Of a DNA stretch of 64,000 bases, positions 1 to 64,000 are shown piece after piece. The position numbers were made by a program, and so were the translations under genes. The stretch spans positions 132,878-196,877 of the IMG/VR virus record IMGVR_UViG_3300030419_007641. One strand, 5' to 3'. Below the pieces are notes generated by a model. That model was not told the DNA's origin and searched no databases. It worked only from the letters and a program-made list of their open reading frames with translations. This DNA comes from a virus. Each line of letters opens with the position of its first letter. Position 1 is the stretch's first letter.

Positions 1-176
1 ATTACCTTCTTAACTAGATCCTTTTTAAGCTTTCGCTTTTCAGTAATAAGATCGTTTCTTTTAATTTTGGCCTCTACTAGTCTCCCTACCCAAAAATGCT
101 TACGAGCCGGGAGTCTTTGCTGTTGTTGTTTAAGGTTTAAATCATTGAGTACTAGATCTTCTCCGATCTCTTCCAT
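1..176 (-). CDS. UvsY-like recombination mediator, N-terminal fragment (tentative)
   Basis: An open frame begins at the ATG complementary to 174-176 and runs without a stop off the left edge (58 codons visible). The peptide has an acidic start, then a basic helical stretch with a PARKHFWVGRL motif followed by many Lys and Arg. This order (acidic start, a tryptophan or tyrosine in a short helix, then a charged helix) resembles the N-terminus of T4 UvsY, which loads UvsX recombinase on ssDNA in recombination-dependent replication. The match is by pattern only and the protein is truncated by the window, so the name is tentative. It is divergent from the next gene, with a TATAAATA box between them. 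Confidence 0.4.
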   Translation of the reverse strand, partial: MEEIGEDLVLNDLNLKQQQQRLPARKHFWVGRLVEAKIKRNDLITEKRKLKKDLVKKV

Positions 177-205
177 GTACTTTTTTAGCAATTTCACAAT
201 ATTAT

Positions 206-213
206 TATAAATA
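206..213 (+). promoter_or_regulatory. T4-type late promoter box TATAAATA
   Basis: Perfect match to the T4 late promoter octamer, 8 bases before the ATG at 222. In T4 this box is read by gp55 sigma and starts transcription a few bases downstream, so the transcript here would have almost no leader. The same box recurs before many genes in this window. Confidence 0.65.
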
Positions 214-221
214 TTATTGTA

Positions 222-614
222 ATGGAATCAAGAGGCAGATTTGAACAGTTATTCTTTAAAGTGTTAAAAGAGAACAATACCGCGGGGGCAGGTGGGTCTT
301 TAGGTGAACCTGACGTACCGTATGCTAATGATGATGCGAGAATACCTAAATTATTAGGACAAGGTAAGGTTCAAACACGTAAAGGATCCACTGGTGGTAA
401 AAAGAATAAAAAGAAAAAAACTGATGGTTTAGATGAGGTGTATCTAACAGGGAAAGAAAATGAAGAAGGTGTCCCCGAGGAAGATGCTGAAAAAAAGAAA
501 GCTGATAGATGTAAGCGTAAAGCAGACTCCGTTTATGGTAAAAAGACGTCTGCTTATAAGTCTGGTGCTATTGTAAGGTGTAGGCAAGGTAAAATCTGGA
601 AGAAAAAGAAGTGA
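222..614 (+). CDS. Lysine-rich protein with capsid-targeting-like N-terminus
   Basis: 130 residues, very basic (Lys clusters near residues 60-70 and at the C-terminus), with a C-terminal segment bearing two cysteines (ADRCKRKADSVYG ... VRCRQGKIWKK) of a kind repeated in the neighbouring small basic proteins. Residues 1-17 form a hydrophobic/charged helix ending in LKEN, which fits the hydrophobic-X-Glu cleavage site of T4 gp21 protease. A packaged, DNA-binding internal head protein is an inference from charge, N-terminus and a late-promoter box just upstream. No enzymatic domain is recognised. Confidence 0.6.
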   Translation: MESRGRFEQLFFKVLKENNTAGAGGSLGEPDVPYANDDARIPKLLGQGKVQTRKGSTGGKKNKKKKTDGLDEVYLTGKENEEGVPEEDAEKKKADRCKRKADSVYGKKTSAYKSGAIVRCRQGKIWKKKK

Positions 615-616
615 GC

Positions 617-1042
617 ATGTCCCAAAGAGAAGTTCTTGAAGCTAGTGATTCGTTACGTCAGTGGTTTGATAGAGGTGGTACCGATCCTAAGACTGGTAAG
701 AAGTTTAAAGGGTGGATAAATTGCAAGACAGGGGGCCCTTGTGGTCGTAAATCTAAAAAATCTGGTGGTAGTTACCCGGCTTGTCGACCGACTAAAGCAG
801 CTTGCAAGAGTATTAAGGGTAAGATGTATAAGAAGAAGGGACCGAAGCGGGTTGACTGGAAGAAAAAAAAGAAAAAGAGCGAAAACGCTGAAGATGTACA
901 CAAGCCTGTTAAGCCTGGTATCTTAAAAAAGAGATTAGGTAAGTTATCTTGCAGTAAAGTGAGGGGCGCAAAGGGTAAGTTAAAGGATAAAGGCACTCAT
1001 TACGCAAAAGCACTACAGCGCTATTTAAATTATCACTGTTAA
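617..1042 (+). CDS. DUF5872-like cysteine/lysine-rich small protein
   Basis: About 141 residues. The central part reads WINCKTGGPCGRKSK then YPACRPTKAAC, the cysteine pattern of the DUF5872-like proteins common in phages and large DNA viruses, and is followed by long lysine runs. The cysteines could hold a small metal-binding fold, but that is inference. I chose the ATG at 617; a GTG at 611 overlapping the upstream stop is also possible. The N-terminus MSQREVLEAS again carries a hydrophobic-X-Glu-like site. Function is unknown; the charge suggests nucleic-acid binding. Confidence 0.6.
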   Translation: MSQREVLEASDSLRQWFDRGGTDPKTGKKFKGWINCKTGGPCGRKSKKSGGSYPACRPTKAACKSIKGKMYKKKGPKRVDWKKKKKKSENAEDVHKPVKPGILKKRLGKLSCSKVRGAKGKLKDKGTHYAKALQRYLNYHC

Positions 1043-1050
1043 CATAAATA
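1043..1050 (+). promoter_or_regulatory. Late promoter-like box CATAAATA
   Basis: CATAAATA lies directly after the stop of the upstream gene and 5 bases before the ATG at 1056. It has the same octamer and spacing as the boxes at 2371, 41224 and 49591. Confidence 0.5.
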
Positions 1051-1055
1051 TTGTT

Positions 1056-1520
1056 ATGCAATTCGACGAATTAGTACAACGGCTTTTAAAAGAAAATTGG
1101 AAAAAGGGTACATCAAAAGCTCCGAAGGGTGATTCATATGATATGGCTAGAGGAGGCGCGCCTAGTCGAGTAGATGCAGCTAGTGACGGTAGCGGTGGTA
1201 GATATAGACGTACACGCCCGCCAAGCGCACCGTCAAAGAAGACTCATGGGGAGATGGAAGAGATTCCTGCTGAAGATGCTGAAAAAGTCGATAAAGATCG
1301 CATGAAATGTAACAGTCCTCGTCGTACTTCAGGTGGTTCTAAGAAGTTTGTTGTTAAGGCTTGTAAAGACGGTAAAGAAAAGATTGTTCGCTTCGGTGAT
1401 CCAAACATGAGAATCAAGAAGAGTAATCCTAAGCGTCGTAAGTCTTTCCGCGCTCGTCATAAGTGTGATCAAAAGAAGGATAAGTTCTCTGCTGGTTATT
1501 GGTCTTGTAAGAAGTGGTAG
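1056..1520 (+). CDS. Conserved phage small basic protein (SFRARHKC motif)
   Basis: 154 residues. The N-terminus MQFDELVQRLLKEN is an amphipathic helix with a gp21-type LKE site. The C-terminal half contains VRFGDPNMRIKKSNPKRR, SFRARHKC and YWSCKKW, a set I recognise from conserved hypothetical proteins of marine phages, with four cysteines that may bind metal. Function is not known. Position in a run of similar basic proteins and the N-terminal helix suggest an internal virion protein. It overlaps the next gene by 7 bases. Confidence 0.6.
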   Translation: MQFDELVQRLLKENWKKGTSKAPKGDSYDMARGGAPSRVDAASDGSGGRYRRTRPPSAPSKKTHGEMEEIPAEDAEKVDKDRMKCNSPRRTSGGSKKFVVKACKDGKEKIVRFGDPNMRIKKSNPKRRKSFRARHKCDQKKDKFSAGYWSCKKW

Positions 1521-1915
1521 ATTTAGGTCATTGGAAGGGAGTCCTCGAAGAGAGCGTAGACTTACCTTACGGATTCATTTATAAGATAACAAATCTTACT
1601 AATGACAAGAAGTATATCGGTAAAAAGCAGTGCCAGACTGTTAAAAAACGACCACCATTAAAGGGTCGAAAGAATAAGCGACACGAAACCGTAGAAACTG
1701 ACTGGAAAACCTACACTTCTTCTTCAAACGAACTCAATGAACATATAAGAGTACACGGAAAAAATAATTTTAAGTTTGAAATCTTGAGATGGTGTGATTC
1801 AAAATGGGAGTTGAGTTATTATGAAGCTAAGCTACAATTTGAAGAAGAAGTATTGTTAAAAGATGACTACTATAATGGAATCATCAACCTTAGAATCGGT
1901 AAACGACGAAACTAG
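1514..1915 (+). CDS. GIY-YIG fold endonuclease-like protein
   Basis: 133 residues, starting at a GTG inside the end of the upstream gene. Near the N-terminus the sequence GFIYKITNLTN followed by KKYIGKKQ is the two-strand signature of the GIY-YIG nuclease fold. An arginine/histidine-rich helix (KNKRHETVETDW) and a later acidic segment supply candidate catalytic residues. Such single-domain proteins in T4-like phages are called Seg-like endonucleases or recombination/repair nucleases. No DNA-binding repeat typical of a homing endonuclease is visible, so whether it is mobile or domesticated is unclear. Confidence 0.6.
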   Translation: MVDLGHWKGVLEESVDLPYGFIYKITNLTNDKKYIGKKQCQTVKKRPPLKGRKNKRHETVETDWKTYTSSSNELNEHIRVHGKNNFKFEILRWCDSKWELSYYEAKLQFEEEVLLKDDYYNGIINLRIGKRRN

Positions 1916-2375
1916 TCATATATATGTGCCGAATATTCACAAAACTATCATTAATCTTAATTATTTCTTAGCTAAATCTTTCAAAGAGTATAATTATCAT
2001 CTTGTCGAAAATGATTTAAAGTTAAAACGCCATGATAAAAATAAGCTTGGTATACATTTTATCTTAAAACAAGTAATTGAGGCAGTTAATACTGATAAAG
2101 AGCATAAAAAGCTGTTTTATTATAGAATGGATAAAAAATATCTGGAATATCAGCTTGTAAAGCGCATCTTTAACGTGTTACCAAGTATAATTAAGTATGG
2201 AAAAGTAGCATTTAGACAGTTTATTAAGGAACAAGACTATGAAGTATGGAAAAGTCCTTCTACTGCTAAGTTATCCTTCCAAAACTTCCGAAATTTTCTT
2301 AAGAGGTATGATTTAAAGCATTTAGAAAAAGAGTTTCTTGCAGATGTAAATATAAAACTTTCATTACTTCCATAA
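1875..2375 (+). CDS. Hypothetical protein, helical
   Basis: About 166 residues with no recognised domain. The frame opens at 1863, but the ATG at 1875 gives less overlap with the upstream gene, so it is preferred; both are inside that gene's 3' end. The protein is rich in Lys, Tyr and Phe and appears mostly helical. Co-directional with and coupled to the GIY-YIG gene. It is followed by a CATAAATA box serving the next gene. Confidence 0.5.
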   Translation: MESSTLESVNDETSHIYVPNIHKTIINLNYFLAKSFKEYNYHLVENDLKLKRHDKNKLGIHFILKQVIEAVNTDKEHKKLFYYRMDKKYLEYQLVKRIFNVLPSIIKYGKVAFRQFIKEQDYEVWKSPSTAKLSFQNFRNFLKRYDLKHLEKEFLADVNIKLSLLP

Positions 2376-2378
2376 ATA
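2371..2378 (+). promoter_or_regulatory. Late promoter-like box CATAAATA
   Basis: CATAAATA overlaps the stop codon region of the upstream gene and lies 5 bases before the ATG at 2384. Confidence 0.5.
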
Positions 2379-2383
2379 TATAC

Positions 2384-2839
2384 ATGAGTAAGTTTCTTGA
2401 ATTGGTAGAAGAAAACAATCCCGAAAAAGATATTGACGCCCTTACAGATGCTAAAAGATCTTTACAGCGACTTTTATTAAAGAGTAAAATTGAAGCACAC
2501 GGAAAGGCTTTTGAAGATATAATACGTGTAAGGCTAGATGACGGTCGAGTTGTTGAGCTAGAGGTTAAAGATGTTCAACACCCAGTTGAAGATCAGGAAG
2601 TGACAATAGATAAAGGAAATACTGAATTTAATGTAGATGATGCTGTTGAGGGTCTTGGAGCTAAGGCAGCAACGGGACTAAAGGGGTTTGGCGCCAAAAT
2701 ACTTGGTACTGCAGCGCAAAACGCAAAGGCTGCTGTAGAGGAGCGTGAAAAGTTGGGTAAAGATGCCACAGGATTATATAAAGCTAAAAATAGACAGTTT
2801 AAGAAAGCTATACAGGACGAAAAAAAGGGTGGATATTAA
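2384..2839 (+). CDS. Hypothetical protein with capsid-targeting-like N-terminus
   Basis: 151 residues. It opens MSKFLELVEENN, a short helix with a LVE site resembling T4 internal-protein leaders. Residues 85-120 form a glycine/alanine-rich stretch (GLGAKAATGLKGFGAK) that could be an amphipathic or membrane-active helix, and the C-terminus is Lys-rich. No known family is recognised. An internal virion protein is an inference from the N-terminus and neighbours. Confidence 0.55.
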   Translation: MSKFLELVEENNPEKDIDALTDAKRSLQRLLLKSKIEAHGKAFEDIIRVRLDDGRVVELEVKDVQHPVEDQEVTIDKGNTEFNVDDAVEGLGAKAATGLKGFGAKILGTAAQNAKAAVEEREKLGKDATGLYKAKNRQFKKAIQDEKKGGY

Positions 2840-2843
2840 CAGT

Positions 2844-3419
2844 ATGAAGACCTTAAGATTAATAGAGCGTTACATGAGACTGCTCGAGCAAGATGATGCT
2901 GAAGTAGAAAAAGTTGATGTTGTAGAAACTGAGCCAGAGCCAGTTGATCCAGGTCAGCAGGCAATTGCTGAGTTGATAGCTGCTGCGTTTGCGTATCCTC
3001 CGACAAATGATGATTCGGCTACAATTGAAGAGATAGAGGAATTAATAGTGGGTACACATAATCAAGCGCCGAATACATCAGATACAAATCCAAGAGAATT
3101 AATTATTAGTATAATAGGCAAATTACCGGAAAAATTACAAAAAATATATACTGTAGGCCCTGCAGAAGGAGCAAACCCTTATATTACACCTGAGTCGGAG
3201 ATACCGTTATCCCAATTATTAGCTAATGCATTTAAATACAGGCCAACTACACATGAAGGTCTTATAGCTACAGCTGTTGTTAACCAGTATCTCGGACCTG
3301 GTATTGAGGATGAGGATCGAGATCCTCAAAAAGTTATCGAGACAATACAAAGACTTCTAGAATTTACAGACGAGCCTCTGGAAGATGAACTCCTAGCTAT
3401 GAATTTAGACGAAAAATAA
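2844..3419 (+). CDS. Acidic hypothetical protein with capsid-targeting-like N-terminus
   Basis: 191 residues from the ATG at 2844; a longer frame from 2745 would run deep into the upstream gene and lacks the typical leader. The start MKTLRLIERYMRLLEQDD closely parallels T4 leaders beginning MKTY and gives an LLE cleavage site. The body is strongly acidic and seems to hold two similar units (AIAELIAAAFAYPPT and LSQLLANAFKYRPT), suggesting an internal duplication. Function is unknown. Confidence 0.55.
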   Translation: MKTLRLIERYMRLLEQDDAEVEKVDVVETEPEPVDPGQQAIAELIAAAFAYPPTNDDSATIEEIEELIVGTHNQAPNTSDTNPRELIISIIGKLPEKLQKIYTVGPAEGANPYITPESEIPLSQLLANAFKYRPTTHEGLIATAVVNQYLGPGIEDEDRDPQKVIETIQRLLEFTDEPLEDELLAMNLDEK

Positions 3420-3423
3420 TATT

Positions 3424-4770
3424 ATGGACTGGTCATTAGAAAAGATATATAGCCAACAAGTACGTGGTAATATTCCACCGCGTAGACATCTCCATGTGTT
3501 GAGTGAGCAAGACGGGGACGAAAATACTCCGCAAGAGCAGAGGCAAGTAGAGCATACTGTCGATAAGATAAAGGATTTAATTGATGATATCGATATAGAT
3601 CAGAGCGACCCTGATCAAATGAAAAAGCTTTTTAATATTATTTCTGGGTTTGAAGGTTATAGGCCCATTAAACGTACATTAGAGGGTAAGGGGTTTAATC
3701 CTAAAGTATTAAAGAAATATTCTAATGAAATACTATCTTTAATAGTAGATTTACCTAGAGAGGAAAAACAACAATTTTTTGAATTTTTAGAAAGAGGGAG
3801 TGATGTTCAGTTCCCGGAAGCTGAAGATGGTAATTTATATGATTTATTAACTGATGTGGCAGGGGTATCACGTGGTGTTGCTGAAGAGATTATGAAACAC
3901 ACCGGACAAGATGCTGCTAAGCGGGGTGTTGGAATGGGTGAGTTGGCATTAGCTTTATTATTTTCGAATATAGATTCTGCTGGCGGAGTTAAGAGTAAAG
4001 AAGTCGCTGCAGCGGAAGGTGAAAGAGTTAATTATAGCGCTTCAACTATGAGGACGGGATCTAAAAATTATGATCAACGCGCGGTCGATGCATGGAAGCA
4101 AAGTAAAGCGAGACTAGAAGCAGCAAAAAAATTAGGTATAAAGGGTGATCTTGAATTAAATGGAAAAGAATTTGAAATTAAAGGAGAAAATGCATCTCTC
4201 GGACCAACATCTGATGCTATACAGCCGGCAAAAACCAAACCAGCTGCTTTACAGTTCTTAACAGATAGAATGGGTATAACTGTCACAGGTAACGGTTATG
4301 AGGTTGGTGGAAAGCCTGCTGGTAGTCAATTAGGTCATTTTCCAATAGCAGTATCTGAAGCTTATAAGTTAGCTTCAAATGAAGGAAAGGCTCGAGAGTT
4401 TGAACAGTCTTTTAAAGACTATTTAAAACAATTTGGCAAGTTTGATGATGATGTATTGAATAGTAGTGTATATAATACAATCAATTTATCTAATCCAGGT
4501 ACTATTCAGAGAGGTATTGCTGTTTTAAATTTATATAGATACACTAAAGAAGAGGGATTTCCATATTTTATGGCTCATGATGTGGGAGCCGGGGGTGCAG
4601 GTACAGGTAACTATGTATTTGCTGCTGGTGAAACTCCGGAAGAAATAGCTCGTAAAATATATAATAACAGAAAAGTAAAATTCGAAAAAGTAGCCTATAA
4701 CGGATTGAGACCGAGAATCGGATTTTTACCTACATTTGTTGAGGATAATGAAATTGTTGAAAAGTTATGA
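3424..4770 (+). CDS. Predicted PD-(D/E)XK nuclease-like virion protein
   Basis: 448 residues. After a basic leader ending VLSEQ (possible gp21 site at residue 28) and an acidic helical region, residues 170-260 contain GELALALLF (Glu173), then GDLELNG (Asp242) followed by EFEIKG (Glu251, Lys253). The order Glu, Asp, Glu-X-Lys is the active-site plan of PD-(D/E)XK nucleases. The glycine-rich C-terminal part has no assignment. If packaged, it could act on DNA at entry or in head maturation; both ideas are inference. Its end overlaps the next gene by 4 bases (ATGA). Confidence 0.5.
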   Translation: MDWSLEKIYSQQVRGNIPPRRHLHVLSEQDGDENTPQEQRQVEHTVDKIKDLIDDIDIDQSDPDQMKKLFNIISGFEGYRPIKRTLEGKGFNPKVLKKYSNEILSLIVDLPREEKQQFFEFLERGSDVQFPEAEDGNLYDLLTDVAGVSRGVAEEIMKHTGQDAAKRGVGMGELALALLFSNIDSAGGVKSKEVAAAEGERVNYSASTMRTGSKNYDQRAVDAWKQSKARLEAAKKLGIKGDLELNGKEFEIKGENASLGPTSDAIQPAKTKPAALQFLTDRMGITVTGNGYEVGGKPAGSQLGHFPIAVSEAYKLASNEGKAREFEQSFKDYLKQFGKFDDDVLNSSVYNTINLSNPGTIQRGIAVLNLYRYTKEEGFPYFMAHDVGAGGAGTGNYVFAAGETPEEIARKIYNNRKVKFEKVAYNGLRPRIGFLPTFVEDNEIVEKL

Positions 4771-5975
4771 AGAGCTTTAAACTATATTTCGAACATTACT
4801 TAGAGCTTCTAGAAGAAGGTAAGGCTAATACGCACCTTACACACTTAGAGGAACTGATTCTTACAAGAGGTAAGGGTGGTTACGACCAGGCTAAGGGCTT
4901 TTTAACCAATTTACTTGGTCATTTACAAGGAAAGAGCAAGAGAAAGATCGGTACTACGGTAAAATGGGATGGGGCCCCTGCTATTTTTGTTGGAAAACAC
5001 CCCGATAACGGTAAATTCTTTGTTGGTACCAAGTCTATCTTTAATAAAGAGCCTAAAATTAACTATACTGAACAAGATATAGAGGTTAATCACGGACATG
5101 CACCTGGTTTAGCGGACAAGCTTAAAAAAGCTTTAAAAAATTTACGTAAGCTAGGTATTAAGAACATAATGCAGGGTGATTTTATGTTTGATTCATCTTC
5201 GGTTAAGAAAGAGAACATAGACGACGAGGAACATTATACATTTCAGCCTAATACGATCAAATATGCTGTAGAAGCTGACTCGGATCTTGGAAGACAAATA
5301 GCTAACTCTGTATTTGGTATCATATTTCATACAGAATATGATGGTTTAGATAGCCCCGCATCATTTGGTGCTAAAGTTAACCGATTAAACAAGGTTCCAG
5401 GTGTTTGGTTTGACGATGCTTACTTTAAAGATGATACTGGTGTTGTAAATTTAACAGATGACGAGGGAAAGCAGGTTAAAGACTTAATAAAAACTGCTGA
5501 TTCCATTAAAATAGATTACAAGGACTTACCTTCTGATCTTCTCAACCCTTATATTAATACGGAGATTCGAGAAGGTAAGTTCTTAAACGATCCAGAAGAG
5601 TCTTATAGGAACTTTATTGAGTGGTATAACACTCGCATCAATAAAGAGATAGATAAGAGAAAATCTGTAGCTGGAAAGCAAAGATTAGAAGAAACTCTTA
5701 AGCAGAAGACGGCGCAGTTTGAAGCTCAGAAGGATGACATAGTTAATTTGTTTAAGGTTAGTAGCTTATTGTCACAAGCTAAGCAGATCTTTATTAACAA
5801 GTATAATAATGCTGTATATAACACTAAGCACTTCATCGATGAAGGTGAGGGAGTGTTAAGAGTAACTGCTCCTGAGGGATATGTTGCAGTTGATAGGGAT
5901 GGTAATGCTGTTAAACTGGTTAACAGATTAGATTTTAGTTCAGCTAACTTTCAAAAAGATAAACCCGGGTCATGA
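4767..5975 (+). CDS. DUF6267-like protein with ligase-type KxDG motif
   Basis: 402 residues. The leader MKSFKLYFEHYLELLEEG resembles a T4 capsid-targeting peptide with LLE/LEE sites. Residues 63-75 read TTVKWDGAPAIFV: Lys66-X-Asp68-Gly69 matches motif I of ATP/GTP-dependent nucleotidyltransferases (DNA and RNA ligases, capping enzymes), where the lysine carries the nucleotide. FVGTKS and MQGDFMFD further on could be later strands of that fold. I relate it to phage proteins of the DUF6267 kind; ligase or nucleotidylation activity is a prediction. ATGA overlaps both neighbours, so it is one operon with the nuclease-like and TxGH genes. Confidence 0.55.
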   Translation: MKSFKLYFEHYLELLEEGKANTHLTHLEELILTRGKGGYDQAKGFLTNLLGHLQGKSKRKIGTTVKWDGAPAIFVGKHPDNGKFFVGTKSIFNKEPKINYTEQDIEVNHGHAPGLADKLKKALKNLRKLGIKNIMQGDFMFDSSSVKKENIDDEEHYTFQPNTIKYAVEADSDLGRQIANSVFGIIFHTEYDGLDSPASFGAKVNRLNKVPGVWFDDAYFKDDTGVVNLTDDEGKQVKDLIKTADSIKIDYKDLPSDLLNPYINTEIREGKFLNDPEESYRNFIEWYNTRINKEIDKRKSVAGKQRLEETLKQKTAQFEAQKDDIVNLFKVSSLLSQAKQIFINKYNNAVYNTKHFIDEGEGVLRVTAPEGYVAVDRDGNAVKLVNRLDFSSANFQKDKPGS

Positions 5976-6544
5976 GAACATTTAGAGAGTATTTTGAAGA
6001 TATGGAGACAAGAGTTGAGCGAATCGCTCTTCTCCCCGGTGGCTTTAAACCACCTACAAAGGGTCACTTTAATGCTTTAAGGTATTTGCTTGATGACGCA
6101 GATAAGGGTATTGTTTTTATTGGTGGTAAGGTACGTGACGGTATTACACCTGAACAATCAGAAAAAATATGGAACATATATGCAAAGTATTTTGATAAGC
6201 CTGTTAAGGTTGTAAGTGTACCAAACCCGGTAAAGGCAGTTTATGACTTTGCTGATGAGCATTTAGACACTACATTGAAGGTTGGTGCTGGCGGCCCTCG
6301 TGAAAATGAAGACGGTACAGTTGACGAAGGTGACATTAAACGTTACAAGTACTTTGAAGATAATGTTGAAAAATATCCATATGTTAATGTAGTTCAAATA
6401 CCAAGTCAAGAGAAAGGCATGCGTGGATCTACAGTTCGAAAAGAGATTGAGAAAGATATTGAGCAGGGCTTGGATTATTTTGTACCAGAAGAGGTTTCTA
6501 TTGAAGATAAGGAATCTATAGAAGAAATATTAACAGGCAATTAA
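5972..6544 (+). CDS. TxGH-type nucleotidylyltransferase
   Basis: 190 residues. LLPGGFKPPTKGHFNAL near residues 20-36 is the first strand and (H/T)xGH motif of cytidylyl/adenylyltransferases (NadM, RfaE-C, CoaD type), and GMRGSTVRKEI near residue 150 fits the late ISSTxxR-type nucleotide-binding motif. The enzyme would join a phosphorylated substrate to NMP; the substrate cannot be read. The leader MRTFREYFEDME has the shape of a capsid-targeting peptide, although the cleavage site is less canonical. Overlap with the KxDG protein upstream suggests the two act together. Confidence 0.65.
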   Translation: MRTFREYFEDMETRVERIALLPGGFKPPTKGHFNALRYLLDDADKGIVFIGGKVRDGITPEQSEKIWNIYAKYFDKPVKVVSVPNPVKAVYDFADEHLDTTLKVGAGGPRENEDGTVDEGDIKRYKYFEDNVEKYPYVNVVQIPSQEKGMRGSTVRKEIEKDIEQGLDYFVPEEVSIEDKESIEEILTGN

Positions 6545-6552
6545 ATAATAAT

Positions 6553-6960
6553 ATGAGAGATCAGAAGCGTAGAGAACAAGCTTTAATGGAGGAGGCTTAT
6601 CAACAGGTAAATGAAAACTGTATGGGGCCTGGTGTAATGGTTACACAAGAGCCGATACAGGCAGTTGATATAGATACAGAAAAATGTGGTGAATATGATC
6701 AATCAGAAATTGATATGGCAGGTAGAGACTTACTAAAAGCACAAGAATATGCTGCTAAGTTAAGCGAAATCGTTCAACAACTACCTGGTCTAGATGGATG
6801 GGTTGCTTCTAAAATTACAAAAGCAGCAGATTATCTCTCTTCTGTGTTTCATTACTTGGATTATGAAGAAAATGAAAAAGAAGTTGCGGTAGATGTACAA
6901 GAAATTGAATTACCGATAGGTCAATTTAACACGGGATACGAAAACGTAGAGGAGACTTGA
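6553..6960 (+). CDS. Conserved phage hypothetical protein
   Basis: 135 residues. An ATTAAATA box ends 5 bases before the ATG. The centre (LPGLDGWVASKITKAADYLSSV then a short HYLDYEE) is a helical motif seen in many small proteins of myoviruses, to my recollection always of unknown function. Residues 1-14 contain LMEE, a possible gp21 site. It is acidic and probably all-helical. A minor virion component is an inference. Confidence 0.55.
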   Translation: MRDQKRREQALMEEAYQQVNENCMGPGVMVTQEPIQAVDIDTEKCGEYDQSEIDMAGRDLLKAQEYAAKLSEIVQQLPGLDGWVASKITKAADYLSSVFHYLDYEENEKEVAVDVQEIELPIGQFNTGYENVEET

Positions 6961-6984
6961 CCTTTCTCTTAAATAGCAGTTGCT

Positions 6985-7425
6985 ATGAAGAAATTTAAAC
7001 AGTTTTTTGTTGAAAAGCAGGTATTAGGCCTCATTGAGTTCTTTGACTTAGATGAGGTAGGTAAGATACCTGCTAAACTTGATTCAGGTAACGGTGCTTA
7101 CAATGTCATAAACGGTCAAGACATACAAATTCAAGGAAATAAGGTGTTTTTTAGGACGGAAAACGGTAAAACTCTCTTAAAGGACAAAAAAGGCGACATT
7201 GATATTAACTATGGTGAGGGTAAAATAACGACGAGACCTGTTGTAGAGTTTGATTTTAAAATTGGTAAAAAGGAATTTAAAGGAATTCCATTTAGTATCG
7301 CTGATAGATCAACAAATCTGTATAAAATACTTGTCGGTAAGGACTTTATTGAGAATCATCTTGATGCTCTTATAGATGTCAGCCAAGAAAACATTGCTGA
7401 CGAGGATTATGAAGCAGAATACTAA
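6985..7425 (+). CDS. RimK-type retropepsin-like aspartyl protease homologue
   Basis: 146 residues. Residues 26-41 (GKIPAKLDSGNGAYNV) match the DTGA active-site segment of the PF05618 family (putative ATP-dependent Zn or retropepsin-like proteases), here Asp33-Ser-Gly. The later TNLYKILVGKDFIE fits the family's L-I/V-G-R/K-D-F segment. The leader MKKFKQFFVEKQ resembles a capsid-targeting peptide (FVE). The family's usual role is peptide cleavage; a packaged protease is inference. The gene converges with the leftward gene at 7422, overlapping by 4 bases. Confidence 0.6.
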   Translation: MKKFKQFFVEKQVLGLIEFFDLDEVGKIPAKLDSGNGAYNVINGQDIQIQGNKVFFRTENGKTLLKDKKGDIDINYGEGKITTRPVVEFDFKIGKKEFKGIPFSIADRSTNLYKILVGKDFIENHLDALIDVSQENIADEDYEAEY

Positions 7426-7952
7426 TACCAGGTAGGTTTCCAGCGCAATGTCCACGTAGCAAAGTCCTTATCATGCCGAATATACTCTCTATATTTGTCG
7501 ATAGTTGAAAGATTATCAAAACCTTCTACTTTTCTACAATCACAATCATCACTAATAGCTATAGCAAATGGAGTTAGCCCTATTTTTGATGTTAGAATGT
7601 TATGACTATTGTCTTTACACCATAAAATAAACTTTTCGGTAAAATGGTCGTTAGAATCAGGCCATCTATACATCCTTTCCCTAAACATTTCTAAAGTATG
7701 GTCGACTAACCACATAAAGTTATCTTTAGTTTCACGTGCCCATATAGAGCATTGATGTTTAAAGTAACCTTTGCCCCTTTTTCGTGGTTTTCCTGTAGAA
7801 GTCCTAGGTGTTGACGGGTGATTTAACGTTTCTTGATCAAAAGCATGCGCTAACATAATAGCGCCTTCGATTTGCATCTTAGATCTCACATGTTGATCAC
7901 ATAAATTATGTGTAGACTTAATAGGATCCTCGTCAGTTACAAAAATATTCAC
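7422..7952 (-). CDS. Conserved phage protein of the MNIFVxDxDP family
   Basis: 176 residues. The opening MNIFVTDEDPIKSTHNLCDQHV, then a short basic linker before CSIWARETKDNFMWLV, are hallmarks of a widespread phage family sometimes annotated as pyrimidine-dimer glycosylase-like. I cannot confirm catalysis. Conserved Asp, His and Trp residues suggest an enzyme acting on nucleic acid or a small molecule. It lies in the leftward pair with folE, 22 bases downstream of it. Confidence 0.55.
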   Translation of the reverse strand: MNIFVTDEDPIKSTHNLCDQHVRSKMQIEGAIMLAHAFDQETLNHPSTPRTSTGKPRKRGKGYFKHQCSIWARETKDNFMWLVDHTLEMFRERMYRWPDSNDHFTEKFILWCKDNSHNILTSKIGLTPFAIAISDDCDCRKVEGFDNLSTIDKYREYIRHDKDFATWTLRWKPTWY

Positions 7953-7974
7953 ACTTTATTGTGGTAATGTTCCT

Positions 7975-8622
7975 TTATTTTTGCCAATCATTTACGAATT
8001 GATAAAATTCACCTCTTGTAGCTACATCACCTAAGAAGTCTTCACTCAATCTACTTGTCTTCATTTCACAACCGTCATGTTTAATACCTCTAAGACAAGC
8101 GCAAGTGTGAGTAGCAGATATCATAACAGCAACTCCTTTGTTACCTTCACAGATTTCGTCAATAGCTTTATGAATTTGCATTGTAAGACCTTCTTGAATT
8201 TGTGGCCTTCTACCATAATGCTCAACAATGCGGTTAAGCTTACTTAATCCAATAACTTTACCTTCCTTAGATGGAATATAAGCTACATGAGCTCTACCGG
8301 TAAATGGTAAGTGATGATGTGAGCAAAAAGACTTAACAGGAATACCACCTTGAAAGACCATTCCATCGTAACCGTCAGAAGGAAAAGCAGTTACATTAGG
8401 TAAATCATTATAACACCCAGCAGCTAAGTCATTTACAAAGGCTTTAGCTACACGTTTAGGGGTATTACTGCTATTAGGATCATTTCGCCAATCGATTCGT
8501 AGAGCATCGAGATATTTCTCATAAGCTGTAGCTGCATCTTCAATTACTTTAAGTTTTTCTTCTTCTGTTAAAGGCATGTTACCATTTGCGGTGGGTAATT
8601 TTGTAATTATAGTACGATCCAT
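7975..8622 (-). CDS. folE: GTP cyclohydrolase I
   Basis: 215 residues, the family's normal length. GTP cyclohydrolase I opens GTP to 7,8-dihydroneopterin triphosphate, the first step to folate and to 7-deazaguanine (queuosine/archaeosine) precursors. Visible motifs are KSFCSHHHLPFTGRAHVAYIP (zinc Cys and substrate His), GLSKLNRIVEHYGRRPQIQE, and CACLRG with the third metal ligand Cys. A charged insert follows CACLRG. With QueD and QueE just to the right and QueF at 47 kb, it more likely feeds 7-deazaguanine synthesis than folate. It is leftward and divergent from the gene at 8673. Confidence 0.93.
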   Translation of the reverse strand: MDRTIITKLPTANGNMPLTEEEKLKVIEDAATAYEKYLDALRIDWRNDPNSSNTPKRVAKAFVNDLAAGCYNDLPNVTAFPSDGYDGMVFQGGIPVKSFCSHHHLPFTGRAHVAYIPSKEGKVIGLSKLNRIVEHYGRRPQIQEGLTMQIHKAIDEICEGNKGVAVMISATHTCACLRGIKHDGCEMKTSRLSEDFLGDVATRGEFYQFVNDWQK

Positions 8623-8658
8623 ATAATATAATTATATATTCAAATATTAATGTTCAAG

Positions 8659-8666
8659 ACTAAATA
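8659..8666 (+). promoter_or_regulatory. Late promoter-like box ACTAAATA
   Basis: ACTAAATA in the 50-base intergenic region between divergent folE and the gene at 8673; it ends 6 bases before the ATG. Surrounding sequence is almost pure A/T. Confidence 0.45.
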
Positions 8667-8672
8667 TTATAT

Positions 8673-9245
8673 ATGTCAAGGCTATCCCAAAAAAAATTAT
8701 TAGAAGAGGGTATAGGGTCTGTACTTAAGGGTGTAGGGCGCGGTGCACTTGCTGGTGCTGGTGCTGCTTTCGATTATTTAGCTCCTCAAGAAGTTAAAAC
8801 AGAGCTAGGTAGATTAAAAGATATAGGCAGTAAAATCGCGAGAGGTTATACGAAGGGAGCTGGTTCTACTCTTAAAAATCTAGATAAAGCTTTAGCGAAT
8901 GTGGGGTTAATACGTACCGGTAAGCCTCGTGGTGACATTAAAAAACAAGCTGATGTATCTGTTGCTAGGTTGATCCATGATCCCAATACTAAAAAAGCAA
9001 TACCTGGGCAAGCTTTAAAAGACCCGGCTATATTCAAATTTGAAAACGGTGAATACCGGATAATAAAAGCGCCAGGTGTAAGGGTTGATCAAAGACAGCA
9101 AAGACAGCAAAAACAGCAAAAACAACAACCAGCATCAACTCCAGCTCCAACCCCAGCTCCAACCCCGACACCGGCACCTGGTGTTGTTACATCTAGCTTC
9201 TCTCAAAAAGATCTGCTAAGACAGTTGCAAATAGTCAGAGGCTAA
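8673..9245 (+). CDS. Hypothetical protein with Gln/Pro-rich tail
   Basis: 190 residues. The leader MSRLSQKKLLEEGIG carries a LLE site like the other candidate packaged proteins. Residues 15-35 are glycine/alanine-rich and hydrophobic (VLKGVGRGALAGAGAAF). Residues 138-170 are low complexity, first Gln/Arg repeats and then a Pro-Ala-Thr repeat (PAPTPAPTPTPAP), a flexible linker of virion type. No enzyme motif is seen. A virion role is inferred from the leader and the late-type box upstream. Confidence 0.55.
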   Translation: MSRLSQKKLLEEGIGSVLKGVGRGALAGAGAAFDYLAPQEVKTELGRLKDIGSKIARGYTKGAGSTLKNLDKALANVGLIRTGKPRGDIKKQADVSVARLIHDPNTKKAIPGQALKDPAIFKFENGEYRIIKAPGVRVDQRQQRQQKQQKQQPASTPAPTPAPTPTPAPGVVTSSFSQKDLLRQLQIVRG

Positions 9246-9334
9246 TTAACTATCCGAGAGAGGGACGAGGGAATCATTTTAAAATCTTCATACTAGTTGA
9301 TTTTTTTGCAAAACCTATTAATATATAATTACGT

Positions 9335-9979
9335 ATGAGCGCTTACACTTCATCAAAACAATTCGAATTAGGATCAACAGCATTTCGTCAATGGAAAGCG
9401 GATCATAGTCACTGCAAATATATTCATGGATATCAACTCAAAACACAACTAACATTTGGTTGCCACAGTCTAGACGATAAAAATTGGTGTGTTGATTTTG
9501 GTGGTTTAGATACACTTAAAAAAACTCTAAGAAATCAATTTGATCATACTGTCGTTGTTGCTGGAGATGATCCTGCTTTAGAGGCATTTGAGGAATTAAG
9601 TGAAAAGGGTATTATACAACTTCGAATAATGGTTGAAGGAGTAGGTGTTGAAAAATTTGCAGAATTCGTATTTAAGACAGCTGATGCATTTGTTGATGAA
9701 GCTTCAGAAGGTAGGTGTTTTGTTGTAAAGGCCAAAGTGACGGAGCATGAAGATAATTGGGCTGAATATACAAAAGAGGACAAAGAGGCAGCTAGTAACC
9801 ATGAATGTTGCCAAGATACTACAGATACTACAAAACAAGAAACAGATCCAGCACCAGTACCCGAAAATCAGTCTAAGCCGAATAATCCACATCCACAGGC
9901 AGGTCGTCAAGGAGCTAATGTAGGTCCAAATGTAACGCCTGGTAAAGGTAACTGGTTTGCTGGTACATCCTGGGGTTAA
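9335..9979 (+). CDS. queD: 6-carboxy-5,6,7,8-tetrahydropterin synthase (QueD-like)
   Basis: 214 residues. QueD converts dihydroneopterin triphosphate to 6-carboxytetrahydropterin on the way to 7-deazaguanines. His24, Cys27 (HSHCKYIHGY) and His31 fit the first zinc ligand, the catalytic cysteine and the second ligand; the third position of the usual HGH is Tyr33. NWCVDFGGLDTLKKTL and FDHTVVV match the conserved Asp segment and catalytic Asp-His. Residues 150-214 are a hydrophilic Pro/Gln-rich extension absent from the bacterial enzyme. The 89-base gap upstream shows no clear box or terminator. It converges with phoH, with no space between. Confidence 0.85.
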   Translation: MSAYTSSKQFELGSTAFRQWKADHSHCKYIHGYQLKTQLTFGCHSLDDKNWCVDFGGLDTLKKTLRNQFDHTVVVAGDDPALEAFEELSEKGIIQLRIMVEGVGVEKFAEFVFKTADAFVDEASEGRCFVVKAKVTEHEDNWAEYTKEDKEAASNHECCQDTTDTTKQETDPAPVPENQSKPNNPHPQAGRQGANVGPNVTPGKGNWFAGTSWG

Positions 9980-10708
9980 TTAAGTCCCAAGTACTTTACA
10001 TATAAATCTTAATATTTTACTTCGAGCAATTTCGGAAGTACCGAAGTCAAAAGTGTGTATATTTACCTCTTCACACTTTTTATCATTAAACTTGTTAAAG
10101 ATATTTCTATAACCTGATAACTTAATATCAACCTGGTTACAGTCTCCGCAAACAATATATTTGGAATCTCTACCAAATCTAGTTAAAATTGTTGTTAGCT
10201 CACCAGCTGATAAATTTTGTGCTTCATCAACTATTACTAAGGTTTTATTAAAAGTTAAACCTCTAACGAAATTAACCGGTATGGCATCAATCATTCCTTT
10301 ATGCTTGAGCATCATTGTTGTACCTTGGTTAGTAATTTCTGTAACTTTTTCAAGCAGGGGTATAGCATAAGGAGAGAATTTATCGTCTACCTCACCAGGT
10401 AAGGACCCCAAACTTTTCTCTGCAGATTCCACTATAGATCTTATATAAACTAGTCTATCATATTGTTCATCCTTTAAGAGCTCTAGACCAGCATATACGG
10501 CTATATATGTTTTCATACTTCCTGCAGGACCATCAACAAAAGCTATTTTTGTATCTTTATGTTTTATACATCGATAAAACTCCTTATGTTTAGGATTAAA
10601 ATAAAAGGGCTTTTTAATATGAAAGTCTAAAAGCCAATTATCCTGAAATGTTTCATCGAGGTTATCTACAGTAACCTCCCGACGCCTTCGGGCCGTTTTA
10701 GTACTCAT
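9980..10708 (-). CDS. phoH: PhoH-like ATPase
   Basis: 242 residues. The PhoH P-loop ATPase core is clear: FVDGPAGSMKTYIAVY (Walker A, with Met in place of the usual Gly before Lys-Thr), the strand LVYIRSIVE, GSLPGEVDDKF, the Walker B LVIVDEAQN, and ICGDCNQ-like VCGDCNQVDI as sensor. PhoH is common in marine phages; its role (RNA metabolism or stress response) is not settled. The leftward start has an ACTAAATA box (10716-10723 on the minus strand), 7 bases upstream. Tail-to-tail with queD. Confidence 0.9.
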   Translation of the reverse strand: MSTKTARRRREVTVDNLDETFQDNWLLDFHIKKPFYFNPKHKEFYRCIKHKDTKIAFVDGPAGSMKTYIAVYAGLELLKDEQYDRLVYIRSIVESAEKSLGSLPGEVDDKFSPYAIPLLEKVTEITNQGTTMMLKHKGMIDAIPVNFVRGLTFNKTLVIVDEAQNLSAGELTTILTRFGRDSKYIVCGDCNQVDIKLSGYRNIFNKFNDKKCEEVNIHTFDFGTSEIARSKILRFICKVLGT

Positions 10709-10749
10709 GTATTATTATTTAGTTGAAAAACACCATTATTAGCTATAAT

Positions 10750-11511
10750 ATGTTAATGGATTGTGATAAAGAAACTTTAATAGTATCTGATGATAAGGCA
10801 TTTTATACACTAGAAGGTGAAGGTGAATATGTAGGTGAACCTTCTGTGTTTTTTAGATTGTCTATGTGTAATCTAACATGTCAAGGGTTTGCTTCAGAAG
10901 ATTCGCCTTATGGATGTGATTCATATATTTCTTGGTCTGTTAAAAACAAAATGACTTTTAACGAAATATTTGAATTCATGAAAGAAAACAAATTTATTGA
11001 AAAACTTAAAGCTAATGCAATTCTAAAAATAACAGGTGGCGAGCCACTAATTCAACAAAAACAATTACTAAAATTTATAGAAGTATTTATCGATAAATAT
11101 TGTTTTATTCCACGAATTGATTTTGAAACTAATGCTACATTAATGCCGGATAAGAGGTGGAAAGAAGAATATAGAGCTACATTTACTACATCACCAAAAT
11201 TAACTACCAATGGAGATCCTGAAGAAAGATCTTATAAGCCTGAAGTATTAAAGTGGCATTCTGATAATGGATCCGGATTTAAGTTTGTTATTGCTACATC
11301 TGAAGACATAGAGGAAATTTGGCGCAAATATGTCGAAGATGATAAGGGTATTAATGTACCTTTAGATCGTATTTGGTTTATGCCATGTTGTGGTAGCAGG
11401 AAAGAACATGTAGAGAAGGCAGTTGCAGTAGCAGAGTATGCTAAAGCTATGAATGTAAAATTCTCACCCAGATTGCATCTGTTAATTTGGGATATGGCAT
11501 TAAAAGTTTAA
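10750..11511 (+). CDS. queE: 7-carboxy-7-deazaguanine synthase (QueE-like radical SAM)
   Basis: About 253 residues. QueE rearranges 6-carboxytetrahydropterin to 7-carboxy-7-deazaguanine with a radical SAM [4Fe-4S] cluster. The cluster motif is CNLTC followed after 11 residues by C, i.e. CX3CX11C rather than the canonical CX3CX2C; known QueE proteins do vary here. KITGGEPL is the SAM-binding GGEP motif, and TLEGEGEYVGEPSVFFRL matches the N-terminal substrate segment. The frame opens at a TTG (10723), but the ATGs at 10750 or 10756 are better starts. Head-to-head with phoH. Confidence 0.85.
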   Translation: MLMDCDKETLIVSDDKAFYTLEGEGEYVGEPSVFFRLSMCNLTCQGFASEDSPYGCDSYISWSVKNKMTFNEIFEFMKENKFIEKLKANAILKITGGEPLIQQKQLLKFIEVFIDKYCFIPRIDFETNATLMPDKRWKEEYRATFTTSPKLTTNGDPEERSYKPEVLKWHSDNGSGFKFVIATSEDIEEIWRKYVEDDKGINVPLDRIWFMPCCGSRKEHVEKAVAVAEYAKAMNVKFSPRLHLLIWDMALKV

Positions 11512-11512
11512 A

Positions 11513-12316
11513 ATGAATGAGTTTGATATAGTTATTGCAGTTGGTCCAAATGATGTTGATTATGTACACAATCAAATTAAGTGTACCAAAAAAAATATTG
11601 TTGGTTATAGGAATATTTACCTTATTCCCTATGATCCTACTTTTAAAATAGAGGGCTGCACTACTATTGCAGAGATAGAATTTCCATTTTCTAAGCAAAC
11701 AGTAGCTCAATATCACGGTAAATTAGAACGTAATGGTTGGTACTTGCAGCAATTGCTAAAGCTTTATGCAGGTATTATAATTCCAGGTATACTAGATAGG
11801 TATTTAGTTATTGATAGCGATACATACTTTGTAAAACCAACTTCATTTATTACTAGTGATAATAAATGTTTATATTCACATGGTAGTGATATTCATGGTC
11901 CATATTTTGATCATATGAAGCGGTTACATCCCTCTCTAAAGAGAGTAAATTACTCTGGTATATGTCATCATATGATGTTTGAAACAAAATATGTAGAGGA
12001 AATGTTCAGCTTAATTGAGGGTAATAAATCATCAGTACCATTTTATAAAATATTTTTAGAATGTGTAGATAAGGATGATTTTACATTATCCGGAGCCTCT
12101 GAATATGAAATATATCTTAACTATATGTTATTATATCACCCGGAATCTATTGAGATACGCTTTTTACCGAACGTGGAAGCTCGATTTAATAGAAACGGTA
12201 ATCAAGATCCGGATTGGAAAAAAAAGGCTCGCTTAACGTTAGGTGAAGATCTTGCAAATAGCCCCCCTAAAGAATGTGAAGGTCATAATTTTATCTCTTG
12301 CCATTGGTATAACTAA
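11513..12316 (+). CDS. GT-A glycosyltransferase-like protein (DUF6492-type)
   Basis: 267 residues. The N-terminal strand FDIVIAVGPNDVDYV and the central RYLVIDSDTYFVKP give a GT-A fold with a DxD-type metal/nucleotide-sugar site (Asp-Ser-Asp). GWYLQQLLKLYAG just before it is typical of DUF6492-like transferases. It begins the glycosyltransferase cassette, one base after queE. Acceptor and donor cannot be told from sequence. Confidence 0.7.
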   Translation: MNEFDIVIAVGPNDVDYVHNQIKCTKKNIVGYRNIYLIPYDPTFKIEGCTTIAEIEFPFSKQTVAQYHGKLERNGWYLQQLLKLYAGIIIPGILDRYLVIDSDTYFVKPTSFITSDNKCLYSHGSDIHGPYFDHMKRLHPSLKRVNYSGICHHMMFETKYVEEMFSLIEGNKSSVPFYKIFLECVDKDDFTLSGASEYEIYLNYMLLYHPESIEIRFLPNVEARFNRNGNQDPDWKKKARLTLGEDLANSPPKECEGHNFISCHWYN

Positions 12317-12332
12317 CACATATATATATATT

Positions 12333-13091
12333 ATGAGAATTGCATTTTCAGGGACTGGTAATAGTGGTAAATCAACTCTTTTAAAGAGCTTTATGTATAC
12401 TTGGGATAATTATACCACTCCTAAAGAAACATATAGAGACGTTATTACTGAGGAAAATTTACAGCATTCATCTAACACTACAACAGATACCCAAGAAAAA
12501 ATCCTAAATTTTATGATTGATCAGCTTCAATTAAATGATAAGGATGATAAAATAGCTTATGATAGATGCCCATTAGATAATATTGCTTATTCAATGTGGT
12601 GTCATGATAAAGGCATTAAAGGATTTACAAAACAATTTGTAACTAAACAAATTGCTCTTATGAGAGAGTCAATGAGACATCTAGATATTGTTTTTTTATG
12701 TAGATTTGATGAAAAGCAAGCCGTTGAAGATGATGGATTTAGAGACACTGATATTAACTTTATTAAAGAGGTAGATAATATTTTTTATTCTTTATATAAT
12801 CAATATATTCAAAATCCAGAAGCAGATATATTTTTCCCTGCTGGTGATACCCCTTGTATATTACCGTTGCCAAATGATCAGCAACAACGTATTGATTTAA
12901 TTGCAGAGTATATTGCACCGGGTGGTGACTTAATTAGTGATGAAGAATCAATTCTAAATCCTAATAATTTAAACGAATTGGAGGCATTAGTTAGGGAGCA
13001 AAAGGCTGCACTCGAACAAGAAGAACGTGAAAAGGAATTGCAAAGAAAGTTTGGACTACCTGATGGAGGTTATCCACCAATAACGTTATGA
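12333..13091 (+). CDS. P-loop kinase-like ATPase (AAA_28/NadR-like)
   Basis: About 252 residues from the ATG at 12333; an earlier in-frame start lies inside the upstream gene. MRIAFSGTGNSGKSTLLKSF is a Walker A loop of small-molecule kinases, and KIAYDRCPLDNIAYS is the DRxxxD motif that follows it in NadR and deoxynucleoside-kinase-like proteins. GFRDTDINFIKEV is shared with the paralogue at 48030. A hydrophilic coiled-coil tail follows. Substrate is unknown; a nucleotide or sugar is plausible given the neighbours. Confidence 0.65.
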   Translation: MRIAFSGTGNSGKSTLLKSFMYTWDNYTTPKETYRDVITEENLQHSSNTTTDTQEKILNFMIDQLQLNDKDDKIAYDRCPLDNIAYSMWCHDKGIKGFTKQFVTKQIALMRESMRHLDIVFLCRFDEKQAVEDDGFRDTDINFIKEVDNIFYSLYNQYIQNPEADIFFPAGDTPCILPLPNDQQQRIDLIAEYIAPGGDLISDEESILNPNNLNELEALVREQKAALEQEEREKELQRKFGLPDGGYPPITL

Positions 13092-13921
13092 GTGAGAGTA
13101 TAGGTATAGGAATTATTACCTGTGATCGGCCTGATTTTTTTACAAAATGTAGGGATTCTATAGATGATAATTCCTATAATCATATTGTTGTCGTAAATGA
13201 TGGTAATGATGATGTGGTTAATCCTAGAGCACCAGTTATTAAAACCGGGGGTAGAGAAGGAGTAGGTAAGGGTAAAAATAAAATTTTAAAGTATCTATAT
13301 GAAAAGGGGTGCGATTATATGTTCTTATTAGAGGATGATATGATAATGCTAGATAATTCTGTTTTTACAAAATACATACAAGCACATAAGGCATCCGGAA
13401 TACATCATTTTAACTATGGGCCCGGCTCCCCGTTTAATAGAAAGCAAACTATTGAAAATTTTGACCTACACAACAGACACGAGTTAGATCAACATTCAGA
13501 ACCAAATCCTCGTTTAATTGTAGATTATAAAGATATAAAAATTTCTTTATTTACACATACTGTGGCTATGTTTTCCTTTTTTACAAGAGAAGTAATAGAT
13601 AAAGCAGGTTATATTGACGAAGAATTTTATAATGCCTGGGAACATGTAGATCATACATACAGAATAATTAAAGAGCAAATGCATCCACCTTTTTGGTATT
13701 TTGCTGATATATATGACAGTCATAAGTATATGACTGAAGCTCCAGATGCTATTGATAAGTCTTCTATTGCTGGTGACTCTGAACAATGGAAAAAGAATGT
13801 ATATGGGGGTAGAGAAATTTATAAACGAAAACATGGACACTATCCTAATATGCCCCCGCATACAACTAAAGAAGAAGTTTTACAAACCTTAAAACAGATT
13901 AAAAATGATTATTCCAAATAG
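13088..13921 (+). CDS. Family 2-like glycosyltransferase
   Basis: 277 residues. It opens with the GT2 strand SIGIGIITCDRPDFF and has YMFLLEDDMIML as the acidic metal site (Glu-Asp-Asp). NAWEHVDHTYRII in the second half resembles the catalytic base region (ED/EHVD) of GT2 enzymes. Its start overlaps the upstream stop by 4 bases (ATGA), so it is translated as part of the cassette. Acceptor unknown. Confidence 0.75.
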   Translation: MSESIGIGIITCDRPDFFTKCRDSIDDNSYNHIVVVNDGNDDVVNPRAPVIKTGGREGVGKGKNKILKYLYEKGCDYMFLLEDDMIMLDNSVFTKYIQAHKASGIHHFNYGPGSPFNRKQTIENFDLHNRHELDQHSEPNPRLIVDYKDIKISLFTHTVAMFSFFTREVIDKAGYIDEEFYNAWEHVDHTYRIIKEQMHPPFWYFADIYDSHKYMTEAPDAIDKSSIAGDSEQWKKNVYGGREIYKRKHGHYPNMPPHTTKEEVLQTLKQIKNDYSK

Positions 13922-14675
13922 CTGTATATTTTATTTAGTAAATGACCAAGAAATACATATTAAAAGGCTAGAAGATAGCCTAAGATGTCTTAAGAACAAT
14001 TTTTTAAGACAGTATCCATATCCTGTTGTATTTGGTCATGAAGGTATTTCCAGCCCAACTAAGGCTAGAATTCGAAACGCTGCTCCGGAAAATTGTTATT
14101 TTCATAAAGTAAACTTTTCCTTACCATCTTATAGTCAAGATATAAAAGATAAAATTCCAGAAAAGTTTAAAGGTCATTGGGATGATAATGCATTTTTCTC
14201 AATGGGATATAGGCATATGTGTAGATTATTTTCCGGAGGACTCTACGAGGATAAATTTTTTAATAACGTTAAATACCTAATGCGTCTAGATTGTGATTCA
14301 TATATTACCAGTGAAGTTTCAGTAGACCCATTTAAAGTTATGGCAGATAAGCAAGGTATTTATGGTTATGTTGGGGAAGAGGAAGATATGGATTATGTTA
14401 TTGAAGGACTATTTGACTTTGTAGAAAAAGTTTTACCAACAGATAAAAATCTTCAATATAATAAAATGTATCAAACACATTTTTTTATTGAAGACTGTGA
14501 ATGGTTTCGATCAGATCCATATATGAGCTATTTTAAAGAAATAGACAAAACAGGTAACATTTATATTAAAAGATGGGGTGATGCACCTATAAAATATCAA
14601 GGTGTTATGAGACTAGTACCAAAAGAAAAGCGCATCAAATTTCATTTACCATATAGACACGGAGGTGATTTATGA
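13905..14675 (+). CDS. GT15-like (Kre2/Mnt1-type) alpha-mannosyltransferase homologue
   Basis: 256 residues. MGYRHMCRLFSGGLYE, VKYLMRLDCDSYI, a YGYV strand, then WFRSDPYMSYFKEID and IKRWGDAPI follow, in order, the conserved segments of fungal GT15 alpha-1,2-mannosyltransferases (YRHMCRFFSG, YYWRVEPDV, YGF, FFRS, ERWGDAPV). The Cys-Asp of LDCDSY replaces the usual Glu-Pro-Asp. GT15 normally uses GDP-mannose. Its presence in a phage is unusual. It overlaps the upstream gene by 17 bases and the next by 4. Confidence 0.7.
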   Translation: MIIPNSCIFYLVNDQEIHIKRLEDSLRCLKNNFLRQYPYPVVFGHEGISSPTKARIRNAAPENCYFHKVNFSLPSYSQDIKDKIPEKFKGHWDDNAFFSMGYRHMCRLFSGGLYEDKFFNNVKYLMRLDCDSYITSEVSVDPFKVMADKQGIYGYVGEEEDMDYVIEGLFDFVEKVLPTDKNLQYNKMYQTHFFIEDCEWFRSDPYMSYFKEIDKTGNIYIKRWGDAPIKYQGVMRLVPKEKRIKFHLPYRHGGDL

Positions 14676-15415
14676 AAATAGCTGTGTTGGTTCCTACAAG
14701 AGAGAGAATGAATAACAGACTTACTCTGTTATTTTCTATATTAACTACTGTCAACAATATTGATAATGTTAATATATATTATGGTGTAGATAAGGATGAT
14801 CCTACGTTAGATACTATTAAAAGAGTTGCATCAGCTATACCAGCTCTTAAAATTGTAGAAATTGATAATAAAAATAAGTTTTTGGGCCTGGGTATATTAT
14901 GGAATAAGTTAGTAAAGGCTTCTAATGAGGAAATTATATCTATGATAGGTGATGATATGGTATTTAAAACGCCTGGATGGGATACAATGCTACTTGAAGA
15001 ATTTAATAACATGCCCAAAGATAAAATTCAAGCTATACATTGCAATGATGACTACCATGGTGCAAAATTAGCTGTTAATTTATTCTGTCATAGAAAATAT
15101 GTTGATGTGCTGGGTTATTTTATGAGAGAGGAATTTTTAATCAATTGGGTTGATCAATGGCTACATCAAACGTTTTCTGCATTTGGCAGATTAAAATATA
15201 GAGATGATATTATGATCGAGCACAGACACTGGGTATTTGGTAAAACCCCTAGAGATAATACAGCTGAAAGAATGAATAATGCTAATGGTGGGAGCGAGGT
15301 AATAAGTGATAAATTATGGCACGAATTAGTAGATGAGAGAATTAGCGATGTTAAAAAACTTAGTAAATATTTAAACATGGAACCCGACTGGGGTAAGGTT
15401 GATACTGGGACGTAA
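14672..15415 (+). CDS. Glycosyltransferase family 2-like protein
   Basis: 247 residues. MKIAVLVPTRERMNN is a GT2 N-terminal strand, and EIISMIGDDMVFKTPGWD supplies the acidic metal-binding pair and the following loop seen in phage and bacterial GT2-like proteins. HWVFGKTPRDNT near residue 190 may hold catalytic or acceptor residues. ATGA overlap upstream. Substrate unknown. Confidence 0.7.
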   Translation: MKIAVLVPTRERMNNRLTLLFSILTTVNNIDNVNIYYGVDKDDPTLDTIKRVASAIPALKIVEIDNKNKFLGLGILWNKLVKASNEEIISMIGDDMVFKTPGWDTMLLEEFNNMPKDKIQAIHCNDDYHGAKLAVNLFCHRKYVDVLGYFMREEFLINWVDQWLHQTFSAFGRLKYRDDIMIEHRHWVFGKTPRDNTAERMNNANGGSEVISDKLWHELVDERISDVKKLSKYLNMEPDWGKVDTGT

Positions 15416-15417
15416 AA

Positions 15418-16158
15418 ATGGGTGAAATAACCACACAAGATAAGCTAGGTGCATCTATTTCACATTTAGTAAAGGAACTTAAGTTAAAGGTAAATCTCGA
15501 AATAGGGTCTTGGGATGGTACTGGCGCTACTAGATGTTTTATAGATGCTATGAAAGATTTTTCTAGAAAATCTCTAACATGTTTAGAAATAGACAAGAAA
15601 AAATTTAACAGTTTAGTTAAAAATGTAGGAGATTATTCATGGGTTAAGTGCTATAATAGATCGTCCATAAATTGTAATAAACTAATTGATTTCGGGTTTG
15701 ATAGAATTTGGAACTCGCTTTTTAATCCACTAGTACATTTTACAGATACTAAAAAAGAAACTGTGGAGGAGTGGTACACCGGTGATGTAAATTTAATGAA
15801 AAAATATCCGCAGGGATTTTTAGAGGAAGATCATACAATATACGATGCAGTTTTAATTGACGGTGGTGAATTTACAGGTTATTTTGAATTTGAACTTTTA
15901 AAAAATCGAACAAACGTGTTCTTTTTAGACGATTCTTTTAGATCATACAAAACAAATAAAGCAGCTATTTTATTATCAGAAGATTTAGAGTGGGATTGCT
16001 TGGCGTATGAAAAGAGTGTTGAAGGGCTAGATTGGGGATTAAGTTCTTATGTAGAAAAGGAAGAAGAGGTACCACAGCATATCTTAGAGGCAATGATGGA
16101 ACATCGAAAAAAGGTAAGAAACGGATTTGCTATCTTTAAAAGAAAAAAATTTATATAA
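15418..16158 (+). CDS. Class I SAM-dependent methyltransferase-like protein
   Basis: 246 residues. VNLEIGSWDGTGATRCF is SAM-binding motif I, LTCLEIDKKKF is the acidic end of strand 2, and YDAVLIDGGEFTGY resembles the Asp-Gly segment of Methyltransf_24/TylF-like O-methyltransferases. In a glycosyltransferase cassette it probably methylates a sugar or transferred glycan, but this is inference. Confidence 0.6.
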   Translation: MGEITTQDKLGASISHLVKELKLKVNLEIGSWDGTGATRCFIDAMKDFSRKSLTCLEIDKKKFNSLVKNVGDYSWVKCYNRSSINCNKLIDFGFDRIWNSLFNPLVHFTDTKKETVEEWYTGDVNLMKKYPQGFLEEDHTIYDAVLIDGGEFTGYFEFELLKNRTNVFFLDDSFRSYKTNKAAILLSEDLEWDCLAYEKSVEGLDWGLSSYVEKEEEVPQHILEAMMEHRKKVRNGFAIFKRKKFI

Positions 16159-16159
16159 T

Positions 16160-16870
16160 ATGGATAGTAATTCCTTAGGTATAATTCAGCCTGGTAAATT
16201 AGGAGATTTAATTATAGTATTACCTGCTGCAAAATATTTGTATGATAAGGGCTATACAATATATTGGCCCGTATACGAGCAATTTGCTAATATGTTCAAC
16301 GAAGTTGTTGATTATGTTAATTTTATTCCTGTAACCGATAATGTTTATAAATGTGTTGAAGAATCTTATAAAAAATTACATGATCTAAACGTAACTAATA
16401 TTAAAGATATTGCAGCAACTTTTCCAGGTAGTACATCGACAGACGAATATGTAGAGTTAGGTGACGGTAAGATACAGCCTTTTGATGTTTTTAAATATGA
16501 TAAGCTAGGAGTACCTATAGAAGAAAAATGGAATATAACAGTTAACAGAAATTACCAAGAAGAAGAAAAACTCTATAAAAAATTGGTAAACAACGAAAAA
16601 TATGCAGTAGTATGTTTACGGCATTCTAGAGGGGAATTAAATGTTAAATTTAATGAATCCGACGGGCAAATTATTCACATAACAGATGATTATAATATTT
16701 TTTATTGGCTAAAAATTTTAGAAAACGCACATACAATAGCATTAGTTGAAAGCAGTATGTCTAACTTGGTAGAACAATTTAGCTTCGATTGTAAAAAGAT
16801 ATTGTTTCGAAAGATTGATAATTATTTTATGAAATTACCGGTCATGAAAAATAAGTGGAAAATAGTATGA
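16160..16870 (+). CDS. GT9-like heptosyltransferase family protein
   Basis: About 236 residues from the ATG at 16160 (a frame starting at 16127 overlaps upstream). SLGIIQPGKLGDLIIVLPAAKYLYDKGY is close to the N-terminal signature of ADP-heptose:LPS heptosyltransferases (GT9, GT-B fold). The C-terminal half has a VVCLRHSRG strand and an ALVESSMSNLVEQF segment like the donor-site region. It is shorter than bacterial WaaC/WaaF (about 320-350 residues). This matters because a leftward operon at 24.9-28 kb looks like a heptose-activation pathway. Confidence 0.6.
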   Translation: MDSNSLGIIQPGKLGDLIIVLPAAKYLYDKGYTIYWPVYEQFANMFNEVVDYVNFIPVTDNVYKCVEESYKKLHDLNVTNIKDIAATFPGSTSTDEYVELGDGKIQPFDVFKYDKLGVPIEEKWNITVNRNYQEEEKLYKKLVNNEKYAVVCLRHSRGELNVKFNESDGQIIHITDDYNIFYWLKILENAHTIALVESSMSNLVEQFSFDCKKILFRKIDNYFMKLPVMKNKWKIV

Positions 16871-17652
16871 CAAGAGTAGCATTTACAATAATATTAAACG
16901 GCTATAAACACTTAGTTCATAACAATTACTATGAAACGATGTGTAAAAATTTTGATTTATGGGTAATAGTCGAAGGGGTAGCTAATCCTGGTGGATCAAC
17001 AGAGTGGTGCAATAAGCTTAGTGATACCTTTCATAATAATTTTATATCAAACGACGGTACTTCTGAATTTTTAGATAAAAATAAAAAAGAAAACGTTATT
17101 ATTGTTCGACCTAATGACAGACCATGGCATAGTAAAGATGAGCAAGTTAATGCTGCTATTAAACATATTAAACAAAGAGTTAAAGAATGTTTTTTATGGC
17201 AAATAGATATAGACGAACAATGGGAATTAGAGCAGCTAAAAACAGCAGAGACAAAGCTTATTGAAAATAATGGAAAAACTGGTTGCTTTTTTTGTAATTA
17301 TTTTGTAGGTCCTAATCAACAGGTATTTGGAGAATGGGGCGAGGGTAGAAATGAACCATATAGAAGACTATGGCACTGGTGCGGTGAAAATTTTAAAACA
17401 CACGAGCCACCACAATTAGATGGCAAAAATGGTCCCGGTCTATTTTTACCAGTTAGATTTAATCATTACGCATATTATTTTAAGGAAGATGTAAAATTTA
17501 AAGAACAGTATTACGGTAACTATGATGGGTTATATGATAGGTGGAAAGCTGTACAAACAAATAGAGACATTATTCCAATTAGTCAGTTATTAGGTCCAAA
17601 CTTAAGGTGGAGTTATACAAATACTATTATAAAATATACTAATGATTATTGA
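16867..17652 (+). CDS. Glycosyltransferase-like protein (GT-A)
   Basis: About 261 residues from the ATG at 16867, which overlaps the upstream stop as ATGA. FTIILNGYKHLVHNNYYE, LWVIVEG and CFLWQIDIDEQWE (Asp-Ile-Asp) indicate a GT-A fold with a DxD-like site. HWSKDEQVN-type residues (WHSKDEQVNAAI) precede it as in glycan transferases of GT2/GT17 type. Donor and acceptor unknown. Confidence 0.6.
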   Translation: MTRVAFTIILNGYKHLVHNNYYETMCKNFDLWVIVEGVANPGGSTEWCNKLSDTFHNNFISNDGTSEFLDKNKKENVIIVRPNDRPWHSKDEQVNAAIKHIKQRVKECFLWQIDIDEQWELEQLKTAETKLIENNGKTGCFFCNYFVGPNQQVFGEWGEGRNEPYRRLWHWCGENFKTHEPPQLDGKNGPGLFLPVRFNHYAYYFKEDVKFKEQYYGNYDGLYDRWKAVQTNRDIIPISQLLGPNLRWSYTNTIIKYTNDY

Positions 17653-18466
17653 CGGAAATAATTTAATAGGTCATTATCTTAAAAAAAATAAGCCGTTTGC
17701 TGCTGGTAAGATAGGAGGTAACGAACTTCAAATTCTATATTACTCAATAGTTAAGGCTAATCCTTGGGGACCTCAATTTATAAAAGAGGTTGAAGATGTA
17801 GCAGGGATGTATCCAATGAATGAAGAAACTGCGGACTGGTTTACAGAAACTCTCTTAAATGATATTAAGGACTTAGATCTAATACCCAAGTGGAATAGAG
17901 TAATACCAGATTTTGAAAAATATATATTCGAGAGATACTGCCCGGGCACACATGTTACAAAATTACAGCATTTAGAACCTTATTTTTTTGATAAGCCATG
18001 GACACGTTATTTGGAGGGGAAGCGTGTAGCAGTCTTTTCACCTTTTGCTAGCTCTATAAAGAAAAATTTTAAAAATTTAGACAAAATTTGGAATAATAAA
18101 ATTCAGCCTAATTTTGATTTAATTCCTATAAAATACCCGACCTCTATTCCTATTACTGAAAATTCATCATATAAATTATCACGAGAAATTTACAATGAAT
18201 TTTTACAAAAAGTTAGAGAAGTAGAATTTGATGTAGGTATTTTCGGTACTGGTCACACGGGATTACTATTTGCATTAGAATGTAAAAGGCTAGGTAAAGC
18301 AGGAATTCACCTAGGCGGGCCAACGCAAATACTATTTGGAATAAAAGGTAATAGGTGGCAAGAAATAGAAGAATTTTCACCATTTTTTAATGATTATTGG
18401 ACCAAACCTCTACAGAGCGAAACACCTAAAAAAGTAGATTTAGTAGAGGGGGCATGCTATTGGTAA
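17642..18466 (+). CDS. GT-D-like glycosyltransferase candidate
   Basis: 274 residues. The segment FAAGKIGGNELQILYY resembles the DxE/GDGE region of GT-D fold (DUF1792-type) transferases, and VGIFGTGHTGLLFALECKRLGKAGIHLGG near the C-terminus, then GNRWQE, fits that fold's last strand-helix and terminal motif. The acidic DxE itself is weakly preserved, so assignment is tentative. It starts 11 bases inside the upstream gene. Confidence 0.45.
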   Translation: MIIDGNNLIGHYLKKNKPFAAGKIGGNELQILYYSIVKANPWGPQFIKEVEDVAGMYPMNEETADWFTETLLNDIKDLDLIPKWNRVIPDFEKYIFERYCPGTHVTKLQHLEPYFFDKPWTRYLEGKRVAVFSPFASSIKKNFKNLDKIWNNKIQPNFDLIPIKYPTSIPITENSSYKLSREIYNEFLQKVREVEFDVGIFGTGHTGLLFALECKRLGKAGIHLGGPTQILFGIKGNRWQEIEEFSPFFNDYWTKPLQSETPKKVDLVEGACYW

Positions 18467-18467
18467 A

Positions 18468-19241
18468 ATGAGTGTTGTAGTTCAATTTAACCCAGCTGGT
18501 AGAATGGGTAACAGAATGTTTCAGTATGCCGCGGGGTATATTTTAGCTACTAAAGGAAACAAAACACTCTATCACGACGGGTTGCCAAATTTTGGCATTT
18601 CACCTCATCAAGATAAAGTTGTTGCTACTCCACCAGTCATTGACGTTTATAGAAAATGGGGGGAAAATGATGCAGACATGGACCTTTTAATTAACCACCC
18701 GGGTACAATTATTATTAATTCCTTTCTGCAAAAAAGTAGGCACTTTATAAATTATAGAGATATGTTAAGAGAGGCATTTAGTATAAAACCTCGTGAAATT
18801 TTAAATAAAGAACACCTGGTTGTACATGTCCGTGAAACGGATTATAAAGAAATTAAATGTTTTTTAGGTTATGATTTTTATAAATCAATGATTAATAATT
18901 CTGGATTTACTAAAATTAAAATAGTAACAGATAATTCAGATTGTGAAACGGTTAAAAAATTAATTAGTGATGGGTGCGAATTAGTTAGTGAAGGGTATGT
19001 AGACAAATTTGAATTTCATAGTAATGAGAGATCAATAAATGACTTTAAAACTCTACTTTATAGTGAAAATATAGCTCTATCTCAATCATCTTTTTCTTGG
19101 TGGACTGCCTTTTTAGGTTACCATAAAAAAATTATTTTTCCCTTTTCCTCAAAAGTCAAAATGTGGCCCGTAAATCCAGGTCGCGACGATGTAGATCTAT
19201 ATTTTGATTTTAATGGCGAATCAACTAAGTACGTACTATAG
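18468..19241 (+). CDS. GT11-like alpha-1,2-fucosyltransferase family protein
   Basis: 257 residues. GRMGNRMFQYAAGYILA near the start, VVHVRETDYKEI in the middle (the HxRRxDY motif I, here HVRETDY) and ALSQSSFSWWTAFLG (the SNSSFSWW motif) are the three conserved motifs of GT11 enzymes, which transfer fucose from GDP-fucose. The second arginine of motif I is Glu here, so donor preference could differ. One base after the upstream stop. Confidence 0.8.
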   Translation: MSVVVQFNPAGRMGNRMFQYAAGYILATKGNKTLYHDGLPNFGISPHQDKVVATPPVIDVYRKWGENDADMDLLINHPGTIIINSFLQKSRHFINYRDMLREAFSIKPREILNKEHLVVHVRETDYKEIKCFLGYDFYKSMINNSGFTKIKIVTDNSDCETVKKLISDGCELVSEGYVDKFEFHSNERSINDFKTLLYSENIALSQSSFSWWTAFLGYHKKIIFPFSSKVKMWPVNPGRDDVDLYFDFNGESTKYVL

Positions 19242-19244
19242 TAA

Positions 19245-20093
19245 ATGTCAGATAAAACTAATTTTATTTTATTTCATAAGGGAAATAATCTCCCGCAACA
19301 TATAAAAGTTTGCGTAGATCAAATTAGAAAAACGCAGACCAACTACAATATATTTTTTTTAACTAATTTAAACGTAGATAGTAATAACGTCAATATAATT
19401 GATATTAGTAAGTATAGTATACCTTTAAATGAGATTACATACTATAGGGAACATCAAGATCCGTTATGGCGAACTGCTTTTGAACGACTTTTTTATATTA
19501 ATGAATTTATTAAAGATAGTAAATTAACTAATATAGTTCACTTTGATAATGATGTTTTGATATATAAAAATATTGCAGATATTTCTATACTGTTAAATGA
19601 TAATATACCTAATATAGGTTTAACACCACATAAAAAAGACGAATTAGTATGCGGATTTATGTTCATAAAAAATAGTAACTCACTAGAACAAGTGTGTGAA
19701 GAATTGTTAAATCTTGCTATACTCGGGGAAACCAAATTAGAAGAAATGCTTCAAAGTATGCCCCATGAAATGAGACTGCTAGGCCACTTGCAAAATAATA
19801 TACTAAAAGATAAAGTAATTACCTCTTTGCCTGTTTCCCCTATCGAACCAGGCAATAACTTGTTTAATATATTTCAAGGTGTTTTTGATCCTAGCTCATA
19901 TGGTCAATTTTTTGGTTTAGATAATACAATTCATCCTGATGGCGCCAATCGATTTATTGATAGGTATATTAATAAGGAGCTAGCTCCTGTATTTGATAAA
20001 TACGACCCCTATGTACTGTGGGATAATAAAAGAATACCTATTTTTAATTTACACATACACAATAAACATCTTGATCGGTATGCTAGCAGGTGA
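19245..20093 (+). CDS. GT-A glycosyltransferase-like protein with DND site
   Basis: 282 residues. The N-terminal FILFHKGNNLP, the ERLFYINEFI helix and IVHFDNDVLIYKN (Asp-Asn-Asp as DxD) fit GT-A enzymes such as GT32-like or DUF5672-like transferases. LGHLQNNIL and LHIHNKHL near the C-terminus may bind metal or acceptor. Four bases separate it from the upstream gene. Confidence 0.6.
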   Translation: MSDKTNFILFHKGNNLPQHIKVCVDQIRKTQTNYNIFFLTNLNVDSNNVNIIDISKYSIPLNEITYYREHQDPLWRTAFERLFYINEFIKDSKLTNIVHFDNDVLIYKNIADISILLNDNIPNIGLTPHKKDELVCGFMFIKNSNSLEQVCEELLNLAILGETKLEEMLQSMPHEMRLLGHLQNNILKDKVITSLPVSPIEPGNNLFNIFQGVFDPSSYGQFFGLDNTIHPDGANRFIDRYINKELAPVFDKYDPYVLWDNKRIPIFNLHIHNKHLDRYASR

Positions 20094-20901
20094 ACAATTT
20101 CAGACATTATGCGATATAGGATTTTATACAGAAACTAATTGTATTATTGAAGATCAAAATAACGCGTTAAAGCAGAACATACATAAAATATCTAATGTAA
20201 GTACTGAAGATATTAAAAAATATAAAACAATTTTTATTTATACACATTTTGTGCATGACTTTATGCACAAGTTTTTAGACCATTTAGATAACGCTACTAT
20301 AGTAACGCACAACTCAGATCACAGTATAACTCATGAATATTTACAGTATCTTAACCACAGCAACATAAACAAATGGTTCTGTCAAAATAGGGAGACATCA
20401 CATCCAAAATTATTTTCAATACCTATTGGGATAGCTAACAGTCAATGGCCACATGGTAACCAATACATTCTTAAAAGTATACAAGAAAATAATACTACAA
20501 AAGCAAATTTAGTATATAAAAATTTTCAAGTAGATACTAATCATGGAGAGCGCACTATATGTAACCATATTACTACCAATAATGGTATATTAATGTGTAG
20601 TAATACATCGCAAGAAGAATATTGGAATAATATTAAAAAAAGTTTGTTTGTTATATCCCCGCCGGGTAATGGTATTGATTGCCATCGTATTTGGGAGTGT
20701 TTATATTTGCAGTCTGTACCGGTAGTAAAATACCACGAGTCATTTTCCCAATTTACACACCTACCTATTTTGTTTATTGATGATTGGAATAAAGTAACAG
20801 TAGAGTTCTTAAAGTCTAAAATTGAAGATTTTACAAATACTGACTTTAATATTCCCGATCTCACTTTAAAATATTGGAAAGATAAAATAATAAATGGTTA
20901 A
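20080..20901 (+). CDS. Exostosin-like (GT47) glycosyltransferase
   Basis: About 273 residues from the ATG at 20080; the longer frame from 19993 lies inside the upstream gene. The segment SLFVISPPGNGIDCHRIWECLYLQSVPVV is the donor-binding signature of the exostosin/GT47 C-terminal lobe (FxxxPxGxGxDxxRxxEAL). A related segment occurs in the gene at 28145. A GT-B fold is expected; substrate is unknown. Confidence 0.65.
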   Translation: MLAGEQFQTLCDIGFYTETNCIIEDQNNALKQNIHKISNVSTEDIKKYKTIFIYTHFVHDFMHKFLDHLDNATIVTHNSDHSITHEYLQYLNHSNINKWFCQNRETSHPKLFSIPIGIANSQWPHGNQYILKSIQENNTTKANLVYKNFQVDTNHGERTICNHITTNNGILMCSNTSQEEYWNNIKKSLFVISPPGNGIDCHRIWECLYLQSVPVVKYHESFSQFTHLPILFIDDWNKVTVEFLKSKIEDFTNTDFNIPDLTLKYWKDKIING

Positions 20902-21925
20902 GAACATTCCTAGAGTTAGAAAAAAATTTAAAGCTGGTTATACATACCTTAATAGGAATATGATAATGGATTGTCACCCAGATCATATTTACCATAAGTT
21001 AATAAACACGTTTAAAGTTGAGGACCTACATCAATACCCAGATATGTTTCCGCCGTATGAGATTTTAAGCAAATATTTAAATGTTAGTGAAGATCAATTA
21101 TTATTAACCCGGGGGGTTGAAGGTTCAATTAAAACAATTTTTGAATCGTTAAATTTAAGTGGTGAATGTGTTGGGGTATTTGTACCCACATGTGCTATGT
21201 TTAAAGTATATGCTGATGTTTTTAATGTAAACTTTATACCTATTAAAGGACAAGCACCGGAATACAATATTAGTGTGCAGCAAGTTAAAAATGTAATACC
21301 AAAAATTAAAGTACTTTTTTTGACAAACCCAATGTCTCATTTAGAAAATTGTTTTTCTAATGAAGAGTTACAAGATCTAATTTATTTTTGTGAGAAGCAC
21401 AATGTTTTAGTTTTTTTAGATGAGGTATATACCGGGTGGGAAAATAAAAGTTATTTACCATTTTTAGAAAAACACGATAATCTTATTATATCCTCAAGCT
21501 TTTCTAAAATTGGATTTCCTTCAATAAAAACTGGCTGGCTAGCTTGTAATAAAAAATTAAAATGTCAACTTGAAGCTACGAGAGGAGCTTACGAACTAGA
21601 TTATTTCTCAAATAAAACTCTAGAATTTATTATTAATAACAAGGACTATTTTAAAGAACTAAAGAAAAATCTTTTAATCACAAAGAAAAAGTGGATTGAG
21701 TACTTCTCTGCTAATAGTAATTTTACTGTATATAATTCATCATTATATACTATAAGATTATACTCCGAAAATAAAGAGTTGGTCAAACATATATACGATA
21801 ATTTATATTCAAAAAAAATTGTAGTAAATGTACTCGATGAAACTAATTTACAATTCTCAGTATCTACAAATCAAGAAATAGAGAAATTGATTTTTAATGA
21901 AATTAAGGTAAATACTGACAAGTAA
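20894..21925 (+). CDS. PLP-dependent aminotransferase, class I/II (HisC-like)
   Basis: 343 residues. The fold-type I order is visible: LLLTRGVEGSIKTIF (cofactor phosphate region), LFLTNPMSHLEN (Asn-Pro), VLVFLDEVYTGW (Asp-X-X-Tyr), and SSSFSKIGFPSIKTGWL with the PLP-binding lysine. It resembles histidinol-phosphate aminotransferase-like enzymes more than the DegT family that makes amino sugars. In this cassette it may supply an amino compound for glycan decoration; that is inference. Confidence 0.75.
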   Translation: MVKNIPRVRKKFKAGYTYLNRNMIMDCHPDHIYHKLINTFKVEDLHQYPDMFPPYEILSKYLNVSEDQLLLTRGVEGSIKTIFESLNLSGECVGVFVPTCAMFKVYADVFNVNFIPIKGQAPEYNISVQQVKNVIPKIKVLFLTNPMSHLENCFSNEELQDLIYFCEKHNVLVFLDEVYTGWENKSYLPFLEKHDNLIISSSFSKIGFPSIKTGWLACNKKLKCQLEATRGAYELDYFSNKTLEFIINNKDYFKELKKNLLITKKKWIEYFSANSNFTVYNSSLYTIRLYSENKELVKHIYDNLYSKKIVVNVLDETNLQFSVSTNQEIEKLIFNEIKVNTDK

Positions 21926-22278
21926 TGAAGGCTGGAAAAATATGGGGGGAGACAGAATTACTCCACGCTAATGGTGTTTTAGAGTTTCATAGAATCCAAT
22001 TTAAAGAAAGGGCCCAATGCTCAAAGCATAAACATCAATTTAAATGGAATGGATTTTTTGTAGAATCTGGAGAACTATTAGTTCGTGTATGGTCAAGAGA
22101 GGATGAAATTGATGTTGATGTTGTAGATACTATTTTAAAGCCAGGAGACTTTATGCAAGTTAAGCCTGGACTGTATCATCAATTCGAAGGTATAAAAGCA
22201 GGTGTTGCCTTTGAATTATATTGGGCAGAGTTTAACCATGGTGATATAATAAGAGAAACTTTTGGAAAGGAAATTTAA
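21925..22278 (+). CDS. Cupin protein (sugar-phosphate isomerase-like)
   Basis: 117 residues forming one cupin barrel. QCSKHKHQFKWNGFFVESGELLV is cupin motif 1 (His, His, Glu) and PGDFMQVKPGLYHQFEG is motif 2 with the metal His. Small cupins of this kind in polysaccharide clusters resemble the C-terminal domain of mannose-6-phosphate isomerase/GMP fusions or sugar epimerases. TAATG overlap with the aminotransferase suggests a shared substrate. Confidence 0.7.
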   Translation: MKAGKIWGETELLHANGVLEFHRIQFKERAQCSKHKHQFKWNGFFVESGELLVRVWSREDEIDVDVVDTILKPGDFMQVKPGLYHQFEGIKAGVAFELYWAEFNHGDIIRETFGKEI

Positions 22279-22280
22279 AG

Positions 22281-23258
22281 ATGACTAATTATAATTGTGT
22301 TTTATGTGGCAGTAAAGAACTAGAGCTTATTAGCTCAGTACGGGATAATGCTAAAAAGAAAATATATAAATGTAGTAAGTGTGGTATGATTCAACTGCAT
22401 CCGCGAATTACCACAAACCCAGATAAAGATCAGCCAAGCATTGATAATCAGGATGCTAATAGAATAACAGCTCCAATAGATTTAGAGAATAATAAAAAAA
22501 TATACAAAGGTAAGCTAGTAGGACACCCGGACATCCTACAATTAGCACACGTTCTAGAAAATGATTATGATAGATTTTTAGATCATGTAGCTAAATATAT
22601 TACTAAGGACCAGCCTTTAAACCTGCTAGATGTGGGGACAGGGTACGGTCATTTTCCGCACCTAGTACGGCACGATTACCCTAACATTGAAACATATGGA
22701 CTAGATTGCAACTACAGCAAACTAATGTATGGTAAAGAAACCTGTAACTTAGATTTTAATTTTATTTTTGATAAAATCGAAAATAATAAGTTTATAGAAT
22801 CTTATAGGGGCACATTTGATATCATAACATCGTGGCACGTGCTAGAGCATGTATACTATCCTGTTCTATGGATAGAAAATATTATGCAATTACTAAAAGA
22901 TGGCGGTGTTTTATTATTAGAATTCCCTAATGAAGATGATGAATTACTACAACAATCACCGGAATATTCAAAACTTATTCATTTTGAGGATCATGTAAAT
23001 TACTTTAATAAAGATACTGTAACAAAATTACTCATTGACTGTGGTATATCAAATTCTAATTTTACTGTGACTGGTGTTCAAAGATATGGTTTTTACAATT
23101 ATATTGACTGGATAAGATATGGTACAAAGGATAAGGTTAATGGTGATGATTATAGAAATATAAATAACCTCCCTAGGAGTAAATATGAAAAATCGTGGAT
23201 AGAGGAAAGAGAAAAAAACCTAACTAGCGACACATTGCTAGTTACTATTAAAAAATAA
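22281..23258 (+). CDS. SAM methyltransferase with N-terminal zinc ribbon
   Basis: 325 residues. Cys pairs CVLC and CSKC in the first 35 residues form a likely zinc ribbon. LLDVGTGYGHFPHLV is SAM motif I, and FDIITSWHVLEHVYYP plus LKDGGVLLLEFPNEDD are motifs II-III of Methyltransf_23. This architecture is found in sugar C-methyltransferases and glycan-cluster methyltransferases. Substrate unknown. Confidence 0.7.
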   Translation: MTNYNCVLCGSKELELISSVRDNAKKKIYKCSKCGMIQLHPRITTNPDKDQPSIDNQDANRITAPIDLENNKKIYKGKLVGHPDILQLAHVLENDYDRFLDHVAKYITKDQPLNLLDVGTGYGHFPHLVRHDYPNIETYGLDCNYSKLMYGKETCNLDFNFIFDKIENNKFIESYRGTFDIITSWHVLEHVYYPVLWIENIMQLLKDGGVLLLEFPNEDDELLQQSPEYSKLIHFEDHVNYFNKDTVTKLLIDCGISNSNFTVTGVQRYGFYNYIDWIRYGTKDKVNGDDYRNINNLPRSKYEKSWIEEREKNLTSDTLLVTIKK

Positions 23259-23262
23259 ACGT

Positions 23263-24210
23263 GTGGCAGAGCAAGAACATAAAAATAGTGGGTTTTTCTA
23301 TAAACCATCAGGGGTAGCTAATGAAGAAACTCGTAAATGGTTGCCTAGAGATTTTGACTCAAAACTAATTACACATAGTGTAAAAAGAAATATAGATAGA
23401 AAGCGAACTTCAATTGATCACGTACATATGGTCAACAATGTACCGTTGTTTAGCTGGGTGGAGCTAAATCTAAATGAGCTATGCAATCGTAAATGTGCAT
23501 TTTGTCCCCGGAGTGGAGATTACCCTAATCAAAATATTCATATGGACCCGGGTCTAGCTGCAGCTATCGCACTGCAATTAGACGAGTTAGATTTTTCCGG
23601 GACAGTTAACATTAGCGGTACCGGTGAACCTCTCTTAACAAGAAACCTTCTTGAGATTGTAAAGTGTTTCTGTGATAGGCAAATAAGCATTGAGATTGTA
23701 ACAAATGGAGATAAGTTAAAACCAGCACTTATAAAAGATTTATATTCAATAGGTCTTTCACAACTAGTTGTGAGTATGTATGATGGGCCGGAACAGATAG
23801 ATTATTTTAATAACCTGTTTAAAGAGTGTAAAATTGATAAGTCTAAATACACGCTTCGAGATCGCTGGTACAGTGAAGATGAAGACTTTGGTTTAATTTA
23901 TACCAACCGTACTGGCGCGCAAAAAGAACTTAAAAAGGCTGCAACTAGGCCTTGTTATTACCCGCACTATGCTTTGTATATAGATTGGAATGGAGATGTT
24001 TTACTTTGTTGTCAAGATATGTATAATCGAACAGTTAAGTTTGGAAATGTAGCAGAAAAACCTATCTTTGATATATGGAGGGATAAGCGGTTAAGTGATT
24101 TTAGAAATAAGCTTAAAAATGGTCAACGTTGTCTATCTCCTTGTACAAATTGTGACGCAAATGGAATGTTATTTGGAAAAAATCACGCAGCAAAATGGCA
24201 AACTATATAA
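23263..24210 (+). CDS. Radical SAM enzyme with SPASM-like domain
   Basis: 315 residues, GTG start. CNRKCAFC is a canonical CX3CX2C cluster motif, NISGTGEPLL is the GGEP-equivalent, and the C-terminal part (CYYPHYALYIDWNGDVLLCCQD ... GNV then CLSPCTNC) is the cysteine pattern of a SPASM domain holding an auxiliary Fe-S cluster. SPASM enzymes modify peptides, sugars or aminoglycosides. Within a glycosyltransferase cassette a sugar or acceptor modification is plausible, not proven. The next gene starts inside its end. Confidence 0.75.
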   Translation: MAEQEHKNSGFFYKPSGVANEETRKWLPRDFDSKLITHSVKRNIDRKRTSIDHVHMVNNVPLFSWVELNLNELCNRKCAFCPRSGDYPNQNIHMDPGLAAAIALQLDELDFSGTVNISGTGEPLLTRNLLEIVKCFCDRQISIEIVTNGDKLKPALIKDLYSIGLSQLVVSMYDGPEQIDYFNNLFKECKIDKSKYTLRDRWYSEDEDFGLIYTNRTGAQKELKKAATRPCYYPHYALYIDWNGDVLLCCQDMYNRTVKFGNVAEKPIFDIWRDKRLSDFRNKLKNGQRCLSPCTNCDANGMLFGKNHAAKWQTI

Positions 24211-24950
24211 AAAAATATATTAATAGACATAGAGGTAAGCGGGCAATAGTGTGTGGTACGGGCCCTTCATTAAATGATATAAATTTTAATTTATTATCAG
24301 ATGATATAATTATTTTTGCATGTAACCAATCAGTAACTGCTTTGGATAAATGCGATTACTTTTGTATAGCTGATAACGCAATAATTTGTATGGACTTTTT
24401 TGAACATGGCGCTGAAATAGCTAATGAAGTTATAGTTATGGGCCCATTCAATAATGCAGAGGACCTTATGAGTAACAATCATGATTCTAAACAAAGAAGT
24501 AAATTTGTGGAATTAATTAAAAATAAATCAAAATTTTTTCCTAGAGGTAGCATGCTACCTTTTAATAAAACCGGACCTATTCTAAAAGGGCCTCCAGGAG
24601 AAGATGTCGTTCACATAACTTCTCATTTTGCTTACCTTTTGGGGTGTAGGGAGATAATTTTAGCAGGGGTTGATCTTACAATAGATAACGGTATATACTG
24701 CGAGTCTACTATATATAAAGAAGAGGTGAGATGGGATGGGATAGCTCATTATAATAATAATGACTTATTAAGTAACTCCTTTAACGTGTGGCAGCAGATT
24801 AAAGAAAGTAGTAATGATGTGAAATTTCTAAACGCGTCGCCCCGTGGTAGATTAAATGAAATATTTGATTCAATACCAATCGAATCATTGTATACAGTTA
24901 ATCTGGATCACCAAAAAAAAGCCAATCCGACATTCCTTTATCGTCAATAA
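24195..24950 (+). CDS. DUF115/Cst-like glycosyltransferase-type protein
   Basis: 251 residues. KRAIVCGTGPSLNDINFNLL followed by IIFACNQS is the nucleotide-binding start of DUF115/MAF and CstII-like proteins (GxGPSL then a cNqs strand). HITSHFAYLLGCREIILAGVDL is the second conserved block. Such proteins transfer nonulosonic acids or related sugars. The 3' end overlaps the convergent HAD gene by 53 bases. Confidence 0.6.
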   Translation: MANYIKKYINRHRGKRAIVCGTGPSLNDINFNLLSDDIIIFACNQSVTALDKCDYFCIADNAIICMDFFEHGAEIANEVIVMGPFNNAEDLMSNNHDSKQRSKFVELIKNKSKFFPRGSMLPFNKTGPILKGPPGEDVVHITSHFAYLLGCREIILAGVDLTIDNGIYCESTIYKEEVRWDGIAHYNNNDLLSNSFNVWQQIKESSNDVKFLNASPRGRLNEIFDSIPIESLYTVNLDHQKKANPTFLYRQ

Positions 24951-25236
24951 ATTTGTCGGCTCCTGGCTTACCTAGGAACAGTTGATGGTATTTTACATTC
25001 CAAGAATCTAATTGCTTTTTGGTAAAGTCATACATTTCCTCATGAGCTTTAGCCTGATCATTATTAGTTCTACCCATGCCTCTAGCAGTCATAAAGAAAA
25101 TAGTATGACCCTGGTCATATAGCTCATTAACCTTTTCTATCCTTTTTGTATGCGGTGTACTTTTATCGTAAGGTCCTCCGTCGGGGCTATGACAAATAGT
25201 ATTGTCAATATCAAAGCAATAAGTTAATTTATCCAT
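24898..25236 (-). CDS. Small HAD-superfamily phosphatase
   Basis: 112 residues. TYCFDIDNTICHSPDGGPY is HAD motif I (Asp-X-Asp-Asn-Thr) and TIFFMTARG is motif II (Thr). GKPGADKFIDDKG gives the lysine and the acidic pair of motifs III-IV. The protein is cap-less and small, like sugar-phosphate phosphatases. It closes a leftward operon with transaldolase, cupin, HldE-like kinase and an RpiB-nucleotidylyltransferase fusion, so it could serve the 7-phosphatase step done by GmhB in heptose activation; sequence alone does not prove this. Confidence 0.75.
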   Translation of the reverse strand: MDKLTYCFDIDNTICHSPDGGPYDKSTPHTKRIEKVNELYDQGHTIFFMTARGMGRTNNDQAKAHEEMYDFTKKQLDSWNVKYHQLFLGKPGADKFIDDKGMSDWLFFGDPD

Positions 25237-25892
25237 TCTTTAAAGTCTGTTAAAAATTGATCTACTGATGACTGGGTACCAGGATGTGCTGTACCTTCCT
25301 TTATTACATTATAACCAGCAGTTACAATATCTGCCCCGCTAGCCCATGCATCCGTAATATCTTTAGGTGTGCGAATACTACCTGCGATAATTTTGCAATT
25401 TAGGTTATTACTCTTAATAAATTTAGAAGCATCATCCAGTGTACGAAATTCATCTTCACCACTGTCTTTTGCTCTATTATAAAAAAATGAGACATATCGG
25501 GCGCCAGCCGCAGCAGCTAAAGTTAATTGTGAGGTAGTAAAACAACATGTACAATTAACGCGCGCCCCGACCGCAGCAAGTTTATTAATAGTCTCTAATT
25601 CATTAAATCCAACAGGTATTTTTATGTTTAAATTGTGGTAACCTATATCCTCCTCTAAACGCAAAGCCTGTTGATAAATTTCATTTTGATCAGTGGCAAA
25701 CACCTCAACACTAAGCGGAATGTTATTATATTTTTGACAAATTTCTGCAATTTTTATCATATGATTTACGTAACTACCCCGGGGTTCCTTAGACATTAAG
25801 GATGGGTTTGTAGTTACACCAGAAATAACTCCACGCTTACAAGCTGAGGAAATTTCATCAAGATTAGCAGTATCAATAAAGAGTTGTCGCAT
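25224..25892 (-). CDS. talC: Transaldolase / fructose-6-phosphate aldolase family (TalC-like)
   Basis: 222 residues, the size of the short TalC/FSA family. QLFIDTANLDEIS, GVTTNPSL, the Schiff-base lysine in NLNIKIPVG (Lys91), NCTCCFTTSQ, YVSFFYNR and IIAGSIRTPKDI follow the family in order. Marine phages often carry talC, thought to push carbon to pentose phosphates. Here it sits with a kinase, isomerase and nucleotidylyltransferase, so it may instead make sedoheptulose 7-phosphate for sugar activation. It overlaps the HAD gene by 13 bases. Confidence 0.88.
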   Translation of the reverse strand: MRQLFIDTANLDEISSACKRGVISGVTTNPSLMSKEPRGSYVNHMIKIAEICQKYNNIPLSVEVFATDQNEIYQQALRLEEDIGYHNLNIKIPVGFNELETINKLAAVGARVNCTCCFTTSQLTLAAAAGARYVSFFYNRAKDSGEDEFRTLDDASKFIKSNNLNCKIIAGSIRTPKDITDAWASGADIVTAGYNVIKEGTAHPGTQSSVDQFLTDFKEWIN

Positions 25893-25922
25893 ATCTATAT
25901 AATAGATATTAACCGTAATTTA

Positions 25923-26336
25923 TCAACTATCTTCAGTAAACTTATAGGTTTTACCATCCTCTACAATGTGAGAATCACCGTCGTCATCTTTGTTAGACCA
26001 CTCAATAATAATAGTATCCTCGAGGGCTATTCTCATATGCATTAGTCCAGGAGGTATGTGGTATACGTCGTTTTCCTCTAGTGTAACAGATGTGTTTTCC
26101 GCGCGACCGATGCGATGACCGACTTTTAGCTTACCAGAAAAAATATAATAAAATTCATCTTTATTGCAGTGGTACTCCATGCTACTTTGACTGCCCTTTT
26201 TCATAAAAATCTTCTTAAGGGCGAAGTCATCATCAGCAAAAACAGAGGTAATATAACCCCAATACTTATCCTTATGTAAAACAGGCTTTTGTATAGGGGG
26301 GAGATGCTGGATTCCAAATTCGTTATCTTTTTTCAT
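25923..26336 (-). CDS. Cupin (mannose-6-phosphate isomerase type II-like)
   Basis: About 137 residues from the ATG at 26336 (the frame extends to 26357). SSMEYHCNKDEFYYIFSGKLKV is cupin motif 1 and ENDVYHIPPGLMHMRIA is motif 2; WGYITSVFADDDFALKKI at the start resembles the C-terminal domain of phosphomannose isomerase/GMP proteins. It sits between the kinase and the transaldolase in a leftward operon, overlapping the kinase gene by 14 bases. A sugar isomerase or epimerase role is inferred. Confidence 0.7.
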   Translation of the reverse strand: MKKDNEFGIQHLPPIQKPVLHKDKYWGYITSVFADDDFALKKIFMKKGSQSSMEYHCNKDEFYYIFSGKLKVGHRIGRAENTSVTLEENDVYHIPPGLMHMRIALEDTIIIEWSNKDDDGDSHIVEDGKTYKFTEDS

Positions 26337-27219
26337 ATCGCTCTTTAAATAGATCAAAACTAGGTGGCGTAGCTCCTTTAGTTTCTGTAGCTAGGCCTGC
26401 CCATAAATTACATTTATATAATACTTTTTCTACATCATGACTCCAATCTTGTGTTGATAACATTGCAATAAAACTATCACCGGCGCCGCATGTATCGACA
26501 ACCTCGGTATCGATACCCTGAACATGTATATTGTTAAATTTGCTGCCCCTCTCACCCAGCGTTTCTACAACTTGAGACTCGAACCATAAGAAAGAATCTG
26601 ATAATACTTTTGCTTCATCTTCATTTAGTACGGTTAAGTCGCATCCATTAAATTTTGATAATTGTAGGGAATTTTTACTTTCCCAGTCTGAAAGTTGAGT
26701 GTTAGCAATACATGGAATTTGCTGCTTCTTACATATGTTTATGATACTTGTTGTAATATTTTTAGATAATACACCACATCTATAATCACTTAAAATAACA
26801 CACTCATATTCTGGCAGTATATTAGTTAATTGACTAATTACTTCTTGTTCTGTATCCGTAGAGAGGTTGCTATCATCTGTATAATTCATCTGCAAATACT
26901 TGTGTTGCACATGAGTTTTTTCAACATAGTATCGTTGTTTTGAAGAGGTTTGTTTGTTAGTGGAAATAGAATATACATTTACTTTTTGCGCTAAATCATT
27001 ATATACATCGATGTCGCTACATATAGTCATATAACCAACATCGCGCTGTAAAGCAACTAAGTTCATTACAACATTACCCGACCCACCAGGAGTTTTTTTA
27101 GTGCTTGTATGTTCGCATTTTATTGTGGGCGATTCTAGCGAAAGACCTACAGCTTGACCGGTAATATACTCGTCAATTATTAAGTCCCCTATTACAAATA
27201 TTTTTTTTCTGTTAAGCAT
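26323..27219 (-). CDS. PfkB-family sugar kinase, HldE/RfaE1-like
   Basis: 298 residues. FVIGDLIIDEYITGQAVGLSLESP and TPGGSGNVVMNL are the start of the HldE kinase domain (GDxxxDxyxxG, then SxExP, then GGxgNVaxN), and VVDTCGAGDSFIA is the PfkB active-site motif with the catalytic Asp. In heptose synthesis this domain phosphorylates D-glycero-D-manno-heptose 7-phosphate at C1. Its stop overlaps the cupin and its start overlaps the RpiB-nucleotidylyltransferase gene by 8 bases. Confidence 0.85.
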   Translation of the reverse strand: MLNRKKIFVIGDLIIDEYITGQAVGLSLESPTIKCEHTSTKKTPGGSGNVVMNLVALQRDVGYMTICSDIDVYNDLAQKVNVYSISTNKQTSSKQRYYVEKTHVQHKYLQMNYTDDSNLSTDTEQEVISQLTNILPEYECVILSDYRCGVLSKNITTSIINICKKQQIPCIANTQLSDWESKNSLQLSKFNGCDLTVLNEDEAKVLSDSFLWFESQVVETLGERGSKFNNIHVQGIDTEVVDTCGAGDSFIAMLSTQDWSHDVEKVLYKCNLWAGLATETKGATPPSFDLFKERYEKR

Positions 27220-28072
27220 ATTGTTTAATTTTTTCTACGACTCTTGTTGTAGAATAAATATCCTGATCAAGTAATGACGCAACTTTTACATCGATATGAT
27301 TAGGAATATTATCTCGTTTACGAATTTCTGCTGCAGTAAATTCACCACCCTTAACAACAATATCTGGGTTAATATTACTAATAATATTTGTCGTGTTAGG
27401 TTCGTCGAAGATCACAACTTCATCGACAAGAGATATGTATGATAGTATTTTTTTACGATCATGCTGATTGTTTATAGGTCTCTGCGGGCCTTTAATTTTT
27501 TTAGTTGACTCGTCGGAGTTAATACCGACTACTAGTTTATCCCCTAAACTTTTTGCAAACTTTAATGTTTCTAAATGACCCGCGTGTAGTATATCAAATA
27601 CACCGTTAGTAAATACTATTGATTGTGGCTTGTGCCCTGAAATTTTTTCTACTCTTTTTACATGGCGACCTTCACCAAATTGGGTGCCGAGCCATTCGTT
27701 TAAAATTAATTTTGATGCCTTGGGCGTAGTTATCCAACTACCTAGACATAATATATTTGAATCATTGTGCTCTCTACATTTAGGAGCACTATCCAAATTA
27801 TGAATTAAAGAAGCTCTTACATTTTTAAATCGATTAGCAGCAATACTCATTCCTACTCCAGTACCACAAATTAAAATACCTCGTTCTATATCACCCCTAT
27901 CGATAATGTTTCCCATTTGATAAGCATAGTCAACATAATCTACGGACTCTTTAGTATACGGGCCAAGATCAATAGCATTAATTTTTTTTTGCCTTAAACA
28001 ATTATAAATAAAGTCTTTAAGATCAATGCCATTATGATCTGAGGCTATAGCGATTGATGTATCTAAATGCAT
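27212..28072 (-). CDS. RpiB-like isomerase fused to HldE-C-type nucleotidylyltransferase
   Basis: 286 residues, two domains. Residues 1-140 are RpiB/LacAB-like: IAIASDHNGIDLK, GILICGTGVGMSIAANRF (catalytic Cys) and CREHNDSNILCLGSW. Residues 148-286 are an RfaE2-type transferase: FTNGVFDILHAGHLETL (HxGH), VGINSDESTKKIKG, RPINNQHDR and PDIVVKGGEF. The first would interconvert an aldose and ketose phosphate; the second would attach a nucleotide to a sugar 1-phosphate. The split from the kinase and the fusion to an isomerase differ from bacterial HldE (kinase plus transferase). First gene of the leftward operon. Confidence 0.85.
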   Translation of the reverse strand: MHLDTSIAIASDHNGIDLKDFIYNCLRQKKINAIDLGPYTKESVDYVDYAYQMGNIIDRGDIERGILICGTGVGMSIAANRFKNVRASLIHNLDSAPKCREHNDSNILCLGSWITTPKASKLILNEWLGTQFGEGRHVKRVEKISGHKPQSIVFTNGVFDILHAGHLETLKFAKSLGDKLVVGINSDESTKKIKGPQRPINNQHDRKKILSYISLVDEVVIFDEPNTTNIISNINPDIVVKGGEFTAAEIRKRDNIPNHIDVKVASLLDQDIYSTTRVVEKIKQYA

Positions 28073-28144
28073 CGTTTATTAGTATACTGACTAACCTAAA
28101 AAAGTCAACTATTGACTTCAGCTCAACTGCATTTAAATACTATT

Positions 28145-29002
28145 ATGGTTGGAATTATATGCAAAGATAAAGTTGCAGCATTAAATCCTAGCTTGTTTTT
28201 AAATTTTAGACTGGGATTAACTAACTACTTTGACACTAAATTCCATGAAGTAGATAGTGCAGAAGATCTTGAATATATTAATACATTAATTATTGTGGAT
28301 GAGCATTTTGGTCCACATGTATCTATATGGAAAGAGGATAAATTTATTAATAAGCTTAATAAACTTAATATAAGAACACTGGTCTTTAATTTTGAAAAAA
28401 TATTTTCTAGTAAATTTCCATGGAATGTAGATCATCAACAAAAACTAGAAACGATTAATAATATGTATCAGTTTGTTAGTGATGTAGATGACGCGATAAA
28501 ACTCGAAAAGCATGTTATTAATAAGCAATTACTGTCTAAAGATACGGAACTGGAGTATGACTATGCAGAGAAAAAAAATAGAATATTGTTTATAGGTCAA
28601 TCAGACCCTGCTTATAATCCGACCTGGTCATATTCTAGAAGATTTAGTATACTCAACGATTTAAGAAATCGAGTTGAGCTTCCGTTAGATGTCTGTATAA
28701 CAGAGAGAAAACTTTCATATAAAGAATTTTTAACTAAATTAGGTAGTTATAAATTTATCCTTAATCCGTTAGGTACGGGTGATTTTATAAATGTACGATT
28801 TTACGAAGCACTACAACTTGGGTGTATTCCTATACAACAAGTAACCGATAGCATGGTTAAATCATATTCCGAATTAACATCAAATATTTGTCACACCTTT
28901 AAAACATCTAATGAAGTTGAACTCCCCACCGGTTCTTTTAATAAATTTAGCTATTACTTAGAGGATTACTTTAAAGAAATTAACTTGAAAAATTATATTT
29001 GA
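28145..29002 (+). CDS. Exostosin-like (GT47) glycosyltransferase
   Basis: About 285 residues from the ATG at 28145; a TTG-started frame from 28112 is less likely. RILFIGQSDPAYNPTWSYSRR and SYKFILNPLGTGDFINVRFYEALQLGCIPI are the two conserved regions of the GT47 C-terminal lobe, the latter related to the gene at 20080. Divergent from the heptose-like operon, so it may share a control region at 28073-28144. Confidence 0.6.
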   Translation: MVGIICKDKVAALNPSLFLNFRLGLTNYFDTKFHEVDSAEDLEYINTLIIVDEHFGPHVSIWKEDKFINKLNKLNIRTLVFNFEKIFSSKFPWNVDHQQKLETINNMYQFVSDVDDAIKLEKHVINKQLLSKDTELEYDYAEKKNRILFIGQSDPAYNPTWSYSRRFSILNDLRNRVELPLDVCITERKLSYKEFLTKLGSYKFILNPLGTGDFINVRFYEALQLGCIPIQQVTDSMVKSYSELTSNICHTFKTSNEVELPTGSFNKFSYYLEDYFKEINLKNYI

Positions 29003-29016
29003 TACTATAATATAGT

Positions 29017-29598
29017 ATGTTAATTAAGCAGAGTGTTTATGATGGTAAACTAATTCATGAGAGATTTGCCTATAAGTTTTTCCGGAAAGATGTTTCTCCA
29101 TATGGTGATATAGTGGCGTTTAGATCGCCGATGTACGTAAAAGATGCGTTGATTGATTTAGAGGACTCTTTAAGTGATGACTTTATTCATAGCCAAGATG
29201 CAATTAATTTTTGCTGGGAAATTCCTGGAATGTGTCCAATGGGCGCTGTATCCTTTCAGAGACTTTTTAACACTGCGATTGCTAATATTTTATCCGGTAT
29301 TATACAAAAACCAATTAGTATAGATGGTGATGATATTTCTGTGCAGGATAAATTTGTAGGTGGTGATGATAAGGTTAGAAGCGCCGGTAAAGCGAGTGTT
29401 TCTATTACATACTCTAAAGATAATGTAACTATCGGTCATACTGGTATTAACATTACCGCAGGAGATAAAGCACCGCCATTTGCCTATTCTACTAATCTCA
29501 CCGATGATCAAATTGATTATTTTATTAATTCAGTAATTCAATATTTTAATACTGAAGTACAAGATCAATTTGTTGCTACAACAAAAGTAATTGTATGA
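29017..29598 (+). CDS. DUF366-like protein
   Basis: 193 residues. SVYDGKLIHERFAYKFF, GDIVAFRSPMYVKDALIDLEDS and FIHSQDAINFCWEIPG match the DUF366 (PF04017) pattern of YDG, GDIVAF, DLED and an HF-E segment; QRLF follows. The family is of uncertain function, found in archaea, bacteria and many marine phages. It begins a rightward replication/chaperone block. Confidence 0.65.
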   Translation: MLIKQSVYDGKLIHERFAYKFFRKDVSPYGDIVAFRSPMYVKDALIDLEDSLSDDFIHSQDAINFCWEIPGMCPMGAVSFQRLFNTAIANILSGIIQKPISIDGDDISVQDKFVGGDDKVRSAGKASVSITYSKDNVTIGHTGINITAGDKAPPFAYSTNLTDDQIDYFINSVIQYFNTEVQDQFVATTKVIV

Positions 29599-29969
29599 AT
29601 TTTTTTCAGCTTCAAAATAAATTGTTTTACTCTAAAAAAAGTAAAACAGAAGATCTAGATACAGAAGGCGAACAAGCATTTGTACCATTTTTGTTTAATA
29701 GGTGGCTTTCTTTTTATAACAAAGACATGTCAGTGTTTGTTAATGAAACACTGAATAGATTTAGTGGTATTTTTGATGATAAACAACAGTCATATAGACT
29801 TTATTATTATCTTATTCCGCGACTAAAATGGCAAAAAATTAGCTATATTAAAAAGAAGAAAAAGGAAATCGAAGAACAAGAGCATCTAAGCTTATTAGCT
29901 AAAAATAAAAATATCTCAAAAAGAGAGCTACTGCAATACGTTGAATTAAGTAAAGTTTATTGTAAATAG
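29595..29969 (+). CDS. 62: DNA polymerase clamp-loader small subunit (gp62-like)
   Basis: 124 residues. FVPFLFNRWLSFYNKDMSVFVNETLNRF then a QSYRLYYYLIPRLKWQKISYIKK segment matches the phage clamp-loader A family (PF16790): conserved pFivNR.lSyf, aNemN and the QyxyL..pkkRf. segment. gp62 works with gp44 to load the gp45 sliding clamp on DNA. gp44 is not in this window. The start overlaps DUF366 by 4 bases. Confidence 0.75.
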   Translation: MNFFQLQNKLFYSKKSKTEDLDTEGEQAFVPFLFNRWLSFYNKDMSVFVNETLNRFSGIFDDKQQSYRLYYYLIPRLKWQKISYIKKKKKEIEEQEHLSLLAKNKNISKRELLQYVELSKVYCK

Positions 29970-29973
29970 CCAT

Positions 29974-30393
29974 ATGGCCACAGCAAGTATTGATAATTTA
30001 GCACCTACAAGAAGTCTCATCGACTTAACACAAAAAGATAAAGGTGATTTTGGGCTCGATGATTATGATTTAAATTTTATTTTTGATGATATTCTTCTAG
30101 TTGAATATGTTGATGAAACAGATGAAGGAGATGAAGTAATTAGAAATGGAATTATCGTTCCAACAAATGCACTAACTAAGGCCTGGCGTAAAGGTAGAAT
30201 AATTTTAGCCGGTCCCGACACTAAGTATGCAAAAGAAGGTGATATTGTTATTTTTCCAAATAACATGGGAGTTTCTATCTCAAATATAAGTGTAGCGGGT
30301 AAGGGAAAAGTTGAAAAGGGCATTTTCTTAAACGAAGAAAGAATGTTTGGGATTTGCAAAAAGAAAAATGATAGTACAACGGTCAACCCTTGA
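29974..30393 (+). CDS. 31: GroES-like co-chaperonin (gp31-like)
   Basis: 139 residues. FIFDDILLVEYVDETDEGD, NGIIVPTNALTKAWRKGRIILAGPDTKYAKEGDIVIF and a final FLNEERMFGIC follow the GroES/gp31 fold: first strand, a mobile-loop stretch, then GxV.avGpg...GD.V.F and e..I.g. In T4, gp31 replaces GroES so GroEL can fold gp23. The phage capsid gene is 9 kb downstream. The N-terminal 25 residues are an extension. Confidence 0.8.
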   Translation: MATASIDNLAPTRSLIDLTQKDKGDFGLDDYDLNFIFDDILLVEYVDETDEGDEVIRNGIIVPTNALTKAWRKGRIILAGPDTKYAKEGDIVIFPNNMGVSISNISVAGKGKVEKGIFLNEERMFGICKKKNDSTTVNP

Positions 30394-30745
30394 TTCACTT
30401 TTACTAAATAATGTATGTGATATAAGATTTCCTCGCAGGTCGGTAACGCCAGGTCAAGCACCTACCCGTAGAATGCTGTGCACAAAATCACAATCTTTAT
30501 TAAATTCTGTTAACGGTAGGATTTCTTTAAATTATTTTGCGCCAAAAGGACCACCACACTCTTATTTAGCTCCAGATAATTTAGTAGTTGCATGGGATAT
30601 ACTAATGCAAGATTATAGAAACATAAACATGAATCAATGTGATTTAATTAGCGAAATTCCAGCAAATGAAGAGTTTTGGATTTACTTTAATGAAAGTATA
30701 TATCCTATGTCAGCTCAGCAAAAATTTAATTTTATGAATTCATGA
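30368..30745 (+). CDS. Conserved marine-phage hypothetical protein
   Basis: About 125 residues from the ATG at 30368 (the frame extends upstream to 30347, within the gp31-like gene). CDIRFPRRSVTPGQAPTRRML, NLVVAWDILMQDYRNI and FWIYFNESIYPMSAQQKFNFM are strongly patterned blocks that I recall from conserved T4-like phage proteins of unknown role. Overlap with the co-chaperonin and next gene suggests expression with the replication block. Confidence 0.55.
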   Translation: MIVQRSTLDSLLLNNVCDIRFPRRSVTPGQAPTRRMLCTKSQSLLNSVNGRISLNYFAPKGPPHSYLAPDNLVVAWDILMQDYRNINMNQCDLISEIPANEEFWIYFNESIYPMSAQQKFNFMNS

Positions 30746-31086
30746 ATGTTAGTTTAGAAAAAGCTACAAACTTTTTAAAGCCGTTTTTATTAAGAGACAT
30801 CATTATAAAAACAGATAAAAAGATATTAAAGAGAGGTAAGTTGAAAATTTTTCAGGTTAAACAATATTATATTAATTTAACGTTAGAATATAATGATGCT
30901 GTAAAATCTTATGAGATCCCTTATCCTTTTAAGGTTCAGAGTACTGAAGAAGGAGCCATTTTAAATTATCAATTAAGTTCCTTTATACCTAAAAAGCAAA
31001 TGAATAGTATAAAGTTTTTAGATAGTTCTTCTAAATCCAAACTTTATAACAATCTTGTTTATGTCTTGACTTCTATAGAGAGTTAA
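30742..31086 (+). CDS. Hypothetical protein
   Basis: 114 residues, basic, with alternating strand-like segments (KIFQVKQYYINLTLEYND, YEIPYPFKVQ) and no recognised domain. ATGA overlap with the upstream gene and close linkage to the helicase suggest an accessory replication role, but nothing in the sequence shows this. Confidence 0.45.
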   Translation: MNVSLEKATNFLKPFLLRDIIIKTDKKILKRGKLKIFQVKQYYINLTLEYNDAVKSYEIPYPFKVQSTEEGAILNYQLSSFIPKKQMNSIKFLDSSSKSKLYNNLVYVLTSIES

Positions 31087-31098
31087 TTATAATTAAGT

Positions 31099-32736
31099 GT
31101 GGTAGGTGGTTTATTAGATAATTTTCCGGATGGCTATACTCCAAATCCGGCTCAAATAAAATTACTAAAAAATATTGATCAGGCGTTCAGTGAAGGTTAT
31201 AAGTTTATTATTTGTAATGCGCCTACAGGTTCCGGCAAGAGTTTTATATCGAAAACTCTTGCCAATGCATCACGAGAGCCTTCACAAAATTTTAAAGACC
31301 TAATAACTTCTTATACGGCATTTAAAAAGGATCATACAGGTACATATACTCATGAAGAGGAATGTCAGAGTGAACTACCTGCAGGTACATCTGCTCTTAC
31401 AATAACTAAAGCTCTACAAGACCAGTATAAGAATTTATTTAATGATGTTAGCATATTAAAGGGTAAAAGTAATTATGTAAGTGAAATTGACTCAAATATT
31501 GATGTAGAGTTAGAGTCATTAATTATACCTAAAAATGTGTTAGAAGATCATAGGCGACGACATAAGTGTCCGTATCATAATAACCGCCGAGATGTATTAA
31601 CACGTAAATTTGCTGCTCTAAATTATAATATGTTTTTTTCTTTACCAGATCACGTGAAGAGGCGGCAATATTTAATTTGTGACGAGGCTGCAGAATTAGA
31701 AGATCAGTTAGTTAAAGAATTTTCCTGTAATATTAACTTTCAAATGTTAGGTAGGTTAGGTATACAGGTAAGACCGTTTTACTCAAAAAATAATATTAAC
31801 ATAATAAAATGGATTAATAATTTATTAATAGATTTAAACGATAAGGTAGATGACTTACACGATAAAATTAATAATACAAAATCTAATAATAAAAAATTTT
31901 TAATAGAGCTCAAGAAACAAATAGTCAGTGTACGTAATCTACACTCTAAGCTAGCATTAATTATTGAAACTTGGAATGATAGTGAGTATTTATTTGAAAC
32001 TAATAAAGAGGGTATTACTTTTATGCCATTAAAAGTAAACAACTTGTCGGGTCGACTATTCAGGCATGCTGATAAAGTGGTGTTAATGTCGGCTACAATT
32101 ATTGACCCCGCAAATTTTTGCAAAAGTCTAGGTATAGATAAATTTAAATATGTTGAAGCTGAATCTTCTTTCAATGCTGAGGACGCTCCTATTCGCTGCA
32201 CTACTAAGGTTAAATTAAACTATCATAACTTAAAACGGTCACTGCCTAAAATAATAAAACAAATACAAGAAATTTGCAAATTTCATAAAAATGATAAGGG
32301 TATTATACATACTCATAACAATACTATAACATCATTTTTGTCAAATAAGCTAGATGATGATAGATTTTTAATTAGGGAGCCTGGTGTCCGTAACGAAGTA
32401 TTATTAGAGCAGCATTTAAACAATAATGATCCAACAGTACTAGTATCACCTTCTATGTCACACGGTGTAGATTTAAAGGATGAATTGGCTAGATTTCAAA
32501 TTATTGTTAAAGCACCATATTTACCTACAAAAGATAAGAGAATTGCAAAATTAATGAAAGATGACTTTAATTGGTATACAAACAAGATGCTATGCTCATT
32601 AATTCAGTCGTGTGGACGTGGTGTTAGATCAAAAAAAGATCACTGCGTTACATATATTCTCGATGGTGCGATAGTAGAAAGCGTTGTAAATAACAAACAT
32701 AAACTACCGAAATATTTCATCGATAGGTTTTTGTAA
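31099..32736 (+). CDS. DinG/Rad3-like superfamily 2 helicase
   Basis: 545 residues, GTG start. ICNAPTGSGKSFISKTLA is Walker A, LICDEAAELED is motif II (DEAx), VVLMSATIIDP is motif III, GIIHTHNNTITSFLS is motif IV, VSPSMSHGVDLKDE is motif V and IQSCGRGVRSKKDHCVTYILD is motif VI. The late motifs are of DinG/XPD type rather than UvsW type. The four clustered cysteines of an Fe-S domain are not obvious (only EEC and HKC in that region), so a cluster may be missing. It would translocate on ssDNA 5' to 3' by family analogy. Confidence 0.8.
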   Translation: MVGGLLDNFPDGYTPNPAQIKLLKNIDQAFSEGYKFIICNAPTGSGKSFISKTLANASREPSQNFKDLITSYTAFKKDHTGTYTHEEECQSELPAGTSALTITKALQDQYKNLFNDVSILKGKSNYVSEIDSNIDVELESLIIPKNVLEDHRRRHKCPYHNNRRDVLTRKFAALNYNMFFSLPDHVKRRQYLICDEAAELEDQLVKEFSCNINFQMLGRLGIQVRPFYSKNNINIIKWINNLLIDLNDKVDDLHDKINNTKSNNKKFLIELKKQIVSVRNLHSKLALIIETWNDSEYLFETNKEGITFMPLKVNNLSGRLFRHADKVVLMSATIIDPANFCKSLGIDKFKYVEAESSFNAEDAPIRCTTKVKLNYHNLKRSLPKIIKQIQEICKFHKNDKGIIHTHNNTITSFLSNKLDDDRFLIREPGVRNEVLLEQHLNNNDPTVLVSPSMSHGVDLKDELARFQIIVKAPYLPTKDKRIAKLMKDDFNWYTNKMLCSLIQSCGRGVRSKKDHCVTYILDGAIVESVVNNKHKLPKYFIDRFL

Positions 32737-32742
32737 TAAATA
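32735..32742 (+). promoter_or_regulatory. Late promoter-like box AATAAATA
   Basis: AATAAATA overlaps the helicase stop codon and ends 7 bases before the GTG start of the gp15-like gene. It probably opens the structural block. Confidence 0.5.
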
Positions 32743-32749
32743 TATATAA

Positions 32750-33427
32750 GTGAAGAAAGAAGCCTTCCATTTTGAAATAAAAGATCTTTTAACGCAATTT
32801 ATTGCAGCGTTTGATGACGTGGTTATTAAGCGGCATAATAAGCAAAGACAAGCTAAACAAGAGATAGAAGTTCGTTATGTATTTGCGCCAAAGCAAAGAG
32901 TAATGTTTGATATTATCAATAAAGCTCAAAATTTAACTCTCCCTGTGGTATCTGTTGATCTATCTTCTATAAGCAGAGATGAGTCTAGAGTTTTTAATAA
33001 GCTTACACCCTCTTCAATTCCTACACAGTCATCCTCTTATTCGAATGATACTTTTTCACAATTTTTAATGCCTGTACCTGTTAATCTAGAAGTCAATATG
33101 TCTATATTGGCTAGATATATGTCAGATGTCGATCAGATTATATCTAATTTTGTACCTTACACTAATCCCTATATAATACTATCTTGGAAAGTACCTGATG
33201 ACTTTGGAGCAGACTATATACAAGAAATAAGAAGTGAAGTCCTATGGTCCGGAGACCTTAATTATAATACTCCGACAGATACAACATATAGCGATCAATT
33301 TAGAATTACTGTTGATACGGCCTTTACAATTAAAGGGTGGCTGTTTGCCGAACAACAAGCCACTTCACCGGCAATATTTGAAGTTAATGATGATATAATT
33401 AATGTAGTTCAACCTAATATATTATGA
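32750..33427 (+). CDS. 15: Tail sheath stabiliser and completion protein (gp15-like)
   Basis: 225 residues, GTG start. The pattern FDDVVIKRHNKQRQAKQEIEV, YVFAPKQRVMF, LPVVSVDLSSI, VNLEVNMSILARYMSDVDQII, NFVPYTNPYI, and a final DTAFTIKGWLF parallels T4 gp15 strand by strand (IRVPITYASKEHF, LPRINLHL, YELSIFTRYEDDMFQIV, ILPYFQP, WSLTFEVNGWMY). gp15 forms a hexamer capping the finished tail where it joins the head. It is shorter than T4 gp15, lacking the C-terminal extension. Confidence 0.75.
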   Translation: MKKEAFHFEIKDLLTQFIAAFDDVVIKRHNKQRQAKQEIEVRYVFAPKQRVMFDIINKAQNLTLPVVSVDLSSISRDESRVFNKLTPSSIPTQSSSYSNDTFSQFLMPVPVNLEVNMSILARYMSDVDQIISNFVPYTNPYIILSWKVPDDFGADYIQEIRSEVLWSGDLNYNTPTDTTYSDQFRITVDTAFTIKGWLFAEQQATSPAIFEVNDDIINVVQPNIL

Positions 33428-33948
33428 GATTTACCTTCCAGCAACTAGGATATGGTACCCTGTCAGCAAATAACTCTAGAGTACCTACAAGCTATACAGA
33501 AAAAAACTCTTTATCAGCGATACCTTCTATTACTAATATCTTTTATTCCACTACTGGTTCTAAAAATATGATTAGAGGTCAGACCTCTATAACTATTGAT
33601 AATAATAACAATTTTATTCTATATGGAAAGAGGTTTAATTTAAATAATAGCTTCTATCTAAGTGCTAATACAACAGACTTTTTATCCGGCGGTGTTACAC
33701 TAGTTACAGATTACGAATTAATATCAACCACACAATCAGATTCAATTAGCGGATATAGACTTAATAGCAACTTTTATACTGTAGCGAGCGATAACATTGC
33801 AACTATCTATATACCGGCTTCTACCCTTAGCGGGGCTTCTACAACAGGATCAACCGGCACGAGTGGTAAATTTGTATTTATTACAGCAACTAAAGCCGGG
33901 TGGGATTCATCATATCAAGCTAGTAGCTCTATCATTAACATAGCATAA
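33424..33948 (+). CDS. Putative structural protein
   Basis: 174 residues, rich in Ser, Thr and Asn with alternating beta-like segments and a Gly/Ser/Thr linker (GASTTGSTGTSGKF). It opens as ATGA overlapping gp15 and lies just before the portal. The composition is that of a small decoration or head-tail protein, but no family is recognised. Confidence 0.5.
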   Translation: MRFTFQQLGYGTLSANNSRVPTSYTEKNSLSAIPSITNIFYSTTGSKNMIRGQTSITIDNNNNFILYGKRFNLNNSFYLSANTTDFLSGGVTLVTDYELISTTQSDSISGYRLNSNFYTVASDNIATIYIPASTLSGASTTGSTGTSGKFVFITATKAGWDSSYQASSSIINIA

Positions 33949-33951
33949 ATA
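33944..33951 (+). promoter_or_regulatory. Late promoter-like box CATAAATA
   Basis: CATAAATA immediately before the portal gene, ending 7 bases before its ATG at 33959 and overlapping the previous stop codon. Confidence 0.5.
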
Positions 33952-33958
33952 TATAAAG

Positions 33959-35749
33959 ATGCCAGGACCAGGACCTTCAACTTCACCAGACCAAAATCGT
34001 TCATATGTAACTAATGATGGGCGCGCCTCTACCTTTGGTAGGAATCTAGTTCAATATATTCAAAATAGACTTCCGTATGCAAATAACGTCGAGGATCAGT
34101 CGTTAAATCCAAAATATAAATTTTTTGCGAAAGCAGGAATGAGGCGCGCTGAAGCACTAGCCCGTGCATCTGTATCTTCTTCGAACCCTTATAATAATTT
34201 ACCTATTGGTGATTTTGGAAAAGATACTACATTTCAAGATGTCATGTACGCAAATGTACAGGATGACAAGGGAGGTAGATTAAGAGACTATAGAATAATG
34301 GCTGCTTATTCCGAAGTAGCTGATGCTTTAGATGAAATATGTGATGAAACTATAAATCCGGACGAATCTGGATATGTTGCTAAGCTTCAATTAAAAAATA
34401 CAGATCTCACAATTGCAGAAAAAAAGGAACTAGACGATGAATTTGATAAGTATATAACCTATTACGACTTAAAAAATAGGGGCTGGGAATATTTTAGGCA
34501 ATTGCTTGTTGAGGGTGAAGTTTTCTTTGAGCTTATTATTCATGAAGGGTATGTTGATGATGGTGTTCTTGGAGTTATTAATTTACCAGCAGAAATAATA
34601 GATCCCGTCTATAATAACATACAAAATATGCTCGTAAAGGGGTTCATTTATAGAAAGCCTATATTTACCCCAAATAACCCTGCCAAGGTAGAGAAAGTGG
34701 AATTTATTCCTATGGATCAAAATCAGATTGTATATATTAACTCCGGCGTGTATAATGATACTAAAAATTTCGTGGTGCCATTCTTAGAAAATGCCCGTCG
34801 CCCCTATAGGCAGCTGTCTTTAATTGAAGATGCAATTGTAATATATAGATTAGTAAGGGCTCCAGAACGACTGGTATTTAATATTGATGTAGGTAACATG
34901 TCACCACCGAAAGCTGAAGCATACTTAAAGAAACTTATTCAAAATTACTGGTCTAGAAAAACATTTGACCTTGATCAAAATGATGTGGTTAAAAAGTTTA
35001 ATCCGCAATCCATGCTTGATGCATTTTGGTTTGCAAAACGAGCAGGTCAAGATGCTTCTACTGTTAATCAGCTCGACGGTGCACAGAATTTAGGTGAACT
35101 TTCCGATCTAATGTACTTTATTAAGAAGCTTTACAGGGCTCTTAAGGTACCATCAGCTCGACTTGACCCAGAGCAGTCTGTAGAAGCCGGCGGCACTTCT
35201 ATTCTTAGAGAAGAATTAAAATTTGCAAGATTTGTTATTAGGCAGCAGGAACGATTTGCAGCTGGTATTAAGAGGGGATTTATTACACATCTTAAATTAA
35301 AAAAATTATTTGAAAAATTCGATCTGATAGAAACTAATATAGAGGTTGTATTTAATGTACCTACTAACTTTTTTGAATTAAGAGAAAGCCAGAGACTAGA
35401 ATTAAAATCTGGTGCATATACATCTATAGCTGCAGATTCATTTATATCTGCAACCTATGCGCAGAAAAAATATTTAGGCTGGAAAGATAGAGACATTTTA
35501 GCTAACCGAGAGTTTTTGAGAAAAGATGCTGAACTAGGATGGGAGCTAGCTCAAATAGGAGCAGCTGGCCCAGCATGGAAAGAACAAGCAATCGCCGGTG
35601 AGCTAGCAGCTGGAGAAGAAGGAGCCGTTGACATGGGCGGTGAAGGAGGAGGAGGGGGTATACCAGACTTTGGTGGTGGTCCCGCTGATGTAGGTGGTGA
35701 AGAAGTAGAAGTAGAAGCCGAGACAGAAGTAGAAGCTCCTGTAGAATAA
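33959..35749 (+). CDS. 20: Portal vertex protein (gp20-like)
   Basis: 596 residues. RIMAAYSEVADALDEICDETINP is the conserved gp20 N-terminal helix, WEYFRQLLVEGEVFFELI follows, and LSDLMYFIKKLYRALKVPSARLDPEQ with ILREELKFARFVIRQQERFA is the strongest portal signature. The portal dodecamer starts prohead assembly and is the DNA channel. The C-terminal 50 residues are Gly- and Glu-rich (low complexity), beyond the T4 length. First large gene of the head block. Confidence 0.93.
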   Translation: MPGPGPSTSPDQNRSYVTNDGRASTFGRNLVQYIQNRLPYANNVEDQSLNPKYKFFAKAGMRRAEALARASVSSSNPYNNLPIGDFGKDTTFQDVMYANVQDDKGGRLRDYRIMAAYSEVADALDEICDETINPDESGYVAKLQLKNTDLTIAEKKELDDEFDKYITYYDLKNRGWEYFRQLLVEGEVFFELIIHEGYVDDGVLGVINLPAEIIDPVYNNIQNMLVKGFIYRKPIFTPNNPAKVEKVEFIPMDQNQIVYINSGVYNDTKNFVVPFLENARRPYRQLSLIEDAIVIYRLVRAPERLVFNIDVGNMSPPKAEAYLKKLIQNYWSRKTFDLDQNDVVKKFNPQSMLDAFWFAKRAGQDASTVNQLDGAQNLGELSDLMYFIKKLYRALKVPSARLDPEQSVEAGGTSILREELKFARFVIRQQERFAAGIKRGFITHLKLKKLFEKFDLIETNIEVVFNVPTNFFELRESQRLELKSGAYTSIAADSFISATYAQKKYLGWKDRDILANREFLRKDAELGWELAQIGAAGPAWKEQAIAGELAAGEEGAVDMGGEGGGGGIPDFGGGPADVGGEEVEVEAETEVEAPVE

Positions 35750-36097
35750 CTACCTCGAAGGATTCATACTAAAGAATTGAGTTCTAAAGTAAACTACCCC
35801 AGCAGCAGAGCCGATAACAGATAGCTGATCCGAATTTGTTAATCCTCTAAAAGTAAAGCTTTCATCATTTTTAACAGACATTGCAAATGCGCTTACTGTT
35901 TTATTATCTGTACCTATGTAATTCTGATCAAATGCACTTAAAGTAGCACCTGTTCTGTTAACTAAAATAACTTCTGAGCAGGGTTGTGCAGTTAGCTGTG
36001 TTACTGCAGTAGTTACAATAGTCTGAGCAAAAGATCTGCATTGATTAATATTAAAATATTTACTATAAGCATTACTAGTAGGTATCTGATCCGCCAT
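35750..36097 (-). CDS. Small putative virion protein, leftward
   Basis: 115 residues. SEVILVNRTGATLSAFDQNYIG, then SFTFRGLTNSDQLSVIGSAAGVVYFRTQFF, is a beta-rich arrangement common in small phage structural or fibre-tip proteins. It is the only leftward gene in the head block, ending 1 base after gp20. An ACTAAATA box on the minus strand (36103-36110) lies 5 bases before its start. Function unknown. Confidence 0.5.
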   Translation of the reverse strand: MADQIPTSNAYSKYFNINQCRSFAQTIVTTAVTQLTAQPCSEVILVNRTGATLSAFDQNYIGTDNKTVSAFAMSVKNDESFTFRGLTNSDQLSVIGSAAGVVYFRTQFFSMNPSR

Positions 36098-36102
36098 ATA
36101 TT

Positions 36103-36121
36103 TATTTAGTCTGAATAAATA
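36103..36121. promoter_or_regulatory. Back-to-back late promoter-like boxes
   Basis: Two boxes face opposite ways in the 29-base gap between divergent genes: ACTAAATA on the minus strand (36103-36110), 5 bases before the ATG ending at 36097, and AATAAATA on the plus strand (36114-36121), 5 bases before the ATG at 36127. Together they leave almost no untranslated leader on either side. Confidence 0.55.
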
Positions 36122-36126
36122 ATTTT

Positions 36127-37374
36127 ATGGCACTTGCATGCACAATAAAACCGCTTTCTGCATTTCTATCTACAAATCTTAATAATAAAATACAAACATT
36201 TGATAATTTAGGTGATAGAATAAAAAGATCACTTGGCTATCCTCTTGTATCTTTAGAAATACATACAGATCAACTAAGAGAAAATATTCAAATAGCCATA
36301 GAGTATTTTACTAAATACGCTGGTTATACAAGAGAGTATCTAATTTTTGATTCTAACATGTATGAACAAGATAAGGGTATTAGATTAGATTTACTATATA
36401 CTTTAAGTAATACTAATTTAGATACTTGTGCTAGAAAGATCGGAGGAAACAATCCTCAAGGCCCGGGCCCTGAATGGTATGGTAGCTCACCATCAAGTAT
36501 TTACGTTACAACGTCTACCCTAAGTTCATCAGTTTTTCAATACGGTATAGCTAATCCTACTTCACCTACATTATCCGCTTCTTTATCTTCTTGCTTTACA
36601 GATAATTTAGATAAATTTGAATTATTAGACGCTTCTCTATATACTGCGATTACCTCATTAAGTTCGCACACCGGCGCATTTGGTGGTAATGCTGCTATAC
36701 ATGGTGTAGGTCATCATAATTTTGGTCAGGTGTTAAGCGCATATTTTGCAAAAAGCTATAGACAAACCTTTACTCTAGAAGGATCTGCTACAGACTCTAT
36801 CTTTTTTCAGAATGTATTTGATTATGATGTAATGGATTATAGAAAAGTTGTTGAGGTAACTGACTTTGAAGAAGGCTCAACAACCGGAATTAACACCTTA
36901 TTTACATTAGAGCAGACCTTAGCTCAGCAAACATATTTTAGTTATGCACTCGGAAACTATGGATTTGATCTTGTTTCATGGTATACATTAAAAGAATGGA
37001 TTGATACAAGAGAAAAAATGTTAGCTATACGACGAGATGTTAAATTTGATCCTCGAACGCAATATATGCAAATGTATCCTCAACCTGGGTCTGAAAGATT
37101 TTATGGTGTTATTTCATGTTACTTGGAAAGACCAATTAGAGATGTAATAAAAGAACAATGGGTATATGAATATGCTTTAGCTCTAACTATGATTGTTATA
37201 GGTAGAGTAAGAGGTAAATTTGGCGATGTTTCATTATTAGGCGGGGGTTCCCTTAATTATGCTGATATGTTAAATGAGGGCTTAGAGCGAAAAAAAGAAT
37301 TGGAAGCTAAATTAATGGAAGGACCATCTCCTGGATTCGGCGATGCTGATCCATCAATGTTCTTTGTAGGATGA
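36127..37374 (+). CDS. Putative head-neck structural protein
   Basis: 415 residues. It opens near LGYPLVSLEIHTDQLRENIQIAIEYFTKYAGY, a segment I recall from structural proteins of T4-like and larger phages, and ends with VYEYALALTMIVIGRVRGKFGDVSLLGGG and SPGFGDADPSMFFVG. A Ser/Thr-rich beta insert lies between. Its place between portal and gp4 argues for a head or neck component. It is not clearly gp13, gp14 or gp67. Confidence 0.5.
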   Translation: MALACTIKPLSAFLSTNLNNKIQTFDNLGDRIKRSLGYPLVSLEIHTDQLRENIQIAIEYFTKYAGYTREYLIFDSNMYEQDKGIRLDLLYTLSNTNLDTCARKIGGNNPQGPGPEWYGSSPSSIYVTTSTLSSSVFQYGIANPTSPTLSASLSSCFTDNLDKFELLDASLYTAITSLSSHTGAFGGNAAIHGVGHHNFGQVLSAYFAKSYRQTFTLEGSATDSIFFQNVFDYDVMDYRKVVEVTDFEEGSTTGINTLFTLEQTLAQQTYFSYALGNYGFDLVSWYTLKEWIDTREKMLAIRRDVKFDPRTQYMQMYPQPGSERFYGVISCYLERPIRDVIKEQWVYEYALALTMIVIGRVRGKFGDVSLLGGGSLNYADMLNEGLERKKELEAKLMEGPSPGFGDADPSMFFVG

Positions 37375-37811
37375 GGAAAAAATGGCGGCAAGGTATTTTT
37401 GTACCTAAAAATCAAGACAAATTTATTGGTAATAAAGCGACCTATAGATCAGGGTTGGAGTTAAAGTTTTTTAGATTTTGTGATGATAGTCCAAATGTAC
37501 TGAAATGGGGTAGCGAAAACGTAGTAGTTCCATATAAAAGCCCCCTTGATAATAGAATGCACAAATATTATGTTGATAATTTGGTCATTATAAAAGAGGG
37601 TGAAGAGATTAAAAAATATCTTGTTGAAATTAAACCATATAAACAGACAAAAAAACCTCAAACCAAGTATAGAAAAAAATCCCACTTGCTTTACGAGCAA
37701 AGAGCTTTTGTTACTAATCAAGCTAAATGGCAGGCAGCTCGAGAATATTGTAAAAAATGCGGATATAGCTTTATTATTATTACAGAAAAGGAGCTTTATT
37801 TAAAGAAGTGA
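37371..37811 (+). CDS. 4: Head completion protein (gp4-like, TnsA endonuclease fold)
   Basis: 146 residues. YRSGLELKFFRFCDDSPNVLKWGSE, VPYKSPLDNRMHKYYVDNLVI, YLVEIKPYKQT and ANWKAA-like QAKWQAAREYCKKCGY follow T4 gp4 closely (SFFKFCDxNPNVLKWGSEE, VPYxSPxDxxxHRYYPD, VEIKP, NQAKWxAA). Glu and Asp-X(n)-Glu-X-Lys (EIKP) are the TnsA-like nuclease residues. gp4 completes the head after packaging. ATGA overlap upstream. Confidence 0.85.
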   Translation: MRKKWRQGIFVPKNQDKFIGNKATYRSGLELKFFRFCDDSPNVLKWGSENVVVPYKSPLDNRMHKYYVDNLVIIKEGEEIKKYLVEIKPYKQTKKPQTKYRKKSHLLYEQRAFVTNQAKWQAAREYCKKCGYSFIIITEKELYLKK

Positions 37812-37818
37812 ATAAATA
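37811..37818 (+). promoter_or_regulatory. Late promoter-like box AATAAATA
   Basis: AATAAATA directly after the gp4-like stop, ending 5 bases before the gp21 ATG at 37824. The same box and spacing occur before the next small gene (38488-38495, ATG at 38501). Confidence 0.5.
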
Positions 37819-37823
37819 ATTGT

Positions 37824-38489
37824 ATGGCATTAAAACTTAACTTGGTTGTTGAAAAACCTGACATAGATGATCAGTTCGAATACATTGAGGAAGAAGTAGA
37901 TAGAAATTCACCTACTAATTTATATATAAAAGGTCCTTACATGATGGCGGAAGGTGTTAATAGGAACAAACGATTATATCCCCTAGGAGAGTTAGAAAGA
38001 GAAGTTAGAAGATATAACGAAGAAATGATTGTACCGGGACGTGCAATGGGTGAGCTAAATCATCCAACTTCAGCAGATGTAGATCTAGAAAGGGCATGCC
38101 ATATGGTAACAGAGCTCACACAAGACGGAAATGTATTTTATGGTAAATCAAAAGTATTATCAACTCCATGTGGGCAAATAGTAAGGTCACTAATTAATGA
38201 TGGCGTTAAAGTTGGAATGTCATCTAGAGCTTTAGGTACGTTAGAAGAAAGCCAAGAGCACAACACAGTTAAAAATATGAAGCTTGTTGCTATCGACTGT
38301 GTTGCAGATCCATCATATCCTAGTGCGTTTGTTAATGGTATTTTAGAATCAAAGCAGTGGGTTATTGCTGGTGATGGAAAATACGAAGAAGTGTATGAAA
38401 ATTTTGAAAAATCATTACAAAGACTCCCTAAAAAGGATGTAGATTTCTTTTTACGTGATAGAATTTTAAACTTTATTAAGTCAATATAA
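37824..38489 (+). CDS. 21: Prohead core protein protease (gp21-like)
   Basis: 221 residues. GELNHP (His80) and GVKVGMSSRALG (Ser133/134) are the catalytic histidine and serine segments of the gp21 prohead protease, followed by VAIDCVADPSYPSAFVNG. The enzyme cuts scaffold, capsid and internal proteins after hydrophobic-X-Glu in the prohead. Candidate sites occur in gp23 (LLE49) and in the leaders of about ten proteins at 0.2-9 kb. Confidence 0.92.
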   Translation: MALKLNLVVEKPDIDDQFEYIEEEVDRNSPTNLYIKGPYMMAEGVNRNKRLYPLGELEREVRRYNEEMIVPGRAMGELNHPTSADVDLERACHMVTELTQDGNVFYGKSKVLSTPCGQIVRSLINDGVKVGMSSRALGTLEESQEHNTVKNMKLVAIDCVADPSYPSAFVNGILESKQWVIAGDGKYEEVYENFEKSLQRLPKKDVDFFLRDRILNFIKSI

Positions 38490-38500
38490 TAAATAATATT

Positions 38501-38647
38501 ATGGCCAAGGAAAAAAACAAAATTATTAAATTTATAGAAGAGGTTTCTAATAAAAATTATGCCCAGGCTAATAAATATTTAAAGAGCCTCATCGAGGATA
38601 AAATAACAAAAAAAATCGATAAGGCTACAGACAAACCACTCTTTTAA
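38501..38647 (+). CDS. Small prohead core peptide (gp67-like position)
   Basis: 48 residues. It starts at the ATG at 38501 with an AATAAATA box 5 bases upstream and stops at 38647, two bases before the scaffold gene. The peptide is helical and Lys/Glu-rich (IIKFIEEVSNKNYAQANKYL, then SLIEDKITKKIDK). T4 gp67 and the matching small core proteins of marine T4-like phages are similarly short, charged and placed beside gp21. Call rests on size, charge and position. Confidence 0.6.
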   Translation: MAKEKNKIIKFIEEVSNKNYAQANKYLKSLIEDKITKKIDKATDKPLF

Positions 38648-38649
38648 TC

Positions 38650-39504
38650 ATGGCAGCAAAAAAACAAGTATTACCTAAACAAGCAACAGATGTACTTACT
38701 GAAGAATCAGTAAGTGCTATAGAAGATGCTATTAAAGATAAAGTAGAGTTACAAGTAGAAGCAGCTCTTACTCAGCAAGATGATATATATGCTGAAAAGC
38801 TTCAAGAGCTTGTAACGGCAATCGACAAAGACCATACATCTAAATTAAATAGAGTGGTTGAAGCTGTTGACAGTAACAACGCCAATAAATTACTTAAAGT
38901 TGTTAATCGATATGAAAAAGAGCTCAATTCTAAAGCTAGTGGTTTTAAAGAAACATTAGTAGAATCTATTTCTGATTATCTTGAAGAGTACGTTGACGAG
39001 GTAATTCCCCAACAAGCTATTTTAGAAGCAACTCAAAACAGAACTGCTATAGAGGTTCTTGCTAATTTAAGAAAGGTTCTTGCTGTCGATTCAACACTAA
39101 TGAGCGAATCCGTTAAAGAAGCTGTTGTTGATGGTAAAGCACAAATTGACGAATTACGCAATGATCTGAAAAAGCTACAAAAAGAGAATAAGCTCCTTAA
39201 AGAAGCTTATACTACTACCAAAGCAGACTTAATATTAGAATCTAAAACAGCACATCTCACCGGTAAGAAAAAAGAATATATGATGAGAATTCTCGGTGAT
39301 AAGTCTCCAAAGTTTATTGAAGAGAATTTTGATTATACTGAGCGACTTTTTGATAAAAAGGAGAAAGAGAGACTTAGTGTTATTAAAGAAGAGGCATTTA
39401 CACAGCGTAAGGTCAAAGCTGATGCCCCTCGTCCAAAAATTTCAGAGAAGAAAAAGGATCCCCGTAACCCATATTTAGAGGAGTTGCAGAGACATCACAA
39501 ATAA
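38650..39504 (+). CDS. 22: Prohead core scaffold protein (gp22-like)
   Basis: 284 residues, almost wholly helical and rich in Glu, Lys and Leu, with a long coiled coil around residues 160-220 (IDELRNDLKKLQKENKLLKE). Position between gp21/gp67-like and gp23, and composition, are those of gp22, the major scaffold removed by gp21. Sequence identity among gp22 proteins is low, so the call leans on context and on the C-terminal KKDPRNPYLEELQR. Confidence 0.85.
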   Translation: MAAKKQVLPKQATDVLTEESVSAIEDAIKDKVELQVEAALTQQDDIYAEKLQELVTAIDKDHTSKLNRVVEAVDSNNANKLLKVVNRYEKELNSKASGFKETLVESISDYLEEYVDEVIPQQAILEATQNRTAIEVLANLRKVLAVDSTLMSESVKEAVVDGKAQIDELRNDLKKLQKENKLLKEAYTTTKADLILESKTAHLTGKKKEYMMRILGDKSPKFIEENFDYTERLFDKKEKERLSVIKEEAFTQRKVKADAPRPKISEKKKDPRNPYLEELQRHHK

Positions 39505-39522
39505 TTTCAACCCTGAACAATG

Positions 39523-39560
39523 AGGTGCTTGTCACCTGAGTATCTTGGGACTAGATCCCA
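39523..39560 (+). promoter_or_regulatory. Two tandem short hairpins in the gp23 leader
   Basis: AGGTG (39523-39527) pairs with CACCT (39533-39537), and TGGGA (39546-39550) with TCCCA (39556-39560); each has a 5-base stem and 5-base loop. They sit in the 83-base gap before gp23, followed by AAAGGAA (39574-39580) as a Shine-Dalgarno 7 bases before the ATG. Unlike most genes here, gp23 has a real leader. They may stabilise the capsid mRNA or set translation. Confidence 0.4.
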
Positions 39561-39587
39561 TGAGGTAAAAATGAAAGGAAACGTCTA

Positions 39588-41114
39588 ATGAATAACAAAC
39601 CACAATCATTTATCGATAGAGATAGAGCAGACTTACTTCTTGAGAAGTGGGCACCTGTTCTTGACTATTCTTCTGATAGTGTTAAGCCCATTGAGGACGA
39701 TCATACCCGTTTAAATACTGCCATGCTTCTTGAGAACCAAGAAAAATGGTGTATTGAGGAAGGATCAACTGCAGGAGCAACTCCTGGAGGTTCTTTCGGT
39801 AACGGTGCTACTGTTGGTGGTGTATATAACCCCATTACCAACGATGTAAACTCCAGTGACTCTTATGCCACTGGTGATGCCCGTCTTCCAAAAGTGCTTA
39901 TTCCGATGATTCGTCGTACGTTCCCTGAGCTTATCACCAATGAAATCGTTGGTGTCCAGCCTATGTCAGGTCCTGTTGGACTTGCATTTGCCCTTCGTTA
40001 TGCTTATCAGTCCGAAAACTTAGGTACCGGTACTGATGGCACTACAACTCGCGATAGCAATACCGGTGCAGGAAATATTCCTAACACCCAAGCTACGTTA
40101 GATGAGTATAACGGAGCAGAAGGACTTCCCGCTGATGAACTTGGTTATCAATTGCTTGATACCCGGTTCACCGGTTCATCCTCTACGAGGTTGTCCGGTG
40201 CTGCAGACTGGTACTTTGCAGCACAAGATCAAGGTGTAGCTCAGATTCTTTCCGCTTTTGAGATTACTGGTAACATTCCTCAGGTTGAGGTTAAGTTCGA
40301 GAAAACAGCAGTTGAGGCCGGCACACGCCGTCTTGGCGCACGCTGGTCTGTCGAGCTTGAGCAAGACCTTAAGAACATGAATGGTATTGATATTGACGCC
40401 GAGATCACAAACGCTATGTCGTATGAGATTCAAGCTGAGATCGACCGTGAAATGCTCATGAGAATGATCCAGGCAGCTCTTGGTCAGGAAGGAACCGCCG
40501 GCTATTCTACATGGTCACCTGCTTCTGCAGATGGTCGTTGGATGGTTGAGCGTAATAGGGACTTTTATCAGCGTCTTATCATTGAAGCCAATCGCATTGC
40601 CGTACGTAACAGACGTGGAGCTGCTAACTTTGTTGTTGCTACTCCTCGTGTTTGCGCCATCCTTGAGATGCTCCCTGAATTCCAGTGGGTACCTGTACAA
40701 GGTGACGTAAATACTCAGCCTGTGGGTATTGCAAAGGTTGGTTCGCTTGGTGGAAGATTTAACGTTTACCGTGATACCAGAACTGAAGTACAGGGGAGTC
40801 CTAGTTATAACTCGCCAAGTTCAGAGGCATATTCTAGAGGAAGTGGAGGTGCACTCACCACTACTGGAATCGAGTATGCACTTCTTGGCTACAAGGGCCC
40901 TGAGTTCTACGATACTGGTATCATTTATTGTCCTTACATTCCTGTCATGGTACAGAGAACCATCGGTCCAAACGATTTTGCGCCACGCGTTGGCTTGCTT
41001 ACTCGTTATGGTGTTGTTGACAACATCTTTGGAGCGCATCTCTACTACCATGTCATTATTGTTCAGGGACTCGGTATCGCGTTCACTCCAGCTTCTCAGT
41101 CGGTGTACTTCTAA
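39588..41114 (+). CDS. 23: Major capsid protein (gp23-like)
   Basis: 508 residues. ARLPKVLIPMIRRTFPELITNEIVGVQPMSGPVGLAFALRYAY is the best-known gp23 segment, and the C-terminal YKGPEFYDTGIIYCPYIPVM and TRYGV are also standard. Residues 47-50 (LLE then N) give a gp21 cleavage site that would release the first 49 residues. Codons are noticeably richer in G/C than in neighbours, as expected for a highly expressed gene. It has a good Shine-Dalgarno and is followed by a strong terminator. Confidence 0.97.
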   Translation: MNNKPQSFIDRDRADLLLEKWAPVLDYSSDSVKPIEDDHTRLNTAMLLENQEKWCIEEGSTAGATPGGSFGNGATVGGVYNPITNDVNSSDSYATGDARLPKVLIPMIRRTFPELITNEIVGVQPMSGPVGLAFALRYAYQSENLGTGTDGTTTRDSNTGAGNIPNTQATLDEYNGAEGLPADELGYQLLDTRFTGSSSTRLSGAADWYFAAQDQGVAQILSAFEITGNIPQVEVKFEKTAVEAGTRRLGARWSVELEQDLKNMNGIDIDAEITNAMSYEIQAEIDREMLMRMIQAALGQEGTAGYSTWSPASADGRWMVERNRDFYQRLIIEANRIAVRNRRGAANFVVATPRVCAILEMLPEFQWVPVQGDVNTQPVGIAKVGSLGGRFNVYRDTRTEVQGSPSYNSPSSEAYSRGSGGALTTTGIEYALLGYKGPEFYDTGIIYCPYIPVMVQRTIGPNDFAPRVGLLTRYGVVDNIFGAHLYYHVIIVQGLGIAFTPASQSVYF

Positions 41115-41160
41115 TATTAGAACGTCGCTGATTAAGCAGCAGTCGAGAGACAACTTGAGA

Positions 41161-41192
41161 AACGGTGGGATGAAAGTCCCACCGTTTTTTTT
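41161..41192 (+). terminator. Intrinsic terminator after gp23
   Basis: AACGGTGGGA (41161-41170) pairs perfectly with TCCCACCGTT (41177-41186) around a 6-base loop, and a run of eight T follows (41185-41192). This is a textbook rho-independent terminator at the end of the head operon. Confidence 0.92.
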
Positions 41193-41223
41193 GTATAAGT
41201 TTAAGTAAATAGGTACTAATTAC

Positions 41224-41231
41224 CATAAATA
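41224..41231 (+). promoter_or_regulatory. Late promoter-like box CATAAATA
   Basis: CATAAATA follows the gp23 terminator and ends 5 bases before the ATG at 41237, so the next gene has its own late promoter. Confidence 0.55.
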
Positions 41232-41236
41232 TTCAT

Positions 41237-41782
41237 ATGGCAGACTTTATATCTTTTGACCAAGGCGTTTATACATTTCAGGATGTGGATGAACGGTTCG
41301 CAAAACCAAATATTATCCCAACAAATGCAGCGCAATCATATGGAATGACCATATCTGCAGTTGATACTAAAACAAGCAAAACCATACTTAGTATTATATC
41401 ACCAGGAAGTAAAGGAAATGTTGGTCTTACTACCGGTAATAAAGCAATTTCAGCTGTCGGTGTATTATTTAATTACACAGGTGGTCAGACTAGTATGAAC
41501 AGTGTATCTACTCGCTGCATTTCTCTAAGTGCACCACACCATGGTGGAGGTGTTAATACAGTTATAGCTACATCTATTTCATCAGCTTTTGACTGTGCTG
41601 TTATTTATGGTGATCATACAACCATACGATATGCACCATCTGCATATACAGACGGTAAAGTACAAGAAGGAGGCGGAATTGCACCTACACAGCCATGTGA
41701 CATGTCCGAACCAGGAGTTACTACTAGTACAGATGCTGTTGGCCCAAATATTAGACGTCTTGTAAATTCAGGCTACCTATAG
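41237..41782 (+). CDS. Putative virion protein downstream of capsid
   Basis: 181 residues, rich in Ser, Thr, Gly and Ala with beta character, and a His-rich patch (SAPHHGGGVN). No domain recognised. It lies alone between the gp23 terminator and the leftward fibre operon, converging with 41785 only 2 bases away. A decoration protein is possible; nothing specific is visible. Confidence 0.5.
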   Translation: MADFISFDQGVYTFQDVDERFAKPNIIPTNAAQSYGMTISAVDTKTSKTILSIISPGSKGNVGLTTGNKAISAVGVLFNYTGGQTSMNSVSTRCISLSAPHHGGGVNTVIATSISSAFDCAVIYGDHTTIRYAPSAYTDGKVQEGGGIAPTQPCDMSEPGVTTSTDAVGPNIRRLVNSGYL

Positions 41783-41784
41783 GA

Positions 41785-42057
41785 TTAATCGTCAGTAGTC
41801 TGAATCCAATCATCTGGAAGCTCTTCTAGCAATGCGCTAGTCTCTGCACCTGTCAAGAGATTTCTATAATCTCTATCCGGGTCATCTGTAAAGATATGTA
41901 AAGCAGCACGTGGATTAGTATCCGTTTCCTCTACTATAACACCCCATATATATCTGGAACCATTTGGATCTCCTTTGTGATATGCGAGACCCTCATCAAT
42001 TCCAGCTTGTTCACTGCGAGCTAACGCATCAGCTTCGTTGTTATATAATAAGTACAT
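41785..42057 (-). CDS. Small fibre-associated hypothetical protein
   Basis: 90 residues, acidic. MYLLYNNEADALARSEQAG at the start and a tryptophan near the end match small proteins coded after tail fibres in T4-like marine phages. Its start overlaps the upstream fibre stop by 1 base (TAATG). It could be a fibre chaperone or assembly factor, which is inference. Confidence 0.5.
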   Translation of the reverse strand: MYLLYNNEADALARSEQAGIDEGLAYHKGDPNGSRYIWGVIVEETDTNPRAALHIFTDDPDRDYRNLLTGAETSALLEELPDDWIQTTDD

Positions 42058-43013
42058 TAGAATCGATTATAAAATTGGTTTAGAGCATCGGAGGATGCAC
42101 CAGATACAGGTCTTTGATCCGTGGGCCACCATACTACTTCATTAACATAGCCCGACATAGAATTTGATGAACCTGAATATCTTGCAAATAGCCGAGCTCC
42201 ATATTGATCATTATCACCTACAGTACCAGCAGCTTCTTCATTATTTAAAAGAAATACAGATCTGGTGCCATTCCAAACTGCAAACCAAATTTTACTGCCT
42301 GCTGTTTTATTAGAGTCTACAATAAGAGTGTAATCACTACCCCCCGCATATATTCCTGAATCATCATTATTAAAGAAACTACCAAGAATATTACGTGTAC
42401 TAGAAGATGTACCTTCCCACCAATATTTGTTACCTCCTGATCCAGCGGAAGTATCTGCACCTACAACTGAAATGCTGTTCGGATGGGCTATTGTACCCCA
42501 TTGAGCAACATCCATTGGGTCTTGAGATAAATAAAGAGCCGGGGTGCCTTGATCCTTCCCCTCACTGGCAGCTGCACCATAACTTAATTTCCCGTTATAT
42601 ATTGCTCGAGGCTGATAAGAAGTTACAGATTGTTCAGCATTACGACCATTACCACTCTGATCATACCATATCTTCATGTACGCACTTGAAGTTGAGATGC
42701 TATCGGGATCATCATAACCGCTACTGTCGCAAAACTCACCTAAGTTTGTTGCATTAGAGCCGCTAGAAAAGTTATCAACCGGTGAATCTAAGGAATACCC
42801 CATCCTGGCATCAAAATGTACATCTGCTTCTTCATTATCTGCCGATCGACGCAGTCTAAGTATGGGTCCGCTATATCCTGTGCGTAATCTACGTAAAGAG
42901 AAGGCTACATCAGCTCCAGGAAATTGATCAAGTAAAAACCCGGCTGCACCTGGAGTTTTATTTGCAGATGTGACACTCATCCCCGTGGTCATATTTGTTG
43001 GAGATAAAAACAT
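42057..43013 (-). CDS. Tail fibre/adhesin with arabinofuranosidase B-like domain
   Basis: 318 residues. DVAFSLRRLRTGYSGPILRLRRSADN, then VHFDA, IWYDQSGNGRNAEQ and YQPRAIYNGKL match the opening of the AbfB catalytic/LamG-like domain (slRrLrsaYsGpairvRRssDn, YDQSGngndl, QP.iv.nG). This jelly-roll domain in phages is usually a carbohydrate-binding fibre module. The catalytic acidic pair cannot be assigned with confidence. Translationally coupled (TAATG) to the 1346-residue fibre, so it is a likely receptor-binding partner. Confidence 0.65.
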   Translation of the reverse strand: MFLSPTNMTTGMSVTSANKTPGAAGFLLDQFPGADVAFSLRRLRTGYSGPILRLRRSADNEEADVHFDARMGYSLDSPVDNFSSGSNATNLGEFCDSSGYDDPDSISTSSAYMKIWYDQSGNGRNAEQSVTSYQPRAIYNGKLSYGAAASEGKDQGTPALYLSQDPMDVAQWGTIAHPNSISVVGADTSAGSGGNKYWWEGTSSSTRNILGSFFNNDDSGIYAGGSDYTLIVDSNKTAGSKIWFAVWNGTRSVFLLNNEEAAGTVGDNDQYGARLFARYSGSSNSMSGYVNEVVWWPTDQRPVSGASSDALNQFYNRF

Positions 43014-46000
43014 TAGCTAGGTAGTGAGAAGTTATACTGCACCCCGCCATATAAATTAGTACCATCACTCCAGAAAGTTAATATATCCACGGCATTAGCA
43101 CCTGTTGTTAATGTAGGTGCAACACCACCTGGCCAATGATATGCATATCCTGTTGACAAAGTTCTTGACCCGGTACCATCTTGTACTACTTTAAGGATAT
43201 AAGACCCTTGTGCCAAATTAGATGGGTTATGTAAACACCTATTACCGCCTAATGTTACGGTAGCGGCATGCCCTTTGCATGCGTCCCATGTCATTTCCGC
43301 TTCATCTGTTATAGTGGTGTAATTAGTCTGTGCAGTTTGAATAAGATTTTTAGAGCTTATAGTACCAGCAACAGAAAATGTTGCCCTAGTAGTATCACAT
43401 GTCCTAATACCCACACAATTATTAGTCCCGATACTAATTGCAGCGTAATTATTTTGTGTAATAGCTACAGGGTAATCATTACCGGTCCCCATTACCATGG
43501 CGTTAGCTGGAATTCTCAATGAAGTAGCAGCATTACCATTCAAGAATACATTACCACATACACCACCACCGTCTTGTATTAACTTAATTTTTGGGTTATC
43601 ACTCTCACCTGAGTTATCTGTATCAGCTTCTAATACAAGAGCTACATCGCCCTTGCTCTTAATATGTAAACCAGCTTCGTTATCTCCAGCTGTAGGAAGT
43701 AAGAAATGATTTGAATCATTAGAAATACCGACTTTGGATCCTAAGTAACTCCATTCACTACCAGGCGCGCCTACAACACCAGCGCTGAGCGTACCAAGTG
43801 CGCTTATATTACCAGCTACAGTAAGTGCTTCTAATGGTGCATTTGTACCAATACCAACACTACCACCAAAGTAACTTGTACCTGCTACCGCAGCTGCACT
43901 AAGGCCTCCTGTAGCGCTTACGTCCCCTACAATCGATAATTTAGCATCGGGAGTTGTATCACCAAGCCCCAAATTACCACTCCCCATTATTACTGTCGGG
44001 TTTGTACCATAGTTAGTAACACATACAAGTTTAGTTGTGTCAGCAACTGCACTACCAGCCGCGTGACCACCTATCTTACCTTGAATATTAATAGCAGGTG
44101 ATGATGTGGTATCGGCTCTTAAACCACCTAGTAAATTTAAACCTATACAATTTGAGCAGTAATTATAACCAATTACAGTAGGGTCTAGCTTATTATTACC
44201 ACTATTATTATTACCAATACCTACGTAACTTGAAGCATCGTCAGAAACTTGAAATTGTGCGATTAGTTCTGAAGTTGATGCTGTTGCAGGTGCAATAATA
44301 TGAAGAGGGTAACCTGGTCTATGTGTACCAATACCAACACTGCCGCCAAAGTAACTAGTACCTGCTACCGCAGCTGCACTCAGACCTTTTGTAGCGCTTA
44401 TATCACCTACAATGGATAATTTAGCCCCGGGTCTATTAATACCTACGCCGACGTTACCATTAAAGTAGTTACTTTCTACATTACATGTGGAACTTAGCCC
44501 TCCATTAAGGACACACACACCCTTATCCTGTATTATTGTACAATTGGAATCACTGGTAATAAATTTAGGCGAGCAAGTGCAACTCGAAAAGCATCCACAT
44601 GCACCTTTAACATTATAAGTTGCGCATACATTACCACTTCCATCCATGCAAGAATATCCGGTCTTAACCACTGCCCCGCAAACGCAGGTACTACCGCATA
44701 TACACGGACTGGCAACCTGTGTACTAAAACAACCATAAGAACCGCAGACATTACCACTTCCATCAAAGCAAGAATACCCATCAGTAACACATGCACCGCA
44801 GACGCAGCTACCGCCATATACTATACCACTACCTGCGCAAATATTACCAGAACTGCAGAACAACCCACCACATACAGAAGTTTTACCGCATACATCAATT
44901 CCACATAATTTGTCCGCACTCGCGGTGCCTGCTACAGTAAGTGCTTGACTAGGCCTAATAGTCCCAATACCAACATTACCACCGAAATAGCTATTACCTG
45001 CTACTGCAGCTGCACTAAGACCTTTTGTAGCACTTATACTACCAACTACTGATAAGTCACCACCAATATCATGCCCATCAGAAGTAATAGTTCCTGTAAC
45101 ATCAACCCCGGTGCTTTGTGTTTTAAGCTTCTCGCTACCGTCATAATATAACTGAACACATGAGTTGGCGCGAATTGCGACCCCGCCCTCCCCGCTCTTT
45201 CCTTGCAAGTAAATGTTACCATCTGGTTCTCTAATAATTAAATTACCACCCGTTCCACCTTGTATATATGATGCACCGTCTGCATTACATTTCCACATTG
45301 ATAAATCCGAGTCGTTTCCCAATGCTAAAACACAATCATCTCCTAAATGAAGTGATTCTGTTGGTCTATTAATACCGATACCAACATTATCAGAAAAATA
45401 AATATTACCTCCTGTTGCGCTTAGACCATCATTAGCGCTAAGCTTTCCAGAGATAGTAAAATCACCATTGATATCAAACCCAGTTAATTCATATTGCGTA
45501 ACATCAATAACTTTAACAAATGCAGAGGTTGCATCTATTGTTGTAGCGCATAATGTACCAAAAATAGTTGCATCTTGTGCTGTTAATCCCTGAGTAGAAA
45601 CAGAAGTGGTGGTAGTTCCTCCACCCCCTCCACTACTAGTCCCAAATATATCAAGTAAATTTGTACCACCTGATAAAATATTACCTACAACATTCAGCTC
45701 CCCGTTCATCGTACCCCCTGCAGCAAACTGCGTCGCTACCGAACCACCCCCGCCCATCATTTCTACAGATTTTTTAAGAGATAATATTTGCTGATTAAAA
45801 GATTGATTAAGATTGGTTTGTATATCTCTTTGAATTTTTTTAGGATCGATTTTTATATTCTTTTCGCCATATTTTTCTATAACAATACCAGGTGTATCAT
45901 TTTTAATCTGAGAAATTGTATGTAAAAGATCTGTTTTGCTTTCCTCAATAAGGTCATATACAGCTTTTTTATTTTCCTCTGATCGGTATAGCACCTCAGA

Positions 46001-47053
46001 TTCAAAACTTTCTTTAACTAAAGATATTTTTTCATCATAGTAATCCTTAACTTTTTGTTCAGCATTTATAAATTTAGTATCAATAGACTCCTTTAAAATA
46101 GATATGTCGCTATCGATATCCTTTTTAACATTTCCTATTCTACTTAAGGCTCTATTAACACCTTTAATGATACTATCATTAATTTCTGTGTTTACTTTTT
46201 CTAAAGTAACAATATCGCTTTTAATCTCTGTAATTTTTTTGTTTTGAGATTCTTGCTTTTTATCTACTTTTGATTGAAGATAATTCTCAATTGATTCAGC
46301 ACTAGACGTGGAACGCTCTTCTATTAAATCTGTTATCTTTGTAACGTATATATCTTTGGTTAAAGATTCAACCTTTTCTTGTAATGCTTCTGTGGATTTT
46401 TTATAATTGCTTTCAATATTTAAAGTAAAATCAGAAGTGTATTTTTCAATACTATTATTAATATAGTCTGATAATTTTTCTTCTGTTTCTTCATTATAAT
46501 TAAATATTTGAGCTTTTGTATCTTCTGTAATATTTAAAAATTCTTCTATTAGAGATTTATGAGCTTCTTTTAACAGTGTGTTAAATTTTTCTTCTCTAAG
46601 CTTTAGTTCACTATCAGCTTCTTGAAGTTTAAGCTCTTTAATTTTTTCTGCATACTCCTTGGCAGCGAGTCTAGCATTTTTTATATCTTTAAGAATATCG
46701 TCTTTTTTCTCTAAAACTATATCCTCAACTACCTCTTCTTGCTCAAATATACTAAGATCATGCTCAGGTATATCTGTCGACCCTACAAAAGTAGTATTAT
46801 TTTCATTAAATAATACCTCAAATTTACCCTCTCTAAGGACAAATGGTGCAGAATATTCCTTACTACCTTTTACTACTGGTATATTTACAACAGGCGCGCC
46901 TTTATATTGGCTCCTTTTTTCTGCAATAAACTTACTACCATTTATCTCAAATTCATAAACATCGAAGAAAACTTCTTCTAAACTTTCAACGGTTAAGATG
47001 TTAAGATCTGAGCTAGTAAAGGTAGGTTCTACCTTTTCGCTAAACAGTCTCAT
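43013..47053 (-). CDS. Long tail fibre protein with coiled-coil stalk and Cys-rich segment
   Basis: 1346 residues. Residues 1-120 form a virion-attachment-like head; 125-430 are a long Lys/Glu coiled coil; after a Gly-rich hinge (near 435-475) come repeats of the type LSVVGSISATKGLSAAAVAG followed by YFGGNVGIGTxRP, at least six times, typical of trimeric phage fibres. Residues about 714-865 hold roughly two dozen cysteines. The C-terminus (YILKVVQDGTGSRTLS and GTNLYGGVQYNFS) is a common fibre end. It reads against the capsid operon and has an ATTAAATA box on the minus strand at 47064-47071. Confidence 0.85.
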   Translation of the reverse strand: MRLFSEKVEPTFTSSDLNILTVESLEEVFFDVYEFEINGSKFIAEKRSQYKGAPVVNIPVVKGSKEYSAPFVLREGKFEVLFNENNTTFVGSTDIPEHDLSIFEQEEVVEDIVLEKKDDILKDIKNARLAAKEYAEKIKELKLQEADSELKLREEKFNTLLKEAHKSLIEEFLNITEDTKAQIFNYNEETEEKLSDYINNSIEKYTSDFTLNIESNYKKSTEALQEKVESLTKDIYVTKITDLIEERSTSSAESIENYLQSKVDKKQESQNKKITEIKSDIVTLEKVNTEINDSIIKGVNRALSRIGNVKKDIDSDISILKESIDTKFINAEQKVKDYYDEKISLVKESFESEVLYRSEENKKAVYDLIEESKTDLLHTISQIKNDTPGIVIEKYGEKNIKIDPKKIQRDIQTNLNQSFNQQILSLKKSVEMMGGGGSVATQFAAGGTMNGELNVVGNILSGGTNLLDIFGTSSGGGGGTTTTSVSTQGLTAQDATIFGTLCATTIDATSAFVKVIDVTQYELTGFDINGDFTISGKLSANDGLSATGGNIYFSDNVGIGINRPTESLHLGDDCVLALGNDSDLSMWKCNADGASYIQGGTGGNLIIREPDGNIYLQGKSGEGGVAIRANSCVQLYYDGSEKLKTQSTGVDVTGTITSDGHDIGGDLSVVGSISATKGLSAAAVAGNSYFGGNVGIGTIRPSQALTVAGTASADKLCGIDVCGKTSVCGGLFCSSGNICAGSGIVYGGSCVCGACVTDGYSCFDGSGNVCGSYGCFSTQVASPCICGSTCVCGAVVKTGYSCMDGSGNVCATYNVKGACGCFSSCTCSPKFITSDSNCTIIQDKGVCVLNGGLSSTCNVESNYFNGNVGVGINRPGAKLSIVGDISATKGLSAAAVAGTSYFGGSVGIGTHRPGYPLHIIAPATASTSELIAQFQVSDDASSYVGIGNNNSGNNKLDPTVIGYNYCSNCIGLNLLGGLRADTTSSPAINIQGKIGGHAAGSAVADTTKLVCVTNYGTNPTVIMGSGNLGLGDTTPDAKLSIVGDVSATGGLSAAAVAGTSYFGGSVGIGTNAPLEALTVAGNISALGTLSAGVVGAPGSEWSYLGSKVGISNDSNHFLLPTAGDNEAGLHIKSKGDVALVLEADTDNSGESDNPKIKLIQDGGGVCGNVFLNGNAATSLRIPANAMVMGTGNDYPVAITQNNYAAISIGTNNCVGIRTCDTTRATFSVAGTISSKNLIQTAQTNYTTITDEAEMTWDACKGHAATVTLGGNRCLHNPSNLAQGSYILKVVQDGTGSRTLSTGYAYHWPGGVAPTLTTGANAVDILTFWSDGTNLYGGVQYNFSLPS
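43730..45420 (-). repeat. Fibre repeat array (GNVGIGTxRP units)
   Basis: Within the long fibre gene, units of about 60-130 codons repeat the core SATKGLSAAAVAG, then SYFGGSVGIGT and a short variable strand. At least six copies are seen at the protein level and they are recognisable in the DNA (for example near 43850, 44340 and 44980). They probably arose by duplication and could recombine to change fibre length. Confidence 0.6.
44460..44910 (-). other. Cysteine-rich segment of the tail fibre
   Basis: About 150 codons carry some 24 cysteines in motifs such as VCGGLFC, SCVCGAC, DGYSCFDGSGNVC and KTGYSCMDGSGNVC, with two near-identical copies of the DGSGNVC block. The rest of the fibre has few cysteines. 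Disulfides or metal binding are possible; no named domain was recognised. Confidence 0.65.
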
Positions 47054-47091
47054 TATGTACTAGTATTTAATACATATAGTATAAATTTAAA

Positions 47092-48027
47092 TCACTGTTT
47101 TGGAGTTTTTATATGTGGTACATCAACTTCACTTAAAGTATGATGTAGCAACTTTTTATGAGATGCGCGCTCTGGATTAATGTCAATACCACCTCTACGA
47201 GCGTATAGACAACGTACATTTAGTTCTTCCGGATTAATTGTATCCTTTATACGCTTATAGATAGCTTCACAAATTTCTTCATGAAAGTGACACTCATCTC
47301 TGAAAGAAACAATATATTGCAACAGTGAAATAGGGTCTACAGTATTTTTACCTTTTATATAAATATAAACATCTCCCCAATCAGGTTGCGAAGTAACACG
47401 GCAATTAGACTTAAGTAAAGCGCTATGATAATAAACTTTATCTGAAGGAGCATCCTCTATCTCTTGAAGCAAGTTTGGATCTTCTGAATATACAGAAAAT
47501 TTCACCTCATCGACAGGGTATTCATCTTCTAATGTAATATAATTAGGAGTACAATCTACACTATGCATCCACTCCAGTTTTGCGTTAAACATATTAACAT
47601 CACCTAAAACTCGAGCATTACTATGCACTTTAACTAGTACTTTAGTTTCAAGGAGCGCACTTAAATCAGATGCTGCCATTTTGCTAATTTGATCTAAAAC
47701 CTCTTCTGCACTATCACCCAGTTTAGTCATGTTAAATGAGTTAAAATACAACTTAATAGACTTAGATTCAACAATATACTTACTATCACAAGAATATACA
47801 ATCTTAGCTACACCAACTACCGGTAGTCCATTATTAGTAAGAGCTGATATTTCATATCCATTCCATGTATCATTACCGACAAAAGGTAGGTTATTATCTT
47901 CTAATCCTAGATGTGTCCTATTTGATTGACGAGGCTCTCGTACAAGAAGACCCGGATCATATGATGATTTATACTCAGACGTTTGTCCTAAATGTTTACT
48001 AACATTACTATTATCAAGTTTAGCCAT
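47092..48027 (-). CDS. queF: NADPH-dependent 7-cyano-7-deazaguanine reductase (QueF)
   Basis: 311 residues, the bimodular long form. YDPGLLVREPR, PFVGNDTWNGYE, VESKSIKLYFNSFN (NADPH-binding ESKS), LLKSNCRVTSQPDWGDV with catalytic Cys209 and Asp216 spaced as in E. coli, SFRDECHFHEEICEAI and YARRGGIDINPERAS are all in place. It reduces preQ0 to preQ1. With FolE, QueD and QueE in the same genome and a TGT-like protein at 55.4 kb, its likely purpose is a preQ1-type base for DNA or tRNA. QueC, the step to preQ0, is not in the window and may come from host or elsewhere. Confidence 0.93.
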   Translation of the reverse strand: MAKLDNSNVSKHLGQTSEYKSSYDPGLLVREPRQSNRTHLGLEDNNLPFVGNDTWNGYEISALTNNGLPVVGVAKIVYSCDSKYIVESKSIKLYFNSFNMTKLGDSAEEVLDQISKMAASDLSALLETKVLVKVHSNARVLGDVNMFNAKLEWMHSVDCTPNYITLEDEYPVDEVKFSVYSEDPNLLQEIEDAPSDKVYYHSALLKSNCRVTSQPDWGDVYIYIKGKNTVDPISLLQYIVSFRDECHFHEEICEAIYKRIKDTINPEELNVRCLYARRGGIDINPERASHKKLLHHTLSEVDVPHIKTPKQ

Positions 48028-48029
48028 AA

Positions 48030-48617
48030 TTAAATTTTAATATCGATATCACGTTTAGCAAGAGTTGACTTAATAGTCTCTAATCTTTCCTCTACACTAC
48101 CCTCAAGCATTACAACTTCACTATCTATATCCCCTCTTTCGAAATATATATTAAATATATTAATAATTTGATTTCGAAATCCCTTATCTACACTTCTCTC
48201 TCCATCATCTATTAACTTTACATCTTTAGGAGATGTATAAAAAATAATGTCATATTTATCTTTTAAATTTTGCCAAATTAGTTCACAGGCATCATAACAA
48301 CGCCTACTGATTTTATTGTTATCGAGCAACCATAGAGAATATACAATACCGTCTAATCCACACCTATCAAAGATCTGATGCACACCTCTAATTAGATGAT
48401 CAGCTTTATTTTTATAAACATTTCGAACATGCTCTGTCATAATAAGCATTTGAGTTAGATCACCGCCGCTCTCATTAATAGGCATGTTATACTCACGACT
48501 TACCAGTCTTGTAACTTCAGGTACAAATTCGAATGGGTAGCTACCATTTTTTTCATATAATGCTTTGAGTAAGGTAGTTTTACCAGTACTCTGAGCTCCA
48601 GTAAACGAACAAATCAT
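48030..48617 (-). CDS. P-loop kinase-like ATPase (AAA_28/NadR-like)
   Basis: 195 residues. ICSFTGAQSTGKTTLLKAL is Walker A, FEFVPEVTRLVSREY follows as in AAA_28 proteins, and IFDRCGLDGIVYS is the DRxxxD motif. KGFRNQIINIFNIYFE parallels the paralogue at 12333. NadR-like kinases phosphorylate nicotinamide riboside; the substrate here is unknown. It is 2 bases upstream of queF in the leftward operon. Confidence 0.65.
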   Translation of the reverse strand: MICSFTGAQSTGKTTLLKALYEKNGSYPFEFVPEVTRLVSREYNMPINESGGDLTQMLIMTEHVRNVYKNKADHLIRGVHQIFDRCGLDGIVYSLWLLDNNKISRRCYDACELIWQNLKDKYDIIFYTSPKDVKLIDDGERSVDKGFRNQIINIFNIYFERGDIDSEVVMLEGSVEERLETIKSTLAKRDIDIKI

Positions 48618-48625
48618 ACTATATA

Positions 48626-49162
48626 TTATAAGTGTTCCTTAAGAAATTCCATCCAAGCATCAAAAGACGTCTTTCTTAATGTATCATAAGTTTTATCTAT
48701 ATTGAGGACATCACGCGTTCTTGCAGATTTTTCTACTATAATCTCACCTGCATCAACCTCTGCTACTACTTTATGAACCACACTACCAATTTTAGCGTAT
48801 GAAGCTATATTTTTCCATGCACGTTTTTGCGGATCTTTACCTTTTAACTCAGGATATTTTGTTATAAGTCCCGGGTGCCCATTGTATATATTATACATCT
48901 TGCACTTATCCGGGGGCACTATTCTTAACCACCCATTTAAGGTAATGAGAGTATCTTTTTTATCGAATTGTATATCCTCTAAGATATCCAATGTTTTTGC
49001 TTCATCATTATTAACCCTAAAATCTACTTCTATATTCGGATTAACCTTGTCCAAATTAGCATTGGTAATAACAAAATCCGGTTTTCTATTTAACTTTGTA
49101 GATAGGTCAACTATCTCAGATCCTGTTTGTGAAAACAAAGCTACCCAATTTTTATATCTCAT
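48626..49162 (-). CDS. Formyltransferase family protein (PurN-like)
   Basis: 178 residues. LITLNGWLRIVP, then YNIYNGHPGLITKYPELKGKDP (the N-x-H-P-x-L motif) and IGSVVHKVVAEVDAGEII (the VHxVxxxxDxG motif with catalytic Asp) define a 10-formyltetrahydrofolate-dependent transferase. It is shorter than PurN and the 5' part is divergent. It could formylate GAR in purine synthesis or an amino sugar; the sugar cassette makes the latter worth testing. Overlaps the upstream membrane protein by 1 base. Confidence 0.75.
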   Translation of the reverse strand: MRYKNWVALFSQTGSEIVDLSTKLNRKPDFVITNANLDKVNPNIEVDFRVNNDEAKTLDILEDIQFDKKDTLITLNGWLRIVPPDKCKMYNIYNGHPGLITKYPELKGKDPQKRAWKNIASYAKIGSVVHKVVAEVDAGEIIVEKSARTRDVLNIDKTYDTLRKTSFDAWMEFLKEHL

Positions 49163-49542
49163 TATAGATATGTTAATGCCAACCAGTTAATAATCAAGTG
49201 TATGGTATTGTCGCATGCGATTAAAAGCCATGCAGACAAATATTCCGGTACTTCTTTATGATACCCGGTATCTTTGCAATCTTCCCATTTATGCCAATAG
49301 CGCTTAGGCCCTAGCCTACTTTTAGCAAATACAACATATCTTGCAAGCCGGTACCGATCAATAAAAAAATGAGTTATACAAATAACTAACAACGCCCATA
49401 CAGAGGGGCATAAAATTAAAAACGGGAGCGAATATGTAAGAGCGTGCGCGGCTGCAGCCTTATTACACTTGGTCTTATTTAGCGCCATCCAATCACTCTG
49501 GAAAAGGTAGTCACCAATCAAATGTAGAATTAATTGGAGCAT
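49162..49542 (-). CDS. DUF3307-like integral membrane protein
   Basis: 126 residues. LILHLIGDYLFQSDWMALNK and ALLVICITHFFIDRYRLARY match DUF3307 (HllgDfllQtdwmA and HfliD). Three to four hydrophobic segments (about 1-12, 30-62, 103-125) suggest an inner-membrane protein. Function of the family is unknown. First gene of the leftward operon, divergent from the holin-like genes. Confidence 0.65.
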   Translation of the reverse strand: MLQLILHLIGDYLFQSDWMALNKTKCNKAAAAHALTYSLPFLILCPSVWALLVICITHFFIDRYRLARYVVFAKSRLGPKRYWHKWEDCKDTGYHKEVPEYLSAWLLIACDNTIHLIINWLALTYL

Positions 49543-49590
49543 ATTTATTATTATTATTTTATAGTGGGAAGCCGCTTTTTCAAGGTCTAT

Positions 49591-49598
49591 TATAAATA
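49591..49598 (+). promoter_or_regulatory. T4-type late promoter box TATAAATA
   Basis: Perfect TATAAATA ending 5 bases before the GTG at 49604. It probably starts transcription of the holin-like/curli/cyclase operon. Further boxes stand before csgF (GATAAATA, 50199-50206) and before the curlin gene (ACTAAATA, 51481-51488), each exactly 5 bases from the ATG. Confidence 0.65.
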
Positions 49599-49603
49599 AT
49601 ATT

Positions 49604-49885
49604 GTGGAAGATTTTTTAAAGGTGGTAACTGACGTTGGATTTCCGATTGCAGGCGCACTAGGGTGCGGTGCTTTTGTTTTTATTATTCTAAAATTTATAC
49701 TTAATGAAATTACTAGTGGGGTGAAAGGTATAGGAGGGATGATTAAATCCTTAGAAAATAGAGTACAGACAATGAATAATGATATTGTAAAGATAGATAC
49801 ATTAGTGTCTTATGCGTTTAACAAACAACCTAATTTGGATAGATTAGCTGCAAATGAAGGAAAGGAGGATGCCAGAAAGGACTAA
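49604..49885 (+). CDS. Holin-like single-span membrane protein A
   Basis: 93 residues, GTG start. Residues 8-34 (VGFPIAGALGCGAFVFIILKFI) form one membrane span near the N-terminus, followed by an amphipathic helix and a hydrophilic coiled coil. This plan, with the GFP-I start, resembles BhlA/UviB-type holin-like proteins. It is a paralogue of the next gene (shared GFP, then LENRVQTMNNDIVKI). A lysis role is inferred; no endolysin is adjacent. Confidence 0.5.
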   Translation: MEDFLKVVTDVGFPIAGALGCGAFVFIILKFILNEITSGVKGIGGMIKSLENRVQTMNNDIVKIDTLVSYAFNKQPNLDRLAANEGKEDARKD

Positions 49886-50181
49886 TGAGCGAGGAAATAG
49901 TACAAGCTATTAATGATTTTGGATTTCCGGTGATTGCCGCTGCAGGACTTGGTTATTTTGTTTATTATACTTGGAATTGGGTAGTTAAAGATATTAAGCC
50001 GGTTTTAGATGAATCTACCGGTACGTTAATAGGATTAATAGATAGAATTAGAATGTTAGACAATGATATGATTAGGCTCAACACAAAGATACAGATGATC
50101 TTACAAGAACAAGAGCAACTATTGCGCACAGAAAGAAGACAGAATAGACGGAAAGAAAATGTTCTATCTGATGAGCTGTAG
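49885..50181 (+). CDS. Holin-like single-span membrane protein B
   Basis: 98 residues. FGFPVIAAAGLGYFVYYTWNWV is a single N-terminal span, followed by LIDRIRMLDNDMIRLNTKIQM, a coiled coil aligning with that of protein A. TAATG overlap shows the two are coupled. The pair could be holin/antiholin or a hetero-oligomer. Direct linkage to csgF downstream is notable. Confidence 0.5.
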   Translation: MSEEIVQAINDFGFPVIAAAGLGYFVYYTWNWVVKDIKPVLDESTGTLIGLIDRIRMLDNDMIRLNTKIQMILQEQEQLLRTERRQNRRKENVLSDEL

Positions 50182-50198
50182 ATTATATATTAATAGGA

Positions 50199-50206
50199 GA
50201 TAAATA
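50199..50206 (+). promoter_or_regulatory. Late promoter-like box GATAAATA overlapping a Shine-Dalgarno
   Basis: GATAAATA lies 5 bases before the csgF ATG and partly overlaps AGGAGA (50195-50200). If transcription starts from this box the Shine-Dalgarno is lost; if read from 49591 it is kept. This could switch csgF translation efficiency. Confidence 0.45.
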
Positions 50207-50211
50207 CGGAC

Positions 50212-50673
50212 ATGAAATATATTTGGTTATTATTATTAATGAGTGGTAGTACCATGGCAAATGAATTAAAATTTAGGTTTAAGTCACCTTCGTTTAATGG
50301 TATTGGTTATAGCGCTCATAAAATAAATCTAGAAAATATTTCCGCCGCTAGGAAAAAGACTATAAAAGATGAACTAAAGTCTTTATCAATCCAAGCTAAT
50401 TTAGCTAACAGTAGGAAGCCGTTAAATGTATTCTTAACAAATCTCCAATCTAGAATTTATTCTGAACTCTCAAAACAAGTTACTGAGCAGCTTTTTGCTG
50501 AAACTGGTAATGATTCGGGTTCATTTGATTTAGATGGTAATATCATATCCTGGTATAAATTAGCTGATAAAATTAATTTAACAGTTACAGATACTGATGG
50601 AGATCTTACAACTATACTAATACCTGTAGGATCTCTTTTATTACCGGAACCTAATGAAGCCACTACTGAATAG
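50212..50673 (+). CDS. csgF: Curli assembly factor CsgF-like protein
   Basis: 153 residues. A signal peptide (residues 1-16, ending STMA) precedes NELKFRFKSPSFNGIGYSAH, which matches the mature N-terminus of CsgF (TMTFQFRNPNFGGNP), the part that plugs the CsgG pore. LNVFLTNLQSRIYSEL parallels the LDNFTQAIQSQI helix, and LTVTDTDGDLTTILIPVGSL the C-terminal LNVTDRKTGQTSTIQVSGL strands. CsgF forms a second constriction in the CsgG channel and helps nucleate curli. It overlaps csgG by 20 bases. Confidence 0.85.
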   Translation: MKYIWLLLLMSGSTMANELKFRFKSPSFNGIGYSAHKINLENISAARKKTIKDELKSLSIQANLANSRKPLNVFLTNLQSRIYSELSKQVTEQLFAETGNDSGSFDLDGNIISWYKLADKINLTVTDTDGDLTTILIPVGSLLLPEPNEATTE

Positions 50674-51466
50674 CCTTTTAGCCTCGACGTTACTATTTTC
50701 CGGTTGCACAGCCTTTCAAGGTGCAAAACAACCGCCATTTATCGCACCGGCACCATTAACGGAACGACTAAATAGTCTACCGGAACTAGATGGTGAACCA
50801 ATTTATTTAGGTGTTTCTAATTTTAAAGATTTAACTGGTCAAAGAAAACAGTCTGATAATTATGCTAGCTTTTCTGCTGCTGTAACTCAAGGAGCTGAAG
50901 CATGGTTAATTGAATCACTGTTAGAATCAAACGGGTGGTTTAAGGTACTAGAAAGAGGCCAACTTGATAGTATTATGCGTGAGCGCGCAGTAGTACAACA
51001 AACGCGACAAGATTTTACAGATGACGATGACACAGGGTTAAAGCCTATGCTATTTGCAGGGCTTCTGGTACATGGAGGTATTATTTCATATGATACTAAT
51101 ACTGTATCCGGGGGTATAGGTGCCGCGTATCTGGGTATTGGTGCACATGAGCAACATAGAAAGGACGTTGTAACAGTTTCTATAAGACTGGTAAGTACAT
51201 TAACTAGTGAAATTCTTTTATCATCTACAGTCTCAAAAACTATATATTCCACAGCGCTGGGCAGTGACATGTTTAAGTATGTCAAAGATGCATTAAACCC
51301 ACTAGAAATAGAAATAGGGTTTGCTAAAAATGAATTAGTTTCAGTAGCTACCAGAGCAGCCATCGATTTAGCAATATTAAATTTAATTAATAAGGGCGAA
51401 GAAAAGAAGATGTGGAAATTTAAGGAGCCTGAAATTACCGAAGAGCCTATAGAGGAAACAGAATAA
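50654..51466 (+). CDS. csgG: Curli secretion channel CsgG-like lipoprotein
   Basis: 270 residues, near E. coli CsgG (277). A lipobox (LLFSGC, Cys18) marks an outer-membrane lipoprotein. IYLGVSNFKDLTGQRK, ASFSAAVTQGAEAWLIESL, WFKVLERGQLDSIMRER, GGIISYDTNTVSGGIGAAYLGIG, SIRLVSTLTSEILLSS and VATRAAIDLAILNLINKG follow CsgG throughout. Of the constriction residues, Phe (F73 here) is kept while Asn is Ser and the Tyr is displaced. CsgG forms a nonameric pore that exports unfolded curli subunits. A full-length gene under phage late-type control suggests use during infection. Confidence 0.93.
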   Translation: MKPLLNSLLASTLLFSGCTAFQGAKQPPFIAPAPLTERLNSLPELDGEPIYLGVSNFKDLTGQRKQSDNYASFSAAVTQGAEAWLIESLLESNGWFKVLERGQLDSIMRERAVVQQTRQDFTDDDDTGLKPMLFAGLLVHGGIISYDTNTVSGGIGAAYLGIGAHEQHRKDVVTVSIRLVSTLTSEILLSSTVSKTIYSTALGSDMFKYVKDALNPLEIEIGFAKNELVSVATRAAIDLAILNLINKGEEKKMWKFKEPEITEEPIEETE

Positions 51467-51493
51467 AGAGTATTTTTTTGACTAAATACTTGT

Positions 51494-52285
51494 ATGAAAT
51501 TTAAATCTCTTTTAACTGCTTTATGTTTATATGCTGGCAGTGCGCTCTTTGCTAGTAACGAAATTTACTTAGATCAAATTGGTAGTTCGGGTATTTTTAA
51601 CATATCTCAAATTGGTTCATCAAATAAATTAGGCGAAGGTACAAATCGATCAAGAATTGAAGGTGAAGAAGTTGTATTTAATGTAGCTACAATTGGTAAT
51701 GAAAATCTTATCGATATCGATTCAATTGGTAATGAGGAACTAGTAAATTTAAATCTTGAAGGTGACGCAAATGAGTTAATTCTCGCGATAGAGGGTGATA
51801 AAAATGAAGTAAACGCATTCATTGCTGGTGACTCTAACAATGTATTAATCGCAGGCAATGAAGATGATACACACAAAGCTACAGTTCATAATGGTTTAAT
51901 TAACCTAAACATCGAAGGAGCGTCTAATGATGTTGATTTATTATTATTTGATACATCATATACCTTTACCGATTATCATATTGCCGGATCATTAAATGAT
52001 GTTAGTAGTTATCAAGAAGGTCACGGAGGTCTAATTGGACATTCACAGCTAGTTGATATTTTTGGTAGTAGTAATAACTTATTGGTATCACAAGTAGGCT
52101 CTGAAAGTCAGTTTATTGAGCTCTCTATTCTAGGAAATGAAAATAACTACCAAATATTCCAAACAGATGGTGCGTTTGATCCGACATTTATGCCCGAGCA
52201 AACTGACAATAATGTCATTCCGTTTAATGAATTTAGCAACCCAGATGGTCCTCCGCAAGCCGGTGGTCAAGGCGGTAACGAGTAG
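51494..52285 (+). CDS. Curlin-repeat-like secreted protein
   Basis: 263 residues. A signal peptide (about 1-20, ending LFAS) is followed by strand-turn repeats such as YLDQIGSSGIFNISQIGSSNKLG, ATIGNENLIDIDSIGNEE, NLEGDANELILAIEGDKNE and VSQVGSESQFIELSILGNEN. They have the about 20-residue x-Q-x-G-x-x-N rhythm of CsgA/CsgB curlin units, but divergent, with many Asp/Glu and few paired Gln/Asn ladders. It could be a phage amyloid-like subunit or nucleator exported through CsgG. ACTAAATA box 5 bases before its ATG. Its 3' end overlaps the FecR gene. Confidence 0.72.
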   Translation: MKFKSLLTALCLYAGSALFASNEIYLDQIGSSGIFNISQIGSSNKLGEGTNRSRIEGEEVVFNVATIGNENLIDIDSIGNEELVNLNLEGDANELILAIEGDKNEVNAFIAGDSNNVLIAGNEDDTHKATVHNGLINLNIEGASNDVDLLLFDTSYTFTDYHIAGSLNDVSSYQEGHGGLIGHSQLVDIFGSSNNLLVSQVGSESQFIELSILGNENNYQIFQTDGAFDPTFMPEQTDNNVIPFNEFSNPDGPPQAGGQGGNE

Positions 52286-53174
52286 TTTATTATTCTTACT
52301 ATTTCTAACACCTGCTTTTGGTGAAATAGGTAATATCACCTCTCAAACTAGAGCTGCGCAAATCACTAGAAAGGGCGATAAAATATTAACTGAAGTTAAT
52401 ACGCCTGTGGAGATGCGCGACTTAATTCAAACTCTTAAAGGTAGGGCTAATATTAAATTTGTTGATGATACTAAAGTAAGTGTCACAGAATACTCAAAGT
52501 TATTAATAGATGAATTTGTTTATAATCCGGAAAAGAAGACCGGTAAACTTTCCCTTAAAGCCGCTTTAGGTACTATTAGATATTCTTCTGGTAAGATCGC
52601 AAAAAATTCTAGACAAAATGTAAAAATTAAATCGCCTACTGCTTCTGTATCTGTCAGAGGCACAGATTTTACTATGAATGTGCAAGAAGATGGTGCTACT
52701 AGTTTTTTACTTCTCCCTTCTACAGATACAGATGGAAGCTCATACGTCGGGTCTATAGATGTTTCTACACTGGGTGGTACAGTTACTTTAGATCAAGCAT
52801 ATGAAGCAACTACAGTAACAACAGCAATTGCACCGCCATCGCCTCCGCAGGTTATACAGGAAGATGGAGCAGTAAATGGTAAAAAACAAGACGTGAAAAA
52901 GGATAATAACGAAGATAAAAAGCCTACAGATGAAAAAGAGGAGGATAAATTCGACGAAATTAAAATAAAGAAAAAAGAAACACAGATTATGAACACATTT
53001 TTAAAAATGAATGATGGTCGATATGTTTTCTTTTCTAAAGATAAAGACAATATGATTTCTCTCATAGTTGAGGATGGGAGCAATGTAACAGTAAATTATG
53101 ATAACAGGGGCAGCATTATTAACGCAAAATTTAACTCAGGTAATAATGTTTTATTTAACATTAAGCAACAATGA
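52245..53174 (+). CDS. FecR-domain periplasmic/secreted protein
   Basis: 309 residues from the ATG at 52245, which gives a signal peptide (SSLLFLLFLTPAFG); the longer frame from 52137 has none at its start. GDKILTEVNTPVEMRDLIQTLKG, IKFVDDTKVSVTEYSKLLIDEFVY, GTIRYSSGKIAK and IKSPTASVSVRGTDFTMNV are the FecR beta-domain. A Pro/Lys/Glu linker and a C-terminal beta segment follow. Such FecR proteins often precede CHASE2 cyclases in bacteria. It overlaps the curlin gene by 41 bases and the cyclase by 4 (ATGA). Confidence 0.85.
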   Translation: MVLRKPVVKAVTSSLLFLLFLTPAFGEIGNITSQTRAAQITRKGDKILTEVNTPVEMRDLIQTLKGRANIKFVDDTKVSVTEYSKLLIDEFVYNPEKKTGKLSLKAALGTIRYSSGKIAKNSRQNVKIKSPTASVSVRGTDFTMNVQEDGATSFLLLPSTDTDGSSYVGSIDVSTLGGTVTLDQAYEATTVTTAIAPPSPPQVIQEDGAVNGKKQDVKKDNNEDKKPTDEKEEDKFDEIKIKKKETQIMNTFLKMNDGRYVFFSKDKDNMISLIVEDGSNVTVNYDNRGSIINAKFNSGNNVLFNIKQQ

Positions 53175-55210
53175 AAACGTTTAATATTAAAAACTATATT
53201 ATATGCATATTTTTTACTATGCTATTGGTTACATTAAGAATGGTTGACCCTTTCTTTATCGAAACATTAAGATTAAAAGGTATAGATTATTATCAAACAA
53301 AACAAGAAAAGGTATTATCAGAAAATATTTCTATTATAGAAATAGATGAAGCAAGTCTAGATAAAAATGGGCAATGGCCATGGAGTAGAGAAATAATAGC
53401 TAAAGGTGTTGAAAAGGCCTTTGCTAATGAAGCGCAATTAGTAGTTATTCCAATACTATTTGCTGAAAAAGATCGTTTGGGTGGCGATGAATATTTTACT
53501 AATGTACTAAGTGAGGCACCGGTTATTATAGGGCAGTCAGCTAGTATAAAGGGTAAGGGAAAGCCTGTCCCTAGGGGACTTGCTAATATAGGAGAAAGTT
53601 TAGATGGGTGGCTATATGATTATCCGGAGGCAATTGGACCTGTAAAAGAACTAGGGGAGCATGCTGCCGGTGTTGGTATGATATTAACGGCGCCGGAATT
53701 AGATGGTGTTGTAAGAAGACTGCCTCTAATAGTACATGTACAAGGAGAAGCCTACCCAACAATACCTTTAGAAGTAATAAGGCTATTTGCTGGCGAGCAA
53801 TCCTATCAGGCTAAAGTTGGTCTGGGTGGTGTAGAGGCTGTTAGAGTGCCTGGATTTGATCCTATTATTACAGATGCAAACTCTAGAGTGTGGTTAAACT
53901 ACAAATACGAATTTGATAAAGTATCATTTGCAGATGAAGATTGGTCAGCTGTAAGAGGTAAAATTGCCGTAATAGCATTAACAGGTGAAGGGCTTGCTAA
54001 TACAATTGCTACTTCAACTGGTGTAAAATATGGGCACGAAGTAACTAGTTCAGCGTTGCAAATGTTAATTGACGAATCTAGATTACAAAGACCTGTTGAA
54101 TCAACAGTATATGAAATATTAATAACAGCAGCATTTTGCTCTTTGCTTATTATAGGAGCTTTATGGTTATCGTACATAGCCAGCTTAGCTATAATCTCTG
54201 TTTCATTGTTTGCTGGGCCTTATATTGGTAACTGGTTGTTTAATAGTAATGGGTGGTTAATTGATTATACTTGGCCAGCTGCTTGTATTTTTATAACCTG
54301 GTCTGTGGCTACATTTATAAGATTTGTAACTGAAAGTAAATCAAAGCAACAAATTAAGAAACAATTTGAACATTATCTTGCTCCGCCTATAGTTAAGCTA
54401 TTGCAAAAAGATCCATCGTTGCTCAGACTAGGTGGAGAAACAAGAGAGCTATCTATACTGTTTAGCGATCTAAGAGGGTTTACAACAATAAGCGAACACT
54501 TTAAAGCAAACCCTCAAGGGCTTACAGAATTAGTTAACAAGTACCTAACTCCTATGACAGGATGTGTAATACAGCATAATGGTACAGTAGATAAATTTAT
54601 TGGTGACGCATTAATGGCATTCTGGAATGCTCCTCTTGATGTTGAGGATCACAAAGTACATTGTATTAATTGCGGGTTAGAAATGTTTGATTTATTAAAA
54701 AAGCTTAATAAAGAGATAAAGGATCAAGAACTACCAGAGCTGAAAATTGGAGTAGGTATTAATTCCGGAGATGTAGTTGTAGGTAACATGGGATCAGAGC
54801 AAAGATTTGACTATACATGTTTAGGTGATGCAGTAAATCTTTCCTCGAGGCTAGAGGGCCAGACTAAGGAATATGGAGTAGGTCTTATCGCAGGCCAAGG
54901 AACAGTACAAGGAATAGAAGATAAATTTAATTTTATTGAATTAGATATGATAGCAGTTAAAGGTAAAAAGGAAGGCGTGAGGATATTTACTGTACTAGAA
55001 GATGGTATAGACGTAGCACATCATAATAAATTTTTGGAGTTTTATCGGACCCGTAATTGGTCAGGCGCATTAAACTTATTGGAATTAAACATTATGACAT
55101 ATCCTAATCTCGAAACATATTATAGTATGATGAGAGAAAGGATATATCTCCTAGAAAAGTCTAATTTAGATAGCGACTGGGATACAATTTATAGAGCTAC
55201 TTCGAAGTAA
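53171..55210 (+). CDS. CHASE2-domain class III adenylate/guanylate cyclase
   Basis: 679 residues. One N-terminal membrane span (about 8-24), a periplasmic CHASE2 sensor (about 35-300, with ISIIEIDEASLDKNGQWPWSR), three spans (about 313-385), then a class III cyclase domain (about 425-600). Metal Asp433 (FSDLRGFT) and Asp479, adenine-type Lys475 (VDKFIGDA), Thr549 (DYTCLGDA) and the transition-state Asn556 and Arg560 (VNLSSR) are all present, so catalysis is likely; ATP is favoured over GTP. It would raise cAMP in the infected cell in response to a periplasmic signal. A full cyclase in a phage is rare in my experience. Confidence 0.92.
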   Translation: MKTFNIKNYIICIFFTMLLVTLRMVDPFFIETLRLKGIDYYQTKQEKVLSENISIIEIDEASLDKNGQWPWSREIIAKGVEKAFANEAQLVVIPILFAEKDRLGGDEYFTNVLSEAPVIIGQSASIKGKGKPVPRGLANIGESLDGWLYDYPEAIGPVKELGEHAAGVGMILTAPELDGVVRRLPLIVHVQGEAYPTIPLEVIRLFAGEQSYQAKVGLGGVEAVRVPGFDPIITDANSRVWLNYKYEFDKVSFADEDWSAVRGKIAVIALTGEGLANTIATSTGVKYGHEVTSSALQMLIDESRLQRPVESTVYEILITAAFCSLLIIGALWLSYIASLAIISVSLFAGPYIGNWLFNSNGWLIDYTWPAACIFITWSVATFIRFVTESKSKQQIKKQFEHYLAPPIVKLLQKDPSLLRLGGETRELSILFSDLRGFTTISEHFKANPQGLTELVNKYLTPMTGCVIQHNGTVDKFIGDALMAFWNAPLDVEDHKVHCINCGLEMFDLLKKLNKEIKDQELPELKIGVGINSGDVVVGNMGSEQRFDYTCLGDAVNLSSRLEGQTKEYGVGLIAGQGTVQGIEDKFNFIELDMIAVKGKKEGVRIFTVLEDGIDVAHHNKFLEFYRTRNWSGALNLLELNIMTYPNLETYYSMMRERIYLLEKSNLDSDWDTIYRATSK

Positions 55211-55367
55211 AAAAGCTTACTGCTGCCCAAGCAGGTGCAACTGCTACACCTATACCTAGTAACCATACTAGCATATAGAGTAAAAATCTTAAAATAAAGT
55301 TACTAACTAAAGGAAAAAATTCTTTATCATTAGCGCGAATAATTATTTCCTGGTGTTCGCTGTTCAC
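55197..55367 (-). CDS. Small single-span membrane protein
   Basis: 56 residues, GTG start (complement of 55365-55367). It is short and easily missed. A hydrophilic N-terminus (NSEHQEIIIRANDKEFFP) precedes one long hydrophobic segment (about residues 24-52: FILRFLLYMLVWLLGIGVAV ...). Its stop overlaps the cyclase 3' end by 14 bases on the opposite strand. It fills an otherwise empty gap and has coherent protein-like composition. Function unknown; a membrane toxin, lysis or regulator peptide is possible. Confidence 0.5.
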   Translation of the reverse strand: MNSEHQEIIIRANDKEFFPLVSNFILRFLLYMLVWLLGIGVAVAPAWAAVSFFTSK

Positions 55368-55379
55368 TTAATATATTTA

Positions 55380-56186
55380 TTAAGAAATAAGATTTTTGAA
55401 CTCTTTTACATTATGAACAATGTCCGTTACTTGATCAGCTGTTACGGAATGATCAATTAAGTCAGCTAACATAATATCTGGCTTTTCCAATAGCCCAATA
55501 TTTTTATAGTACCTCAACCCTTTAATACCGGCAACAATAGGATTTGAAGTATCTAAAGATCTAATATTTTTTATATCTTTATAATTTTTAAATTCTTTAG
55601 CTAGAGAACATCCTAATAAGTGGTGCGGCTTATTGTGATTCCAATGACCATCACTAATTAATTTTCTAATAAAAAATTCTCTACCGTTACACATTCTTTC
55701 TAAAGTAGCTCTTCGAAGACCTTTACCTGGATTTTTCGAATAACCTACTGTCTGATACCATGAATAATCAAATGAAATAGCTATATAATCTGCGAAATCG
55801 CTCATATATTTGTAACAATCTACTAATTGTTGATACGTACCACCCTGTACAACCCCAATTCTCAGACCAGGTAATTTCATATAGTCCCTTTTAAAATTAT
55901 TAAAAGCGCCTATTGTTCGTAGAGACTGCTCTAATACGTCTGGTACAACATAATAAGTTGGTTTAAGTTCTTCTATATACTTAGCAAATTTTTCAGAATC
56001 AAACGCTGTTTTTAATTCAAAGATAGAATTATCTAAAAGTACCTCTCTTCCCATACCTAAAGAACACTTAAAAAATGAATAATACTCTGGATGTGTTTCG
56101 AATAAATGAACTAGTGCATAATCATAGTCATTATATTCTCGTGATTCTTCTAAAAAACTAATAGGCGTTTCATGACTTACTAACAT
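55380..56186 (-). CDS. TGT/DpdA-like transglycosylase-family protein
   Basis: 268 residues. VLLDNSIFEL (Asp52), TYYVVPDVLEQSLRTI (Asp83), LPGLRIGVVQGGTYQQLVDCYKYM and DYIAISFDYSWY, then HHLLGCSLAKEF and IRSLDTSNP, follow the barrel order of tRNA-guanine transglycosylases and phage DpdA (substrate Asp, the VQGG motif, a GG/GC loop and a late catalytic Asp). The zinc site of bacterial TGT is not visible. With FolE, QueD, QueE and QueF, it is a candidate for inserting preQ0 or preQ1 in DNA. Alternative: another TIM-barrel enzyme. Confidence 0.55.
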   Translation of the reverse strand: MLVSHETPISFLEESREYNDYDYALVHLFETHPEYYSFFKCSLGMGREVLLDNSIFELKTAFDSEKFAKYIEELKPTYYVVPDVLEQSLRTIGAFNNFKRDYMKLPGLRIGVVQGGTYQQLVDCYKYMSDFADYIAISFDYSWYQTVGYSKNPGKGLRRATLERMCNGREFFIRKLISDGHWNHNKPHHLLGCSLAKEFKNYKDIKNIRSLDTSNPIVAGIKGLRYYKNIGLLEKPDIMLADLIDHSVTADQVTDIVHNVKEFKNLIS

Positions 56187-56236
56187 ACATGTATTATAAG
56201 GTCTTGAGTTAAAGATTCAATGATTAAATAATAGTA

Positions 56237-57055
56237 GTGTTCGTAAGAGGTGCAGATACGGGAATTGAATATAAGAGGAGTGATCATTCCTTTTTTAGGG
56301 GAATAGTAGTTAAAAACTGGGACCCTAGAAAACTCTATAGAATTAAAATTTATATTCCGGAAGTATCTAACCAGCCACTAGAAGATTGGTTACAAGCTTA
56401 CAAAAACCTAGATTTCCGTTTTCCTGGGACCAACAATAAACAAGATGTTTGGAGCGATGTAGATATTTTTGAAAAAATTGCTGAATTTTTACCCTATGCG
56501 GAGCCCTGTTTTCCATTAATTGGTGAAAATTCCCCGGGAAGATATCAATGCCCCACAGGTACAGCTGTTATTACTGATAGTGACTATCAAGATGGATTTA
56601 CTACCAACGATGAAGACCCACCGTCCATAGAAAAAGGTTCTTTTGGCCCATCTTTTTGGTATGAAAATTTTTCTACCAATATGGGTGACTCATTTCAGTC
56701 TCCAACGGGCGGTGCAGGGAGCAGTGGTAATTATACAGCAAAAAACAATCCATATAGTTTTCAATTTAGACCATCTAATCAAGTAAATAAACCTAAAGGC
56801 GTTTTTTCTGTCCCTTCTGTAGGAAGCCAGGTATGGGTATTTCACTATAGGGGTGATCTTAACTTTCCTGTCTATATTGGAGGTAGACATGATTTTAGAG
56901 GTAACTGTCTTATTACTGATTCTGACGCATCACAAACACAAGAGGCCGGTGGAGAAGGAGTCCAAGCGCCCTTCGGCCCTGAAGGACCGCAAAGCTTGGA
57001 TTACCCCGGAGTTTTCGAAAACTTTAAAACTGAGACTAGCCCAGGGTACGAGTAA
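56237..57055 (+). CDS. Baseplate hub OB-fold protein (gp5-like N-terminal part)
   Basis: 272 residues, GTG start with ATTAAATA box 6 bases upstream. FFRGIVVKNWDPRKLYRIKIYIPE and GVFSVPSVGSQVWVFHYRGDLNFPVYIGG are the first and last strands of the gp5/VgrG OB-fold. It lacks a lysozyme domain. It would sit at the centre of the baseplate on top of the spike encoded next. Confidence 0.7.
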   Translation: MFVRGADTGIEYKRSDHSFFRGIVVKNWDPRKLYRIKIYIPEVSNQPLEDWLQAYKNLDFRFPGTNNKQDVWSDVDIFEKIAEFLPYAEPCFPLIGENSPGRYQCPTGTAVITDSDYQDGFTTNDEDPPSIEKGSFGPSFWYENFSTNMGDSFQSPTGGAGSSGNYTAKNNPYSFQFRPSNQVNKPKGVFSVPSVGSQVWVFHYRGDLNFPVYIGGRHDFRGNCLITDSDASQTQEAGGEGVQAPFGPEGPQSLDYPGVFENFKTETSPGYE

Positions 57056-57077
57056 CGTAGCAACCTAATACTTAACA

Positions 57078-57085
57078 AATAAATA
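57078..57085 (+). promoter_or_regulatory. Late promoter-like box AATAAATA
   Basis: AATAAATA between the hub and spike genes, ending 7 bases before the ATG at 57093. Confidence 0.5.
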
Positions 57086-57092
57086 TTTAAAA

Positions 57093-59870
57093 ATGGCCAA
57101 CGGGTATCAACAAAACCAGCCCTCCCCGGGACGCGCTCCACGTAGAGCAGTCGGCTCAGAACCGCAGCCTGTAGGAAGCGATAAATCTTCAGAAGCAAAC
57201 GAGCATCACGAATATAGAAATAAAGCTGTAATAAATCAAAGAGGAGCTACTTTAGAAATAAATAATTCAACTGACCGCGAAGAGCTTAAGTTATCTCAGT
57301 ACTCGGGCTCTAACATAGCATTAAACAATTTAGTTAATAGTGAATTAGCAAGTAACAATAAGCAAACTAAGGTTGTTAATGATAAATTTGAGTCTGTAGG
57401 TAATGATAGAAATGTATACGTAGGTAAAGATAAAGTAGAGCGAGTAGTAGAAAATACTTATATCTTAAGGGGATTCGAAAATGATGATCAACTTATAGCT
57501 GCTGAAAACTGGAAGGGTACTTATACTGGAATAGCTAGAGATAACTCTCAATTTAGAATACAGAGAGGGGGATCTAGTTTTCCTAACGGCGTGGTTACAC
57601 CACTAATATATGAACAAAATCCAGATTTTATTAATAACCCCGCGCCGTGGGCCGGTCCTAATGACCAACAACAACAGCAACTACCTCAGGAAGTTATAGG
57701 TCGTGCTCCAAATCCAACCCTTAATCAATATAGATGGAGTGTAAATAATATATTTGGAGGGTTCGGAAAACCAGCTCAGCCGAATGCTGATCCACCAGAA
57801 AATCAACGATGCGCACCTGCAGTTAAAAAGGGTGTTGACGAAGTTAAAGATTTTGAATTTGTTCGACCCGGGTTAAGAGTGGGCCCCCGTAGAAATCGGG
57901 TAGACGAATTATCTGTCCTAGGCGGCTCCGGAGGAGTTGGTGGTGATGCAAATTTCGAAAATCCTTATGGTTCTAGAAATAGAGGGGTAATGACATTTGG
58001 TCCTAATTGGTCAGCTTCTACGGAAGGCGGTAGATGGAATCCTACGCCTAATTTTACATTAATTCCTGGTGATCCAAATGGATTTACCCAACAGCAACAA
58101 GCTATTGTTAATATACAAAATACTTTAAACAACTATGAATTAGACATGGGGAATGGTGGCGATGAAATTGATTTTGTAAAGCGTCATAAAATAGAAACAA
58201 TCGGAGCCGCTACTAATGACTACCCTTCTATTCGTGTAGATGAATTCGGTAGATCGCAACCAGTAGGAGTAGATGTTGGAAGATATACAACATATGTCAA
58301 CATGGACACAATTCCTCATGTCGAGCAAGTGAATAATGACATGACGTTTCCTGTTGGTAATTATACATTAAATGTTGGCAACAGGTACAACATGCTAGTA
58401 GGATCCGGTGGTGTGCAATTAAAAACCTCGGGGGCTGTTGAAATAGGAGGCACAACTGCTAATCTTGCCGCTAATAAAGTAACAGTACAGGGGTGCTCAG
58501 GTGTACATATAGGTAGTGAAAGCGTTGTAGAAATTCAATCTAAGAAAAGTATCTCTTTAAGATCTGACAGGCAAGTATTAATTTCACCGAGCTTGGGAAT
58601 ACAAAATGATTTAAAGGTGGGTGGTGCGTCGTATGTAGAGGGAGAAGCATATGTTCAGCATGTAACTGCGCCTATAGAGGTACAAGAAACGCATGCTACA
58701 GAATTATTTGGAAAGTTTAATACTGATTGTCCGCGGGAACTTCAAATAGGAGAAGCCGCAATTGATATGGTTAAGTTTGCTAATCAGCTGAACTTTATAC
58801 TTGATGAACCGTTGCAGGTAAATCAAAGTCACGGTGAAGGAGAGGTTATATGCTATTATCCTGTATTTGCACTTAAAGAGGATGATTTAATTAAAACATA
58901 TCCCCATTCTCATAACTTTAACAACCTACCGTTAAGATTATGTCAAGGAAATGAAGATGTTAGGAAATTTGCAATGTGTGAAGGTATAAATGTAGATGCC
59001 TCACAAACAAGAGCTTTACCAATTGTTGATGAGAAAAAGGACCCGTGGCGTACAACGGGACCGACAGGAGAAATAGGTGAAAATAACGAAATTATTTATC
59101 CATGTAAACCCACTCGTGTACCGTCGCTCTCTTGCGAGCCTCCTGAGCCGCCTACGTGTCCAGATATTCCTGATTGTTCAGGTGAAACGCAATCAGAGCC
59201 TACGGTACCTATTACATCCTCTGTAGAAGCATTAAATAAGCAAGAGGAACAAATACGGCGACAAGAAAGCGCAAGGATGAAATTAAATCCTGGTAACCCA
59301 GACTTTATAAATTTTGATGATGTACTGGAAGCACGTAAAGAGCGCGCATGTGCTCGGGCTTGTAGAAAGCCCCCTGTAGAACTTTTTGACGGGGATGCTC
59401 AACAGTTTCCGGACATCGCAAATGCTCTCATTGCACGTGACGGTGGTGATTGTGGTCAACAATTACAGCAGGTTTGTGGTTGTGGTGGTGGTAATGGTCC
59501 GGATGGTAACCCATGTCCTATTGAACCTGGACGTGTACCGGATCAAAATTTTCCAAACGAGGCATTCAAGAATAAAGAAGGTGGCTGGGAACCCGGTAAT
59601 GCAAAAGAGATTGACAATGACTTAGGATTGCTTGAAGATGGTGACTTTGAATTTGTCGATGCAGATGGAAACACGCAAACCGGAATGGAAGGTCTTAGAT
59701 TGAAATGGGACTCAATTAACAGGCAGCGTCAAGCAGATAATAAGCCTCTAATTAATTTCCCAGAAATTTCTAATCCGGACGCAGGCGGTGAAAATATAGC
59801 TGCAGGGCCGTGGGGACCAAATGCTCCAGAGAACCCGTTAGTTGATGCTGGTATTGGGCCGGTTAATTAA
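57093..59870 (+). CDS. Baseplate spike/hub protein (gp5 C-terminal/VgrG-like)
   Basis: 925 residues. The start is disordered (QNQPSPGRAPRRAVGS). NNSTDREELKLSQYSGSNIALNN, VVNDKFESVGNDRNVYVGKDKVERV and, later, YTLNVGNRYNMLVGSGGVQLKTSGAVEIGG with SVVEIQSKKSISLRSDRQVLI are repeating short strands typical of the gp5/VgrG beta-prism spike. Residues 640-800 are Cys- and Pro-rich (CEPPEPPTCPDIPDCSGE), and may hold disulfides or metal. It punctures the outer membrane by family analogy. The end overlaps clpP by 8 bases. Confidence 0.75.
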   Translation: MANGYQQNQPSPGRAPRRAVGSEPQPVGSDKSSEANEHHEYRNKAVINQRGATLEINNSTDREELKLSQYSGSNIALNNLVNSELASNNKQTKVVNDKFESVGNDRNVYVGKDKVERVVENTYILRGFENDDQLIAAENWKGTYTGIARDNSQFRIQRGGSSFPNGVVTPLIYEQNPDFINNPAPWAGPNDQQQQQLPQEVIGRAPNPTLNQYRWSVNNIFGGFGKPAQPNADPPENQRCAPAVKKGVDEVKDFEFVRPGLRVGPRRNRVDELSVLGGSGGVGGDANFENPYGSRNRGVMTFGPNWSASTEGGRWNPTPNFTLIPGDPNGFTQQQQAIVNIQNTLNNYELDMGNGGDEIDFVKRHKIETIGAATNDYPSIRVDEFGRSQPVGVDVGRYTTYVNMDTIPHVEQVNNDMTFPVGNYTLNVGNRYNMLVGSGGVQLKTSGAVEIGGTTANLAANKVTVQGCSGVHIGSESVVEIQSKKSISLRSDRQVLISPSLGIQNDLKVGGASYVEGEAYVQHVTAPIEVQETHATELFGKFNTDCPRELQIGEAAIDMVKFANQLNFILDEPLQVNQSHGEGEVICYYPVFALKEDDLIKTYPHSHNFNNLPLRLCQGNEDVRKFAMCEGINVDASQTRALPIVDEKKDPWRTTGPTGEIGENNEIIYPCKPTRVPSLSCEPPEPPTCPDIPDCSGETQSEPTVPITSSVEALNKQEEQIRRQESARMKLNPGNPDFINFDDVLEARKERACARACRKPPVELFDGDAQQFPDIANALIARDGGDCGQQLQQVCGCGGGNGPDGNPCPIEPGRVPDQNFPNEAFKNKEGGWEPGNAKEIDNDLGLLEDGDFEFVDADGNTQTGMEGLRLKWDSINRQRQADNKPLINFPEISNPDAGGENIAAGPWGPNAPENPLVDAGIGPVN

Positions 59871-60480
59871 TTTCATCAACCAGCCCTAATTCTAAACAAG
59901 TATTGCTATCAAACCAGAGATCATGCTTCAAAATCTCATTAAGCTTCTTCATAGGCACTTTTGTATATTCTTTATACACGGCTTTGATTGTATCCATTAA
60001 ATGCTTATTATTTTCCATGTCATCTTCTAGTTCAGTATATTTACCATAACTAGTTGCTGAAAGCTGGTGGATAAGCATCTTAGAGTATTTTCCAATATAC
60101 CTCTTGCTACATGCTACTGAAATTAGTGTAGCAGCAGAAGCAGCTGCACCCTCAATATATGAATGAACTTCACTATTAAGATTTCTTATTGCATCAACTG
60201 TAGCCAGCCCAGCAAAAAGAGACCCACCATAAGAATTAATATGCAGATTAATATGAGGTTTAACATCAAGAAACAGATTTGTGACAGAAAGCTTTTTATC
60301 CATTTCATATAACGCTGCATTTAATTCTAAAGCATTTGATTCAGTAATATCACCATAGAAATATAGATTGTTTTCAACTATTTTAGTAACACCGCCGCTA
60401 CCAGCCGGGCTAGCATTAATAGTAACTATTTGTTGCGTTTCTTGCTCTCGTTCTTCTTCGTTTAAGTATTTCCATTTCAT
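59863..60480 (-). CDS. clpP: ClpP-like serine protease
   Basis: About 205 residues from the ATG at 60480; the upstream extension to 60588 lies within nrdA. IVENNLYFYGDITESNA, INLHINSYGGSLFAGLATVDAI, SYIEGAAASAATLISVAC (Ser in the AAS position), SKMLIHQLSA (catalytic His) and HDLWFDSNTCLELGLVDEI (Asp region) are the ClpP fold. Phage ClpP may process virion proteins or alter host proteolysis with host ClpA/X. It is the last gene of the nrdB-nrdA-clpP operon, 4 bases after nrdA. Confidence 0.85.
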   Translation of the reverse strand: MKWKYLNEEEREQETQQIVTINASPAGSGGVTKIVENNLYFYGDITESNALELNAALYEMDKKLSVTNLFLDVKPHINLHINSYGGSLFAGLATVDAIRNLNSEVHSYIEGAAASAATLISVACSKRYIGKYSKMLIHQLSATSYGKYTELEDDMENNKHLMDTIKAVYKEYTKVPMKKLNEILKHDLWFDSNTCLELGLVDEIN

Positions 60481-60484
60481 AATA

Positions 60485-62131
60485 TCAGCCTTGACACGAA
60501 GCACAATTAAGAATATTTCTTGCCAGCTCTTGTGCTGGATTGGCGCTTCTCTGATAGTATAGTGACTTAATTCCACTTTGCCAGGCATAAATTAAAAGTT
60601 CATTAACTTCTCTTGGTTTTGTTTCCGGCGGGATCATTAAGTTTAGGGACTGGCCTTGATCGATATATTTTTGTCGCATTGCAGCTTGAATAATAATTTC
60701 CTTTTGTGAAATTTCACCGAAAGTCTTAAACACGTCTTTTTCTTCTTCTGTTAAAAATTTTAGATGTTGTACACTGCCCCCGTGGTTCAAGATACTCTTC
60801 CAAGTAGTTGCATTATCCTTATCTCTTTCTTTTAAAAGTTTTACAAGGTACGGGTTACGATATGTAAATTTACCTTTAGCTAAATCCTTAGTAAAATAGT
60901 TTGAATTAAGAGGTTCGATAGAAGGGGAGACCTGACCTAAAATAAATGAGCTGCTAGTAGTAGGAGCTATAGCCATCGTTGTGGCATTTCGTATACCATA
61001 TCCTTTACATAGCTCTGGCTCACCAAATAACTCTGCTAATTCTCTTGTAGCATTATCACATCTCTCTTTAATTAAGACAAACACTTCTTGATTTATACCT
61101 TTAGCCATTAACGACTCAAATGCAATCATTTTAGACTGGAGGTACGTGTGCCATCCTAATACTCCAACTCCTAATGCTCTCTGTCTTACAGCAAAGTTAT
61201 GTGGAGCTTCCATATACTTTACACCTTCAGTCTTCTTAATAAAATCAGACATTACAGCATCCAAGAAGTAAACTAAAGTCTCAATAGCATCTGTTTCCTT
61301 AATTTCGTCCCACATTGCTAAATTAAGAGAAGATAAATCACAAACAAATGATTCATCTTCATCAGAAGATAAAAATATCTCAGTACATAAATTGCTAGCG
61401 TTTATTCGCTTGCCTTGGTCTTTATAAACTTGCGGTGCATTATTGTTAGCAGTATCAGTCCAAAAAATATAAGGGTATCCTGTTTCATATCTCTTTTTAA
61501 TTATTTTTGCCCACAATTTACGCTTCTCTTTATTACCATCAACAACAGCTTGCATCCATTCATCTGTTATACATACACCGAAAGATAGATCTTGTACCGG
61601 ATCGCCTTCCGATCTAATTCTCATAAACTCCTCGATATCGGGATGTTCAACAGGTAAATAAGCTGCAAAAGAACCTCTGCGTACGTTACTCTGTGAAACA
61701 TAATTTATAAGAGCATCAAATACAGTAAGTTGATGATGTACACCTGTTGCAGCTCCTCCAGATGATATTGGAGCTCCGCGGTGTCTTACTGCACCAAAGT
61801 AGCCAGATGTACCGCCACCTACCTTTGACATTGTTCCAACTTCAGCGACCTTAGTAAGAATTTTTTCCATATCGTCGGGAATATAACTACCAAAACAAGA
61901 AATTGGTAATCCTCTTTCTTTACCAAAATTTGACCAAATAGGAGAAGACAAAGAATAAAAGCCCCGAGCCATATAGTCGGTAAACTTGTCTGCAAATCCT
62001 TTTATTTTAAGATATTTTTCAGCGGTTTTAGCAATAGTTTCAATTCTATCTTCTGGGGACTCACCCTCTTCTAAATAACCCCTTTTTAGAAATTTCTTCG
62101 AATCTGCATTTAACCAACTATAATTTTTCAT
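60485..62131 (-). CDS. nrdA: Ribonucleotide reductase class Ia alpha subunit
   Basis: 548 residues, short because no N-terminal ATP-cone is present. LPISCFGS (Cys79, first redox Cys), INASNLCTEIFL (radical-site Asn-Cys-Glu), ALGVGVLGWHTYLQ, TSSSFILGQVSPSIEP, and the radical-transfer Tyr pair in SLYYQRSAN are all present; the tail NCASCQG holds the CxxC reductant. It makes dNDPs for phage DNA. The lack of the ATP-cone suggests no dATP feedback inhibition, useful for a phage. Two bases after nrdB. Confidence 0.95.
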   Translation of the reverse strand: MKNYSWLNADSKKFLKRGYLEEGESPEDRIETIAKTAEKYLKIKGFADKFTDYMARGFYSLSSPIWSNFGKERGLPISCFGSYIPDDMEKILTKVAEVGTMSKVGGGTSGYFGAVRHRGAPISSGGAATGVHHQLTVFDALINYVSQSNVRRGSFAAYLPVEHPDIEEFMRIRSEGDPVQDLSFGVCITDEWMQAVVDGNKEKRKLWAKIIKKRYETGYPYIFWTDTANNNAPQVYKDQGKRINASNLCTEIFLSSDEDESFVCDLSSLNLAMWDEIKETDAIETLVYFLDAVMSDFIKKTEGVKYMEAPHNFAVRQRALGVGVLGWHTYLQSKMIAFESLMAKGINQEVFVLIKERCDNATRELAELFGEPELCKGYGIRNATTMAIAPTTSSSFILGQVSPSIEPLNSNYFTKDLAKGKFTYRNPYLVKLLKERDKDNATTWKSILNHGGSVQHLKFLTEEEKDVFKTFGEISQKEIIIQAAMRQKYIDQGQSLNLMIPPETKPREVNELLIYAWQSGIKSLYYQRSANPAQELARNILNCASCQG

Positions 62132-62133
62132 AC

Positions 62134-63117
62134 TTAAAATAAGTCCTCTTCATCAAAGGATTGATTTTTCTTAGAATATTCTGTAGGCCGTGTATGGAAA
62201 AAGTCTGCCATATTATTACCCATTAATTCTTCTTCAAACCACATTGTAGCCTCAAGTGCATCATTATCAACTTCAAATGGTGCTTTAAAGCCAATCTGAT
62301 CTAGTGAAGAAATAATTCTATTTTTAATAAATCCTTTTAATAAGTCAGCATTTAAACCATCTTCTTTATAGCCGTTAACCATCCAATCAACAATTTTACT
62401 TTCTGCTTTTAATGCTTCTTCTGCTTCGTGTAAAATTCTTTCTTCTAATTCTTCATCAAACAGCTCTGGATATTCTTCTCTAATTGTGTTTATAATTTTT
62501 ATACCAACAAGTGCGTGAATGTTTTCTTCATTTCGAGTATATTTTACTTGTTGATCTGTATCCTTAAGAACATTTTTATTTCTCGCGAACCAATTAATAA
62601 TATAAAATTGTGAAAACAGCGAAACATTTTCAACAAAAAGAGTAAACAGTATTAGTGCGTACAAATATTGTTTTTTACTATCTTTATAAAACTTATGTGT
62701 ATATTTGCGTAAATATTTTACTCTACCTTCTATCCATTCTAATTTTAAATTTTCTTCAAATATTTCTTCAAGTCCTAGTATTTGCAGCAATCTCTCGTAT
62801 GCATTGTTATGTATAACTTCGACATTTGCCATAACATAACCTAAATCACATAAAGAAGGGTGAGGTAAATTCTCACCCAATTTAGCCCAAAACGTCTTTA
62901 CTGCTACTTCAATTTGTCCAATAGCAGAAAGGGTTCGGACAATAATCTCTCTTTCTTGATCTGTTAGCTCAACCTTAAATTGTTGAATATCTGACTTAAA
63001 AGAAAATTCCTTATCAGTCCAAAACCCATTATGCATAGCTTCAATAAACTGATCAGTCCATGGGTATCTATTAGGCTTTCTAGATACTTGCTCTGTGAAT
63101 ATAGTGCTCCCGTCCAT
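62134..63117 (-). CDS. nrdB: Ribonucleotide reductase class Ia beta subunit
   Basis: 327 residues. IGQIEVAVKTFW (Glu70), VMANVEVIHNNAYERLL (Glu100, His103 and radical Tyr107), NIHALVGIKII (ENIHA, Glu and His ligands) and an acidic C-terminal tail (QSFDEEDLF) that docks on NrdA are present. The dinuclear iron and tyrosyl radical site is intact. First gene of the leftward operon. Confidence 0.93.
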   Translation of the reverse strand: MDGSTIFTEQVSRKPNRYPWTDQFIEAMHNGFWTDKEFSFKSDIQQFKVELTDQEREIIVRTLSAIGQIEVAVKTFWAKLGENLPHPSLCDLGYVMANVEVIHNNAYERLLQILGLEEIFEENLKLEWIEGRVKYLRKYTHKFYKDSKKQYLYALILFTLFVENVSLFSQFYIINWFARNKNVLKDTDQQVKYTRNEENIHALVGIKIINTIREEYPELFDEELEERILHEAEEALKAESKIVDWMVNGYKEDGLNADLLKGFIKNRIISSLDQIGFKAPFEVDNDALEATMWFEEELMGNNMADFFHTRPTEYSKKNQSFDEEDLF

Positions 63118-63138
63118 TATCGCTTTACCTAGTGTGAG

Positions 63139-63369
63139 CTATACGGGTATGACAGCTTTTAAACCACCGTGAGGTAGTGAAAATGTTTTAACAAAACGTT
63201 TTCCTGAAGACTCAACAGTCACAGTCATTATGTGTCCGCTAGCGTAAGGCTGCGACACAATGTTACCACCAACGGTAATTACTCTATATAATTGTCCTGT
63301 TCCCGCTTCAAATATTTTTACCGTGGTGGGAGAACCCTGCTGTGCTATAAATTGTTTAGTCTTGCTCAT
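63139..63369 (-). CDS. Small hypothetical protein, beta-rich
   Basis: 76 residues. VKIFEAGTGQLYRVITVGGNIV and HIMTVTVESSGKRFVKTF are strand-rich, with no recognised family. It overlaps the upstream gene by 14 bases and is upstream of nrdB. Possibly a small virion or regulatory protein. Confidence 0.5.
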   Translation of the reverse strand: MSKTKQFIAQQGSPTTVKIFEAGTGQLYRVITVGGNIVSQPYASGHIMTVTVESSGKRFVKTFSLPHGGLKAVIPV

Positions 63370-63724
63370 AATCTCTGATATTATTTATGAAATGTACTAC
63401 TTCTGGATCAGATTTATGTGTAGCAAAGTTTAAAGTATTTGATACTTTTTTTGCTGTTTGTGATGCTTGAATCTTATGAAATTCAATGAGTTCTACTAGT
63501 TGTTGTGAATCGCATTCCGGAAGACTATCTTCATTGACATTTAATATGTTTCTGATTTCTTGTATTGAGTATCCCTTATTAAGATACGTCTTAGCCTTTT
63601 GCGTGATAAAATATTTTTTAAGATTATTTTCGTCTACATAATCCTTAACTTTCTTATCATAGTAATCTTGACTATATGTATAGCTTTTTCCGGTAATAGA
63701 ACATGTGATCCTTCGACTTGACAT
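63356..63724 (-). CDS. Hypothetical protein with helical C-terminus
   Basis: About 122 residues from the ATG at 63724; the frame extends to 63763 but would overlap the upstream phosphoribosyltransferase stop. ITCSITGKSYTYSQDYYDKKV may be a zinc-free remnant of a small ribbon, since only one Cys is in place. The rest is helical and charged. No family recognised. Confidence 0.45.
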   Translation of the reverse strand: MSSRRITCSITGKSYTYSQDYYDKKVKDYVDENNLKKYFITQKAKTYLNKGYSIQEIRNILNVNEDSLPECDSQQLVELIEFHKIQASQTAKKVSNTLNFATHKSDPEVVHFINNIRDYEQD

Positions 63725-63738
63725 TGCTATATTATAAT

Positions 63739-64000
63739 CTACTCCCACGGAAAAACAATCCATTTATTATCAGGCACCACTACACCGTAGTGATCTAACC
63801 ACTTTGTATGTTTTTCCTTTGTACAAATACATGCTGTAGTATAAGGTATGTTACCTAGAGCTAGCTTGGTAGTAAGGTGTTCCATAGTATCACCCGTATC
63901 ACATATATCATCTACAACTAAAACATGTAAATTGTTATTAGTTTCATATAGTTCATAAAAATTTACTGTTTGACCGACGCGTAAATTTTCTGTCTTTTTT
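63739..64000 (-). CDS. Phosphoribosyltransferase, C-terminal part
   Basis: Partial: the frame runs off the right edge and stops at 63739-63741, giving about 87 codons. VLVVDDICDTGDTMEHL is the PRPP-binding motif of type I phosphoribosyltransferases, and KWLDHYGVVVP with a terminal WIVFPWE resembles xanthine/hypoxanthine-guanine enzymes. It would salvage a purine base. In a phage with 7-deazaguanine genes, salvage of a modified base is a further possibility; that is speculation. Confidence 0.75.
   Translation of the reverse strand, partial: KKTENLRVGQTVNFYELYETNNNLHVLVVDDICDTGDTMEHLTTKLALGNIPYTTACICTKEKHTKWLDHYGVVVPDNKWIVFPWE

Follow-up and report, generated by a model that had tools for sequence, protein, structure and literature searches.

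The DNA analysed here, in the following called the window, comprises 64,000 nucleotides and corresponds to bases 132,878–196,877 of a 196,877-base IMG/VR virus record. Matches to gp23 (PF07068, E = 3.5e-89) at 39588–41114 and to the gp20 portal protein (PF07230, E = 6e-101) at 33959–35749 identify the phage as T4-like. Identity of its gp23 to those of cultured phages reaches about 34% at most among the matches listed, which include marine virus AG-345-E02, P-SSM5 and P-SSM2; the uncultured phage is probably marine. Among the structural genes, a single uninterrupted open reading frame of 1346 residues on the minus strand (43013–47053) carries a cysteine-dense module. The neighbouring gene at 42057–43013 (minus strand) encodes a cysteine-poor protein of 318 residues, probably a virion structural protein or adhesin, that matches PHROG 10356 (virion structural protein, E = 5e-7). 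On the other side, the fibre gene is adjoined by a gene for the 7-cyano-7-deazaguanine reductase QueF (47092–48027, minus strand), which has both Pfam halves of this enzyme and a PHROG assignment as GTP cyclohydrolase.

The 1346-residue protein had been taken for a tail fibre from its letters alone, and similarity searches bear this out. They returned 51 phage records, many of them annotated as tail fibre, and the alignment with fibres of marine cyanophages, a pelagiphage and roseophages is piecewise. In a library of solved structures, residues 602–681 matched the fibre gp28 of P-SCSP1u (E = 1.4e-11). PHROG 9017 (tail fiber protein) matched residues 1223–1336 (E = 0.0011), and by tblastn the C-terminal fibre domain (residues 1226–1335; 43049–43378, minus strand) has counterparts in Phage C72C1 (48.6%) and MEP301 (51.9%). 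The module is flanked by ordinary cysteine-poor fibre repeats, as stated in the preliminary description: copies of the direct repeat D1, of the type GNVGIGTxRPxxxLxVxGxISATKGLSAAAVAG, lie on its N-terminal (44951–45095) and C-terminal side (44315–44459), with a third copy at 43835–43979, all on the minus strand. Outside the module, the protein has 12 cysteines in about 1195 residues.

Modules alignable with marine T4-like and T7-like phage fibres (S-CAM9, S-TIM5, P-SSM2 and P-SCSP1u gp28) flank the cysteine segment, including the block LYYDxSxKLxTxSTGVxVTG. For the P-SCSP1u fibre, only the N-terminal part has been resolved experimentally, so that the aligned distal part is without experimental structure (PMC10575957). 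The inspected cultured relatives have homologous fibres but no cysteine-dense stretch, with at most 3–4 cysteines per 100 residues.

The cysteine-dense segment at 44460–44910 is real, i.e., residues 715–865 contain 24 cysteines in 151 residues. The densest 150-residue stretch of the reading frame begins at residue 717, and the module proper, residues 717–857 (44483–44905, minus strand), holds all 24 cysteines in 141 residues, at positions 717, 722, 728, 733, 739, 750, 752, 755, 762, 770, 775, 784, 786, 790, 792, 802, 810, 819, 821, 825, 827, 838, 847 and 857. This corresponds to 16% cysteine, compared with 2.7% for the whole fibre and an average of 1.22% for long reading frames of the phage. 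The binomial chance of finding at least 24 cysteines in 151 residues is about 1e-19 to 1e-21, and every other stretch of any frame of 100 or more residues in the window has at most 10 cysteines per 150 residues.

The module is built from repeats. Residues 715–744 (KLCGIDVCGKTSVCGGLFCSSGNICAGSGI; 44822–44911, minus strand) form degenerate 11-residue repeats, with exact 11-residue spacing of cysteines 717/728/739/750 and 722/733. They are followed by two copies of a 40-residue unit, residues 741–780 (44714–44833) and 781–820 (44594–44713), and by a C-terminal part, residues 821–857 (44483–44593), all on the minus strand. The two units correspond to the DNA direct repeat D4 (start-to-start distance 120 nucleotides, 74% identity across 86 nucleotides); their proteins are identical at 20 of 40 positions (50%), with four cysteines aligned.

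The gaps between cysteines include five CxC and one CxxC. CxC pairs, together with the shared sites that trimer axes can form, would suit a module that binds zinc, copper or an Fe-S cluster between chains; the preliminary description had considered a metal- or Fe-S-binding stalk. Yet the list of gaps has a single gap of 3, at variance with a ferredoxin-type CxxCxxCxxxC spacing, and a lone CxxC does not provide the paired knuckles of zinc ribbons or zinc fingers. No metal-binding family of Pfam or PHROG matched. A fixed metal site is also hard to reconcile with this single CxxC and with cysteines that shift and are replaceable between relatives (see below). A metal or Fe-S stalk is thus not supported, and we regard metal binding as quite improbable.

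A protein search of IMG/VR found the module in two further contigs, L002 and L003, with best segments of 61–70%. Both encode it in frame and with mostly the same cysteines as the window, so the closest homologues do not lack them. Given the intact single frame and these two independent contigs, we excluded a reading-frame error that would have made the segment spurious. Over 50 codons, the window differs from the two contigs by 10–12 synonymous and 13–14 nonsynonymous changes. Upstream of the module, L003 and the window fibre share up to 93% identity. In L002 and L003, the module directly precedes another C-terminal domain (KSSGSFxIxHPLESKKDTHxLVHSFIEGPQADNIYSG); hence it occurs in varied fibre contexts.

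With degenerate DNA patterns we collected further fibres containing the 11-residue repeat. A cleaner form, VCGTTSVCGAA or VCGTTSVCSPA, is present in the fibres of L041, L034, L037, L044, L019, L014, L046 and L098, and residues 715–744 of the window share the register of VCGTTSVCGAA repeats in L041, L037, L034 and L002. Of the motifs named initially, CxC stood up, occurring five times, but GxCxxG was a loose rendering of the true unit, [VI]C[GA][TS][TS]x[VIL]C[GS][AP]x. The most extended array lies in an open fibre frame of at least 3126 residues in L041 (4895–14274), with 249 cysteines and 59 matches to the repeat pattern, an obvious recent expansion. We set aside most of the 54 and 34 DNA-pattern matches as accidental hits in unrelated reading frames, and likewise several cysteine-rich translations that were antisense or out of frame; L112, too, appears to be accidental. 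The strict repeat pattern had no match among genomes of bacteria and archaea. Searches of cultured phages with tblastn left the module, L044, L098 and the second fibre described below unmatched, with a BLAST low-complexity filter that may mask such repeats.

The records behind L044, L004 and L049 carry cysteine-rich fibres and a gp23 with 78–86% identity to that of the window; in L002 and L003, a gene next to the fibre encodes a closely similar gp23. Because gp23 is nearly the same, many carriers belong to one uncultured T4-like clade, of which cysteine-rich fibre repeats are a recurrent trait. For L041, L098, L096 and L115, the records yielded no match to gp23; they may stem from other phages or represent fragments. 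The segment had been called unusual; this is true relative to cultured phages, but it is not unique, since it recurs in related environmental phages, which have an apparently undescribed set of such repeats in common.

The 11-residue period brings to mind a further fold. The beetle Tenebrio has an antifreeze protein with 12-residue coils, each with two paired cysteines, and a TxT ice face. At sequence level, the window resembles this protein in its short β repeat with two cysteines, i.e., in a spacing near that of a cysteine-laddered β-solenoid with intrachain disulfides closing each coil. It differs from the beetle consensus TCTxSxxCxxAx in its period of 11 and in having no TxT row, and one cysteine of the pair is often missing. 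AlphaFold2 monomer models of the window module and of the L041 repeats had pLDDT values of 36 and 40, too low for geometry. The L041 model placed strands at 11-residue intervals, as a solenoid would, but at unusably low confidence, and Foldseek found no significant match for it. A profile search of the PDB with the repeats gave ankyrin-type matches (E about 0.002 and higher), which were driven by composition and disregarded. We consider a solenoid of the beetle type highly improbable.

The same phage has a second cysteine-rich fibre outside the window (L107:13817–15997; G000:C1:53817–55997), with 726 residues and 40 cysteines (5.5%). The head of UspA1 is a trimeric left-handed β-roll. Residues 257–512 of the second fibre match this head (PDB 3pr7, E = 8e-21), in which the aligned stretch is without cysteine; the cysteine module of the window is not of the UspA1 type. 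In the 15-residue repeats of the second fibre, most cysteines occupy the variable positions that follow GGG or precede STI; among the repeats counted, none replaces the conserved Gly or Ile. Related proteins in L114, L115 and L116 have 46–94 cysteines, and in L117 and L118 a similar N-terminus is joined to cysteine-poor repeats. Compared with the second fibre, a copy with 96% identity shows 31 differences, among them two cysteines lost and one gained. The cysteine-rich trait is therefore not bound to one fold or gene.

Cysteine turnover was also evident in the window fibre. Between the window and L002 and L003, 7 of 10 and 6 of 10 cysteine columns were conserved, compared with 19 of 26 and 20 of 27 other columns, i.e., cysteines fared no better than the rest. 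A stalk block without cysteine in S-TIM5 (KKLETTSTGIDVTG-type; KKLETT..TGIDVTG) aligns with the cysteine-bearing VKFCTCSSGSRTTGTHCATTC in L004 and L035. Together with the single gains and losses and the repeat expansion in L041, the lack of special conservation is what one would expect from near-neutral drift, with cysteines as small residues in a permissive repeat that spread via duplication and have no oxidation or binding function. Drift accounts less readily for cysteine contents of 5–9% in several fibres with different folds (the 11-residue stalk, the UspA1-like roll and parts adjacent to S74), for the inspected cultured relatives, which have the same modules and remain cysteine-poor, and for the anticorrelation of positions 5 and 7 described next. 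We judge drift to be somewhat unlikely.

Within the 11-residue repeat, positions 5 and 7 appear to exchange their cysteine. Among 53 non-seed repeats with cysteine at position 1, which are partly related, not independent and stem from pattern-seeded contigs, 24 have a cysteine at position 7 only, 13 at position 5 only, 14 at neither and two at both, i.e., exactly one in 37 of the 53 (Fisher p = 0.0018). A swap at a homologous site is seen in the window (SVCGG) and in L003 (CVRGA). When position 7 is not cysteine, it is mostly Arg, Tyr, Asn, Lys, Asp or Ser, not small and hydrophobic, which suggests that this position is on the solvent-facing side. The framework Val positions of the repeat are candidates for the core. 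Judged from these substitutions, the cysteines, mainly found at variable positions, are probably solvent-facing.

Exposed cysteines may act as free thiols in adhesion, either by thiol–disulfide exchange with host surface proteins or by binding of soft metals or other ligands, and density would then be what matters. Their placement at variable, probably exposed positions, their turnover one by one and their presence in two different fibres of one phage would all be compatible with such a role. However, fixed spacing and the exchange between positions 5 and 7 point to pairing and not to mere density, and free thiols are unlikely to persist in oxic water. Adhesion by free thiols hence appears unlikely to us.

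Our best explanation is that the fibre contains an otherwise ordinary β-structured and probably trimeric stalk, enriched in cysteines that form redundant disulfides outside the host and thereby stiffen it; we hold this tentatively, as a serious candidate just short of probable. The 11-residue repeat would keep its usual Val/Gly/Thr framework and bear its cysteines at positions 1 and 7 (or 5), which would face outward. Synthesis in the reducing cytoplasm would leave the fibre with free thiols. Once lysis has released it into oxygenated water, cysteines that are neighbours on adjacent strands or chains could be oxidised to redundant disulfides, which would stiffen the stalk and shield it from proteases. 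Because such a set is redundant, a single cysteine could be lost, gained or shifted.

We favour redundant surface disulfides because they fit the periodicity, the one-of-two rule at positions 5 and 7 and the turnover. Support comes from the fixed 11-residue cysteine spacing here and in other fibre reading frames, from the second cysteine-rich fibre and the cysteine-rich fibres in relatives with a close gp23, and from stalk blocks that exist with and without cysteines. Cysteine columns that are not specially conserved and the two cysteines lost from the 96%-identical copy count against essential, fixed disulfides. Since searches of the phage record turned up neither thioredoxin nor glutaredoxin nor DsbA, a phage-encoded oxidation system gives no support. 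There is a precedent in the Agrobacterium phages Milano and 7-7-1, whose particles are documented to have extensive structural disulfide networks (PMC10811340, PMC12796354). The likeness lies in cysteine-enriched phage structural proteins, with fibres of 2.7% and 5.5% and a module of 16% cysteine in the present phage; for the window fibre, an extracellular disulfide network is plausible. As far as these texts describe it, the known network involves the sheath, tube, baseplate and capsid, where cysteine makes up about 2%, and no cysteine repeat of a fibre stalk (PMC10811340, PMC12796354). Our literature search, which lay mostly outside subscription journals, found no report of cysteine repeats in phage fibre stalks.

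If the cysteines pair, the change from reducing cytoplasm to oxidising water would be the trigger that hardens receptor-binding fibres. Disulfide armour of the Milano type would then extend to the fibre stalk, and pairing would suggest how long fibres persist in the environment. That a lineage of uncultured T4-like phages builds fibres in at least two β folds with a surface cysteine ladder, which either oxidises outside the host to give a covalently reinforced stalk or serves as a redox-sensitive adhesin, is possible but doubtful at present; if true, such redox-armoured receptor-binding fibres would be without a described counterpart in cultured phages. New as a feature are the cysteine-rich repeats; the underlying trimeric phage fibre is already known. 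The simple 11-residue repeat in the long, near-perfect arrays of L041 offers a testable model.

Further features of the window lie at higher position numbers than QueF. A formyltransferase-like protein of 178 residues (48626–49162, minus strand) has a weak PurN match under the cut-off (E = 2e-11). At 53171–55210 (plus strand), a protein of 679 residues combines CHASE2 (E = 4.6e-34) with an adenylate/guanylate cyclase catalytic domain (E = 9.9e-21), a sensor-cyclase architecture that is unusual for a T4-like phage. Positions 59860–63917 (about 4.1 kb) are 83% identical, in the same orientation, to bases 3374–7436 at the opposite end of the record, which points to either a diverged duplication near both record ends or a chimeric end.
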